Positions 1-39,303 of a stretch of DNA of 39,303 nt are shown here, in pieces. The notes under the pieces were generated by a model. It searched no databases and was not told the DNA's origin. It worked only from the letters and a program-made list of their open reading frames with translations. A program made the translations under genes and the position numbers. Every line of letters begins with the position of its first letter. Position 1 is the stretch's first letter. The stretch comes from Lachnospiraceae bacterium (GTDB lineage: Bacteria > Bacillota > Clostridia > Lachnospirales > Lachnospiraceae), in NCBI GenBank assembly GCA_014804785.1, contig JAAUZD010000032.1, positions 94,827 to 134,129 on the forward strand, written 5' to 3'.

Positions 1-1527
1 GATGCAATTACCTATTCCTGCCCGCAGTTAGAGCCGATTTTATCCGCTACCTATGGCTGTATCGTTTATCAGGAACAGGTTATGCAGATTGTCCGCGACT
101 TAGGCGGCTATACCCTTGGGCGAAGCGATCTGGTGCGCCGAGCCATGAGCAAAAAAAAGCAGTCGGTGATGGAGAAGGAGCGTGCCAACTTCATTTATGG
201 AAATAAAGAGGAAGGGGTTCCGGGCTGTGCGGCAAATGGAATTTCTGAGAAAGTAGCCTCTCAGATTTATGATGATATGATGGACTTTGCAAAGTATGCT
301 TTTAACAAGTCCCATGCGGCATGTTATGCAGTGGTGGCATACCAGACAGCATATCTGAAATACTATTATCCGGTAGAGTTCATGGCGGCGCTTATGACCT
401 CTGTCATCGATAATCCAAGTAAAGTGGCGGAATATATCATGGTCTGCCGGAATATGGGGATCACAATTCTCCCGCCGGATATCAATCAGGGAGAAAGCGG
501 ATTCTCCGTAAATGAGAATTCCATCCGTTATGCATTGACTGCCATTAAGAGCGTGGGAAGACCAGTGATCGAGGCAGTGGTTGAAGAGCGGAAGATGCGC
601 GGACCCTACACGAATCTTAAGGATTTCATTACAAGAGTTTCGGATAAAGAAGTTAATAAAAAGGCAATTGAAAATTTTATCAAAGCAGGCGCATTTGACA
701 GTCTCCCCGGAACAAGAAAGCAGTTTATGAGCGCTTATGTGCAGATTATGGACAGCATTGCCCATGATAAGAAAAACAACATGGCAGGGCAGATGAGTCT
801 GTTTGATCTGGTGGACGAGGATCAGAAAGAGGAATACGATGTGAAACTCCCGGATGTAGGGGAGTATTCTAAGGAAATGATGCTCGCTTTTGAAAAAGAA
901 GTGCTTGGAATCTATATCAGCGGTCATCCCTTAGAGGAGCAGGAGGAACTTTGGAAAAAGGGAATTACAAATACCACGGCAGATTTCCTTTTAAAAGAGG
1001 AGAGCAATGAGACCGTGGTAAAAGACAACGCTACGGCAGTGATTGGCGGCATGATTGCAGATAAAAGGATCAAGTACACCAAGAATGACAAGATTATGGC
1101 ATTTCTGCAGGTGGAAGATCTTCTGGGCAGTGTGGAGGTCATTGTATTTCCAAGGGATTATGAGAGAAACAGCGAAAAACTGGTGGAGGACAACAAGGTT
1201 TTTATCAGAGGAAGGGTATCTCTTGAGGAAGATAAGGATGGGAAACTGATTTGCGAAAAAATCACGGCGTTTGATGAAATTCCAAAGAAATTATGGATTA
1301 AGTTCAAGACAAAAGAAGAATATGATCAAAGAGCGGAGGAACTGCTTGCTATGCTGGCGGATTCCGACGGGAATGACAGTGTTGTTATTTATATAGAAGA
1401 AATAAAAGCCATGAAAAAGCTTCCGCCAAACAGAAATGTATGCGCAGATGAGGCACTTTATTCACAATTAAGTGAAAAATACGGTAAAGAAAATATAAAA
1501 ATAGTCTGGGACGTGAAAAGGGATTGA
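1..1527 (+). CDS. dnaE: DNA polymerase III alpha subunit, DnaE type (5' end outside window)
   Basis: This is the catalytic subunit of the replicative polymerase. The reading frame is open from base 1, so the gene starts upstream and 508 C-terminal residues are visible. The visible start carries the polymerase motif YQEQVMQIVRDL followed by GRSDLVRRAMSKKK. Further on come the helix-hairpin-helix region (YALTAIKSVG) and a C-terminal OB-fold (about residues 340-420, IGGMIADKRIKYTKNDK). The OB-fold after the fingers/HhH region, with no exonuclease insertion seen in this part, fits DnaE rather than PolC. The gene ends 54 bases before pfkA, which has its own promoter overlapping the dnaE stop. The pairing dnaE-pfkA is common in Clostridia. 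Identification is firm; only the missing 5' part is unknown. Confidence 0.97.
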   Translation, partial: DAITYSCPQLEPILSATYGCIVYQEQVMQIVRDLGGYTLGRSDLVRRAMSKKKQSVMEKERANFIYGNKEEGVPGCAANGISEKVASQIYDDMMDFAKYAFNKSHAACYAVVAYQTAYLKYYYPVEFMAALMTSVIDNPSKVAEYIMVCRNMGITILPPDINQGESGFSVNENSIRYALTAIKSVGRPVIEAVVEERKMRGPYTNLKDFITRVSDKEVNKKAIENFIKAGAFDSLPGTRKQFMSAYVQIMDSIAHDKKNNMAGQMSLFDLVDEDQKEEYDVKLPDVGEYSKEMMLAFEKEVLGIYISGHPLEEQEELWKKGITNTTADFLLKEESNETVVKDNATAVIGGMIADKRIKYTKNDKIMAFLQVEDLLGSVEVIVFPRDYERNSEKLVEDNKVFIRGRVSLEEDKDGKLICEKITAFDEIPKKLWIKFKTKEEYDQRAEELLAMLADSDGNDSVVIYIEEIKAMKKLPPNRNVCADEALYSQLSEKYGKENIKIVWDVKRD

Positions 1528-1552
1528 AAATGGCATAAAATGGGGGTAAAAT
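1524..1552 (+). promoter_or_regulatory. sigma-A promoter for pfkA
   Basis: TTGAAA at 1524-1529 and TAAAAT at 1547-1552 are separated by 17 bases. The predicted transcript would begin about 20 bases before the pfkA start codon. The -35 box overlaps the dnaE stop codon. Confidence 0.6.
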
Positions 1553-1581
1553 AAACAACAAAGAAAGGATGGTACCTACTT

Positions 1582-2556
1582 ATGGCAAAAGAAATTAGAA
1601 CCATCGGTGTTCTGACCAGCGGCGGTGATGCACCGGGAATGAATGCGGCAATTCGTGCCGTTGTGCGTAAGGCAATTGGAAATGGTGTAAAGGTAAAGGG
1701 CATCAAAAAAGGCTACCAGGGTCTTTTAAATGAAGAAATCGTGGATATGGAAAAAAAGGATGTTTCCGATACCATCCAGCGAGGCGGTACCATATTGGGA
1801 ACAGCGCGCTGTCCGGAATTCAAGAATGAGGAAGTTCAGGCGAGAGCGGCAGAAATCTGCCGGAAACATGGCATTGACGGTATGGTTGTTATTGGCGGCG
1901 ACGGTTCCTACCGGGGAGCTCAGGCGCTTGCAAGACATGATATTAATACGATAGGTCTCCCGGGAACCATTGATCTGGATATCGCCTGTACAGAATATAC
2001 CATTGGTTTTGACACTGCCATTAACACGGCGATGCAGGCAATCGATAAGGTAAGAGATACGTCATCCTCCCATGAACGCTGTAGTATTATTGAGGTCATG
2101 GGAAGAAATGCGGGATATATTGCATTGTGGTGCGGTGTGGCAAATGGTGCAGAAGATATTCTCCTTCCTGAAAAATATGATTTCAATGAGCAGAATATCA
2201 TTAACAACATTATTAACAACCGTAAGAGGGGTAAGACGCATCATATTATCGTAAATGCAGAAGGAATTGGACACTCCACCTCTATGGCGAGAAGAATCGA
2301 AGCGGCAACCGGTATTGAGACGAGGGCTACGATTTTAGGTTACATGCAGCGGGGCGGTTCGCCTACTTGTAAGGATCGTTTCTATGCATCCATCATGGGC
2401 GCTTATGCGACGGATATTTTGTGCGCAGGTAAGAGCAACAGAGTTGTTGGATATAAAAAGGGAGAATTTGTGGATTTTGATATTGAGGAAGCCTTGAATA
2501 TGCAAAAGGAAATTCCGGAATATCAGTATCAAGTCAGTAGATTGTTATCACAGTAA
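1582..2556 (+). CDS. pfkA: ATP-dependent 6-phosphofructokinase
   Basis: This enzyme phosphorylates fructose 6-phosphate to fructose 1,6-bisphosphate, the committed step of glycolysis, in the cytoplasm. At 324 residues it has the usual length of bacterial group-I PfkA. Visible motifs are the N-terminal nucleotide loop (GVLTSGGDAPGMNAAIR), GGDGSYRGA, the catalytic PGTIDLDIACTEYTIGFDTA and the C-terminal GGSPTCKDR. Glycines in GGDGS and PGTID indicate ATP rather than pyrophosphate use. The usual TIDND reads TIDLD here: both aspartates are kept, but the Asn between them is Leu. The start is set by AAAGAAAGGATGG about 10 bases upstream. It is probably monocistronic, with its own promoter and a hairpin after the stop. 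Confidence 0.96.
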   Translation: MAKEIRTIGVLTSGGDAPGMNAAIRAVVRKAIGNGVKVKGIKKGYQGLLNEEIVDMEKKDVSDTIQRGGTILGTARCPEFKNEEVQARAAEICRKHGIDGMVVIGGDGSYRGAQALARHDINTIGLPGTIDLDIACTEYTIGFDTAINTAMQAIDKVRDTSSSHERCSIIEVMGRNAGYIALWCGVANGAEDILLPEKYDFNEQNIINNIINNRKRGKTHHIIVNAEGIGHSTSMARRIEAATGIETRATILGYMQRGGSPTCKDRFYASIMGAYATDILCAGKSNRVVGYKKGEFVDFDIEEALNMQKEIPEYQYQVSRLLSQ

Positions 2557-2562
2557 TTGATG

Positions 2563-2583
2563 CGCCGGCACTTGCCGGCGTTT
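2563..2583 (+). terminator. intrinsic terminator after pfkA (weak)
   Basis: A GC-only stem CGCCGGC/GCCGGCG closes on ACTT and is followed by TTTCTC. The stem is strong, but the T-run is short, so some readthrough into the methyltransferase gene is likely. Confidence 0.55.
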
Positions 2584-2612
2584 CTCATGATGGCAGGGGT
2601 GGGAGGAAGGAA

Positions 2613-3461
2613 ATGATTAGTAGTGTGGGAAATGGGCGAATCAAGCGGGTGGTGATGCTGCGGGATAAGAGCCGGGCGAGGAACCGGGAAGGGCTTTTTC
2701 TGGCAGAAGGGGTGAAGATGTTTGAAGAAGCGCCGCTTGATAGACTGCGGGAAGTGTATTGTGGTGAAGGGTTCTGGGAACGGGTTCAGAGTGGGGACGG
2801 AATCTATAAAACGATAGGAGAGAAGCTGTGTGCATGTAAGGATCGGGGGACTTTGGTTGAGCAGGTGTCGGAGGAGGTCTTAAAGCATACATCGGATACG
2901 CAGACGCCTCAGGGAATCGTGTTTGTGATGGAACAGTTTCGGCACTCCTTGGAGGAGATTGTGGAAAAGGCGGTGAGGAGAGAAAGGGCGGAAGGAAGAG
3001 CACCTTTGTTTCTGGTTTTGGAAGATATTCAGGACCCGGGGAATTTGGGAACCATGATTAGGACAGGGGAAGGAGCAGGCGTGGATGGAATCATCATGAG
3101 CAAAGGGACGGTGGATATTTATAATCCTAAGACTATACGCTCTACTATGGGTTCTTTATACAGGGTTCCTTTTTTCTATGTGCAGGAGTTGGAGGAGGCG
3201 ATTGATTTTCTGCAGGAAAATCATATTACAGTCTATGCAGCGCATTTGAAGGGCGAAAGGTATTTTGATGAGATTGTCTATGGAAATGGGAGCGCTTTTT
3301 TGATAGGAAATGAAGGAAAGGGACTTAAGGAGACGACGGCGGATCGGGCGGACTGTTATTTGAAGATACCGATGGAAGGAAGGCTTGAGTCCTTGAATGC
3401 GGCTGTGGCAGCAGCGCTTTTGATGTATCAGGCAGCAGGATATAGGAGGAAAATTAAATGA
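2613..3461 (+). CDS. TrmH/SpoU-family RNA 2'-O-methyltransferase
   Basis: This is a SAM-dependent ribose methyltransferase of the SPOUT class that acts on rRNA or tRNA. The 282 residues comprise an N-terminal substrate-binding domain (about 1-105) and a C-terminal knotted catalytic domain. The three family motifs are visible: LVLEDIQDPGNLGTMIRTGE (motif 1), FLIGNEGKGL (motif 2) and IPMEGRLESLNAAVAAALLMY (motif 3). The motif-1 Asn and Arg, the motif-2 Glu and the motif-3 Ser-Leu-Asn are intact. The start follows GGGAGGAAGG. Its stop overlaps the proC start by ATGA, so the two are translationally coupled. The exact RNA target (RlmB-like or TsnR-like) cannot be decided from sequence. Confidence 0.92.
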   Translation: MISSVGNGRIKRVVMLRDKSRARNREGLFLAEGVKMFEEAPLDRLREVYCGEGFWERVQSGDGIYKTIGEKLCACKDRGTLVEQVSEEVLKHTSDTQTPQGIVFVMEQFRHSLEEIVEKAVRRERAEGRAPLFLVLEDIQDPGNLGTMIRTGEGAGVDGIIMSKGTVDIYNPKTIRSTMGSLYRVPFFYVQELEEAIDFLQENHITVYAAHLKGERYFDEIVYGNGSAFLIGNEGKGLKETTADRADCYLKIPMEGRLESLNAAVAAALLMYQAAGYRRKIK

Positions 3462-4252
3462 AAATTGGATTTATCGGACTTGGAAACATGGCAAAGGCAA
3501 TGATTGGAGGGATGCTCTCAAAGGGCATCGCAAAGCCGGAGGATATACAGGGATCGGCAAGAACGGAAGGAACCTGTAAGGCTGTGAAAGAAACATATGG
3601 AATCGAGGTCTTTAAGGATAACGGAGCAGTTGCATCATGGGCGGATATGCTCATTCTGGCAGTAAAGCCCCAGATGTTTGGAGAGGTCATTCCCGAAATC
3701 AAAAACAAGGTAAAAGATGACACGATAGTCATAAGTATTGCCGCAGGAAAGACCCTTGCGCAGATAGAGGAAACATTTGGTAGAAGTCTAAAGCTGGTGC
3801 GGTGTATGCCGAACACTCCTGCCATGGTAGGGGAAGGATGCAGCGGCGTGTGCAGGAATGAAAGGGTAACGGACGAAGAGATGGAAAGCTGCATGGGCTT
3901 GATTGAAAGCTTCGGCATTGCTGAAGAAGTGCCGGAAAAACTGATGGATGCAGTTGTGGGCGTCAGCGGCAGTTCTCCGGCATTTGTGTTTATGTTCCTT
4001 GAAGCGATGGCAGATGGGGCGGTAAAGGCGGGCATGCCAAGAGGGCAGGCGTATCGTTTCGCCGCACAGACGGTACTTGGCTGTGCAAAGCTGATGCAGG
4101 AAACAGGAAAGCATCCGGGGGAACTTAAGGATATGGTGTGTTCACCAGCGGGAACGACCATTTGCGGGGTGCAGGTTCTGGAGGATATGGGATTTAGAAG
4201 TACAGTGATGAATGCAGTTGATGCATGTGCAGAAAAATCAAGAAACATGTAA
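3458..4252 (+). CDS. proC: pyrroline-5-carboxylate reductase
   Basis: This enzyme reduces 1-pyrroline-5-carboxylate to proline with NAD(P)H, the last step of proline synthesis. At 264 residues it has the family length. The N-terminal Rossmann motif is GFIGLGNMAKAMIGG. The middle holds AVKPQ and the LVRCMPNTPAMVGEGCSG segment. The C-terminal signature is spread over ELKDMVCSPAGTTICGVQVLE. The ATG lies inside the end of the methyltransferase gene with a 4-base overlap. No terminator is obvious downstream before the next promoter. Confidence 0.97.
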   Translation: MKIGFIGLGNMAKAMIGGMLSKGIAKPEDIQGSARTEGTCKAVKETYGIEVFKDNGAVASWADMLILAVKPQMFGEVIPEIKNKVKDDTIVISIAAGKTLAQIEETFGRSLKLVRCMPNTPAMVGEGCSGVCRNERVTDEEMESCMGLIESFGIAEEVPEKLMDAVVGVSGSSPAFVFMFLEAMADGAVKAGMPRGQAYRFAAQTVLGCAKLMQETGKHPGELKDMVCSPAGTTICGVQVLEDMGFRSTVMNAVDACAEKSRNM

Positions 4253-4322
4253 AAAAAATGTAATATATTTGGATTATTTTGGAATAAAAAACACGTAAAG
4301 CCGCGGCGCAAATTGCACAAAC

Positions 4323-4351
4323 TTGACAGAAATGGGTTTATTTGTTAATAT
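4323..4351 (+). promoter_or_regulatory. promoter for the SleB-like hydrolase gene
   Basis: A perfect TTGACA -35 (4323-4328) is followed after 17 bases by TAATAT (4346-4351), about 80 bases ahead of the start codon. This is the only strong sigma-A-like pair in the 185-base gap. Confidence 0.6.
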
Positions 4352-4437
4352 AGTTCACATACCTATTGTAATAAAATTGTAACATATAGCATATGTATAT
4401 GAGTGTGCATTGAAATACAATATATTGTGGAGGTAGT

Positions 4438-5520
4438 ATGATGAACCGGAGAAATAAACTGCTGGCAGCGGCTACAGGTGTTTTAACAGTCCTGTTTTTC
4501 CTTTCAGCAGAGGAAATAACCGTTCAGGCAAGTGAAAAAGAAGGCTATAATTTTTTTAGTGTTGGTGTGGCAGAAATCCTGGATCCAAATGCATTCAGTA
4601 ATGAGCAGCCGATCGAAGAGCAGGAGCAACTGAACATTGATCAAAAATTTGAGGCCGAAAAAGAAAGAATGGAGCAGGAGCTGACCATGGCGAACGTGCA
4701 GAATGCACTTAATATCAGAGCGCAGGCCAGTGAAGATTCTGAAAAGGTAGGGCTTTTATACAAGGATTGCGGCGGTACTATTTTAGAGCGCAAGGATGGC
4801 TGGACAAAGTTGAAGTCCGGTAATGTAATTGGCTGGGCAAAGGATGAATACCTTCTGTTCGGGGAAGAGGCCAAGGATATGGCAGAGGATGTGGGAAACT
4901 GGATCGTGACCCTGGATACGTCAGCAGTCCGTGTGAGAATGGAGCCTAGTGAAGATTCTGATATATATGGACTTCTTGCATATGAGGATTCTGTGGATTT
5001 TATCGACACGGTGAAGGATGGATGGATCAGTGTCAATTATAATGATGAAATCGGGTATGTGAATTCAGAGTATGTCAATGTAAGGTATCACATTGATGAA
5101 GCTGAAAGTATAGAGGTCATAAAGGCAAGGGAACGTGAAGAGGCTGAGCGCAGGCGCAATGCCAATCGCGGAGCTGTTGCGGCGGATGCAGATGAACTGC
5201 GGCTGTTAGGAGCCTTGATTTACTGTGAAGCAGGTAACCAGTCCTATGAAGGAATGGTTGGTGTGGGGGCAGTAGTTATGAACCGTGTCAAGAGCGGAGC
5301 TTATCCTAATACCATTCATTCTGTTATTTATGCATCAGGGCAGTTCACGCCGGCTATGACAGGAAAAGTTGCAAGAGTATATGAAGGAAACGTGCCGGAT
5401 GCATGTATGCAGGCAGCACAGGCGGCAATCAATGGCGAAACAACCGTTGGGGGAGCCACTCACTTCAGACGCGCCGGCAAGCGGGAAGGCTTTATTTTAG
5501 GAGATCATGTATTCTGGTAA
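4438..5520 (+). CDS. secreted cell wall hydrolase: two SH3 domains plus SleB/CwlJ-type Hydrolase_2 domain
   Basis: The 360-residue protein is probably exported and acts on peptidoglycan. The N-terminus (KLLAAATGVLTVLFFLSAEEITVQA) is a signal peptide. A charged linker (about 45-80, rich in E and Q) precedes two bacterial SH3 repeats at about 83-140 (NALNIRAQASEDSEKVGLLY) and 155-217 (SAVRVRMEPSEDSDIYGLLA), which usually bind wall peptides. The C-terminal 115 residues match the SleB/CwlJ spore-cortex lytic family: LLGALIYCEAGNQSYEGMVG with the catalytic Glu, VMNRVKSGAYPNTIHSVIY, and FTPAMTGK. The start follows GGAGGTAGT. Vegetative wall turnover is at least as likely as a spore role, because the promoter looks like sigma-A. 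Confidence 0.9.
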   Translation: MMNRRNKLLAAATGVLTVLFFLSAEEITVQASEKEGYNFFSVGVAEILDPNAFSNEQPIEEQEQLNIDQKFEAEKERMEQELTMANVQNALNIRAQASEDSEKVGLLYKDCGGTILERKDGWTKLKSGNVIGWAKDEYLLFGEEAKDMAEDVGNWIVTLDTSAVRVRMEPSEDSDIYGLLAYEDSVDFIDTVKDGWISVNYNDEIGYVNSEYVNVRYHIDEAESIEVIKAREREEAERRRNANRGAVAADADELRLLGALIYCEAGNQSYEGMVGVGAVVMNRVKSGAYPNTIHSVIYASGQFTPAMTGKVARVYEGNVPDACMQAAQAAINGETTVGGATHFRRAGKREGFILGDHVFW

Positions 5521-5541
5521 GATAAAGGGATAAATTTGAGA

Positions 5542-5592
5542 GCATCACAATTTGGAAGTCGGTTCGTCCATTTCAGGTTGTGGTGCTTTTTT
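5542..5592 (+). terminator. intrinsic terminator after the hydrolase gene
   Basis: GCATCACAA (5542-5550) pairs with TTGTGGTGC (5578-5586) with one G.T pair. Six T residues follow. Confidence 0.75.
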
Positions 5593-5655
5593 GAGCCAAT
5601 GTCTTTTAGAATGCAGTTGTATCGTAACTTTTAAAACTTTGATTTTTCATTGTGG

Positions 5656-5684
5656 TTGCCTACTTTAATTTTGTGTAGTAAAAT
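5656..5684 (+). promoter_or_regulatory. promoter for the NfeD-SPFH operon
   Basis: TTGCCT and TAAAAT are separated by 17 bases. They lie after the preceding terminator and about 80 bases ahead of the NfeD start. Confidence 0.5.
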
Positions 5685-5762
5685 GTTTTTAATGGTCAGT
5701 TGGTGTAAAGTCATACCACTGTCCATAAAATAAGTATTAAGGGTATGATCAAGGAGGGTAAA

Positions 5763-6203
5763 ATGAACTTAATGACAATCTGGCTTATCATTTTTGTCGC
5801 CTGCATTGTTATTGAAATCATCACCATGGGTCTTACGACAATCTGGTTTGCAGGGGGAGCATTGATCGCGGCGGTAGGAGCAGCCTTAGGCGCTCCGCTA
5901 TGGCTGCAGATTGTCCTCTTTGTGGCAGTGTCGTTAGTGCTTTTGTATTTTACACGACCTGTTGCGGTGAAGTATTTCAATAAAGACAGAGTAAGAACCA
6001 ATGCAGAGAGCCTTGTGGGAAAACAGGCGATTGTAATCAGCGAAATTGACAATCTTCAGGGCATTGGGCAGGTAACCGTAGGAGGGCAGGAGTGGAGTGC
6101 CAGAACTACGATAGAGGGAATTACGCTGCCGGTAGGAAGTGTTGTGGTTGTCAAAGCAATCAGCGGAGTAAAACTGATGGTTGAGGAAAAGGCAATGCAG
6201 TGA
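5763..6203 (+). CDS. NfeD-family membrane protein
   Basis: This 146-residue protein has two or three N-terminal hydrophobic segments (IWLIIFVACIVIEIITMGL; IAAVGAALGAPLWLQIVLFV) and a C-terminal OB-fold (about 80-146; VGKQAIVISEIDNLQGIGQV, GSVVVVKAISGVKLMVE). That is the short NfeD (NfeD1b-like) layout without a protease domain. NfeD proteins work with an SPFH partner, which is the next gene. I chose ATG 5763 because AAGGAGGG sits at 5751-5758. An in-frame ATG at 5745 would place that ribosome site inside the gene. The family is thought to organise membrane microdomains; the specific role here is unknown. Confidence 0.9.
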   Translation: MNLMTIWLIIFVACIVIEIITMGLTTIWFAGGALIAAVGAALGAPLWLQIVLFVAVSLVLLYFTRPVAVKYFNKDRVRTNAESLVGKQAIVISEIDNLQGIGQVTVGGQEWSARTTIEGITLPVGSVVVVKAISGVKLMVEEKAMQ

Positions 6204-6270
6204 ATGACTGCATCAGAAACAAATAATTAAAATAGGGATTTGGGGATACCCCGGAAAGAAGAGGAATCAA

Positions 6271-7191
6271 ATGGGACTTTTAATGCTTGTATTATTTGTA
6301 ATTATACTGATTCTGTTGGCATCATGCGTTAAGATTGTGCCGCAGGCAAATGCTTACGTAGTAGAAAGACTGGGAGCCTATCAGGGAACATGGTCGGTTG
6401 GACTTCATTTTAAACTCCCTCTTTTGGATAAAGTTGCCAAGAAAATCAATTTAAAGGAACAGGTGGTGGATTTTGCACCTCAGCCTGTTATCACGAAGGA
6501 TAATGTTACCATGAGAATCGACACGGTTGTATTCTTCCAGATTACAGACCCTAAGATGTTTGCTTATGGTGTGGAAAATCCGATAATGGCTATTGAAAAT
6601 CTGACAGCCACCACCCTTCGTAATATCATTGGTGATCTGGAACTGGATCAGACACTTACATCCAGAGAAACCATCAATACGAAGATGCGTGCTTCCCTTG
6701 ACGAAGCTACGGATCCTTGGGGAATCAAGGTAAACAGAGTAGAGCTTAAGAATATCATTCCTCCTGCTGAAATCCAGAATGCCATGGAAAAACAGATGAA
6801 GGCAGAGCGTGAAAGAAGAGAGGCAGTTACCCGTGCGGAAGGTGAAAAGAAGGCAAGTGTAACGGTCGCAGAAGGTAAGAAGGCGGCAGCTATTCTGGAA
6901 GCAGAGGCAGAGAAGCAGTCCGCGATCCTCCGCGCAGAGGCACAGAAAGAAAAGATGATCCGTGAGGCAGAGGGTGAAGCTGAAGCAATCCTCAAGGTGC
7001 AGCAGGCGACAGCAGACGGTATCAGAATGATTCGCGAGGCAGGAGCAGACGAATCTGTTCTGCGCATCAAGAGCCTGGAAGCATTTGAAAAAGCGGCAGA
7101 CGGCAAGGCTACCAAGATCATCATCCCTTCAGAAATCCAGGGGCTTGCCGGTTTGGCAGCATCTGTAAAGGAACTGGTAAGTGATAAATAA
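6271..7191 (+). CDS. SPFH/band-7 (stomatin-like, QmcA type) membrane protein
   Basis: This 306-residue protein has one N-terminal membrane segment (LLMLVLFVIILILLASCVKI). The SPFH domain follows (about 25-180; VPQANAYVVERLGAYQGTW, GLHFKLPLLDKV, VTMRIDTVVFFQITDP). Then comes a long Ala/Glu/Lys-rich coiled coil (about 185-260) with repeated AEGEKKA and AEAEK patterns, and a short C-terminal helix. Stomatin-type proteins form oligomeric membrane scaffolds and are commonly paired with NfeD. The gene lies 67 bases after nfeD and probably shares its transcript. The ribosome site (GAAGAGGAATCAA) is modest. Confidence 0.95.
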   Translation: MGLLMLVLFVIILILLASCVKIVPQANAYVVERLGAYQGTWSVGLHFKLPLLDKVAKKINLKEQVVDFAPQPVITKDNVTMRIDTVVFFQITDPKMFAYGVENPIMAIENLTATTLRNIIGDLELDQTLTSRETINTKMRASLDEATDPWGIKVNRVELKNIIPPAEIQNAMEKQMKAERERREAVTRAEGEKKASVTVAEGKKAAAILEAEAEKQSAILRAEAQKEKMIREAEGEAEAILKVQQATADGIRMIREAGADESVLRIKSLEAFEKAADGKATKIIIPSEIQGLAGLAASVKELVSDK

Positions 7192-7219
7192 GAAAAGACA
7201 GGCATGAGAGGATATACAG

Positions 7220-8206
7220 ATGAACTTAAAGGGCAGAAACTTTTTAAAACTTCTTGACTATACACCGGAGGAAATACTTTATCTGGTGGATCTGGCAGAA
7301 GAATTGAAGGATAAAAAGAAAAAGGGAATACTCACCACAGATATGCATAGAGGCAAGAATGTGGCGTTGATTTTTGAAAAGACCAGCACCAGAACCAGAT
7401 GTTCTTTTGAAGTGGCTGCCCATGATTTAGGTATGGGAACGACTTATCTGGATCCTACGGGTTCCCAGATTGGAAAGAAAGAGAGCATTGCAGATACGGC
7501 ACGGGTGCTGGGCAGGATGTATGAGGGAATTGAATACCGCGGATTTGAGCAGGAAATCGTAGAAGAACTTGCAAAGTATGCCGGTGTGCCGGTATGGAAC
7601 GGGCTAACCAATGAATTTCATCCCACCCAGATGCTTGCCGATATTCTGACTATTAAGGAAAAACTTGGACGTATCAAGGGAGTAAGGCTGACTTACATGG
7701 GAGATGCCCGCTATAATATGGGAAATTCCCTGATGGTAGTCTGCGCAAAGCTGGGGATGCATTTTACTGCATGTACCAGTGCTAAGTATTTTCCGGATGA
7801 GGCACTGGTAGAAGAGTGCAAAGCGATTGCAGAAAAAACGGGAGCTTCTATCACATTGACAGAAGATGTTGCGGCAGGGACAAAGGATGCTGATGTGATT
7901 TATACGGATGTGTGGGTGTCCATGGGTGAACCGGAGGAAGTATGGGAGGAGAGAATTAGGGAATTGTCTCCTTATCAGGTAAATAGTAAGGTAATGGAGA
8001 ATGCGGGAAAGGATGCTATTTTCATGCACTGCCTGCCAGCATTTCATGATCTTAAGACAAAGATCGGCAGGGAAATGAGCGAGCGGTTCGGTATTTCGGA
8101 AATGGAAGTCACGGATGAAGTGTTTGAATCCCCGGCATCTGTGGTGTTTGAGGAAGCTGAAAACAGGATGCACACCATCAAGGCAGTGATGGCGGCGACA
8201 CTTTAA
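7220..8206 (+). CDS. argF: ornithine carbamoyltransferase
   Basis: This enzyme makes citrulline from ornithine and carbamoyl phosphate, for arginine synthesis or, in reverse, arginine catabolism. The 328-residue protein carries the carbamoyl-phosphate site [19 protein letters not shown], the [12 protein letters not shown] motif, and the ornithine/catalytic motif [10 protein letters not shown]. No arc-operon neighbour is present, so I infer the anabolic form (ArgF), but the sequence alone does not exclude ArcB. The start follows GAGAGGATATACAG. The gene is close to the SPFH gene (28 bases) and may be co-transcribed. Confidence 0.95.
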
Positions 8207-8269
8207 GCCCTATAAGACAGTGTGCATAGCGCGTCATCGTTTGGTCTTTTAAAATTGGAGGCATGGAAA

Positions 8270-8635
8270 ATGAATCAGGATGCCAGAGAAGAAGCAATTG
8301 TGCTCTGCGGAGCCAATGCCTACGAAAAGAAATATTATTTTAACGAAAAGTTTGCAGGAATGCCCGATTCTGTTAAAGAAGAACTGCACATCATCTGCGT
8401 CCTTTTCACGGAGGAAATAGGCGGTGTATTTACCATTGAATTTGAGAAGGATGGAAGCGTGAACATGCGCACCGAATATGCGGAAGATGATTTCCTTTAT
8501 GACGAGATTGGAAGCGGACTACTGGTCAATGAGGTGCGCATGAAGAGGCAGGAGTTGTTTGAGTCTTTAAGCCTTTATTACAGAATATTCATTCTCCATG
8601 AGGATGTGGGAGAATTGCTTAAAGACTATGAATAA
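8270..8635 (+). CDS. conserved hypothetical protein (DUF6145-like)
   Basis: This is a soluble acidic protein of 121 residues with no signal peptide or membrane segment. I recall similar small proteins beside dus genes in Lachnospiraceae (probably the DUF6145 group), but no function is known. I chose ATG 8270 because GGAGG sits at 8257-8261. An in-frame GTG at 8222 would be upstream of that site. Conserved-looking segments are ANAYEKKYYFNEKF and VLFTEEIGGVFTIEF. It lies between argF and dus on the same strand. Confidence 0.7.
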   Translation: MNQDAREEAIVLCGANAYEKKYYFNEKFAGMPDSVKEELHIICVLFTEEIGGVFTIEFEKDGSVNMRTEYAEDDFLYDEIGSGLLVNEVRMKRQELFESLSLYYRIFILHEDVGELLKDYE

Positions 8636-8690
8636 TAAGGGAAAATAACTCTGGTATAGATACGGAGCATGTGAAAGGCTGATTGAAATT

Positions 8691-9671
8691 ATGGCAGATG
8701 CAGTGAAAAAACTGCAGATAGGTAATGTGGTTTTAGAAAATAATTTGATATTGGCTCCTATGGCAGGTGTGACAGACCTGCCATTTCGTTTGCTGTGCAG
8801 AGAACAGGGAGCTGGATTGGTGTGCATGGAGATGGTCAGCGCAAAGGCGATTTATTTCCGCAATAAGAATACGCAGGAACTTTTGGAGATACACCCAGAT
8901 GAACAGCCGGTGTCTTTGCAACTGTTCGGATCCGACCCGGATATCATCAGTGAAATGGCGAAGCAAATCGAGGAAAGACCGTTTTCCATCTTGGATATTA
9001 ATATGGGGTGTCCTGTCCCCAAGGTGGTGAATAATGGGGAGGGGTCTGCACTTATGAAAAATCCAAAGCTTGTGGAGGAAATTATATCAAAGACCGTCAA
9101 GGCAATCCATAAACCAGTCACTGTCAAGATCCGCAAGGGATTTAATGACAGCATGGTAAATGCGGTGGAGATTGCAAAGATTGCAGAAGGATGCGGCGCG
9201 TCAGCAGTGGCAGTCCACGGCAGGACTAGAGAACAGTACTATGCAGGGAAGGCGGACTGGGATATTATTGCGAAGGTGAAAGAAGCCGTTTCCATACCCG
9301 TTATTGGTAATGGGGATGTGACAGACGGTCCCACAGCGAAGGCGCTGCTTGACCAGACCGGATGTGATGGAATCATGGTGGGAAGAGCGGTAAGGGGCAA
9401 TCCATGGATTTTTGAACAAATCCTGCATTTCCTGCGAACAGGAGAGGAGCTTCCCAGACATCTGGCATCAGAGGTGCGGGATACCATTCTGCGTCATGCC
9501 AGAATGGAACTCCAGGTAAAGGGGGAATATACAGCGGTCAGGGAAATGCGTAAGCATGTCGCATGGTATACCGCAGGATACCCAAATTCTGCGGCTCTTA
9601 GAAGGAGCATCAATGAAATGGAATCCTTTGAGGAACTTGAAATGGCAGTAAAAAATATTTTTTCGGAATAG
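8691..9671 (+). CDS. dusB: tRNA-dihydrouridine synthase (DusB type)
   Basis: This FMN enzyme reduces uridine to dihydrouridine in tRNA. Over 326 residues it shows the TIM-barrel motif LAPMAGVTDLPFR, the substrate segment QLFGSDPDIISEMAK, DINMGCPVPKVV with the catalytic Cys, VTVKIRKGF, AVHGRTREQYYAGKADW, and the FMN-phosphate loop VIGNGDVTDG with IMVGRAVRGNPWIF. All key residues are present. The start is ATG 8691, where the ribosome site is weak (GAAAGGCTG). Confidence 0.96.
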   Translation: MADAVKKLQIGNVVLENNLILAPMAGVTDLPFRLLCREQGAGLVCMEMVSAKAIYFRNKNTQELLEIHPDEQPVSLQLFGSDPDIISEMAKQIEERPFSILDINMGCPVPKVVNNGEGSALMKNPKLVEEIISKTVKAIHKPVTVKIRKGFNDSMVNAVEIAKIAEGCGASAVAVHGRTREQYYAGKADWDIIAKVKEAVSIPVIGNGDVTDGPTAKALLDQTGCDGIMVGRAVRGNPWIFEQILHFLRTGEELPRHLASEVRDTILRHARMELQVKGEYTAVREMRKHVAWYTAGYPNSAALRRSINEMESFEELEMAVKNIFSE

Positions 9672-9699
9672 GAAGAACAAAGATTACATATGCTTTTCT

Positions 9700-10443
9700 A
9701 TGGAAAATAGGGAAACGAAAATCTTTTATGGCGGAATTGCATATGGCGCTTATCCGGAGGAGGATGGAAAGGTAAATGCCCGTAAAGTGGTAAAAGAAGG
9801 GCTTACCCTTAGAAAGCTGCGCAGGGAATTTCCTTATCTCTTAGGAGAAAATCATGCAGAGACGGGGAAGGTGCAGATTTATTATGCTCTGTTGCCGGAA
9901 TATAGGAGAAAAGCGCTTTTTTCCGGGCACCCTAAAAGCTGGAAACCGGAATCAGCCTGGAGGCTGTTGGCGGAGGCAGAAAAAAGGGCAGCTGTGGCTT
10001 TAGGTTGCAGCGGGCAGTTATGGGGGACCGGGCTTAATAAGCAGTCTCAGCGGATCCCGATTGAACTTACGGCGGCTTTGTTGTATCGTCAAAGACCCTT
10101 TGATAAAATCTGTATTACATTGGCAGCTGAGGGAGGAGAATATAATCTTCGGCAGGTGATTGATCTGATCAGTCCCTACCTGCCAAGAACCCGGCAGGTG
10201 TTTTTTAAAGGGGAAGATAATCCGTCGTATGATGTGCTGGAGGATTATCTTTATGAACAGTTTGGTATGATTGTAACCAAAATAGATGTGCCGCCGCCTG
10301 ATATTCCTTGGCTCGATTTGGAAGAGCAAGATTTCTGTGCCGGAAATGCGCCTTTTGAGAGTCAGAGACATATAAATAGTATGGGAACACTGAAATTCCT
10401 TGACACTACGGTAAAAAATGGGTATAATACCAAAGTTAATTAA
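9700..10443 (+). CDS. conserved hypothetical protein upstream of greA
   Basis: This 247-residue soluble protein belongs to no family I can name. It has an N-terminal KIFYGGIAYGAYPEEDGKV segment. A central part resembles a Rossmann-like fold (ICITLAAEGGEYNLRQVIDL, RTRQVFFKGEDNPSYDVLEDY) and is followed by FGMIVTKIDVPPPDIPWLDL. I have seen similar proteins between dus and greA in Lachnospiraceae. It starts 28 bases after dus, so it is probably co-transcribed. The strong greA promoter lies inside its last codons. Confidence 0.7.
   Translation: MENRETKIFYGGIAYGAYPEEDGKVNARKVVKEGLTLRKLRREFPYLLGENHAETGKVQIYYALLPEYRRKALFSGHPKSWKPESAWRLLAEAEKRAAVALGCSGQLWGTGLNKQSQRIPIELTAALLYRQRPFDKICITLAAEGGEYNLRQVIDLISPYLPRTRQVFFKGEDNPSYDVLEDYLYEQFGMIVTKIDVPPPDIPWLDLEEQDFCAGNAPFESQRHINSMGTLKFLDTTVKNGYNTKVN
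10400..10428 (+). promoter_or_regulatory. consensus sigma-A promoter for greA (inside the upstream gene)
   Basis: TTGACA (10400-10405) and TATAAT (10423-10428) are both perfect and 17 bases apart. They lie within the 3' end of the upstream coding region, leaving a leader of about 120 bases before greA. Confidence 0.85.
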
Positions 10444-10557
10444 GTACAAGTTTGGAAGTTCTTTTCAAGCGGCTTATTGAAGCAGTATCGCAGCCAAGCC
10501 TGCGACATGTAAAGGTATAGAAATAAATTGAAAATAAACATAAAGGATGGAAAGGAA

Positions 10558-11040
10558 ATGGAAGAAAAAAAGAACATACTTACCTATGAGGGATTAAGAA
10601 AGTATGAAGACGAACTTCATGAACTCAAGGTGGTAAAGAGACAGGAAGTAGCACAGAAAATCAAGGAGGCAAGAGAGCAGGGGGATTTGTCCGAGAATGC
10701 AGAATATGATGCAGCGAAGGATGAACAGCGCGATATCGAGGCCAGAATTGAAGAACTTGAAAAAATCTTAAAGAATGTAGAAGTCGTAGTGGAGGATGAG
10801 ATCGATCTTGACAAAATCAATATAGGATGCTGCGTCAAGATTCGTGATCTGGAATACAATGAAGATTTAGAATATAAGATTGTAGGCTCCACCGAAGCCA
10901 ATAGCTTAAAGGGGAAAATTTCAAACGAATCTCCGGTCGGAAAAGCGCTTATTGGCAGCAAGATGGGTGATATTGTTGAAGTAGAAACTCAGGTTGGTGT
11001 TTTGAAATATCAGGTCCTTGAAATTCAGAGATCTAATTAA
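10558..11040 (+). CDS. greA: transcription elongation factor GreA
   Basis: GreA rescues backtracked RNA polymerase by stimulating transcript cleavage in the secondary channel. The 160-residue protein has the N-terminal coiled coil with tip acidic residues (REQGDLSENAEYDAAKDEQ) and a C-terminal FKBP-like domain (IVGSTEANSLKGKISNESPV, GKALIGSKMGDIVEV). ATG 10558 is chosen because AAGGATGGAAAGG precedes it and it gives the family length. A TTG 30 bases upstream would add an atypical extension. Confidence 0.96.
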   Translation: MEEKKNILTYEGLRKYEDELHELKVVKRQEVAQKIKEAREQGDLSENAEYDAAKDEQRDIEARIEELEKILKNVEVVVEDEIDLDKINIGCCVKIRDLEYNEDLEYKIVGSTEANSLKGKISNESPVGKALIGSKMGDIVEVETQVGVLKYQVLEIQRSN

Positions 11041-11098
11041 GCACCCATGAAATCTGACGATATATTTCGGAGAAAAACCTTTAAAAGGAGTGTTTAAA

Positions 11099-12613
11099 GT
11101 GGATAAACAGCAGAATAATCAACAAAATGTAAATAACCAGAAGCAGGAACAGGACATCAACCAGTTGTTGAAGATAAGAAGAGAGAAGCTTTCCGTGCTT
11201 CAGGAAGCCGGTAAGGATCCTTTTAAGATCACCAAATTTGATGTGACTGCACACAGCAGGGACATCAAAGAAAACTTCGAACAGATGGAAGGCAAAATTG
11301 TATCAGTTGCCGGACGCATCATGCAGAAGCGTGTTATGGGGAAGGCATCTTTCTGCAACGTACAGGATCTAAAAGGGAACATCCAGTCATACGTGGCAAG
11401 GGACAGCATTGGAGAAGAATCTTATGCAGATTTCAAAAAGTATGATGTGGGTGATATTGTAGGTATTACAGGAGAAGTGTTTAAGACCAAAACAGAGGAA
11501 ATCTCTATTCATGCTTCCAGTGTGACTCTGCTTTCCAAGAGTCTTCAGATTCTTCCCGAAAAATATCACGGACTTACTAATACAGATATCCGCTACCGCC
11601 AGAGATACACAGATCTTATCATGAATGAGGAAGTAAAGGAAACCTTTGTGAAGCGTTCAAGGATTATTTCCTCCATCAGAAAGTATCTGGACGACCAGGG
11701 CTTTATGGAGGTGGAGACGCCTATGCTGGTATCCAACGCCGGAGGAGCCTCGGCAAGACCTTTCGAGACTCATTTCAATGCGCTGGACGAGGATGTGAAG
11801 CTTCGTATTTCTTTGGAACTATATCTTAAGAGGCTGATTGTAGGTGGACTTGAGCGTGTCTACGAGATTGGACGTGTATTTAGAAATGAAGGTCTTGATA
11901 CAAGGCACAACCCGGAGTTTACCTTAATGGAACTTTATCAGGCATATACGGATTACAACGGTATGATGGATCTGACTGAGAACATGTTCCGCTATGTGGC
12001 ACAGGAAGTCTGCGGCACAACCACTGTACCTTACGGTGAACATATGATTGATCTTGGCAAGCCTTTTGAAAGATTGACCATGATTGAAGCGGTAAAGAAA
12101 TATACAGGAATTGATTTTGACGAAGTTCCGGACACTGCAGCTGCTAAAAAGCTGGCAGATGAGAAGGAAGTACATTATGAGGACAGGCATGCCAAGGGCG
12201 ATATCCTGAATCTCTTTTTTGAAGAGTTTGTGGAAGAACATCTAGTGCAGCCTACCTTTGTGATGGACCATCCTGTGGAAATTTCCCCTCTCACCAAGAG
12301 AAAGCCGGACAAGCCGGATTATGTGGAGCGTTTCGAACTATTCATCACAGGGCGCGAGATGTGCAATGCCTACTCTGAATTGAATGATCCTATTGACCAG
12401 AGGGAACGCTTTAAGGCACAGGAAGAATTGTTTGCACAGGGAGATGAAGAAGCGAACCATACGGATGAAGATTTCTTGAATGCATTGGAAATCGGGATGC
12501 CTCCTACCGGGGGAATTGGATATGGAATTGACAGACTGGTTATGCTGCTGACGAATTCACCGGCGATTAGGGATGTTTTGCTGTTCCCGACAATGAAAAG
12601 CCTGGATAAGTAA
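11099..12613 (+). CDS. lysS: lysyl-tRNA synthetase, class II
   Basis: This enzyme charges tRNA-Lys. It comprises 504 residues: a Gln/Asn-rich N-terminal tail, an OB-fold anticodon domain (about 60-170), then the class II core. Core motifs are motif 1 (YLDDQGFMEVETPMLVSNAG), motif 2 (IGRVFRNEGLDTRHNPEFT) and motif 3 (GIGYGIDRLVMLL). I chose GTG 11099 because AAAAGGAG ends 8 bases before it; a GTG at 11090 overlaps that site. The last 32 bases form the left attachment site of an integrative element, so the C-terminal codons (FPTMKSLDK) may come from the element rather than the original chromosome. The encoded end still looks normal for the family. Confidence 0.96.
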   Translation: MDKQQNNQQNVNNQKQEQDINQLLKIRREKLSVLQEAGKDPFKITKFDVTAHSRDIKENFEQMEGKIVSVAGRIMQKRVMGKASFCNVQDLKGNIQSYVARDSIGEESYADFKKYDVGDIVGITGEVFKTKTEEISIHASSVTLLSKSLQILPEKYHGLTNTDIRYRQRYTDLIMNEEVKETFVKRSRIISSIRKYLDDQGFMEVETPMLVSNAGGASARPFETHFNALDEDVKLRISLELYLKRLIVGGLERVYEIGRVFRNEGLDTRHNPEFTLMELYQAYTDYNGMMDLTENMFRYVAQEVCGTTTVPYGEHMIDLGKPFERLTMIEAVKKYTGIDFDEVPDTAAAKKLADEKEVHYEDRHAKGDILNLFFEEFVEEHLVQPTFVMDHPVEISPLTKRKPDKPDYVERFELFITGREMCNAYSELNDPIDQRERFKAQEELFAQGDEEANHTDEDFLNALEIGMPPTGGIGYGIDRLVMLLTNSPAIRDVLLFPTMKSLDK

Positions 12614-12616
12614 AAT
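12585..12616 (+). other. attL: left attachment site at the lysS 3' end
   Basis: These 32 bases over the lysS stop match 19821-19852 at 27 of 32 positions with no gaps. They encode FPTMKSLDK-stop here and IPTMKTLDK-stop at the other copy. The longest shared blocks are TCCCGAC, ATGAA, TGGATAA and TAAAAT. The other copy lies beyond an integrase gene, as expected for site-specific integration. Confidence 0.8.
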
Positions 12617-12629
12617 AGCATAAATATAG

Positions 12630-12667
12630 GCTTTCTGGCACTTTTCGGAGTGTTGGAAAGCTTTTTT
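12630..12667 (+). terminator. intrinsic terminator after lysS
   Basis: A 13-bp stem (12630-12642 with 12649-12661, three G.T pairs) closes on TTTCGG and is followed by six T. It lies just inside the element, so the element supplies a terminator for the gene it enters. Confidence 0.85.
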
Positions 12668-12689
12668 AACCCAATTTTAACCCATTTCA
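12664..12689 (+). repeat. left arm-type direct repeats
   Basis: TTTTAACCCA occurs twice with an 11-base period (12664 and 12675), followed by TTTCA. The same pair recurs at 19681-19707 inside the right end. Paired repeats inside both ends are typical integrase N-terminal-domain (arm) sites, as in Tn916-type elements. Confidence 0.6.
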
Positions 12690-12691
12690 CG

Positions 12692-12740
12692 AAAAAAGGA
12701 ATGTTTGATAGTGGTTTAACTGCTGCCGAACATTCCTTTT
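12692..12740 (-). terminator. terminator for the XRE repressor gene
   Basis: AAGGAATGTT (12696-12705) pairs perfectly with AACATTCCTT (12729-12738). On the minus strand the stem ends in a run of T. It could work in both directions. Confidence 0.7.
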
Positions 12741-12744
12741 GGTA

Positions 12745-13269
12745 TTATTTGTCATCAACTCCATTTTGAAGTTTGTATTTACTTATAAAATCACATAGCG
12801 ATTCAGATAATAATTCAGGATTTGTATAGTAATTTGAAAGTTGGTATAGGAAAAATTCATCTTCAAGTAAAAGCGATAATATTTTTATATATGATTTATT
12901 ATGCTTTATAGCTAATGTTAAATTTTCAATAGCTTTATCAGATATTCCGGTATATTCATCTTTGCTTATTGCTATTTTGTATCGCAATTCCTGGCGTCCT
13001 AGCAGGTAATCCACATCACAATTGAGAAAATTTGCGATTTTTATAAGCATATCAATAGATGGGTAGTTATAGCATTGTTCCCAATTTTTTACAGTGTCTA
13101 ACGATACATTCATAGCATCTGCCAGTTCTTGCTGAGTGAGTCCGTCTTTTGGATACTCAATAAAAATATTCCCATTTATCTCCTTTTCTTTTACAGTATG
13201 TTTATATTTTTTTCTCAGAGATTTGATTCTTTCTCCAATTGTATGTAATTTTACACGTTGTCTGCTCAT
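12745..13269 (-). CDS. XRE-family repressor (HTH plus C-terminal extension)
   Basis: This 174-residue protein begins with a basic stretch and then a Cro/CI-type HTH (about 35-95: GLTQQELADAMNVSLDTVKNWEQC, IDMLIKIANFLNCDVDYLLG). The remaining 75 residues form a low-complexity helical C-terminus of unknown role, probably dimerisation. It is the first gene of the element and is transcribed away from the Xis-like gene, the usual arrangement of a lysogeny-type control repressor. The start follows GAGGTAAGATAT. It is more AT-rich than the core genes next to it. Confidence 0.85.
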   Translation of the reverse strand: MSRQRVKLHTIGERIKSLRKKYKHTVKEKEINGNIFIEYPKDGLTQQELADAMNVSLDTVKNWEQCYNYPSIDMLIKIANFLNCDVDYLLGRQELRYKIAISKDEYTGISDKAIENLTLAIKHNKSYIKILSLLLEDEFFLYQLSNYYTNPELLSESLCDFISKYKLQNGVDDK

Positions 13270-13310
13270 ATATCTTACCTCTAATCTATTAAAAATACGT
13301 CTATTATTAC

Positions 13311-13341
13311 ATAGTATATCATGCTATATTATAGAAAGCAA
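13311..13341 (-). promoter_or_regulatory. repressor promoter with overlapping dyad
   Basis: On the minus strand TTGCTT (13336-13341) and TATACT (13313-13318) are 17 bases apart, giving a leader of about 37 bases. An imperfect dyad ATAGTAT-ATC-ATGCTAT (13311-13327) covers the -10 and is a candidate autoregulatory operator in the intergenic region. Confidence 0.5.
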
Positions 13342-13385
13342 CAGTAAGCAAGATGAAAGCACATGAAAGAAAGGAACAAAAGCAT

Positions 13386-13583
13386 ATGAATGCAACAAGA
13401 AAAACGGAAAATGTAAGGGAAAAAAGAACTGTTGATACAACAGGCTTGCAGGAAATGTTATCATCTGGAAGAAAAACAGCGGTGGAAATAGGAACTGCAG
13501 CAGGAGCCCGTATACAAGTTGGAAGGCGTGTATTGTGGAATGTGAAAAAAGTGCAACAGTACCTTGATGCTGTTAGTGAATAG
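13386..13583 (+). CDS. small excisionase-like DNA-binding protein
   Basis: This basic 65-residue protein has the short winged-helix layout of Xis/MerR-like recombination directionality factors: a helix region (VDTTGLQEMLSSGRKTAVEI) followed by a basic wing and recognition end (ARIQVGRRVLWNVKKVQQYL). It is first in the rightward cluster, opposite the repressor. ATG 13386 is preferred over ATG 13353 because AAAGGAAC lies just upstream. An alternative is a simple transcription regulator. The other Xis candidate (17917-18204) sits next to the integrase, so only one of the two may serve excision. Confidence 0.55.
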   Translation: MNATRKTENVREKRTVDTTGLQEMLSSGRKTAVEIGTAAGARIQVGRRVLWNVKKVQQYLDAVSE

Positions 13584-13613
13584 CATAGCTGAGATTGAAA
13601 GGCGGTGGTGCTG

Positions 13614-14030
13614 ATGGGGCAACGCAGAAAGCCCTACATTCCAAAGGCATTTGAAAGCACCGGCATTTCAAATGATACAAGCGCAAACATATATGGGAGT
13701 ATGCTTGATTCTCCTGCATTTAAGGATCTGACAAAAAATCAGAGGCTTTTATATGTCTATATGAAAAAGCAATATTATGGAATTAGAAAACCGGAGCGAG
13801 ATTTTCCGGATGTGGAACAACTGCAGGGAGCAGAACTGTTTTATTTTAATTTAGCATTGGCTGTGAAATATGGATTGTATAGCAGAGCAAATGACCGACA
13901 ATTTTATAATGATATTGCAGCTATAGAACAGCACGGATTTATAAAAACCGTTAGTAGCGGTAGAGCAACAAAGTCTCGATCTATTTATAAATTTGTTGGA
14001 GACTGGAAATTTTGGAATGATAGTAGTTAA
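13614..14030 (+). CDS. possible replication initiator / winged-helix protein
   Basis: I do not firmly recognise this 138-residue protein. It has a basic start (GQRRKPYIPKAFES), a helical middle (FKDLTKNQRLLYVYMKKQYY) and an end resembling a winged helix of replication or replisome-organiser proteins (FYNDIAAIEQHGFIKTVSSG, KSRSIYKFVGDWKFW). The stop is followed immediately by four GGAATTTTCCC-type repeats, an arrangement typical of initiator genes and their iterons. The function is an inference from that context. ATG 13614 is chosen because AAAGG sits about 11 bases upstream. Confidence 0.5.
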   Translation: MGQRRKPYIPKAFESTGISNDTSANIYGSMLDSPAFKDLTKNQRLLYVYMKKQYYGIRKPERDFPDVEQLQGAELFYFNLALAVKYGLYSRANDRQFYNDIAAIEQHGFIKTVSSGRATKSRSIYKFVGDWKFWNDSS

Positions 14031-14034
14031 AAAC

Positions 14035-14173
14035 CTACTGGGAAATTTCCTAGTAGATAATTTAATTACATCGTGGAATTTTCCCCGGAGATGTGAACGA
14101 TACCAAAAAACATCGTGGAATTTTCCCGGTACTGTGCTTGAATTTTTTAAATGAGTCTACCGGGAATTTTCCC
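14035..14173 (+). repeat. cluster of GGAATTTTCCC-type repeats (iteron or operator array)
   Basis: Four related cores lie in 140 bases: GGAAATTTCC at 14041, and GGAATTTTCCC at 14075, 14117 and 14163. The second and third share 18 identical bases (ACATCGTGGAATTTTCCC) exactly 42 bases apart. The first lies in a 22-base near-perfect palindrome flanked by CTACT/AGTAG. The array follows the putative initiator gene and precedes the terminase-like gene. It may be a replication origin or a multi-site operator. Confidence 0.65.
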
Positions 14174-14248
14174 AGAGTTATATAAAGTTTACCATAACAT
14201 ATATGCCAATGGATGCAATACGTGCACCAACAGAAAGGAGGGGCAACG

Positions 14249-14704
14249 ATGGCAAAGGGAAAAGCAAGCGAGTGGCTGGATGATGATAAATTGTTGCTCC
14301 TTCAGGGTTGGGCCAGAGATGGCTTATCTGATGAACAAATAGCTGAGAATATGGGTATAAGCGTGCGAACACTTTATCGATGGAAAAATGAATATTGTCA
14401 GTTATGTCATGCCTTAAAAAAGGGCAAGGATGTAGCTGACAGGGAAATTGAAAATGCTCTTTTCAAGAGAGCAAAAGGATATGATTTCACGGAAACGAGG
14501 ATAAAAAAGAAGGCGGGCGTTGTTGTTGAGGAAACTGTGATAACAAGGCATGTACCAGGAGACACAACAGCGCAGATATTTTGGTTAAAGAATCGCAAGC
14601 CGGAATACTGGGGTGGCGGCGATAAGTTTACAAGCGAGACAGAAACGGAGGTGTGTATCTATGTCCCGGACAATGGGCGAGACAGAGGAAAAGCTGAAGA
14701 ATGA
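14249..14704 (+). CDS. terminase-small-subunit-like HTH protein
   Basis: This 151-residue protein has an N-terminal helix-turn-helix (GLSDEQIAENMGISVRTLYR) and the conserved pattern of phage small terminase proteins: REIENALFKRAKGYDFTE, a short beta segment, then GDTTAQIFWLKNRKPEYW. Small terminases recognise packaging sites on phage DNA. No large terminase gene follows. ATG 14249 is set by AAAGGAGGGG at 14234-14243; an ATG at 14213 is upstream of that site. In satellites a lone TerS redirects packaging; here it could equally be a relic. Confidence 0.65.
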   Translation: MAKGKASEWLDDDKLLLLQGWARDGLSDEQIAENMGISVRTLYRWKNEYCQLCHALKKGKDVADREIENALFKRAKGYDFTETRIKKKAGVVVEETVITRHVPGDTTAQIFWLKNRKPEYWGGGDKFTSETETEVCIYVPDNGRDRGKAEE

Positions 14705-14936
14705 CAGATCAATGATGATTTTTGCAGATGTGCAGCAGGAAATCCCCCAATATTTGTGTATGGATGCCAGCGGTGAGCTTTATCTTTGTACGGTGGGGCA
14801 GCAGGATGGTAGTTTTGTGGAGAAGATTACTAAAAAGATGTCATATGTTGAGGCTCAAATTTTTGTCGCGAATGCCTGTAATAAAGCAAGAAAGATTATT
14901 TTTGAAAACGGAATCATAGAAGGCGACAATCATTAG
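14661..14936 (+). CDS. hypothetical element protein
   Basis: This 91-residue protein is unrecognised. It overlaps the end of the TerS-like gene by 44 bases in another frame, with GGAGG at 14647-14651 marking ATG 14661. It is soluble and mixed alpha/beta in look, with an acidic middle (YLCMDASGELYLCTVGQQDG) and a helical end (SYVEAQIFVANACNKARKII). It is probably co-translated with its neighbours. Confidence 0.6.
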   Translation: MSRTMGETEEKLKNDRSMMIFADVQQEIPQYLCMDASGELYLCTVGQQDGSFVEKITKKMSYVEAQIFVANACNKARKIIFENGIIEGDNH

Positions 14937-14938
14937 GA

Positions 14939-15277
14939 ATGAACAAACCAGAGAATTATTACAGACTTCACACGTATTTCTTTGAGAGTCGGGCAATTAA
15001 GAAAATCCGGAAAAATGCCGGGGAAGATACCTACACCCTCTGCTATCTGCGTATGCTTGCCCTGGCATCAAAGTGTAACGGCCGGATATACTCTGAGGAA
15101 ATCGGATCCATGACCGAGGAAATATCACTGGAACTGAATAAGACAAGAGAGAATATCAGAGCTACTCTGTTCATTCTGGAAACCTGCGGGCTTATTGAAT
15201 GAATCAGCGATACAGAGATATTCTTCCGACAGTGCTGGAATGATTCTGAAAAATGGGAAACGGGGGCGAGAGTCTGA
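14939..15277 (+). pseudogene. phage replisome-organiser N-terminal domain, interrupted by stops
   Basis: The first 87 residues match the N-terminal region of phage replisome organisers (ENYYRLHTYFFESRAIKKI, GEDTYTLCYLRMLALASK, TEEISLELNKTRENI, FILETCGLIE). A TGA at 15200-15202 interrupts the frame. The same frame continues with family-like ISDTEIFFRQCWND until a second stop at 15275-15277, and the C-terminal part is missing. The gene is therefore broken. A short N-terminal fragment could still be made. The start ATG lies 2 bases after the preceding stop. Confidence 0.7.
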
Positions 15278-15336
15278 TATGTCACCCCCCTAAAAAGAGC
15301 CGGCAGGATTCCAGGAAGGAAAAGAAGGACGGGAAC

Positions 15337-15621
15337 GTGAAACAGGGAAAACTAGGGTATTACATCGGCAAAAAACAGTATGTTCCGGACGAATCAGATT
15401 TGCTATGTGCATCTGAGAACGATAATTTTGGCAACATTGCCACCAGAAAACTCTACCAGACCGGGAAAGGCTCATACTTCCTTGCCAGTGAAAGCTAGGG
15501 AAACGAGACAAAGGTTCAGCTCATGGACGAGACACAGGCATTTGATTTCATGGATGAACATACTGCTTGCATTGATACAGATACATACGACAGGATTTTC
15601 GGAATACCAGAGAAAGGCTAA
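15337..15621 (+). pseudogene. small phage-type protein interrupted by an in-frame TAG
   Basis: A GTG start at 15337 (AAGGAC upstream) opens 53 codons (GKLGYYIGKKQYVPDESDLL, NIATRKLYQTGKGSYFL). TAG at 15496-15498 ends the frame. The same frame then continues without any shift as GNETKVQLMDETQAFDFMDE and TDTYDRIFGIPEKG to TAA. A single C-to-T change (CAG to TAG) explains it. Similar full-length small proteins occur in Clostridial prophages, with no function known to me. Confidence 0.65.
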
Positions 15622-15709
15622 ATCAAGCATATTTCCGCTTTTGAGTGTATATTTCCTCACACAATGGTATTTGAGCGCTCCCTGCCCCCCGTAACGAGTT
15701 CTCAGGCAC

Positions 15710-15741
15710 AAAAAAAGACCGCCCCATTTACTGAGACGGTC
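15710..15741 (-). terminator. minus-strand intrinsic terminator
   Basis: On the minus strand GACCG (15741-15737) pairs with CGGTC (15721-15717), followed by a run of seven T. It would stop transcripts coming from the Uma2 side. Confidence 0.55.
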
Positions 15742-15936
15742 ACCGCTCCCTTGACGGAACCAGCTAAATCCTGTGAGAGAATATATCTCGGAATCCGGAA
15801 AAAGTCAAGAGCCGGACCGGGTAAGCCTGGCACCATCACCGAAACTCCTTTAGTCTGGTTCATTGACCACAAGCGTAGGAAATAGACTGCCGGGAGAGCC
15901 TGCTGTACCTGTTCAGATTGCCAAACGGTAATCAAA

Positions 15937-15970
15937 AGCACCCAGACTCCACACCTGAGTGCTATTTTTG
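15937..15970. terminator. bidirectional hairpin terminator below Uma2
   Basis: AGCAC-CCAG (15937 onward) pairs with CTGA-GTGCT (to 15963) around a short loop. ATTTTT follows on the plus strand and TTTTGATT on the minus strand. Confidence 0.6.
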
Positions 15971-16039
15971 CGCTCTGCTCCCATAAATGAATGTCAAATA
16001 TGGGAACGGAACCCATGATTTCAGGAACGAACACAGCTT

Positions 16040-16591
16040 TTAAAGGTCCAGACTGGCAAAGTCAATCTGCAAGTCCAGATAGATACCCACCGGAATACGG
16101 TCATGAAACGTGTACGTCTCAACCTCGAAATGCTCCTGCTCCAAATGGTAAACGAAAATGCGTTCTTTGCGAGGATCCACAATCCAGTATTCCCGGACAC
16201 CTGCGTTTGCGTACAGATTCAGCTTGAGAATATAGTCATGGCTTGAATTGCCGGGAGAGACAATCTCAATGATCCAGTCCGGCGCTCCGGTACAGCCACG
16301 GTCTGTAAGTTTGTTCTTGTCACAGATAACGCTTATGTCCGGCTCTACTATGGTTTTCCTGTCCTCCCTCAGCTTGACAGCGAACGGGGCGGGATATACA
16401 CGGCAGGAACCACCCTTTGACTTGATATAATTGTTTATGACTGTGTGTAATTCACTCAGTATGGTCTGATGGATTCTGGAGGGCGCCGCCTGGTTATAGA
16501 TCAGGTTCCCCTCAATCAGCTCCGCCCGGACATCCTCCGGCAAATTGTAATAGTCTGCTTCTGTGTAAAGTTTGGTTTGTGCTAATGGCAT
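16040..16591 (-). CDS. Uma2-family (DUF820) putative endonuclease
   Basis: This 183-residue protein has the PD-(D/E)XK-like fold pattern of the Uma2/DUF820 family: the N-terminal LPEDVRAELIEGNLIY, then VEPDISVICD with the acidic residues, APDWIIEIVSPGNSS with the catalytic Glu, and LKLNLYANAGVREYWIVDP. Substrates are poorly known; the family is expanded in cyanobacteria and mobile elements. It lies 45 bases downstream of the HTH gene on the same strand, so the two form an operon. The ribosome site is AAAAGGGGG ahead of ATG. A defence or DNA-processing role is only inferred. Confidence 0.88.
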   Translation of the reverse strand: MPLAQTKLYTEADYYNLPEDVRAELIEGNLIYNQAAPSRIHQTILSELHTVINNYIKSKGGSCRVYPAPFAVKLREDRKTIVEPDISVICDKNKLTDRGCTGAPDWIIEIVSPGNSSHDYILKLNLYANAGVREYWIVDPRKERIFVYHLEQEHFEVETYTFHDRIPVGIYLDLQIDFASLDL

Positions 16592-16636
16592 AATTAAAAC
16601 CCCCTTTTCCGGTTATTATATAAGTTGAGAAATAGA

Positions 16637-16885
16637 CTATTCTTTGGCACCTGGTAGAGGATTTCTCAAATCTGCGGTTGTGAGAAAGACTTTTTGTGTA
16701 TCGTCCATTTCAAAAGCAAGTTGGCAACCGACAAAATCAGCTATCATTATGAGCTCATCTGCTGAGAAACTACCACGTACAAATTTATTTCTCATAGCCT
16801 GCTCACTGATTCCGAAAAGGCTTGCCAATTCTTTATACTTTTTTCCTCGCATACTGAGTAATCCTTTTATTTTGTCACTAACCAT
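16637..16885 (-). CDS. small XRE-type HTH regulator
   Basis: This 82-residue protein contains a Cro-like HTH (KIKGLLSMRGKKYKELASLF, GISEQAMRNKFVRGSFSADE, LIMIADFVGCQLAFEMDD). ATG 16885 is preferred because GAAGGTG precedes it and a promoter places the transcript start near 16909. A longer frame to 16993 would begin upstream of that promoter. It heads the Uma2 operon and faces the 17191 gene across an intergenic region with repeated boxes, so it is probably the repressor of both promoters. Confidence 0.8.
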   Translation of the reverse strand: MVSDKIKGLLSMRGKKYKELASLFGISEQAMRNKFVRGSFSADELIMIADFVGCQLAFEMDDTQKVFLTTADLRNPLPGAKE

Positions 16886-16915
16886 TGAAGCACCTTCTTT
16901 CGTTTTGATGAATTC

Positions 16916-16944
16916 ATTATACAGCACAAATAAAACTATTGCAA
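16916..16944 (-). promoter_or_regulatory. promoter of the HTH-Uma2 operon
   Basis: On the minus strand TTGCAA (16939-16944) and TATAAT (16916-16921) are 17 bases apart. The -35 overlaps the first of five phased operator boxes. Confidence 0.75.
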
Positions 16945-17022
16945 TCAAAAAAATATAAAATGTAATCAAAAAAGTGTATAAAGTAATTGACAAAGTAATG
17001 AAAAACGTTTATAATGTAATCA
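16940..17022. repeat. five phased operator boxes between divergent promoters
   Basis: Related boxes begin at 16940 (TGCAATCA), 16961 (TGTAATCA), 16982 (AGTAATTG), 16994 (AGTAATGA) and 17015 (TGTAATCA). Steps are 21, 21, 12 and 21 bases, so three of the four steps equal two helical turns. The first covers the leftward -35 and the last starts on the final base of the rightward -10. Confidence 0.6.
16987..17015 (+). promoter_or_regulatory. consensus promoter of the rightward operon
   Basis: Perfect TTGACA (16987-16992) and TATAAT (17010-17015) are 17 bases apart. This should be very strong unless repressed. It probably drives the 17191 gene and perhaps the xis-int genes. Confidence 0.85.
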
Positions 17023-17190
17023 TAAACAAAACAAAAAGCAGTCGAGCGAAGGTGGAGGGGAGTAGGGAAACCGAAAGCAAGAGTACCACATAACAGCGGG
17101 AAACAGGATAAGGGGATAATGAGACGGTCAGAGATACCCAAGATACTTTAAAGCCTGCCGGGGCTTGGCTGAATGAGAGGAGATTACATC
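17023..17190 (+). ncRNA. long purine-rich leader, possibly structured
   Basis: About 165 bases separate the predicted transcript start from the next start codon, and no open frame with a ribosome site is visible in them. The stretch is rich in G and A. It ends with a small hairpin AAGCC/GGCTT around TGCCGG just before the ribosome site. I cannot match it to a known riboswitch. It may be a leader RNA or an independent small RNA. Confidence 0.35.
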
Positions 17191-17466
17191 ATGACAGAGA
17201 GACAGATTGAAAACAGAATTAAAAAGCTACAGGCCATTGAAGCACAACAAAAAGTGCTTGAGGAACAGGCTGAGGCACTGAAAGCAGAGATTAAAGCTGA
17301 TATGGAAAGCAAAGGTCTGGACGAGCTGGAAACAAAGAATTTCATCATCCGTTGGAAGGAGATTATCAGTAATCGCCTGGATGGAAAAGCATTAAAAGCA
17401 GCTCTTCCAGAGATTTACAATCAGTATTGTAGGGTCAGCGCAAGCCGCCGTTTTACAGTAGCATAA
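17191..17466 (+). CDS. coiled-coil mobile-element protein
   Basis: This 91-residue protein begins with a long coiled coil (QIENRIKKLQAIEAQQKVLE, then EEQAEALKAEIKADMESKG). It ends with a conserved-looking motif (FIIRWKEIISNRLDGKALKA, LPEIYNQYCRVSASRRF). Proteins like this are common in Clostridial prophages and integrative elements; the pattern recalls a short Gp157-like family, with function uncertain. ATG 17191 follows AGAGGAG; an ATG at 17173 lies upstream of that site. A degenerate copy of its C-terminus occurs at 24716-24838. Confidence 0.75.
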   Translation: MTERQIENRIKKLQAIEAQQKVLEEQAEALKAEIKADMESKGLDELETKNFIIRWKEIISNRLDGKALKAALPEIYNQYCRVSASRRFTVA

Positions 17467-17598
17467 AAAATGCCTTGTCAGAGGTCGCAACTCTGGCAGG
17501 GGCGATACCTACAAAACCATAGCATCGGCAGCAGGTATATTTATTTTATTAAAAAAATACTCCTGCTGCAATCAATAATTTCGTAAAGGAGTATTTTT
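17467..17598 (+). promoter_or_regulatory. possible RNA switch over the next ribosome site
   Basis: Three helices are visible. CTTGTCAGAG pairs with CTCTGGCAGG. GCAGCAGG (17528-17535) pairs with CCTGCTGC (17562-17569). AAAAATACTCCT (17553-17564) pairs perfectly with AGGAGTATTTTT (17587-17598). The last two share bases 17562-17564 and exclude each other. The third helix hides the AAAGGAG ribosome site of the 17602 gene and also looks like a terminator. Confidence 0.5.
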
Positions 17599-17601
17599 AT
17601 C

Positions 17602-17862
17602 ATGGAGATCATTGAAACGATATTTGAAAACTACAAAGCAAGCTATAATGAGGAGACGCCGCAGAATGAGGAGCAGATAGTAGGATTTGAAGCATTTAAC
17701 AGAATTCTTGAAAAACTGTTTCCAAGTGACTCCAGCGAAAATTATCAGAAACAGCATCAGATTTTTGATAGTACGGTGAGCTACGCAAGAGCATCTGAAA
17801 AGGCGGGTTTTGTGGTAGGTTTTAAAATGGCCATGAATATAATGCGTGAATGCCGAGAATAA
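17602..17862 (+). CDS. small helical element protein (possibly DUF6809-like)
   Basis: This 86-residue soluble, mostly helical, acidic protein ends in a conserved-looking SEKAGFVVGFKMAMNIMREC segment. It resembles small proteins near integrases in Lachnospiraceae elements (perhaps DUF6809), with function unknown. Its AAAGGAG site lies 10 bases before ATG and inside a perfect 12-bp RNA stem, so translation may be controlled by RNA folding. Confidence 0.65.
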   Translation: MEIIETIFENYKASYNEETPQNEEQIVGFEAFNRILEKLFPSDSSENYQKQHQIFDSTVSYARASEKAGFVVGFKMAMNIMRECRE

Positions 17863-17916
17863 CAATATAAAGGGCAGTGGTGGGGGCCTGCTGCTCTTTT
17901 TAAGAAAGGAGCAGCC

Positions 17917-18204
17917 GTGGAAGATAAGAAAGTATATGTTGAAATACCAGAGTTTACTGGCGAGAATGTTCCGGTTGCAGTAGCCGCTAGGGTAATGCGC
18001 AAGGATAAACAGTTTGTGAGGCAGGGAATCATACAAGGTTTGCTGGATTTTGGCATTGCATTCAAAAAGGAAGGGTGCGATCAGTACGACTACTACATAT
18101 CTCCGCTGAAATTTTGGAAAGAAACAGGATATATTTATAAAGGTGAAAGCGTAGAACAGGAGGAACGGTATGGCGGAACGAAGAAAGGATGTAAAAGGAC
18201 GTAA
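17917..18204 (+). CDS. excisionase-like protein next to integrase
   Basis: This 95-residue protein starts at GTG 17917 after AAAGGAG. It carries VPVAVAARVMRKDKQFVRQG followed by IIQGLLDFGIAFKKEG and QYDYYISPLKFWKETGYIYK. That is the pattern of small proteins encoded just upstream of tyrosine integrases in Clostridial prophages and likely to act as directionality factors. It overlaps the integrase start by 35 bases, which implies translational coupling. Confidence 0.7.
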   Translation: MEDKKVYVEIPEFTGENVPVAVAARVMRKDKQFVRQGIIQGLLDFGIAFKKEGCDQYDYYISPLKFWKETGYIYKGESVEQEERYGGTKKGCKRT

Positions 18205-19438
18205 TTTAAAAGATGGTGAAGACCAGATGCCAGATGGCCGGTACAGGTTCCGTTACATTGATAAAAACGGTCAGCGGCAGGCGGTCTATAGTTGGTGCCT
18301 TGTTCCTACGGATAAGGTGCCGACAGGAAAACGTAATGGCTTGAGCTTGCGTGAGAAAGAAGCAGAGATACAAAAGGATAGCCAAGACGGAATAGATGGA
18401 AGGAAAGCCGATAAAATAACACTGAATGATATGTTTAACTTATACATGGCCGGGAAACATGAATTGAAGCAGTCAACCAAGACGAACTACAATTATATGT
18501 ATACAAATTATGTTTCTGAAAGTCTGGGATTGAAGAAAATCAGAAGCATAAAGTATTCAGACATAAAGGCGTTTTATAATTTCTTAATCCGTGAAAAGGG
18601 CTTTAAGCCCAACAGCATGGAGATTATAAACACTATTCTACACCCAACGTTTACGCTTGCTGTCCGTGATGGCTACATCAGAACCAATCCGACAGATGGA
18701 GCGATGGCAGAGATTAAAAAAAGCCATAACTGGGAGAAGCCGAAACGCCATGCCCTGACAATTGAGGAGCAGGAAGCTTTTATAAATTATATAGCAGGGT
18801 CAGACATATACCGCCACTGGTTGCCGTTGTTTACTGTATTCCTGGGAACCGGTTGTCGTGTGGGTGAGATTATCGGGCTACGCTGGAAAGATTGTGATTT
18901 TGAGGGCCAGACAATCAGCATAAATCATAATTTAGTATATAGGCAGCAGGACAGTGGGAAATGCGAAATGCACATAACAACGCCAAAGACTAGCGCCGGA
19001 TGCCGCACCGTTCCTATGCTGGCAGAAGTAAGAGCGGCTTTATTGCAGGAGAGAAAGCGACAGATGAAAGAAGGCAGCAGCACGGCAGAAATTGACGGCT
19101 ACACCGGTTTTGTATTTACAAACCGTTTCGGATATGTACATAATCCGCAGACTATAAACCGGGCAATAGAGCGCATATATACCGCTTGCAATGAGGAAGA
19201 AAAGGCAAAGGCTGAGAAGGAACACAGAAAGCCGGTTCTGATCCGTCATTTTTCCGTTCATAATCTCCGGCATACATTTTGTACCCGGTTTTGTGAGAAT
19301 GAAACAAATATAAAGGTTATACAGGATATCATGGGGCATAGTGACATAAGCACCACAATGAACATTTACGCAGAAGCTACGGAGAGTAAGAAAAAAGAGT
19401 CTTTCGATAACCTAGAAGGCAAAATAAAAATTTCATAG
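18170..19438 (+). CDS. tyrosine recombinase / integrase (Tn916 type)
   Basis: This enzyme inserts and excises the element at the lysS 3' end. It is 422 residues long. An N-terminal arm-binding domain (about 10-60, MPDGRYRFRYIDKNGQRQAV) resembles that of Tn916 Int. A core-binding SAM-like domain (about 85-180) and the catalytic domain follow. The full catalytic set is visible: R230 (GTGCRVGE), K273 (TPKTSAGCR), H364-x-x-R367 (HNLRHTF), H390 (MGHSDIS) and Y400 (MNIYAE). The start follows AGGAGGAACGGT. It is intact and probably active. It faces attR about 380 bases downstream. Confidence 0.95.
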   Translation: MAERRKDVKGRNLKDGEDQMPDGRYRFRYIDKNGQRQAVYSWCLVPTDKVPTGKRNGLSLREKEAEIQKDSQDGIDGRKADKITLNDMFNLYMAGKHELKQSTKTNYNYMYTNYVSESLGLKKIRSIKYSDIKAFYNFLIREKGFKPNSMEIINTILHPTFTLAVRDGYIRTNPTDGAMAEIKKSHNWEKPKRHALTIEEQEAFINYIAGSDIYRHWLPLFTVFLGTGCRVGEIIGLRWKDCDFEGQTISINHNLVYRQQDSGKCEMHITTPKTSAGCRTVPMLAEVRAALLQERKRQMKEGSSTAEIDGYTGFVFTNRFGYVHNPQTINRAIERIYTACNEEEKAKAEKEHRKPVLIRHFSVHNLRHTFCTRFCENETNIKVIQDIMGHSDISTTMNIYAEATESKKKESFDNLEGKIKIS

Positions 19439-19453
19439 TGGGGAGGTTGCACA

Positions 19454-19849
19454 ATGGATCATGTTATAGATTTTATCCTGAATTATATGGATTTTGATAA
19501 AGAGGACTTTATAAACGAATGGAGAAGCGGAACATATAGGAAAATGAGCGATTGCCCTACATATTCATATGTGAAAGCCTATTGTGATGCTATAATGGTA
19601 CTCAATCGGCTGGATGGAAGATACAGCGGCATCATTCATAGCAGATATTTAACCAGAAACCCCGGAGAAATCCGGGGTTATTTTAACCCATTATTTAACC
19701 CATTTCAAAAAGACAAGACAAAATTAGACGGAAGAAAGAAAAGTATTTTTTACCTGAAAAGCCTTGAAACATGGACATCAGAACACGAGACGAGAACAGA
19801 CAAAAACTGTGCTAAACTAATCCCGACGATGAAGACCTTGGATAAATAA
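19454..19849 (+). CDS. hypothetical protein whose frame runs into attR
   Basis: A strong GGGGAGG site precedes ATG 19454, and the first 75 residues (MDHVIDFILNYMDFDKEDFI, YSYVKAYCDAIMVLNRLDG) look like a real small acidic protein. The frame then runs through a terminator hairpin, the right arm repeats and the attachment site, ending with IPTMKTLDK, which mimics the LysRS C-terminus. The second half is therefore probably not selected as protein. I do not recognise a family. It may be a short protein whose length is accidental. Confidence 0.45.
   Translation: MDHVIDFILNYMDFDKEDFINEWRSGTYRKMSDCPTYSYVKAYCDAIMVLNRLDGRYSGIIHSRYLTRNPGEIRGYFNPLFNPFQKDKTKLDGRKKSIFYLKSLETWTSEHETRTDKNCAKLIPTMKTLDK
19658..19679 (+). 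terminator. hairpin with GAAA tetraloop below integrase
   Basis: AACCCCGGA pairs perfectly with TCCGGGGTT around GAAA, followed by ATTTTAA. It is very stable, with a short T-run. It probably ends the xis-int transcript despite lying inside an open frame. Confidence 0.65.
19681..19707 (+). repeat. right arm-type direct repeats
   Basis: TTTTAACCCA at 19681 and ATTTAACCCA at 19693 are followed by TTTCA, matching the left pair at 12664-12689. They lie inside the element, 114 bases before attR. Confidence 0.6.
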
Positions 19850-19852
19850 AAT
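19821..19852 (+). other. attR: right attachment site, lysS 3'-end remnant
   Basis: This is a 32-base copy of the lysS end with five substitutions relative to attL, still coding PTMKTLDK-stop. Together with attL it defines the element ends. The divergence suggests that the element and host copies came from different strains or species. Confidence 0.8.
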
Positions 19853-19888
19853 CAGTGTTTGCAAGGGTTTCAGAGAGCGGAAGACGAA

Positions 19889-19909
19889 ATTTACGACCGA
19901 TTTACGACC
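19889..19909 (+). repeat. second pair of arm-like repeats outside attR
   Basis: ATTTACGACC occurs at 19889 and 19900, an 11-base period, 37 bases after attR. The layout mirrors the left end of the element (core, about 48 bases, then two 11-base-period repeats), but with a different sequence. Confidence 0.45.
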
Positions 19910-19945
19910 AAATGAAAGAGAACACGTTCAAAGAAAGTAAAAAAG

Positions 19946-19993
19946 AATGCGACAAAGGATAGAAGTTAAATCAATCCTTTTGTCGCATTTTTT
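19946..19993. terminator. bidirectional terminator below the XRE gene
   Basis: AATGCGACAAAGGAT pairs with ATCCTTTTGTCGCATT (one bulged T). T-runs lie on both strands' exits. It ends the leftward XRE transcript. Confidence 0.75.
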
Positions 19994-20216
19994 ATCTTTT
20001 GTGTGGTGGAGTTGTATCATTGGTTAAACCGCCAATATAATCTAATGAAACATCGTAAAATTTGGCAAGCGTAACTGCTAATTCAAATGGTATTTCTCTT
20101 TTTCCGGTTTCATAATTATGATAAGTTGTTCGTTGCATATGAAGAATATCTGCAAGTTTTCTTATTGATAAATCTTTATCTTCTCGTAAGTCTCTCAATC
20201 GCGGATAATATCCCAT
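19992..20216 (-). CDS. small XRE-family repressor
   Basis: This 74-residue single-domain Cro/CI-type HTH (PRLRDLREDKDLSIRKLADI, LHMQRTTYHNYETGKREIPF, LAKFYDVSLDYIGGL) is the usual length for this group. ATG 20216 is chosen because AGGTG is suitably placed and MGYYPRLRDLRE is the common family start. Upstream in-frame GTG and ATG codons are possible. It is divergent from the LysM gene, with two operator-like dyads between them, so it probably represses that gene and itself. Confidence 0.88.
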   Translation of the reverse strand: MGYYPRLRDLREDKDLSIRKLADILHMQRTTYHNYETGKREIPFELAVTLAKFYDVSLDYIGGLTNDTTPPHKR

Positions 20217-20240
20217 AAACATCACCTATATCCCTTTTCC

Positions 20241-20269
20241 TTGACAGTGTACAACAAATGATGTACAAT
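20241..20269 (+). promoter_or_regulatory. promoter of the LysM gene
   Basis: Perfect TTGACA (20241-20246) and TACAAT (20264-20269) are 17 bases apart. The first operator dyad fills the spacer and most of the -10. Confidence 0.75.
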
Positions 20270-20299
20270 TATTTATATTGTCCAACATATGACGGACAA
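20248..20299. repeat. two 21-bp operator dyads
   Basis: Copies at 20248-20268 and 20279-20299 share the pattern TGT-CAACA-ATGA-ACAA and are 31 bases apart (three helical turns). Each has dyad symmetry: TGTACA/TGTACA in the first, TTGTCC/GGACAA just spanning the second. They are the likely sites of the adjacent XRE protein. Confidence 0.6.
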
Positions 20300-20334
20300 G
20301 CAAAAAAGAACCTAAAACTCAAGGAGGAAAAGAA

Positions 20335-20997
20335 ATGAACAAGAAACGATTAAAAATGCTTGTAGTAATTGGTGCTATGGTTAGTGTACTATCAACAGGC
20401 ATGGTGGCTTTTGCCGCAGAAGAATACACCGTACAAAAAGGTGATTATCTCAAGAAAATTGCAAAACAGGTTTATGGAGATGAAGAAAAATGGGAAACCA
20501 TTTATGAAGCCAACAATGCTTCTATTAAAAATCCCAATCTGATTTATGAAGGGCAAATATTTATTCTTCCAGACGCAGAAAATGTTGCAACTGCTCCCAT
20601 CACAGAAGTTCCTGTAACTGATGAAACGCCCATTTCCACAGAAGCACCTACCATAACCGAAACATCCATTAATACAACTATGTCACTGGAAGAAGCAATG
20701 GAGGTTTGGAACAGCTTTTGGAATGATCCGAACCAGTGTTTAGCATACTTTGATGATGCTACTCTTTCTTTTTTTGATAAAAACAATGACCAAACAATCA
20801 ATCAAGAAGAACATGATGCGTTAATGCGTTGGGTTATCTATGCAAATGATACAAATACCGACAATAATACCGCTGATATGCCTTTAGATGATGCTGAAAC
20901 AATCGCTATGGCGACTAAACTAAAAGAAGGAAAGCTTATTGTTCCTGACAAATTATTTAATGTAGACTATGCATCAGGTCTTTGGATTAAATATTAA
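20335..20997 (+). CDS. secreted LysM protein with an EF-hand-like loop
   Basis: This 220-residue protein has a signal peptide (MLVVIGAMVSVLSTGMVAFA; cleavage near 27-28). A LysM domain follows (about 30-79: YTVQKGDYLKKIAKQVYGD, NPNLIYEGQIFILP), expected to bind peptidoglycan. Then come a Thr/Pro/Glu linker (about 82-115) and a C-terminal domain of unknown family. That domain contains D148-K-N-N-D-Q-T-I-N-Q-E-E159, which fits the 12-residue EF-hand/dockerin calcium loop. The ribosome site is CAAGGAGG. Control by the divergent XRE repressor is inferred from the promoter dyads. The role is unknown. Confidence 0.8.
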   Translation: MNKKRLKMLVVIGAMVSVLSTGMVAFAAEEYTVQKGDYLKKIAKQVYGDEEKWETIYEANNASIKNPNLIYEGQIFILPDAENVATAPITEVPVTDETPISTEAPTITETSINTTMSLEEAMEVWNSFWNDPNQCLAYFDDATLSFFDKNNDQTINQEEHDALMRWVIYANDTNTDNNTADMPLDDAETIAMATKLKEGKLIVPDKLFNVDYASGLWIKY

Positions 20998-21022
20998 TGT
21001 GGAGTAGTTATACAGAATCTTA

Positions 21023-21066
21023 AAGGAGGGGCGTCTATTTTCTGAAATAGCTGTCCTTCCTTATTT
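21023..21066 (+). terminator. long hairpin between the LysM and lipoprotein genes
   Basis: Bases 21023-21040 pair with 21045-21062 with one mismatch and a few G.T pairs, closing on TCTG. ATTTAAT follows. It may terminate or attenuate transcription into the lipoprotein gene. Confidence 0.6.
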
Positions 21067-21086
21067 AATACTAAGGAGAGATTAAG

Positions 21087-21992
21087 ATGAATTACAAAAA
21101 ATGGTTATATGGAATTGGAACACTCACGATATGCTGTATACTTACAGGGTGTCACATGAATCACGAATGGCAAGAAGCCACCTGTACGATGCCAAAAACA
21201 TGTAGTGTGGGAGGAGAAACAGAGGGGGAAGCTTTAGGACATACATGGGTAGAAGCTTCTTGTGCAGAACCAAAACATTGCAGTGTATGTGGGGAAACAG
21301 AGGGGGAAGCTTTAGAGCATACATGGGTAGAAGCTTCTTGTGCAGAACCAAAGCATTGTAGTGTATGTGGAAAAACAGAAGGAAATTCCTTAGAGCACAC
21401 TTTGACTGAAGCAAATTATCAACAGCCAGCTATTTGTGAAGTCTGTGGAGAGACTGTCGGTGAGCAGTTAGAATCTTATTTTGAAAAGAATAATTTGTCC
21501 TGTACTATGCAACTAGATTCTTCTCGAGATTTGACCCTTCCATGTCGCGATAATCCCAATTACACAACTACCGGCAAAATTACGTTTTCCGACTATGATA
21601 TTTTTACATCTGATGACGCTCATGAAGCATTGGAAGGGTATGAATGGAGAGCTTTGACAGGAACTATTATTTTTAACGATGAAAACTATCGTCGGTATGG
21701 ATGGCGTAATCTACAACTAGCCATGGAGGATTATTACAAAGAACTTGATGATGATATTAGTGATTTTTTTACAGTTAATTTCAATGGAACTGATTTCACA
21801 GAATGTACCTTTGATGTTGAATATTTACAACAAGATTCGAATGATGAAGAAGAAATCGTAGTAGATCGTATATTTTTCCGTGTTCCAATTGGTTATGATG
21901 GTATAGTGTATTACGTTTATGATAGTTCGAGAGACTATGCAAATGGGACTGCATTGAAAGATACGAATACAGCATCTTTCCGATTAAACTGA
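21087..21992 (+). CDS. lipoprotein with four 26-residue Cys-rich repeats
   Basis: This 301-residue protein has a lipobox (ICCILTGC, lipidated Cys 22). Residues 26-129 form four tandem 26-residue units of the form HTWVEASCAEPKHCSVCGET plus EGEALE. Each carries a C-x6-C-x2-C-like set that could bind metal or form disulfides. The rest (about 130-301) is a soluble domain (GKITFSDYDIFTSDDAHEAL, WRALTGTIIFNDENYRRYGW) unknown to me. Such repeats are common in surface lipoproteins of gut Clostridia. The ribosome site is AAGGAGAG. It lies downstream of the LysM gene and may share its control. Confidence 0.8.
   Translation: MNYKKWLYGIGTLTICCILTGCHMNHEWQEATCTMPKTCSVGGETEGEALGHTWVEASCAEPKHCSVCGETEGEALEHTWVEASCAEPKHCSVCGKTEGNSLEHTLTEANYQQPAICEVCGETVGEQLESYFEKNNLSCTMQLDSSRDLTLPCRDNPNYTTTGKITFSDYDIFTSDDAHEALEGYEWRALTGTIIFNDENYRRYGWRNLQLAMEDYYKELDDDISDFFTVNFNGTDFTECTFDVEYLQQDSNDEEEIVVDRIFFRVPIGYDGIVYYVYDSSRDYANGTALKDTNTASFRLN
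21162..21473 (+). repeat. four tandem 78-bp coding repeats
   Basis: The middle two units are nearly identical in DNA, for example ATACATGGGTAGAAGC at 21241 and 21319. The outer two are diverged. Recent duplication of the inner unit is the simplest reading. Confidence 0.8.
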
Positions 21993-22125
21993 AAAAATAT
22001 TTTCTAATATTATTCTTCCAAATAACATATTGAAGATTTAATCAATACCTATGTCATATTTGTAGAAAAATTAAAGGGTACTGACCAATATCAAAAACTT
22101 CAAGGTCGCATAATAAAAAATAATC

Positions 22126-22164
22126 AAGGGATATTCTAAAATAGTGAATTGGAATATCCCTTTT
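22126..22164 (+). terminator. intrinsic terminator after the lipoprotein region
   Basis: AAGGGATATTC pairs perfectly with GAATATCCCTT (11 bp) around a 15-base loop, ending in TTTT. Confidence 0.8.
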
Positions 22165-22275
22165 GAGTTTATCTCTTGACATAGATAGGGGGATTGGAGA
22201 ATATATTTTTCAATCCTTTTTATTTCTTTTAAAATAGCAATGTAATAGTTGCTTAAAATATTTGAATTTGGCAAG

Positions 22276-22971
22276 TTATGTAAGGTTTTGGTTATTTTTA
22301 GGTGTTAACTTAATTTTTTTTGCATTGCATTCATTTGGTAAATCTTTATATAATTCTGTATGAATTAATTCTGGAAATGGAGGTCTTTTTGGTGGTGGGT
22401 TTTTAACAATGTCGAACATATTTTTTTTGGGAAGTAAAACATATTCTTCATATTCATGTTTTGAATTTTTATATAATTCTTTAAGAATTTCAATGTTTTT
22501 ATCTAAAGAGGGCATATTATTACTTTCATTTGCAATCATAAGAGTATCAAGGCTAATCAAGTAATCAAAGAAAGCTTTGTCCATGGTTATATGTAGATAT
22601 TTTTCAGTTATTGAATTTCCACTTTCATCTTTGATTTCTCTGTTTGGATTCTCGGTTATTACAATTTCCTGTGCAAACAAAAAGGCATAGTTAAGAATAG
22701 TTTCTGGTATATCATACATATCGTTTGATTTCCCTTTTATGTATTTTGGATTAATAAAAAAATGCATTTTCAGACCATTAAGAACCTCATCTGTGATAAT
22801 GCGTTTTCCGGTAACAAAATCTGACATTCTTTCTGGACTAATGCTAATAGAAGCATTGCTTTTTAGTGTTCTAACAATGTGAGCCTGTGTTACGTTTAGG
22901 TCTTTGAGGACGGATGTCAATCGTTCACTTTGCATTTTTTTCATTTTTTCCTTGTCTTGTATTCTACTCAT
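22276..22971 (-). CDS. HTH-containing hypothetical protein
   Basis: This 231-residue AT-rich gene has a probable XRE-like N-terminal domain (LTSVLKDLNVTQAHIVRTLK, ISPERMSDFVTGKRIITDEV, LNGLKMHFFINPKYIKG). The C-terminal 130 residues are helical, of unknown function, and include a Pro-rich stretch (NPPPKRPPFPE). Composition and isolation suggest horizontal gain. The start has AGAGGTA just upstream. No partner gene is adjacent. Confidence 0.65.
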   Translation of the reverse strand: MSRIQDKEKMKKMQSERLTSVLKDLNVTQAHIVRTLKSNASISISPERMSDFVTGKRIITDEVLNGLKMHFFINPKYIKGKSNDMYDIPETILNYAFLFAQEIVITENPNREIKDESGNSITEKYLHITMDKAFFDYLISLDTLMIANESNNMPSLDKNIEILKELYKNSKHEYEEYVLLPKKNMFDIVKNPPPKRPPFPELIHTELYKDLPNECNAKKIKLTPKNNQNLT

Positions 22972-23687
22972 ATTGTACCTCTTGGTTAAGTTATTTTTAT
23001 ATTAATTATACCCTATCTATGTTAATTGGCAGTTGCCGATACAGTATATATGGCAATGTATTTAGAAAGATTGCAGTTGTACAATTGTTATAAGAAGCGA
23101 TTCGCTAGAACATAAATGTGCATTAAAAAAAGAGTAAGCCCAAAGAGGGTTATTTGAGGAAAGGAAGAAACTATTATGCAAAGATAAGCAATACCAGTAT
23201 TAAATACATGAGTTTTATTTTCTGAAAAACGAAAATAAAACGGTCATTTCCTCAGGTCCTGGATAAGAACCATTTGATTTTATCTGGAGAAATCAAAATC
23301 GCCCACAATACCACACGGCAGCATATAGCATCTTGACCAGGAGGGAATGAGATTATGAACCACTCGTAAAGCAAATACAGACCGGACAATGATAACAACC
23401 AGGTATATAGCAAAGTCCATTTTGACATAGCTCAGTCTTTGTAAAGGGATATTGCAATGAAAAAGTTTAATGATTATGTGACTCAGAAAGCCCGCATTTC
23501 TGATTTTGGAATTTACCCTAACGATTCCTCACAAAAGGCACATTAAAATGCTCCATGAGCCTATAACGGATTCACAGGCATAAAAATAGGGGTAAATTCA
23601 AGATATAGACGGAGTATTTGCCGGATAATACGGTTACTAAATGGTAATTCACATAGAAATACCCAGACGGTTAATCTGGGTAGTGTT
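22972..23687. other. 716-base stretch without an intact gene
   Basis: The first part holds AT-rich leader sequence of the leftward HTH gene. The remainder contains only broken coding sequence (see 23355-23546). A small hairpin with AATACCCAGAC/GTCTGGGTATT-like arms near 23661-23684 lies just below the toxin gene on the minus strand and may be its terminator. Confidence 0.5.
23355..23546 (+). pseudogene. decayed small coding sequence
   Basis: One frame reads MNHS-stop, then SKYRPDNDNNQVYSKVHFDI and AQSL-stop, then RDIAMKKFNDYVTQKARISD and FGIYPNDSSQKAH-stop. Two in-frame stops break otherwise protein-like sequence. A good AGGAGGG ribosome site precedes the first ATG and a second possible site precedes ATG 23457, so a 29-residue peptide could still be made. 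I cannot assign a family. Confidence 0.4.
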
Positions 23688-23960
23688 TCATAATCCAAAT
23701 AAATCAGAGTGTGTGCCGGTACGATAAAGCAAAAGCTCATTTTCTTCTTGTTTGTATATTAGTAACCAGTCCGGTTCTATATGACATTCACGATAACCGA
23801 AATAATTACCACTAAGTGCATGATCCTTATTTTTGACCGGGAGCGTGTCTGGAATTCGTAAGGTGTCAATCGCTTGCTGTAATAGAGGCATTTTGTTGTT
23901 GCGCTTTACACAGGTTTTGAAGTCCTTTTTGAATTTAGTGGAGTATCGTATATTGAGCAT
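23688..23960 (-). CDS. yafQ: YafQ-type mRNA interferase toxin
   Basis: This 90-residue RelE/ParE-superfamily toxin cleaves mRNA on the ribosome. The E. coli YafQ catalytic pattern is complete: H47 (HALSGNYFGYRECH), H60, D64-W65 (IEPDWLLIY), H84 (TGTHSDLF) and F88. The length matches the family. The antitoxin gene lies 3 bases upstream, and a GGAGG site sits in the antitoxin end. The pair is probably autoregulated. Confidence 0.93.
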   Translation of the reverse strand: MLNIRYSTKFKKDFKTCVKRNNKMPLLQQAIDTLRIPDTLPVKNKDHALSGNYFGYRECHIEPDWLLIYKQEENELLLYRTGTHSDLFGL

Positions 23961-23963
23961 GGG

Positions 23964-24173
23964 CTATTCCTCCATCAATTCGGCAAATAGAGCATCTGTG
24001 CTGCCATTGAATAAGGTGCCGCCGCCATTTTCTAATTCAGCAAATGCTTCTAAGGTTTCAGCATTTGGTACTTCTTCCGGAACTGCTGCCCCCTGCAGGT
24101 AGGCAATAATATAATACATTTTACTTTCCGGTATTTGGTCAATAAGGCTTTTTGCAAATTCACGATTACTCAT
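23964..24173 (-). CDS. antitoxin partner of YafQ
   Basis: This 69-residue acidic protein begins SNREFAKSLIDQIPESKMYY and ends TLFNGSTDALFAELMEE. It is not an obvious DinJ/RelB sequence. It looks like a small antitoxin group found beside RelE-type toxins in Clostridia. The identification rests on position and size. ATG 24173 is chosen because AAGGAAG lies 9 bases before it; an ATG 9 bases upstream is too close to that site. Confidence 0.75.
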   Translation of the reverse strand: MSNREFAKSLIDQIPESKMYYIIAYLQGAAVPEEVPNAETLEAFAELENGGGTLFNGSTDALFAELMEE

Positions 24174-24209
24174 AACATACACTTCCTTTCACTGTTGCTA
24201 TTATATGCT

Positions 24210-24238
24210 ATTACATACATTTTATTTGTTGTTGTCAA
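24210..24238 (-). promoter_or_regulatory. promoter of the toxin-antitoxin operon
   Basis: On the minus strand TTGACA (24238-24233) and TGTAAT (24215-24210) are 17 bases apart. GCTATTA is repeated just downstream and may be the autoregulatory site. Confidence 0.65.
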
Positions 24239-24359
24239 ATGGCAGCAGGGTTATATATTTTTAGTTGCTTCTGCGATTTTCTCCAATACACCTGGCTTGT
24301 CATGCTCAATTAGATCAAGCAAAGTGGAAATATCCTCAGTTAGCCTCCTTTCTACGATG

Positions 24360-24575
24360 TTATTCTGTTGTGGTATCAGCGGGAACATATTCAATAATAT
24401 CACCGGGCTGGCAATTAAGAGCGTGGCATATTTTATCTATAACATCCAATGAAACAGCTTTGTGCGCTGAAATTTTAGACATTGTAGCTGAGGATATTCC
24501 AATTTGTTGACGAAGTTCCTCCTTTGTCATAGAGCGACGATTGAGGGTGTCTAATAATTTGTAGTACTTAATCAT
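24360..24575 (-). CDS. small XRE-type HTH protein
   Basis: This 71-residue Cro-like repressor (KLLDTLNRRSMTKEELRQQI, GISSATMSKISAHKAVSLDV, IDKICHALNCQPGDIIEYVP) belongs to the Cro/CI group common in Clostridia. ATG 24575 follows GAGGTG; an ATG 9 bases upstream overlaps that site. It is encoded upstream of the antitoxin on the same strand, but the toxin-antitoxin pair has its own promoter. Confidence 0.85.
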   Translation of the reverse strand: MIKYYKLLDTLNRRSMTKEELRQQIGISSATMSKISAHKAVSLDVIDKICHALNCQPGDIIEYVPADTTTE

Positions 24576-24715
24576 TTTATGCACCTCGTTTTCTGTTTTG
24601 ATATTTATATTATATCACATTATCAAAGAATGTAAATAAAATCTTTAAGAAAATGAAGAAAAGGTATTGATAACTAAAGAAATATATAATAATATGAATT
24701 TAGGAAGTTAAAGAA

Positions 24716-24888
24716 ATGAAAATAAAATTAAAGAAAAACTTTAAAAACGTAACAAGTCAAGCTATCATTAACCGTTTAAATAGCAAAGCGTTAAAGGTAG
24801 CGCTTCCGGATGTTTATAGTCAGTATTGCAGGGGATAGGTTTAGGTCTGCCGCTTGCGAAATCTATTATAGAGGGGCAGAATGGTTGA
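24716..24888 (+). pseudogene. junction of two gene remnants: element protein and histidine kinase tail
   Basis: A 40-codon frame (24716-24838) ends IINRLNSKALKVALPDVYSQ-YCRG, matching the C-terminus of the coiled-coil protein at 17191-17466. From 24829 a second frame reads QGIGLGLPLAKSIIEGQNG-stop, the G2 box and end of a sensor kinase. Both are fragments and overlap at the junction. This marks a deletion or recombination between an older integrative element and a two-component locus. Confidence 0.65.
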
Positions 24889-24987
24889 ACTACTTTTACC
24901 CTTTCTTTCCTTATGAAATCGTAAGGTTAAATTCACCGGATTGTAAGCTGTCTCTGCTATCATGTGAAGCAAGGAGGGTATTACAAT

Positions 24988-25443
24988 ATGGAATTATTGA
25001 AAGTGGAAAATCTATGTAAGACTTACGGAAAAGGCGAAGCAAAAGTAGATGCCTTAAAAAATGTATTGTTTTGTCTTGAGAAGGGCGAATTTACTGCCGT
25101 TGTCGGAGAATCAGGCTCTGGCAAAAGTACCCTGCTAAACTGTGTAGGGGCATTGGATGTGCCTACTTCCGGCTCTGTTTTTATTGCAGGACAGAATCAT
25201 TATCTTAAGCTTGTTCCCATATCTGCCAAAATTCATCACAAGCAAAGTAAAATGACTCGTATATGTATTACCCTTATAAGTGTATTATCAATATCAAACC
25301 TTATACTGCCATTGTCTGCTGTTTTCAGGTGGGCTTTGCCTTATATGGCAACGGGCCTGGTGCTTTCAAATTATGCACATAATGAAGAGGTTGTCTATTT
25401 ACCATTATTAAGTCTGGGAATACTTATTGTTATTTTGATTTGA
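24988..25443 (+). pseudogene. ABC ATPase N-terminal half fused to permease-like residue
   Basis: After AAGGAGGG, ATG 24988 opens a BceA/LolD-type ATPase (LLKVENLCKTYGKGEAKVDA, Walker A VVGESGSGKST, DVPTSGSVFIAGQ). After about 70 residues it changes to unrelated hydrophobic sequence (PISAKIHHKQSKMTRICI, then two membrane segments). No Q-loop, signature or Walker B follows, so it cannot hydrolyse ATP alone. The missing half is found at 32074-32544. The PISAKIHHKQSKMTR part resembles the start of FtsX-type permeases. Confidence 0.75.
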
Positions 25444-25490
25444 TCTTTGATTCTACTCAAAATATTCGATGGAAAGCGGAATTTCTAGAT

Positions 25491-25544
25491 TTCACACCAA
25501 CTTCACACAGATTTCACATGGGCTTCAATTTGTTTTTCTATTCT
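25491..25544 (+). promoter_or_regulatory. response-regulator operator and promoter of the CotH operon
   Basis: Four TTCA(C) repeats begin at 25491, 25502, 25513 and 25524, an exact 11-base period. TATTCT at 25539-25544 is the probable -10. The array replaces a -35 box, as in promoters activated by OmpR-type regulators. The same array with the same 48-base offset precedes the ABC operon at 37289. The rest of the 176-base gap shows nothing else. Confidence 0.75.
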
Positions 25545-25619
25545 TACTCCATCAAAAGGGAAGGAATAGGAAAAAGATGTGGATATTTATAAAAGTATAA
25601 GATATAAGGGAAATCCAAG

Positions 25620-28070
25620 ATGAAAAGAATAATAAGAATTGCAGTTCTTGCTACATCTGTAATAATAGGACTCTATCTGACAGGTTGTCTGGGACAAACA
25701 GTAAGATATTCAGAATGTGTAGTCAGTAAGGCGCGGGCAGATGAAATTATTTTGGAGCGCGAAGAGGCAGTATGCTTAATAGAGAATCTTATTTTTGGTG
25801 AAGAAACGCTTTTTTATGATGATTCCGAAGGAACATTTTATTATTCCCTCATAGAAGGGGATGATGACGTTTATGACCCCTGTATCAAAATAGAAAGTGC
25901 AATAAACGATCTGAAAATAGCATTTTTAGAGGATGAGATTACCGCTCAGGGAATAAAAAGTAATGAGACGATATCATTTCTTGCCTATACCGATGAAGTT
26001 TACTGTACATATCATTTGAAATGTACAACTTTGCCGCTTATGAATATACAATGTTCAGAGGAAATTCTGCATGATTCCGTTCCTATGAAAATGACACTTT
26101 TTGATAACAGTGTAAATGCGGTGAGAAGGCTTGTATATTCGGGGGGAGAGATTCGCCTGAGGGGCGCCACGTCAATAGAATACGCCAAAAAAGGATTTCG
26201 TTTTTCCTTAAGGACAGAATCAGTTGGAGGCAGTGTACGCCCAAACCATATATCTCTTCTGAATATGCGTCAGGATGATGATTGGCTGTTGTATTCGGCC
26301 TATAATGACCAGGAAAAGATAAGAAATGTTTTTTCTTCCAATCTCTGGAAATATACTTGCGCAGCAGATAATGCACAAGGAATAGATTTTGGTATGGAAT
26401 ATAAATATCTGGAGCTTTTTATAAATGGCAGATATTGGGGGCTGTATGCATTAGGATATCCTATTGATGAAAAGCAGGTATGTATAGACGCAAACAGTAA
26501 TGATGCTATTTTATATAAGCATGGTCTGCTTGGAAAGCAGGGACGTGAAAGTCTCCAATTCACAAAGGAAGGGAATATATTTAATTATTTAGAAGAATCA
26601 CCGGATGAAAATATACGGAATCAGTCCTTTTTACAGCGTTATTATTATAACTTGTATGTTAATGCGGATAATAATGAAAAGCTGTATTCCGGTATTGATA
26701 TGGATAATGCAACAGACTTTTACCTGTTTATCAATTTGGTACAGGGGGAGGATAATGTAGATCTTGTCAAGAATTACTTCATTTTGCTTCAAAATGAGAA
26801 AGAAGGTGCAAAAGCTTTTTATGCTCCCTGGGATTTGGATCTTACATGGGGAAATCAATATATCGGAGTACCATCTCATAATTATACTTATTCATATGCA
26901 CATTCGGAGGATTTTAATTGTGTCATAAAAAGTGGATATATTAGCCAGTTAATAATAAATGGAGATGCCTCCACATGGGAAATGATATTTGAAAAATACC
27001 GCACCTTAAGAGAAGACAAATGGTCCAAAGACAATATCAATTCGCTGCTGGATAAATATGAAGCTGATATTTTCGCTTCCGGTGCCTATCTAAGAGATAT
27101 GGAACGGTGGCCGGATGGAACATACGGAAGTGCTGCAGATGGTTTAGATCTCTTTCGCGCTTATGTCATGAACCGTTTGCAAGAAGCGGATTTATACTAT
27201 GAACGTCTTGAAACTGCTTATTATGAAAATTCCAATATTTTTATCCGACGCAGCATGCAATATAAGGATCTTTTTGAACATAGTTTTATAATAGAAATAA
27301 ACAACCATGATTTATTATTGGATTCTGACTATTCTGACTTTTTGGAATATATAGGGGTGGATGTTTCTGCTATTACGGAAGATATTCACTTTATACTGGT
27401 TAATCCGGCAGAAAAAAAAGCCGAATATCTACCGATGCTTTATGAAGAGGAGGAGCCAAGAGAAACCTGTATAGGCAAACTCTCTTTTACGAAACTGAGG
27501 GAAGGCTTATATGATGTAAAGGTAAATGGAGTTGAGAGTTATAATACATCAATTTTTTCGGTCCCTGAAATTGATATGGCAATCATAAAAGGCAAAGAGA
27601 GATACCGCTTTAATTTTACAAAGGGGTATGATATGCAAAAGCAGAGTAATAGTTTTGATGAACTTACCTTTTATGTAGAAGCGCTATCTGGCACAAATTA
27701 CCGGGCCGTGATAGAAATCAATAATCTAATGTTATGGCAGAATGCTGGCTATATTGCATTGTTTGAAAGATTAGGGATAACACAAGAAAATTTCCACATG
27801 AATACAGATTTTATTGTATGGAATGGTTTAGAAAAGACGGCATTTACGCTGGACGATTTTCACACTTCCGGCAGCAGTTGTGATACACAGTACGGTTCCC
27901 TGAGTGTATTTGAAAATGAACTGGGTGAATATGGAGTTTATCTGGATGGCAGAGAATGCTTTGTCAGTTCTTCGGATAAAAATCATAATGTGGATATTCG
28001 TATTGTGTTATTAGATCCAGAATCGTATGAAATAGCTGATATGATAACTTTTTCAGATGATCTGTGGTAA
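25620..28070 (+). CDS. CotH-kinase-family lipoprotein with duplicated C-terminal domain
   Basis: This 816-residue protein has a lipobox (GLYLTGC, Cys 23), so it is probably anchored outside the membrane. The CotH core (about 150-530) shows GGEIRLRGATSIEYAKKGFR, WLLYSAYNDQEKIRNVF, YLELFINGRYWGLYALGYPI and the metal-binding FYAPWDLDLTWGNQ (401-413). The usual RGNST reads RGATS. CotH proteins are atypical kinases that phosphorylate secreted proteins. After the core come two similar domains of about 100 residues (557-656 and 697-798), each beginning IEINN. It is first in an operon with VTC and DUF4956 genes. An 11-base-repeat operator lies upstream. Confidence 0.88.
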   Translation: MKRIIRIAVLATSVIIGLYLTGCLGQTVRYSECVVSKARADEIILEREEAVCLIENLIFGEETLFYDDSEGTFYYSLIEGDDDVYDPCIKIESAINDLKIAFLEDEITAQGIKSNETISFLAYTDEVYCTYHLKCTTLPLMNIQCSEEILHDSVPMKMTLFDNSVNAVRRLVYSGGEIRLRGATSIEYAKKGFRFSLRTESVGGSVRPNHISLLNMRQDDDWLLYSAYNDQEKIRNVFSSNLWKYTCAADNAQGIDFGMEYKYLELFINGRYWGLYALGYPIDEKQVCIDANSNDAILYKHGLLGKQGRESLQFTKEGNIFNYLEESPDENIRNQSFLQRYYYNLYVNADNNEKLYSGIDMDNATDFYLFINLVQGEDNVDLVKNYFILLQNEKEGAKAFYAPWDLDLTWGNQYIGVPSHNYTYSYAHSEDFNCVIKSGYISQLIINGDASTWEMIFEKYRTLREDKWSKDNINSLLDKYEADIFASGAYLRDMERWPDGTYGSAADGLDLFRAYVMNRLQEADLYYERLETAYYENSNIFIRRSMQYKDLFEHSFIIEINNHDLLLDSDYSDFLEYIGVDVSAITEDIHFILVNPAEKKAEYLPMLYEEEEPRETCIGKLSFTKLREGLYDVKVNGVESYNTSIFSVPEIDMAIIKGKERYRFNFTKGYDMQKQSNSFDELTFYVEALSGTNYRAVIEINNLMLWQNAGYIALFERLGITQENFHMNTDFIVWNGLEKTAFTLDDFHTSGSSCDTQYGSLSVFENELGEYGVYLDGRECFVSSSDKNHNVDIRIVLLDPESYEIADMITFSDDLW

Positions 28071-28088
28071 TAAAGGAGGTGGAAAGTT

Positions 28089-28787
28089 ATAAAAAAATAC
28101 AGAAATGAGTGGAAGTATTGTTGCAGTGCAAATGATATCAGTATAATAAGCAACCGTCTGTCTGCGATTCTTGCTCAAGATATTCACAGTGATGATAATG
28201 GGAAATATGAAATTCATACACTTTATTTTGATGATTATAAAAATTCCTGTGCAAAAGAAAATGATGCCGGCATATCAAAGCGTTTCAAGTATCGGATCCG
28301 GTACTATGGAAATCAGTATGAATATATGAAACTGGAATGCAAGGAGAAGATAAACGGTTACTGTCATAAAGAAAGTTGTCTGATTTCTTTGCGGGAATAT
28401 CAGATGATAATGGAAGAAAAGACGAACGAATTGATCTGGGAGACAGAAAAACCTTTGTTAAAGCGTTTTTGCACCAGTTGTATGACGAGACGATTTACGC
28501 CTAAAGTGATTATTGATTATGAGAGAACCGCATATATTGAGGATATCACCAATATACGTATCACTTTGGATGGGAATATTTCTGTTTCTGATGATTTTTC
28601 TCATTTTCTGGATGGCAATTATATGCGATATCCAGTTCAGGAGAAAGGACAGTATATTCTGGAGGTTAAATTTGACTATATTATGCCGAGCTATATAAGG
28701 CATATTATCACAAACCGGAAGTTGGTTCTTTCTTCTTTTTCCAAGTATTGTGCTGGAAGAAAAAAAATACAGAGTATGAGGAGATAA
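28089..28787 (+). CDS. VTC-domain polyphosphate-polymerase-like protein with apparent ATA start
   Basis: VTC domains form a basic tunnel that makes polyphosphate from ATP. This protein of about 232 residues shows KKYRNEWKYCC, YEIHTLYFDDY, KRFKYRIRYYG, MKLECKEKINGYCHKE, RFTPKVIIDYERTAY and YILEVKFDYIMPS, covering the whole domain. The N-terminal strand is coded from 28089, where the codon is ATA, placed 6 bases after AAAGGAGGTGG. No ATG, GTG or TTG occurs in frame until ATG 28326, which would lose a third of the domain. I infer initiation at ATA, or a start lost by G-to-A change. Confidence 0.8.
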   Translation: MKKYRNEWKYCCSANDISIISNRLSAILAQDIHSDDNGKYEIHTLYFDDYKNSCAKENDAGISKRFKYRIRYYGNQYEYMKLECKEKINGYCHKESCLISLREYQMIMEEKTNELIWETEKPLLKRFCTSCMTRRFTPKVIIDYERTAYIEDITNIRITLDGNISVSDDFSHFLDGNYMRYPVQEKGQYILEVKFDYIMPSYIRHIITNRKLVLSSFSKYCAGRKKIQSMRR

Positions 28788-28788
28788 A

Positions 28789-29457
28789 ATGGATACTATT
28801 AAAACTGCTTTAGAAAATATATTGAATGCCTATAATAATTCTATACTAAATACATCGGTTATTATTGCCGTACTGTTCGCTGTGCTTATATTAAGTATAT
28901 ATGAATTTCTGGTTTACAGAATAGTTTCGCATCGGGCGTTTTATAATCGGTCATTTAATACGTGTATTGCAATTCTGCCGTTTTTTATTTCTACGATTAT
29001 TTTGTGTCTGCAGTCCAATATCGTCATTACATTAGGGACAATAGGCGCACTGGCAATTATCCGTTTCAGAACAGCGGTGAAAGATCCAGTGGACATGTTA
29101 TATCTCCTATGGTCGATCCATATAGGAATAACCTGTGGGTGTCAACTTTATGAGGTGGCAGTTCTGACATCTCTTATCGTAACGATCCTGTTGATTGTGC
29201 TGGAACATATTTCAATCGGAAAGAAACCCTTTGTGCTAGTGTTGAATTGCTCTCCGGAAGACGAGGAACAGGTTCTGGAAAAGATTGGCGAACAGACCAA
29301 AAAATTTAGGGTAAAGAGCAGGAATTTTACGGATAAAGGTTTAGATATGGTGGTGGAGTTGTCTGTCAAATATCCTAAAAAAACTTCAGAGTCTATCAGA
29401 ATGGTAAAATCTGTGGAAAAACTTTCTATCATAGACTATGACTGTGATGATATTTAA
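28789..29457 (+). CDS. DUF4956 integral membrane protein
   Basis: This 222-residue protein has three or four membrane segments (TSVIIAVLFAVLILSIYEFL, CIAILPFFISTIILCL, VLTSLIVTILLIVLEHISIG). The conserved LGTIGALAIIRFRTAVKDPV-D motif lies between them, and a cytoplasmic C-terminal domain of about 75 residues follows. DUF4956 genes recur beside VTC and CotH genes and are thought to form a membrane platform for the polymerase; this is context knowledge, not biochemistry. It starts one base after the VTC stop with GAGGAG, so it is co-translated. Confidence 0.9.
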   Translation: MDTIKTALENILNAYNNSILNTSVIIAVLFAVLILSIYEFLVYRIVSHRAFYNRSFNTCIAILPFFISTIILCLQSNIVITLGTIGALAIIRFRTAVKDPVDMLYLLWSIHIGITCGCQLYEVAVLTSLIVTILLIVLEHISIGKKPFVLVLNCSPEDEEQVLEKIGEQTKKFRVKSRNFTDKGLDMVVELSVKYPKKTSESIRMVKSVEKLSIIDYDCDDI

Positions 29458-29489
29458 GCACATATTTGAAAAATGGAGAAGTGTGAGTA

Positions 29490-30029
29490 ATGAACAAAAT
29501 TCTGATTATAGATAATGATAAATCTCTTTTGGATTTGCTGCAAAACTGCATGCATGACCCAGAACTTTTGATTTTGGACGAACCGATTAACGGTCTTGAC
29601 CCGATCGGAATTGCAGAAGTACGTTCCTTTATCCGAGCTCTCTGCAATGAACGGGGAAAAACAATTTTGATTTCCAGCCATATCCTCTCCGAGATTGCAC
29701 TTTTGGCAGATGATATAGGTATTATTGACCACGGAGTATTACTGGAAGAAGAAAGTCTTGCAGAACTGGAAGCAAAGAACAGCAAATATATCCGATTTAT
29801 CGTTTCTGATACGGCACAGGCGGCAAGAATTTTAGAACGGATCTTCCATGAAAACCAATTTACCATACAGGACGATCACAATATACAAGTGCATAATCTT
29901 GATTTACCAATAGGAAAAATTATTACTGCATTTGTAGAAAATAGCTTGGAAGTATCGGAAGCCCATACATGTGAAGAAAGCCTTGAAGATTACTTCAAGC
30001 GTGTAACAGGGGGTGAGGGGATTGCTTGA
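29490..30029 (+). pseudogene. response regulator start fused to ABC ATPase C-terminal half
   Basis: Residues 1-21 (MNKILIIDNDKSLLDLLQNC) are the beginning of an OmpR-type receiver. From residue 22 the sequence is the C-terminal half of a lantibiotic-type ABC ATPase (Walker B ELLILDEPINGLDP, H-loop ILISSHILSEIALLADD). Walker A, Q-loop and signature are absent, as is the phospho-acceptor region. A deletion near 29553 probably joined two genes of one regulator-kinase-ABC cluster. The frame is open, so a stable 179-residue product may be made, but it cannot be a working ATPase. Confidence 0.8.
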
Positions 30030-30807
30030 ACTGATAATTTGCGAATTTGCTAAATTAAAGCGGAAAAAGCTTATTTTACTCGTTATGCTTTCCGCATTTA
30101 TATTTCCTATACCTGTTACAGTGATGATGACGACACCGCAAATGGCAGGGAGATTTGACAATGATATTGAAATTTTTAACGCTTGCTTCCAGTTTATTAT
30201 GGGATATGGTGTGGAATTGCTTTTGCCCTGTGTGATTGGAGTTATAGCTGCTGTGTTGTTTTTTATGGAACGGGATAATGACACATTTAAAAATTTGCGC
30301 ACAATTCCTGTGACAAGCTCACAAATGATTTTTGCGAAAATCATTGTTCTATTTATTATGGGTGTTATTTTCAGCCTGGTCTCGGCTTTGGCGGCGGTTT
30401 TATGCGGAAGTCTGGTATCCGAGGTAAACGGAGTTGCCTATAAACTGTTCGTAGCATTGGAAATGGGTATTTTTATCACTGCCGGGACGCTGCCTTTGGT
30501 CGTCCTTGTTGTTTTCTTTAGTAAGACCTACATTTTTTCCGTTCTGTTATGTGTTTTTTACAGCGTTTTAAGTCTGACAGCAGAATCTTCCTTTGGCGTA
30601 TTGCCGAAAGCCTTATGCTGGCTCATGCCAATTCCTCTTACGACACTTTGGAGTGCGGGCGATATGGCGAGGCATGGGGTGATAGAGAGTGTGGGAATGC
30701 TTGAATATCTGCAGCCTACAACCTTTCAAACAATCGCCATCCTGGGTGTCTGGGCTATCGTTTCAGTCATAGTCATTGATCATCTGTATAAAAAGAGGGG
30801 GGAATAA
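30013..30807 (+). CDS. lantibiotic-type ABC permease (EpiE/MutE-like)
   Basis: This 264-residue ABC-2-type permease has about six membrane segments (LILLVMLSAFIFPIPVTVMM, VELLLPCVIGVIAAVLFF, IIVLFIMGVIFSLVSALA). The cytoplasmic loop FMERDNDTFKNLRTIPVTSSQMIFAKII is typical of EpiE/MutE/GsiE-like immunity exporters. It overlaps the fused ATPase frame by 17 bases. GTG 30013 is the likely start because MRGLLELI matches family starts. It looks intact but lacks a complete ATPase nearby. Confidence 0.85.
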   Translation: MRGLLELIICEFAKLKRKKLILLVMLSAFIFPIPVTVMMTTPQMAGRFDNDIEIFNACFQFIMGYGVELLLPCVIGVIAAVLFFMERDNDTFKNLRTIPVTSSQMIFAKIIVLFIMGVIFSLVSALAAVLCGSLVSEVNGVAYKLFVALEMGIFITAGTLPLVVLVVFFSKTYIFSVLLCVFYSVLSLTAESSFGVLPKALCWLMPIPLTTLWSAGDMARHGVIESVGMLEYLQPTTFQTIAILGVWAIVSVIVIDHLYKKRGE

Positions 30808-30808
30808 T

Positions 30809-31591
30809 ATGTTTTGTATGGTTAGAACTGAAATTTGGAAACTGAAACGCTATCATATAATATGGGCAGGCGTTTTTCTGATGCTGCTTTCCGTTTTATT
30901 GACATTGTTTTCCACTACGGCATTGGACGGTACTATTTGGACATTCTCCCATTTTACGGAGCAGGTACTTAAAAATAATATTACAATGATTTTTCCTATG
31001 TGCATTACTTTACTTGCCGGATATATCATAGCAAGGGAAGAAAGGGATGATACACTGAAAAGTATTATGACGGTTCCTGTTTCTTACCGCAATTTATTAT
31101 GGGGGAAATTATTTGTCTGTGCTTTGTTGTCCCTGTTTTTAGGATTTGTAAGTGCTGTATTTACAATTATTGCGAATTTGATAATGGGATTTCCGGGACT
31201 TTCTATAACATCAGTATTACAGACATTTATTCAGTTTATTTTGAACTGCCTGTTTCTATATATTGCTGTGATGCCGGTAATAGCAGTAACTACTCGCATA
31301 GCGGGCGGACATATGATAGGTACAATCATTGCATTTGCATATGGATATGGGGGAATGTTTGCTGCAGGGAATATGACACTTGCCAATATCTATCCAATTA
31401 CAGCGAGCATGGGACTGATACAGTACCGAAGCTATGATGAAGCTGTTCACTGGAATGTTGGACTATGTGGGTTGAGCATGATTGCGGCTTTACTGGTTTC
31501 TGTGGTTATTGTGATAACAACAAAAAATGTTTTGCCAGCAAGAACAGTTAAGAAGCAGAAAAAAATCATTACAAAAAAGGTTGGTAGATAA
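30809..31591 (+). CDS. second lantibiotic-type ABC permease (MutG/EpiG-like)
   Basis: This 260-residue membrane protein has six predicted segments and the paralogous loop (REERDDTLKSIMTVPVSYRN, LLWGKLFVCALLSLFLGFVS). It pairs with the preceding permease to form the membrane part of a lanthipeptide/bacitracin-type exporter. ATG 30809 follows AGAGGGGGG; an ATG at 30776 would lie inside the previous gene. It is followed after 12 bases by the YxeA-like gene. Confidence 0.85.
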   Translation: MFCMVRTEIWKLKRYHIIWAGVFLMLLSVLLTLFSTTALDGTIWTFSHFTEQVLKNNITMIFPMCITLLAGYIIAREERDDTLKSIMTVPVSYRNLLWGKLFVCALLSLFLGFVSAVFTIIANLIMGFPGLSITSVLQTFIQFILNCLFLYIAVMPVIAVTTRIAGGHMIGTIIAFAYGYGGMFAAGNMTLANIYPITASMGLIQYRSYDEAVHWNVGLCGLSMIAALLVSVVIVITTKNVLPARTVKKQKKIITKKVGR

Positions 31592-31603
31592 GGAGTTTTT
31601 CAC

Positions 31604-31972
31604 ATGAAAAAAGGAATATTGTTTGGAATTGGTGCGGTTGCTTTAGTGGTTGTATGTGTTTGCATTTTCTTTCTTTCAGAAGCAGGCAGCACATACTATT
31701 ATTCACAAATTGATAACAGTAAAATGGAACAGGCCGAATCAAGAGGGGGCGTAATTAACTTTAGCGGGAGTATGGATTACTCATACACTTTATTTTCTTA
31801 CAACGAGAACGGAAAGGGAAAAGATATTACATTCGGAACATCAAGAGAATTGAAAGAGGGGGATTTTATCCGATTAACAGTAATGCCAATCCGTGGTGTC
31901 CTTGAATGGAGTGAAGTACAGTATGATGAACTTCCGACGGCTGTTAAAGAACAATATACCGCCCCAAAGTGA
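31604..31972 (+). CDS. YxeA-family (DUF1093) exported protein
   Basis: This 122-residue protein has an N-terminal membrane or signal segment (GILFGIGAVALVVVCVCIFF). Its domain has the DUF1093 pattern: YYYSQID, MDYSYTLFSYNENGKGKDIT, ELKEGDFIRLTVMPIRGVLE, and EVQYDELP near the end. YxeA-type proteins often accompany lantibiotic/antimicrobial-peptide ABC transporters; their role is unclear. The ribosome site is AAGGAG. It is the last gene of the exporter cluster. Confidence 0.82.
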   Translation: MKKGILFGIGAVALVVVCVCIFFLSEAGSTYYYSQIDNSKMEQAESRGGVINFSGSMDYSYTLFSYNENGKGKDITFGTSRELKEGDFIRLTVMPIRGVLEWSEVQYDELPTAVKEQYTAPK

Positions 31973-32073
31973 TTTTCAATTTCGCCAACTTATACTATTT
32001 AGATATAAGGGGAAGTATCCTGTACAGATTGCTGTGTGTGTTGGTATACCGGATCAGGTATTGCAGTGTCAAG

Positions 32074-32544
32074 GTGAAAGGTAAGGAACTGGGCGAATTG
32101 AACGATGAGCAGCTTACCATTTTCCGCAGGCGCAACATCGGCTTTATCTTCCAGAATTACAACCTTGTCCCTGTCCTGAATGTCTATGAAAATATTGTCC
32201 TACCCATAGAACTGGACGGCGATACCGTAGACCAGAAATTCATGGATGAAGTCGTGCACATGCTGGCCCTGGGGGACAGGCTGAACAGTATGCCGGGTAA
32301 CCTGTCCGGCGGACAGCAGCAGCGTGTCGCCATTGCCCGTGCCTTAATTACCAAGCCTGCCATCGTTTTGGCTGATGAACCAACCGGTAACCTAGACAGC
32401 CGGACGAGCAGTAATGTACTGGGGCTTCTGAAAGCCACCAGCAAAAAATTCCATCAAACGCTGGTAATGATTACCCACAACAACGAAGTCGCCCAACTTG
32501 CCGACCGCATTGTTCGGATTGAAGATGGTAAAATCACGCAGTAA
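32074..32544 (+). pseudogene. ABC ATPase C-terminal half (no Walker A)
   Basis: The frame runs from about VKGKELGELNDEQLTIFRRR through the Q-loop ([20 protein letters not shown]), signature ([15 protein letters not shown]), Walker B ([14 protein letters not shown]) and H-loop (LVMITHNNEVA). This is the back half of a BceA/LolD-type ATPase. There is no start codon with a ribosome site and no Walker A. It begins almost exactly where the fragment at 24988 breaks off. An FtsX-type permease pseudogene follows, the normal order of BceAB-like exporters. Confidence 0.85.
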
Positions 32545-32557
32545 AGGGGACAAGAAC

Positions 32558-33597
32558 ATGAGTGATATTCTCTTTGGAAACAACAATACAAAAGTAATAA
32601 AAAACCTCTCAAAAAAGTATTTCAAGAAAAACAAGGTACGAAATGTTACTGCAATCCTGGCTATTACACTGACAGCATTTCTATTTACCTCAATCATCTC
32701 GCTCACATTTAACATGGCTTCTTCCTTGCAGCTTTCCATGTATATGCAAAAAGGAAGCAAGGCGGATGGTACACTGGGCTATATGACGGAAGAACAATAT
32801 AAGAAACTCGCCGGAAGCGATTTCATTCAGGAAGCGGGACACAGGCGCTTCCTTGCGTATGCCAGCAATTCAATTGGTCATTCGGTTGAAATCAACTATG
32901 CTGACAGCGTACAGCAGGAGTTAGCATTCTGCGCGCCAAGCCATGGAGCAGCGCCCCAAAAAGCGAATGAGATCACCACCACCGACCTTGCGCTCAGGGC
33001 GTTAGGTGTTGAAGCCTAAATTGGCGCTTCTGTTCCAGTAGAGTTTGAAGTGCGAGGCCAGACCTATCACTATGATATGGTGCTTTCCGGCTGGTGGGAG
33101 GCCAGCAACGATGCTGTCAGCCTGATGATTGTTTCAGAGCAGTTTGTAGAGGAAAATCCCGAATTATTCCAAAACACTTATGCAACGGACAGAGAAATGG
33201 CAGGAGTGACATTTTCTGATGTGGTGCTGAAAAACAAGGTGAAAATAAAAGGCCAGTTGGAAGATTTCGCACGCAGGGTCGGTGGCGACCCTGAAAACAT
33301 GGAGGCAGATAATTTTATCCTTTGCAGCGCAAATCAATGCTGAAAAAGATGTCAGTTATATCCGCAGTTTGATGAGCGATAACTATTTTCTGGTAGATTA
33401 TCGTGATAGGACTTCCGCTGAACAAGCTCATATTTGAAAGGTTTATCACTGCATATTTTGGTGAAGTATGGCGTGTACCAGTTGGAATGCTCATAATAAT
33501 TCTTCTTGTTATGTTTGGCGCTGCGGCAGTTGCAGTTCATACACCCGCGAAGCGTATGCGGAATATGGCAGTAACGGAAACAATCAATGAACTATAA
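32558..33597 (+). pseudogene. FtsX-type ABC permease, broken and internally deleted
   Basis: ATG 32558 (AAAGGGG upstream) opens a BceB-like permease: KVIKNLSKKYFKKNKVRNVT and the first membrane segment (AILAITLTAFLFTSIISLTF). TAA at 33017-33019 interrupts the frame (GVEA-stop-IGASVPVEFEVRGQTY). It continues to 33343, shifts frame (INAEKDVSYIRSLMSDNYFL), and ends with the family C-terminus (MLIIILLVMFGAAAVAVHTP-AKRM). Several hundred residues of the usual middle are missing. It is clearly non-functional. Confidence 0.85.
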
Positions 33598-33615
33598 GAA
33601 ATTGAAAAAAGAAAA

Positions 33616-33660
33616 TCTGCGGTATGAAAACAAGAAAAATCAGACCGCAGAGATATTTTT
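33616..33660 (+). terminator. hairpin after the permease pseudogene
   Basis: TCTGCGGT (33616-33623) pairs perfectly with ACCGCAGA (33644-33651), with GATATTTTT after it. Confidence 0.6.
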
Positions 33661-33699
33661 ACATCATTTTATTAGGAGGAGCTGTTATGCGGCACTTCT

Positions 33700-33942
33700 T
33701 TGGGACGTGACAGTGACAGCACACTGAAAGTGACTTATTCGCTCAGTATTCAATCGGGTACAGCAACATTATACTGGCTGGAAAGCGAAGAGGAACATGT
33801 TATTTCCGGGGAGAAAGTGAAATATGCTATTGCGGAAGTGACCGCTGCAGATGTCTGTGAATTTACAGTTGATGCCGGAGACAATTTTATTGTTCTTAAG
33901 GGGAATGATTTTACAGGGAGTCTGTCGTTAGAAATTGAATAG
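33700..33942 (+). pseudogene. small exported-protein fragment lacking its signal
   Basis: About 80 residues remain (STLKVTYSLSIQSGTATLYW, GEKVKYAIAEVTAADVCEFT, NFIVLKGNDFTGSLSLEIE), compactly beta-rich in look. Upstream in-frame residues ELLCGTSLGR resemble the end of a lipoprotein signal, but no start or full signal is left. The good AGGAGGAG site leads only to an ATG in another frame (MRHFFGT-stop). It is probably an accessory protein of a peptide-resistance ABC locus, now truncated. Confidence 0.55.
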
Positions 33943-33987
33943 CGTACACTTCTGTTCGGAGTGCCTGAAGCGTGTATTCTTTCCTAG

Positions 33988-34191
33988 TTGATCTACAAAG
34001 GAATGGTAGCCAGTGAACAGCTTGAGGGATTTGCGCATTATTTCCCGTGGAAAGGCATGACGGTCAGTATACTTGGTATATTTTGCATAGTTTTCGTTAC
34101 AATGCTGTATGCTATCTGTAAGGTCATGAAAGAAAATATTAATGATGCTCTAAGGGATGATATGGCTCAAAAAAATGTTAAGCAAGGGTAG
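33988..34191 (+). pseudogene. C-terminal fragment of an FtsX-type permease
   Basis: Sixty-odd residues (EQLEGFAHYFPWKGMTVSIL, GIFCIVFVTMLYAICKVMKE, NINDALRDDMA) match the last membrane segment and tail of a BceB/MacB-type permease. No start or upstream part is present. It belongs to a different permease from the 32558 pseudogene, whose own C-terminus is at 33597. Confidence 0.65.
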
Positions 34192-34273
34192 GAAGTTGCC
34201 GTTTGGAGAAATTATTTTATCATCATCCAGACAACCTGATAGTTTGGCTACATGATGGAAGAAGGAGGCTGTT

Positions 34274-35179
34274 ATGTGTCAATTTGCATTTCTTATATTT
34301 TTCATTTCATCCTGCATATTTGCAGGAATTATGCTGCATGACTCCAGAACATTATGGAGTGGAGCCTCTTTTTTGTTCATGATGATATGTCTGGCGGTCT
34401 ATTTATTATTTACAGTATCCCAATATTCAGAATGGTTGGCGGCGCATGATTTAGTAATCGGAATACTGATTGTTATGTTTATTTTGGCAATAGGCAGTGT
34501 TATTGCGTTTCCGGCAGTTTTGATTCTCATATTCTTTGTGGAAGGAATAAGGGTAATCAGGCATGAGGGTATAAAACCGGCAAATCTGTTGTCGCTGCTG
34601 GCGATGTATTCAATTTCCGCGGTGCTCAATCTTTTCCATCTGAGAAAGAAAAGAAATGTAGACTATATTGTTGTACTGGGAGCCGGGATTATTGGAAGCA
34701 AGGTTACGCCATTACTTGCGGCGCGGATTGAAAAAGGGATAGAATTGTTGCACTACAATCCAAATGCTGTACTGATCATGTCCGGTGGGCAAGATCCCGG
34801 AGAGGATATACCGGAAAGCAAAGCTATGGCAAATTATGCGGTTGATAAGGGCGTGGATACGGAGAAAATCATTATGGAACAGAAATCTGTATCCACACTG
34901 GAAAATCTGCGGTTTTCAAGGGAACTGATGAACATACAGAAACCTAAAATTATTGACGTCACGACTGCTTATCATGTGTTCAGAGCTTTAATACTTGCAA
35001 AGCAGCAGGAAATAAAATGTGTAGGTTTTGGTGCAAAAACAAAATGGTATTTTACGTTAAATGCTTTTATCCGTGAATTTATTGGTTATTTGAGGTTGAC
35101 ATGGAAGAGACATGCCCTTGTGATTGGGATAGTAGTGGTCGTAATAATAAGTTTTAATCTTGGAGGGCAAAAATATTGA
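34274..35179 (+). CDS. YdcF/SanA-type DUF218 membrane protein
   Basis: This 301-residue protein has four N-terminal membrane segments (about 1-120) and a DUF218 domain (about 130-265: VDYIVVLGAGIIGSKVTPLL, AVLIMSGGQDPGEDIPESKA, EQKSVSTLENLRFSRELM, TAYHVFRALILAKQ). One C-terminal membrane segment follows. The family (ElyC/SanA/YdcF) affects envelope metabolism and vancomycin tolerance in other bacteria; the substrate is uncertain. The start follows GAAGGAGGCTGTT. The gene is intact, unlike its left neighbours. Confidence 0.88.
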   Translation: MCQFAFLIFFISSCIFAGIMLHDSRTLWSGASFLFMMICLAVYLLFTVSQYSEWLAAHDLVIGILIVMFILAIGSVIAFPAVLILIFFVEGIRVIRHEGIKPANLLSLLAMYSISAVLNLFHLRKKRNVDYIVVLGAGIIGSKVTPLLAARIEKGIELLHYNPNAVLIMSGGQDPGEDIPESKAMANYAVDKGVDTEKIIMEQKSVSTLENLRFSRELMNIQKPKIIDVTTAYHVFRALILAKQQEIKCVGFGAKTKWYFTLNAFIREFIGYLRLTWKRHALVIGIVVVVIISFNLGGQKY

Positions 35180-35482
35180 ATACAAAGAGAAAATCATGTG
35201 CATTAATTTATTGTTATATGGAGTTTTGACCGTTTTGCTTCTTCTTTTAATCTTTTTCAGTATGCAAAAGTGAGCTTCAAGAACTGAAAGATGGTTTTAG
35301 AGAATAGATTAACGACTGGATAGGTTCTGTAAACCGGTAAGACCTATGAGACGTTTAAGGCGTGAAAGTTTGAAAGGAAAGCACTTATCCTGAATTATTC
35401 ATATAGTAGTTGTTGCTGGTGCATAGCACCGCATTAGAAAGCAATAAGTACATGAAAATAAATTTTAACGGAGGAACACACT
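35180..35482. other. 303-base gap with one tiny hydrophobic frame
   Basis: ATG 35196 to TGA 35273 encodes 25 residues, mostly Leu/Ile/Phe (INLLLYGVLTVLLLLLIFF), with only a weak ribosome site (AAAGAGA). It may be a relic of a membrane protein. The rest shows no gene and no clear promoter. ACGGAGGAAC at the end is the ribosome site of the response regulator. Confidence 0.35.
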
Positions 35483-36169
35483 ATGGCAAACATTCTGGTT
35501 GTTGAAGACGAAAAGAATATGCAGGAAATTATTGTTGAATATATGCAGCGGGGCGGCCATGTCTGTTATACGGCGGACGATGGCATGGATGCGCTGATGG
35601 TATTGAAGAGTCATCCGATGGATTTAATGATACTGGATATTATGATGCCTTTCCTCGATGGCTTTTCCGTCTGTAAAATGGCAAGGGAAATGAGCAATCT
35701 CCCTATTATCATGTTAACTTCTAAGGGAAGCGAGGATGATAAGCTGAAAGGCTATGATCTGGGGGCGGACGATTACATGACAAAACCATTCAGTCCTAAA
35801 GTGCTGCTCGCAAAAGCAAACGCCCTGCTGCGCCGTAATACTGCCATCTGGGCAGATACCGTAAGTACCGTTAACACTGTCAGCGGGGGAAAAATTTCGA
35901 TTATTCCTGCTTTACATAAAGTGTTTCTGGACGGGCAGGAAATTACCCTGACCTATAAAGAGTATGAATTGCTTTATTTTCTTATGTCAAATCCCGGACA
36001 GATTTTTACCAGAGAGCAGCTGCTTAACAGGATATGGGGATATGATTTTGAAGGGACGACGAGAACAGTGGACACACATATCAAAACGATTCGCCAAAAG
36101 CTAGGTGATGAGGGGAAACATATCGTAACGCTGATTCGTTCCGGTTACAAATTCGAGGTGACAGTATGA
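35483..36169 (+). CDS. OmpR/PhoB-family response regulator
   Basis: This 228-residue protein has a receiver domain with acidic pocket E8-D9, phospho-acceptor D52 (LMILDIMMP), a switch Thr in IIMLTS and K101 (DDYMTKPF). A winged-helix DNA-binding domain follows (about 128-228: ITLTYKEYELLYFLMSNPGQ, IFTREQLLNRIWGYDFEGTT, RTVDTHIKTIRQKLGD). It overlaps the kinase gene by 4 bases. Direct 11-base repeats, the usual target of this family, occur at 25491 and 37289, so it probably activates the CotH operon and the adjacent ABC operon. Confidence 0.95.
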   Translation: MANILVVEDEKNMQEIIVEYMQRGGHVCYTADDGMDALMVLKSHPMDLMILDIMMPFLDGFSVCKMAREMSNLPIIMLTSKGSEDDKLKGYDLGADDYMTKPFSPKVLLAKANALLRRNTAIWADTVSTVNTVSGGKISIIPALHKVFLDGQEITLTYKEYELLYFLMSNPGQIFTREQLLNRIWGYDFEGTTRTVDTHIKTIRQKLGDEGKHIVTLIRSGYKFEVTV

Positions 36170-37242
36170 AAATAAGTGATAATATGAATGTTTTTGGCAT
36201 CCGGAAGAAAATACTGTTGGCTTCTAAAATGATGGGTATTATCTTGGTAGTATCTTATGTGTTTTCTACCAGACTGCCCTTGAGTGCAGATATTTCTTTT
36301 GTAATCTGGCTGGTCTTTGTTGCCGTATTGATCTGTGGAATCGACTTATGGATGGCAAAATTTATTACAAAGCCTGTATCGGAGCTGAACGATGCCGCCC
36401 GGAGCATGGCAGATTTGGATTTTTCCAGGCCCTGCGGGGTGACAGGCCATGATGAATTTGGTGAGCTTTCCCGCAGTCTGAATCTTATGGCTGAAAGCCT
36501 GCAGGAAGCGTTTTCCAAATTGGAAAATGTGAACAGGAAGCTGGAGCAGGATGTGGAACAGAAAAAGCGTCTGCTGGCGGAACGGAAGGAACTGGTAGAC
36601 AACCTTTCCCATGAAATGAAGACCCCGTTGGGCGTGATCCGTGCTTATGCGGAAGGGGTGCAGGATGAAACAGACGATGCAAAAAAGCAAAATTACTACG
36701 AGGTCATCATAGCGGAAACGGAACGTATGAGCCGTCTGATCACTACCCTGCTTGATCTGTCCGCGCTGGAAAACGGAGCCACGCAGCTTCGCCCGGAACG
36801 TTTTGACTTTGTTGAATTTCTGGAAACCGTTGCTGGACGGCTGCTGATCGACAGCCCGGATGTCTGCTTTGATCTGCAATATGAATTGCCGGAGCAGCCT
36901 GTTTATGTCAATACGGACAAGAGCCGGATGGAGCAGGTACTGAATAACCTGATTGTCAATGCAAAGAGGAATGTCCGGCCGGGAGGTGTTTTGAAGCTGT
37001 TTTTAAAAGAGCGTGACGGTATGCTGGATTTTTCTATTTATAACCAAGGGCAGCCTATCCCACAGGAAAATCTTTCAAAAATCTGGACAAAATTTTATCG
37101 TGATAAAAATACAACATACAGCGGTTCTGGATTAGGGCTTGCGATCGTGGCGCAGATCCTTTCCATGCAGCATTTAGCGTATGGTGCTGCAAACCAGCAA
37201 GACGGAGTGGCATTCTATTTTTCCATTCCTGCTATAAAATAA
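36166..37242 (+). CDS. sensor histidine kinase with almost no extracellular domain
   Basis: The 358 residues comprise membrane segments at about 16-34 and 44-60 with a loop of some ten residues. HAMP follows (about 62-115, ITKPVSELNDAARSMADLDF), then a coiled coil, HisKA with H149 (VDNLSHEMKTPLGVIRAYAE), and the ATPase domain (N box VLNNLIVNAKRN, FYRDKN, G2 YSGSGLGLAIV). The small loop means it senses within the membrane or through a partner such as the downstream ABC transporter, as known for Bce-type kinases. It is translationally coupled to the regulator. Confidence 0.93.
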   Translation: MKISDNMNVFGIRKKILLASKMMGIILVVSYVFSTRLPLSADISFVIWLVFVAVLICGIDLWMAKFITKPVSELNDAARSMADLDFSRPCGVTGHDEFGELSRSLNLMAESLQEAFSKLENVNRKLEQDVEQKKRLLAERKELVDNLSHEMKTPLGVIRAYAEGVQDETDDAKKQNYYEVIIAETERMSRLITTLLDLSALENGATQLRPERFDFVEFLETVAGRLLIDSPDVCFDLQYELPEQPVYVNTDKSRMEQVLNNLIVNAKRNVRPGGVLKLFLKERDGMLDFSIYNQGQPIPQENLSKIWTKFYRDKNTTYSGSGLGLAIVAQILSMQHLAYGAANQQDGVAFYFSIPAIK

Positions 37243-37288
37243 AGATCAATCTCCCTAAAAGGCTTCCGTTTCTGAAAAGAAGAAAAAT

Positions 37289-37342
37289 TTCACATCAACT
37301 TCATATGGACTTCACATGGATTTCACCGCACTTTTCTATTCT
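37289..37342 (+). promoter_or_regulatory. response-regulator operator and promoter of the ABC operon
   Basis: TTCA(C/T) repeats begin at 37289, 37300, 37311 and 37322 (exact 11-base period), with TATTCT at 37337-37342. Repeat sequences, spacing and the following TACTTCATCAAGAGGGAAGG closely match 25491-25570. It lies just after the kinase gene, so the system controls its own downstream operon. Confidence 0.8.
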
Positions 37343-37392
37343 TACTTCATCAAGAGGGAAGGAATCTCTCTCAGAATAAGGAGGTATAGATT

Positions 37393-37545
37393 ATGTTTTT
37401 AGGTTTGGAATGGTACTTGTGGCTTGTGATTGTGGTGGTACTTATCATCGCTATCCCGTTCAAGGTAAAGTTTATGAAATGGTGGAGCAAACGTGAACAG
37501 GAAAAGAAAAAAGGACAGCATGGGAAATGGGGGGATGATGAATGA
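37393..37545 (+). CDS. 50-residue single-span membrane protein
   Basis: After AAGGAGG, ATG 37393 encodes one membrane helix (EWYLWLVIVVVLIIAIPF) and a strongly charged cytoplasmic tail (KWWSKREQEKKKGQHGKWGD). The stop overlaps the ATPase start by ATGA, so it is coupled to that gene. It is the first gene behind the operator. It may be an accessory subunit or sensor link of the transporter. I know no named family. Confidence 0.75.
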   Translation: MFLGLEWYLWLVIVVVLIIAIPFKVKFMKWWSKREQEKKKGQHGKWGDDE

Positions 37546-38390
37546 TTGAAGTAAAGAATCTGACTTTTTCCTATGGGAAAGACAAACAGGCATTACATGG
37601 TCTGAATTTCACTGTAGAAGATGGGGAAATCTTTGGATTCTTAGGGCCTAATGGTTCCGGGAAGTCTACAACCCAGAAAATATTGACCGGTATCCTGAAA
37701 GGGCATGGCGGTATGGTGTCCCTGTTCGGGAAAGAGTTAAGGAGCACACATACACAGGAGTTTTTTCAAAAGATCGGTGTCCTGTTTGAGTTCCCTTATC
37801 TGTATGCCAACTTGAGTGCCCTTGACAATCTGTATTATTTCTCATCGTTCTATCCGAAAGAACAACTGCGGGATGCGGAAGAAGTACTTGACGAACTGGA
37901 ATTTAAGAAGGATTTCTTGCGGAAACCGGTATCCTCCTACTCAAAAGGGATGCGTCAGCGTGTCAGTATGGCGAGGGCTTTGATCAGCAACCCGAAGCTC
38001 CTGTTTCTGGATGAACCTACCAGCGGGCTTGACCCTACCGGAGCAGTCCTTTTCCGTAGAATCATAGAAAGCGAGCGGCGGAAGGGAACAACGGTATTCG
38101 TGACGACCCACAATATGCTGGATGCTGACCTGCTCTGCGACAGAGTGGCTTTTATTTCCAATGGAAATATAGTTGCCCTTGATACACCAAAGAATCTGAA
38201 AGAGCAAAACAGCAACCACAGAATTGTTGTTGATTATCTGTATCAGGGCAGGCGGGAGGAAAAGACACTGGAAGCTCCAGAGTTGAAATCCGGGATCCCT
38301 TTTGTGTATGATGAACTGATCAGTGTTCATTCCCAGGAACCGACTTTGGAGGATATATTCATCCAGTATGCAGGAAGGAGGTTGTCATGA
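37542..38390 (+). CDS. ABC transporter ATP-binding protein
   Basis: This 282-residue ATPase is complete: Walker A (GPNGSGKST), Q-loop (IGVLFEFPYLY), signature (VSSYSKGMRQRVSMARAL; SKGMR type), Walker B (LLFLDEPTSGLDP) and H-loop (TTHNMLDADLL). A C-terminal extension of about 70 residues ends TLEDIFIQYAGRRLS. The type matches drug, bacitracin or fluoroquinolone exporters. It overlaps the permease gene by ATGA and shares the upstream operator. Confidence 0.95.
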   Translation: MIEVKNLTFSYGKDKQALHGLNFTVEDGEIFGFLGPNGSGKSTTQKILTGILKGHGGMVSLFGKELRSTHTQEFFQKIGVLFEFPYLYANLSALDNLYYFSSFYPKEQLRDAEEVLDELEFKKDFLRKPVSSYSKGMRQRVSMARALISNPKLLFLDEPTSGLDPTGAVLFRRIIESERRKGTTVFVTTHNMLDADLLCDRVAFISNGNIVALDTPKNLKEQNSNHRIVVDYLYQGRREEKTLEAPELKSGIPFVYDELISVHSQEPTLEDIFIQYAGRRLS

Positions 38391-39303
38391 GCTGGAAAAG
38401 CCTTTATTCTCTGTTTAAAAAAGATTGCCGGATGATGGCATCGGGGAAATTCTTTTTTGTGGCATTGGGGTCATTTCTGCTTTATACGTTGTTCATTAAC
38501 TTTGGCTATGTGAAATTTATGGATGCTAACGCCAATATCTACAATGTATACCTTTATGACCCGGCAGAAACTTTAGGACAGGTTTCCCCTCTTGTATATC
38601 AGGTAGACTCTCTGGAAGAATTAAATGAGGCGGTTTCTATGGATACAGCAGGCAGTGGTGTAGGGATCAGCATGATTGATGGCAGGCCGGATGTAATGCT
38701 GTACAGGGGAGCGGAACAAGCCGACTGCCATAGAGTGGATTATGCACTGTCCCTGCTTCACTGGACCGGAGAATATACACCGGAGACAGTAGGCAGCAAT
38801 ACTCTGGAAATGAAGCAGCGCAGAGAAATAACCTGTGAACTGCTGTTTATTGAGATTGTTGCCGTGGGTTTTTTAGGGATTGCCTCTGTGCTGTTTAAAG
38901 AAAAACAGATGGGCGTGATCCGTGTCCATGCCATTATGCCACTTCCGGGGAACTTGTTCCTGTTTTCCAAGATTTTTCTCTTTTTACTGACGGACTTGAT
39001 TTTTGCAGTACTGATGGCGTTGTTTAATGTTGGATTTGCCGGGGCAGGAAGCATTTTGCCTGCTGTACTGGTACAGACTGCGATCTTGTCCCTGATTATG
39101 GCACTTTCGGGTTTTGGATGTACGATGGTTTTTAAAGACTTTAAGCAATTTTCACTGGCCTACCTTGTGATCGCGCTTTTTGCGGCAACCCCTGTTTTTT
39201 TGTCAGCCAACACCTCAATTAAAATGGCATGGATTGACTATCATCCGTTTTACCATGTGTATATGGGACTGAAAAACGCATTTTTTGGTACGCCTGTTAC
39301 AAG
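38387..39303 (+). CDS. ABC-2-type permease (3' end outside window)
   Basis: ATG 38387 opens a frame with no stop to the window end (305 complete codons). A first membrane segment (FFFVALGSFLLYTLFINFGY) precedes an extracellular domain of about 120 residues (YDPAETLGQVSPLVYQVDS, SGVGISMIDGRPDVMLYRG). Further segments follow (LLFIEIVAVGFLGIASVLF, IFLFLLTDLIFAVLMALF, LAYLVIALFAATPVFL). The loop EKQMGVIRVHAIMPLPGN is typical of drug-export permeases. It forms the transporter with the preceding ATPase. Confidence 0.88.
   Translation, partial: MSWKSLYSLFKKDCRMMASGKFFFVALGSFLLYTLFINFGYVKFMDANANIYNVYLYDPAETLGQVSPLVYQVDSLEELNEAVSMDTAGSGVGISMIDGRPDVMLYRGAEQADCHRVDYALSLLHWTGEYTPETVGSNTLEMKQRREITCELLFIEIVAVGFLGIASVLFKEKQMGVIRVHAIMPLPGNLFLFSKIFLFLLTDLIFAVLMALFNVGFAGAGSILPAVLVQTAILSLIMALSGFGCTMVFKDFKQFSLAYLVIALFAATPVFLSANTSIKMAWIDYHPFYHVYMGLKNAFFGTPVT

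Follow-up and report, generated by a model that had tools for sequence, protein, structure and literature searches.

Two copies of one operator-promoter were found 11.8 kb apart in a 39,303-nucleotide stretch of the genome of a gut Lachnospiraceae bacterium (the window), one upstream of a CotH operon (site A) and one upstream of an ABC exporter operon (site B). We consider it highly likely, from sequence comparison, that the response regulator encoded at 35483 activates both operons from these two copies and that site A was captured in this lineage. The second copy probably put the CotH/VTC gene set under the transporter's regulator too. This reading draws on the homology of the two sites, their conservation and fixed geometry, the co-inheritance of site and regulator, and the lack of the array at those remaining close homologues of CotH that were examined.

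Sites A and B share one promoter architecture

As read from the sequence, the repeats of site A start at 25491 (TTCAC), 25502 (TTCAC), 25513 (TTCAC) and 25524 (TTCAA), and those of site B at 37289 (TTCAC), 37300 (TTCAT), 37311 (TTCAC) and 37322 (TTCAC). Neither array contained four perfect TTCAC repeats. The features described in an earlier note on this DNA, namely TTCAC-type repeats, an 11-bp period and 48 bases from the first repeat to the -10 box, proved exact at both sites. The -35 position was ACATGG in both, with no TTGACA-like element, and the transcription starts were predicted at A25551 and A37349.

Self-BLAST of the window aligned the two sites with 81% identity (E=3.5e-14), and this homologous block ran to 25567 and 37365, which bears out the further claim that the likeness continues past the -10 box. 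Upon ungapped comparison, A and B matched at 62 of 81 positions, and the runner-up places in the window reached 41/81 (a register shift of site B) and 39/81. Only 14 of the 40 bases upstream matched, and the flanks were unrelated. The 14 differences between A and B over 61 columns included one in a conserved column (Fisher p=0.022). Over the 78,484 window positions on both strands, A scored 21/21 and B 20/21 conserved columns, and the next best position scored 16/21. A three-repeat pattern with up to two mismatches matched five times in the window, four times within the two arrays and once elsewhere, compared with 0.33 expected in shuffles.

Table 1. Features of the two operons, their promoters and the regulatory genes in the window.
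Feature	Position	Strand	Basis
Site A, four tandem 11-bp repeats	25491..25528	+	Upstream of CotH operon; R1 match, 21/21 conserved columns
Site A -10 element, TATTCT	25539..25544	+	48 bases after array start
CotH kinase-like protein, 816 aa	25620..28070	+	Full length compared with G007 homologue, 71% identical
VTC domain (polyphosphate polymerase-like), full domain	28086..28787	+	Family match
DUF4956 membrane protein	28789..29457	+	Family match
OmpR/PhoB-family response regulator, proposed activator of A and B	35483..36169	+	Domain matches, orthologues
Sensor histidine kinase	36166..37242	+	Two N-terminal hydrophobic segments, HAMP, HisKA, HATPase
Site B, four tandem 11-bp repeats	37289..37326	+	Conserved module promoter
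Site B -10 element, TATTCT	37337..37342	+	48 bases after array start
50-aa membrane protein, conserved in module	37393..37545	+	Homologous in relatives
ABC exporter ATPase, DrrA-like, below curated cut-off	37542..38390	+	Family matches
ABC-2 type permease, Pfam match below cut-off	38387..39301	+	Runs off window
Homologous block (array, spacer, -10, transcript start)	25489..25567 vs 37287..37365	+	Self-BLAST, ungapped comparison

The site B promoter is typical of a conserved clostridial module

The response regulator consisted of a receiver (Response_reg, 8.4e-27) and a winged-helix output domain (Trans_reg_C, 4.6e-27). D52, by its position the likely phospho-acceptor, was invariant in 14 orthologues, among which the DNA-binding end TRTVDTHIKTxRxKL was nearly invariant. 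Judged by hydropathy only, the kinase had two hydrophobic regions, covered by 17-residue windows that begin at residues 14-25 and 36-52. The 50-aa membrane protein gave no Pfam or NCBIfam match, and the ATPase scored below the cut-offs of both families tried (drrA, 218.7 versus a cut-off of 312.45; galliderm_ABC, 161.5 versus 309.75).

The gene order in Clostridia was response regulator, histidine kinase, array, 50-aa membrane protein and ABC exporter. Among the 80 best named kinase loci, 68 contained a transporter ATPase and 12 did not. All 68 transporter-holding loci had the array before the ABC operon at a score of at least 16/20 (at least 17/20 in 66), and 26 of 338 random windows of those loci, which were not kept clear of arrays, reached 16. 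The pattern TANNNT was present at position 49 in 67 of the 68 relatives, and an A at position 61 in 64.

A sequence profile (R1) was trained on 14 ABC-operon sites with site A held out. Among 37 genomes of the genus, a site at E<1e-6 was found in 13 of the 14 with a regulator orthologue of at least 75% identity and in none of the other 23 (Fisher p=3.9e-9), an association in which 14 of the 16 strong sites had themselves been R1 training sites. In G013, whose genome is 59% complete, the regulator and kinase were present and no R1 site was found. Weak matches (E 3.8e-4 to 0.05) were seen in 8 of the 23 genus genomes that had no regulator. In G002, G021 and G023, the array stayed at the ABC operon with the regulator and kinase 40 kb off or on other contigs, and G439, G463 and G464 likewise had the array at the ABC operon and the two genes elsewhere; the site therefore goes with its target operon and need not adjoin the regulator. 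The comparison identifies site B as the promoter that this conserved clostridial module normally has, in an arrangement that appears ancestral and widespread.

Site A is the only other strong site in the genome

The genome-wide scan for further copies that the earlier note had suggested found the exact four-repeat pattern at A and B only in the 3.97-Mb genome. With up to three mismatches, the pattern gave 21 matches, compared with 6 for a reversed control, and the core promoter sequence again matched A and B only. The held-out profile recovered A at E=8.7e-14, the next match being at E=0.207, so that A was the sole strong match besides the ABC-operon site. R1 was not fully sensitive, as it left unreported a 20/21 site in the genome of L222 and a 19/21 site on contig C20 of the source genome; the latter is a third, weaker candidate and lies before another VTC-DUF4956 operon. 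Background rates were taken from the tallies of the genome search and from 2.77 million positions of collected loci, a biased set in that many loci had been chosen for their kinase or array. Taken with the 68 arrays of the relatives, the recovery of A by a profile that had not seen it strongly supports the single regulon of CotH/VTC genes and transporter that had been proposed.

The CotH operon and the origin of site A

The CotH, VTC and DUF4956 genes were adjacent. The 5' end of the VTC reading frame lacked ATG, GTG and TTG, and translation probably starts at an ATA near 28089. The other reading frames scanned within the window (24964-35179) were ABC, DUF1093 or DUF218 genes or matched no family.

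To our reading, the link to CotH is local. Close CotH homologues were found in ten other genomes, comprising G007 (71% identity), G020 (52%) and G015 (45%) in the genus and nine loci in seven genomes of an order search (392 genomes drawn from a larger group, CotH at E <= 1e-80). None of the ten had an R1 site, and their operons had no array, with a best score of 16/20. For G178 and G286, in which the locus ends within an estimated 100 bases or so of the operon start, the verdict rests on the whole-genome R1 search, which found no site at E <= 1e-4 under stricter filters. The more distant CotH loci of the genus (about 24-38% identity) scored at most 17/21 conserved columns, at L060, and the rest 15 or fewer. 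Since no strong site occurred in these ten genomes, the CotH link belongs to this genome, and with site A before CotH in one genome only, it has no comparative confirmation of its own.

Site A matched the ABC promoter of another species (G030) at 66 of 81 positions, as did site B, compared with 62/81 between A and B. Because A is no more distant from the G030 promoter than from B, the copy would be old, derived from a related genome, or rapidly changed. Remnants of a second module, expected beside A if an ABC operon had been lost there, were not found by self-BLAST of the window. The suggestion that A arose by promoter duplication is supported as homology of the 79-81-bp block. Site A is best explained as a homologous promoter block that was captured and not copied from B very recently.

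Similar sites precede other operons

The R1 sites of the order search in G382, G322 and G216 lay before the module's small/ABC genes, and those in G329 and G108 did not. The G108 site (L304, 19/21) stood, as judged by eye, upstream of a lipoprotein gene with permease-like genes behind it; an 18/21 site at L108 had no reading frame of at least 100 aa starting within 1.6 kb behind it. Accessory sites were also found before an MFS exporter in one genome and before a RiPP-like peptide gene in two; the peptide encoded downstream of the array in two genomes has 42 residues. Of the genus R1 matches at E 1e-4 to 0.05, the analysis covered those of G003, G016, G022 and G034. The idea that the array at L027 (G034) precedes pstS was rejected, as the gene there reads by eye as another lipoprotein. 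Putative capture of extra operons by the operator was seen in four genomes: that of the window, G030, G436 and that of L222.

Proposed mechanism and alternative explanations

In the proposed mechanism, the kinase (36166) would phosphorylate the response regulator, which would occupy the four direct repeats in a head-to-tail arrangement, probably with two dimers sharing one face of the DNA. The bound regulator would replace the -35 element and recruit RNA polymerase to the -10 box. Site B would then drive the small membrane protein and the ABC exporter next to the regulator, and the block of about 80 bp that landed in front of an intact CotH-VTC-DUF4956 operon, in other respects unrelated, would place that operon under induction by the same signal, likely an envelope-active compound or peptide. 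Binding, activation as the direction, the signal and the route of capture are the parts that we infer.

Site A could be a relic, a homologous block no longer under selection, with CotH either silent or transcribed from a different promoter. We regard this as unlikely. Its occurrence in one genome only and the several truncated ABC genes nearby (29.5-33.3 kb) would fit; however, all conserved columns and the -10 spacing of A are intact despite the differences from B described above, CotH and VTC are intact, and on the + strand the scan listed no match to the sigma-70 consensus in the stretch from A to CotH.

It is very improbable that A and B are PHO boxes of a PhoP/PhoB phosphate regulator, with VTC as a Pho gene and the local regulator incidental. 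The operator kind is already known and PhoB-like: in the available part of PMC4415409, the S. coelicolor PHO box has the core GTTCACC, which resembles TTCAC, in 11-nt direct repeats, and PHO box promoters of E. coli and Streptomyces are likewise read by OmpR/PhoB-family regulators. The VTC domain is polyphosphate-related, the best NCBIfam match of the regulator is PhoB, and its closest solved relative by sequence is RegX3. In contrast, the PhoB score of 200.6 bits is below the curated cut-off of 296.2, the array is linked to the regulator/kinase-ABC module, and the promoters here have four repeats, a -10 box at one fixed distance and an ABC exporter operon, with no phosphate gene found behind the array. 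No PstS over the cut-off was found in this genome, where the strong sites are those at the ABC module and CotH, and in G003 and G016 the site that precedes a Na/Pi cotransporter, close to a different two-component system, has TTTACAT repeats instead, in the same geometry. Direct repeats with an 11-bp period are shared by regulators of the PhoB family in general, which counts against our main reading in that another regulator of the genome could in principle read A.

Just as improbably, the arrays might be repressor sites from which the regulator, covering the -35 place, silences both operons until a signal relieves it, but neither site offers a -35 consensus to unaided polymerase, and the constant distance to the -10 box is what activator contact requires, repressor sites usually being less fixed in position.

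Relation to known systems

The module recalls the peptide-sensing two-component/ABC resistance modules LanRK-LanFEG, CprABCK-R and the Bce type. Similarities include a response regulator and a kinase that, by hydropathy, may have little between its two hydrophobic segments, an adjoining ABC exporter that has two ABC-2 permeases, and an accessory target in two genomes that is a RiPP-like peptide gene. Differences were the ATPase, which resembles DrrA without reaching the cut-off and has a lower score for the lantibiotic-protection family, and the conserved 50-aa membrane protein without a family match.

CotH and VTC genes also occur together in Gram-positive pel clusters, which have CotH, polyphosphate polymerase and DUF4956 accessory genes (PMC7112168), and in the VTC-CotH cluster of C. 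perfringens NELoc-2 (PMC2879425). In contrast to the pel clusters, no pelDEADAFG genes were identified near the CotH operon within the window, and the CotH set here would be under an unrelated two-component operator, which the available parts of both reports (PMC7112168, PMC2879425) do not mention for either. A brief literature search found no description of the module or of its CotH link.

It is possible, if on balance doubtful, that the four-repeat promoter acts as a movable regulatory cassette. It would belong to a peptide-sensing two-component/ABC module of Clostridia, be copied in one piece and bring MFS exporter, RiPP-like peptide and CotH-VTC-DUF4956 genes under one signal; the 42-residue peptide would be, or become, what the kinase senses or the ABC exporter transports, and VTC/DUF4956 genes would have been recruited twice in this genome, at A and at the C20 site.

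CotH-VTC-DUF4956 systems are present in many genomes, and we know of no trigger for them; the promoter would tie one such system to a specific kinase and exporter with a screenable signal. Because the operator is strict and easy to recognise across Clostridia, the targets of the module's regulator may be read from genomes, and the putative capture of operons in four genomes would make it a convenient system in which to study how regulons grow through promoter capture.

Two homologous promoters in the window

The earlier note had described four-repeat arrays with an 11-bp period at two promoters, each 48 bases from a -10 element, and both were found to be present as described. The -10 sequence TATTCT begins 48 bases after the array start (position 49) at site A, upstream of the CotH-VTC-DUF4956 operon, and at site B, upstream of the operon for a small membrane protein and an ABC exporter. 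No TTGACA-like -35 hexamer was found at either site; direct reading revealed ACATGG at that place in both. The similarity continued beyond the -10, as had been claimed: the homologous block runs from two bases ahead of the first repeat to GGAAT, with 62 of 81 bases identical, and a self-BLAST of the window aligned the two sites at 81% over 79 bases (E=3.5e-14). The runner-up places in the window matched the block at 41/81 (a register shift) and 39/81, and the 5' flanks of the two sites matched at 14 of 40 bases. The proposed genome scan for further copies found the four-repeat pattern without mismatch only at sites A and B in the 3.97-Mb genome, and the core promoter with up to three mismatches was likewise confined to these two.

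Arrays in the window, its genome and related loci
Feature	Location	Score and -10	Remark
Site A, four repeats, 11-bp period	25491-25528		read directly
Site B, four repeats, 11-bp period	37289-37326		read directly
C20 array, TTCAC-type	contig C20:16543-16579 (L106:8544)	19/21; TAAACT at position 49	another contig of the window genome
G030 MFS-exporter array	L110:9392 (minus strand) and L169:3906	19/21; TAACCT at position 49	same place via both loci
Four-repeat promoter, 42-aa peptide gene	L298:3285-3338 and L222:2031-2084
G108 array	L304:5067 (minus strand)	19/21	another family of the order; ahead of lipoprotein and permease-like genes

Site B as the standard promoter of the module

Kinase-alignment searching confirmed 584 relatives, and the best 80 of the 584 loci were kept; these were mostly from Lachnospiraceae, with others from Oscillospiraceae, Clostridioides difficile, Alkalibaculum, Alkaliphilus and one Tissierellales MAG. 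The ABC ATPase was present at ≥60% identity in 68 of these best 80 loci (63 distinct array sequences among the 68). All 68 had an array scoring at least 16/20 within 900 bases upstream, and 66 reached at least 17/20; 26 of 338 random 860-base control windows from the same loci, which may overlap arrays, reached 16. TANNNT stood exactly at position 49 in 67 of the 68 loci and an A at position 61 in 64. The remaining 12 loci, which lack the ATPase and some of which stop at a contig edge, were excluded from the array and -10 counts; in two of them (L201 and L203), the contig edge lies directly behind the array. At L245:4549, an array scoring 21/21 lies behind the response regulator and kinase genes and precedes an ABC ATPase just 32% identical to that of the module; this is the same switch with a different transporter. 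Among genus relatives, an array lies ahead of the gene for the small membrane protein and the ABC genes, and 14 such promoters, site B included, align gap-free over 70 columns. On this sequence comparison, site B represents the ancestral arrangement.

A response regulator orthologue (≥75% identity) was found in 14 of 37 genus genomes. R1, a profile model built from 14 ABC-operon sites with site A held out, reported a site at E<1e-6 in 13 of these 14 genomes versus none of the other 23 (Fisher p=3.9e-9), eight of which gave weak matches (E 3.8e-4 to 0.05). The training sites were 14 of the 16 strong genus sites; the untrained two were site A and the MFS-exporter site of G030. The array stays with the ABC operon even where the regulator sits elsewhere. 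The operon and its array lie 40 kb from the regulator and kinase genes on the same contig in G002 and on other contigs in G021 and G023; in G439, G463 and G464, the kinase locus lacks ABC genes, and the site precedes ABC genes in a stretch without regulator or kinase orthologues.

Site A as the same operator

When run on the window genome, R1 reported site A at E=8.7e-14 and site B at E=4.8e-17, with the next match at 0.207. Of the 21 columns conserved at ≥94% among the 63 distinct sequences, site A kept 21 and site B 20, and any other place in the window kept at most 16. Over the first 61 columns, 14 differences separate the two sites, and a single one of them falls in a conserved column (Fisher p=0.022). 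As judged from sequence, site A is the same operator as the module promoter. The single regulon joining the CotH/VTC operon to the transporter, as the note had proposed, is well supported by sequence comparison.

The note had also suggested promoter duplication. The homologous block supports duplication or capture as homology, and the copying may have run in either direction. The ABC promoter of G030 is equally identical to sites A and B (66/81 each), so site A is apparently not a recent duplicate of site B. It may have been copied about when these species parted, come from a relative or changed fast. In G464, the promoter together with the small-ORF start occurs twice in tandem, about 1 kb apart (L295:3664 and L295:4635), which reads as a natural case of this block being copied.

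The CotH operon

The 816-aa CotH protein matches a 71% identical G007 homologue over its full length. The VTC domain is complete if its gene is read from 28086, and residues 40-171 of the DUF4956 protein align to profile positions 10-145 of 169. CotH, a polyphosphate polymerase and DUF4956 are known together as an accessory set in Gram-positive pel clusters (PMC7112168), and C. perfringens has a listed VTC-CotH cluster (PMC2879425). R1 reported no site in any of the ten further genomes whose CotH homologue matched at E ≤ 1e-80, at limits of E ≤ 0.05 in the genus (G007, G020, G015) and E ≤ 1e-4 in the order sample (G119, G170, G178, G286, G376, G402, G425); genomes with only distant CotH proteins, some of which carry the ABC-operon site, were excluded from this count. 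The CotH/VTC-operator link is thus special to the window genome among those examined.

The VTC gene (28086-28787) has no ATG, GTG or TTG at its 5' end and an ATA codon after the ribosome site; ATT/ATA was likewise read by eye at the start position of the G007 homologue, and a non-standard start codon is likely. Upstream of the operon lie a Tn916-type integrase gene (18170-19438) and a YafQ-like toxin gene (23688-23960); this region may be a hot spot for accessory DNA. A direct repeat of about 129 bases (21195-21400; 85%, 77-base shift) lies within ORF 21087-21992. Several truncated ABC genes occupy 29.5-33.3 kb, and ORF 29490-30029, in which apparently the first ~20 residues of a response regulator (by eye) are joined to a C-terminal ABC ATPase part, is a deletion hybrid.

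Regulon size and accessory targets

R1 was run, with stricter filters and a cut-off of E ≤ 1e-4, on 47 genomes via 50 of the 80 named loci (two genomes came up twice) and reported one site in 41 genomes and more in six; these counts are lower bounds because R1 missed the peptide site of L222. In G443, G449 and G465, the additional sites front second ABC-operon copies; the regulator and kinase genes adjoin these in G443 and G465 (one ATPase of G465 appears as two ORFs) and adjoin one of the two in G449. In G470, the sites correspond to the module loci L227 and L248, and in G464 the promoter is present as the tandem copy described above. G436 has two modules and one site ahead of a RiPP-like cluster (L298), in which the 42-aa peptide is followed by B12 radical SAM enzymes and a weakly PqqD-like protein. 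In L222, a 93% identical peptide lies behind the array about 1 kb before the regulator gene, and no radical SAM genes were seen between them. Each of the two peptide sites matches 20/21 columns and has its -10 at position 49, and the RiPP-like cluster probably belongs to the regulon of this two-component family.

Predicted accessory targets beyond the ABC operon are therefore CotH in the window, the peptide in G436 and the genome of L222, and an MFS exporter in G030, whose gene adjoins the regulator; the G108 lipoprotein gene, with an array that is not part of the ABC module, is possibly another. Separately, TTTACAT-type 11-bp repeats with a -10 at the same distance precede a Na/Pi cotransporter gene (PF02690) at L166:5517 and L167:5541 (minus strand), perhaps reflecting a different PhoB-like regulator that shares this promoter geometry.

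In the window's own genome, the C20 array starts 82 bases ahead of a VTC-DUF4956-Cthe_2159 operon; the middle gene, partly masked and without a Pfam match, aligns to the window's DUF4956 protein. R1 did not report this site. G035 has a near-identical copy, but the whole stretch there hardly differs in sequence, so the copy carries little extra weight. Sites scoring ≥19/21 numbered 99 (86 distinct) in 2.77 million positions, a biased background because C20, G436 and G108 entered the set through their arrays. Of these, 88 lie within 900 bases ahead of small/ABC genes; the remaining 11 are site A, C20, the MFS site (twice), the two peptide sites, the G464 copy, G108, L201, L203 and L245. A site of 18/21 without a gene behind it also exists. 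The C20 array is only suggestive of a third site.

Regulator and proposed mechanism

The regulator belongs to the OmpR/PhoB family, scores under the PhoB equivalog cut-off and has RegX3 as its closest solved relative by sequence. Its DNA-binding end is nearly invariant in the 14 orthologues, in step with operator conservation. This kind of operator is already known; the literature searched yielded no description of the module or of its link to CotH. PhoB binds tandemly, head-to-tail (PMC4415409); by analogy, the regulator would likely bind the tandem repeats head-to-tail and contact RNA polymerase. Two hydrophobic segments, separated by little sequence, lie at the N-terminal end of the kinase. 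The exporter and peptide targets suggest that the signal would be an envelope-active compound or peptide.
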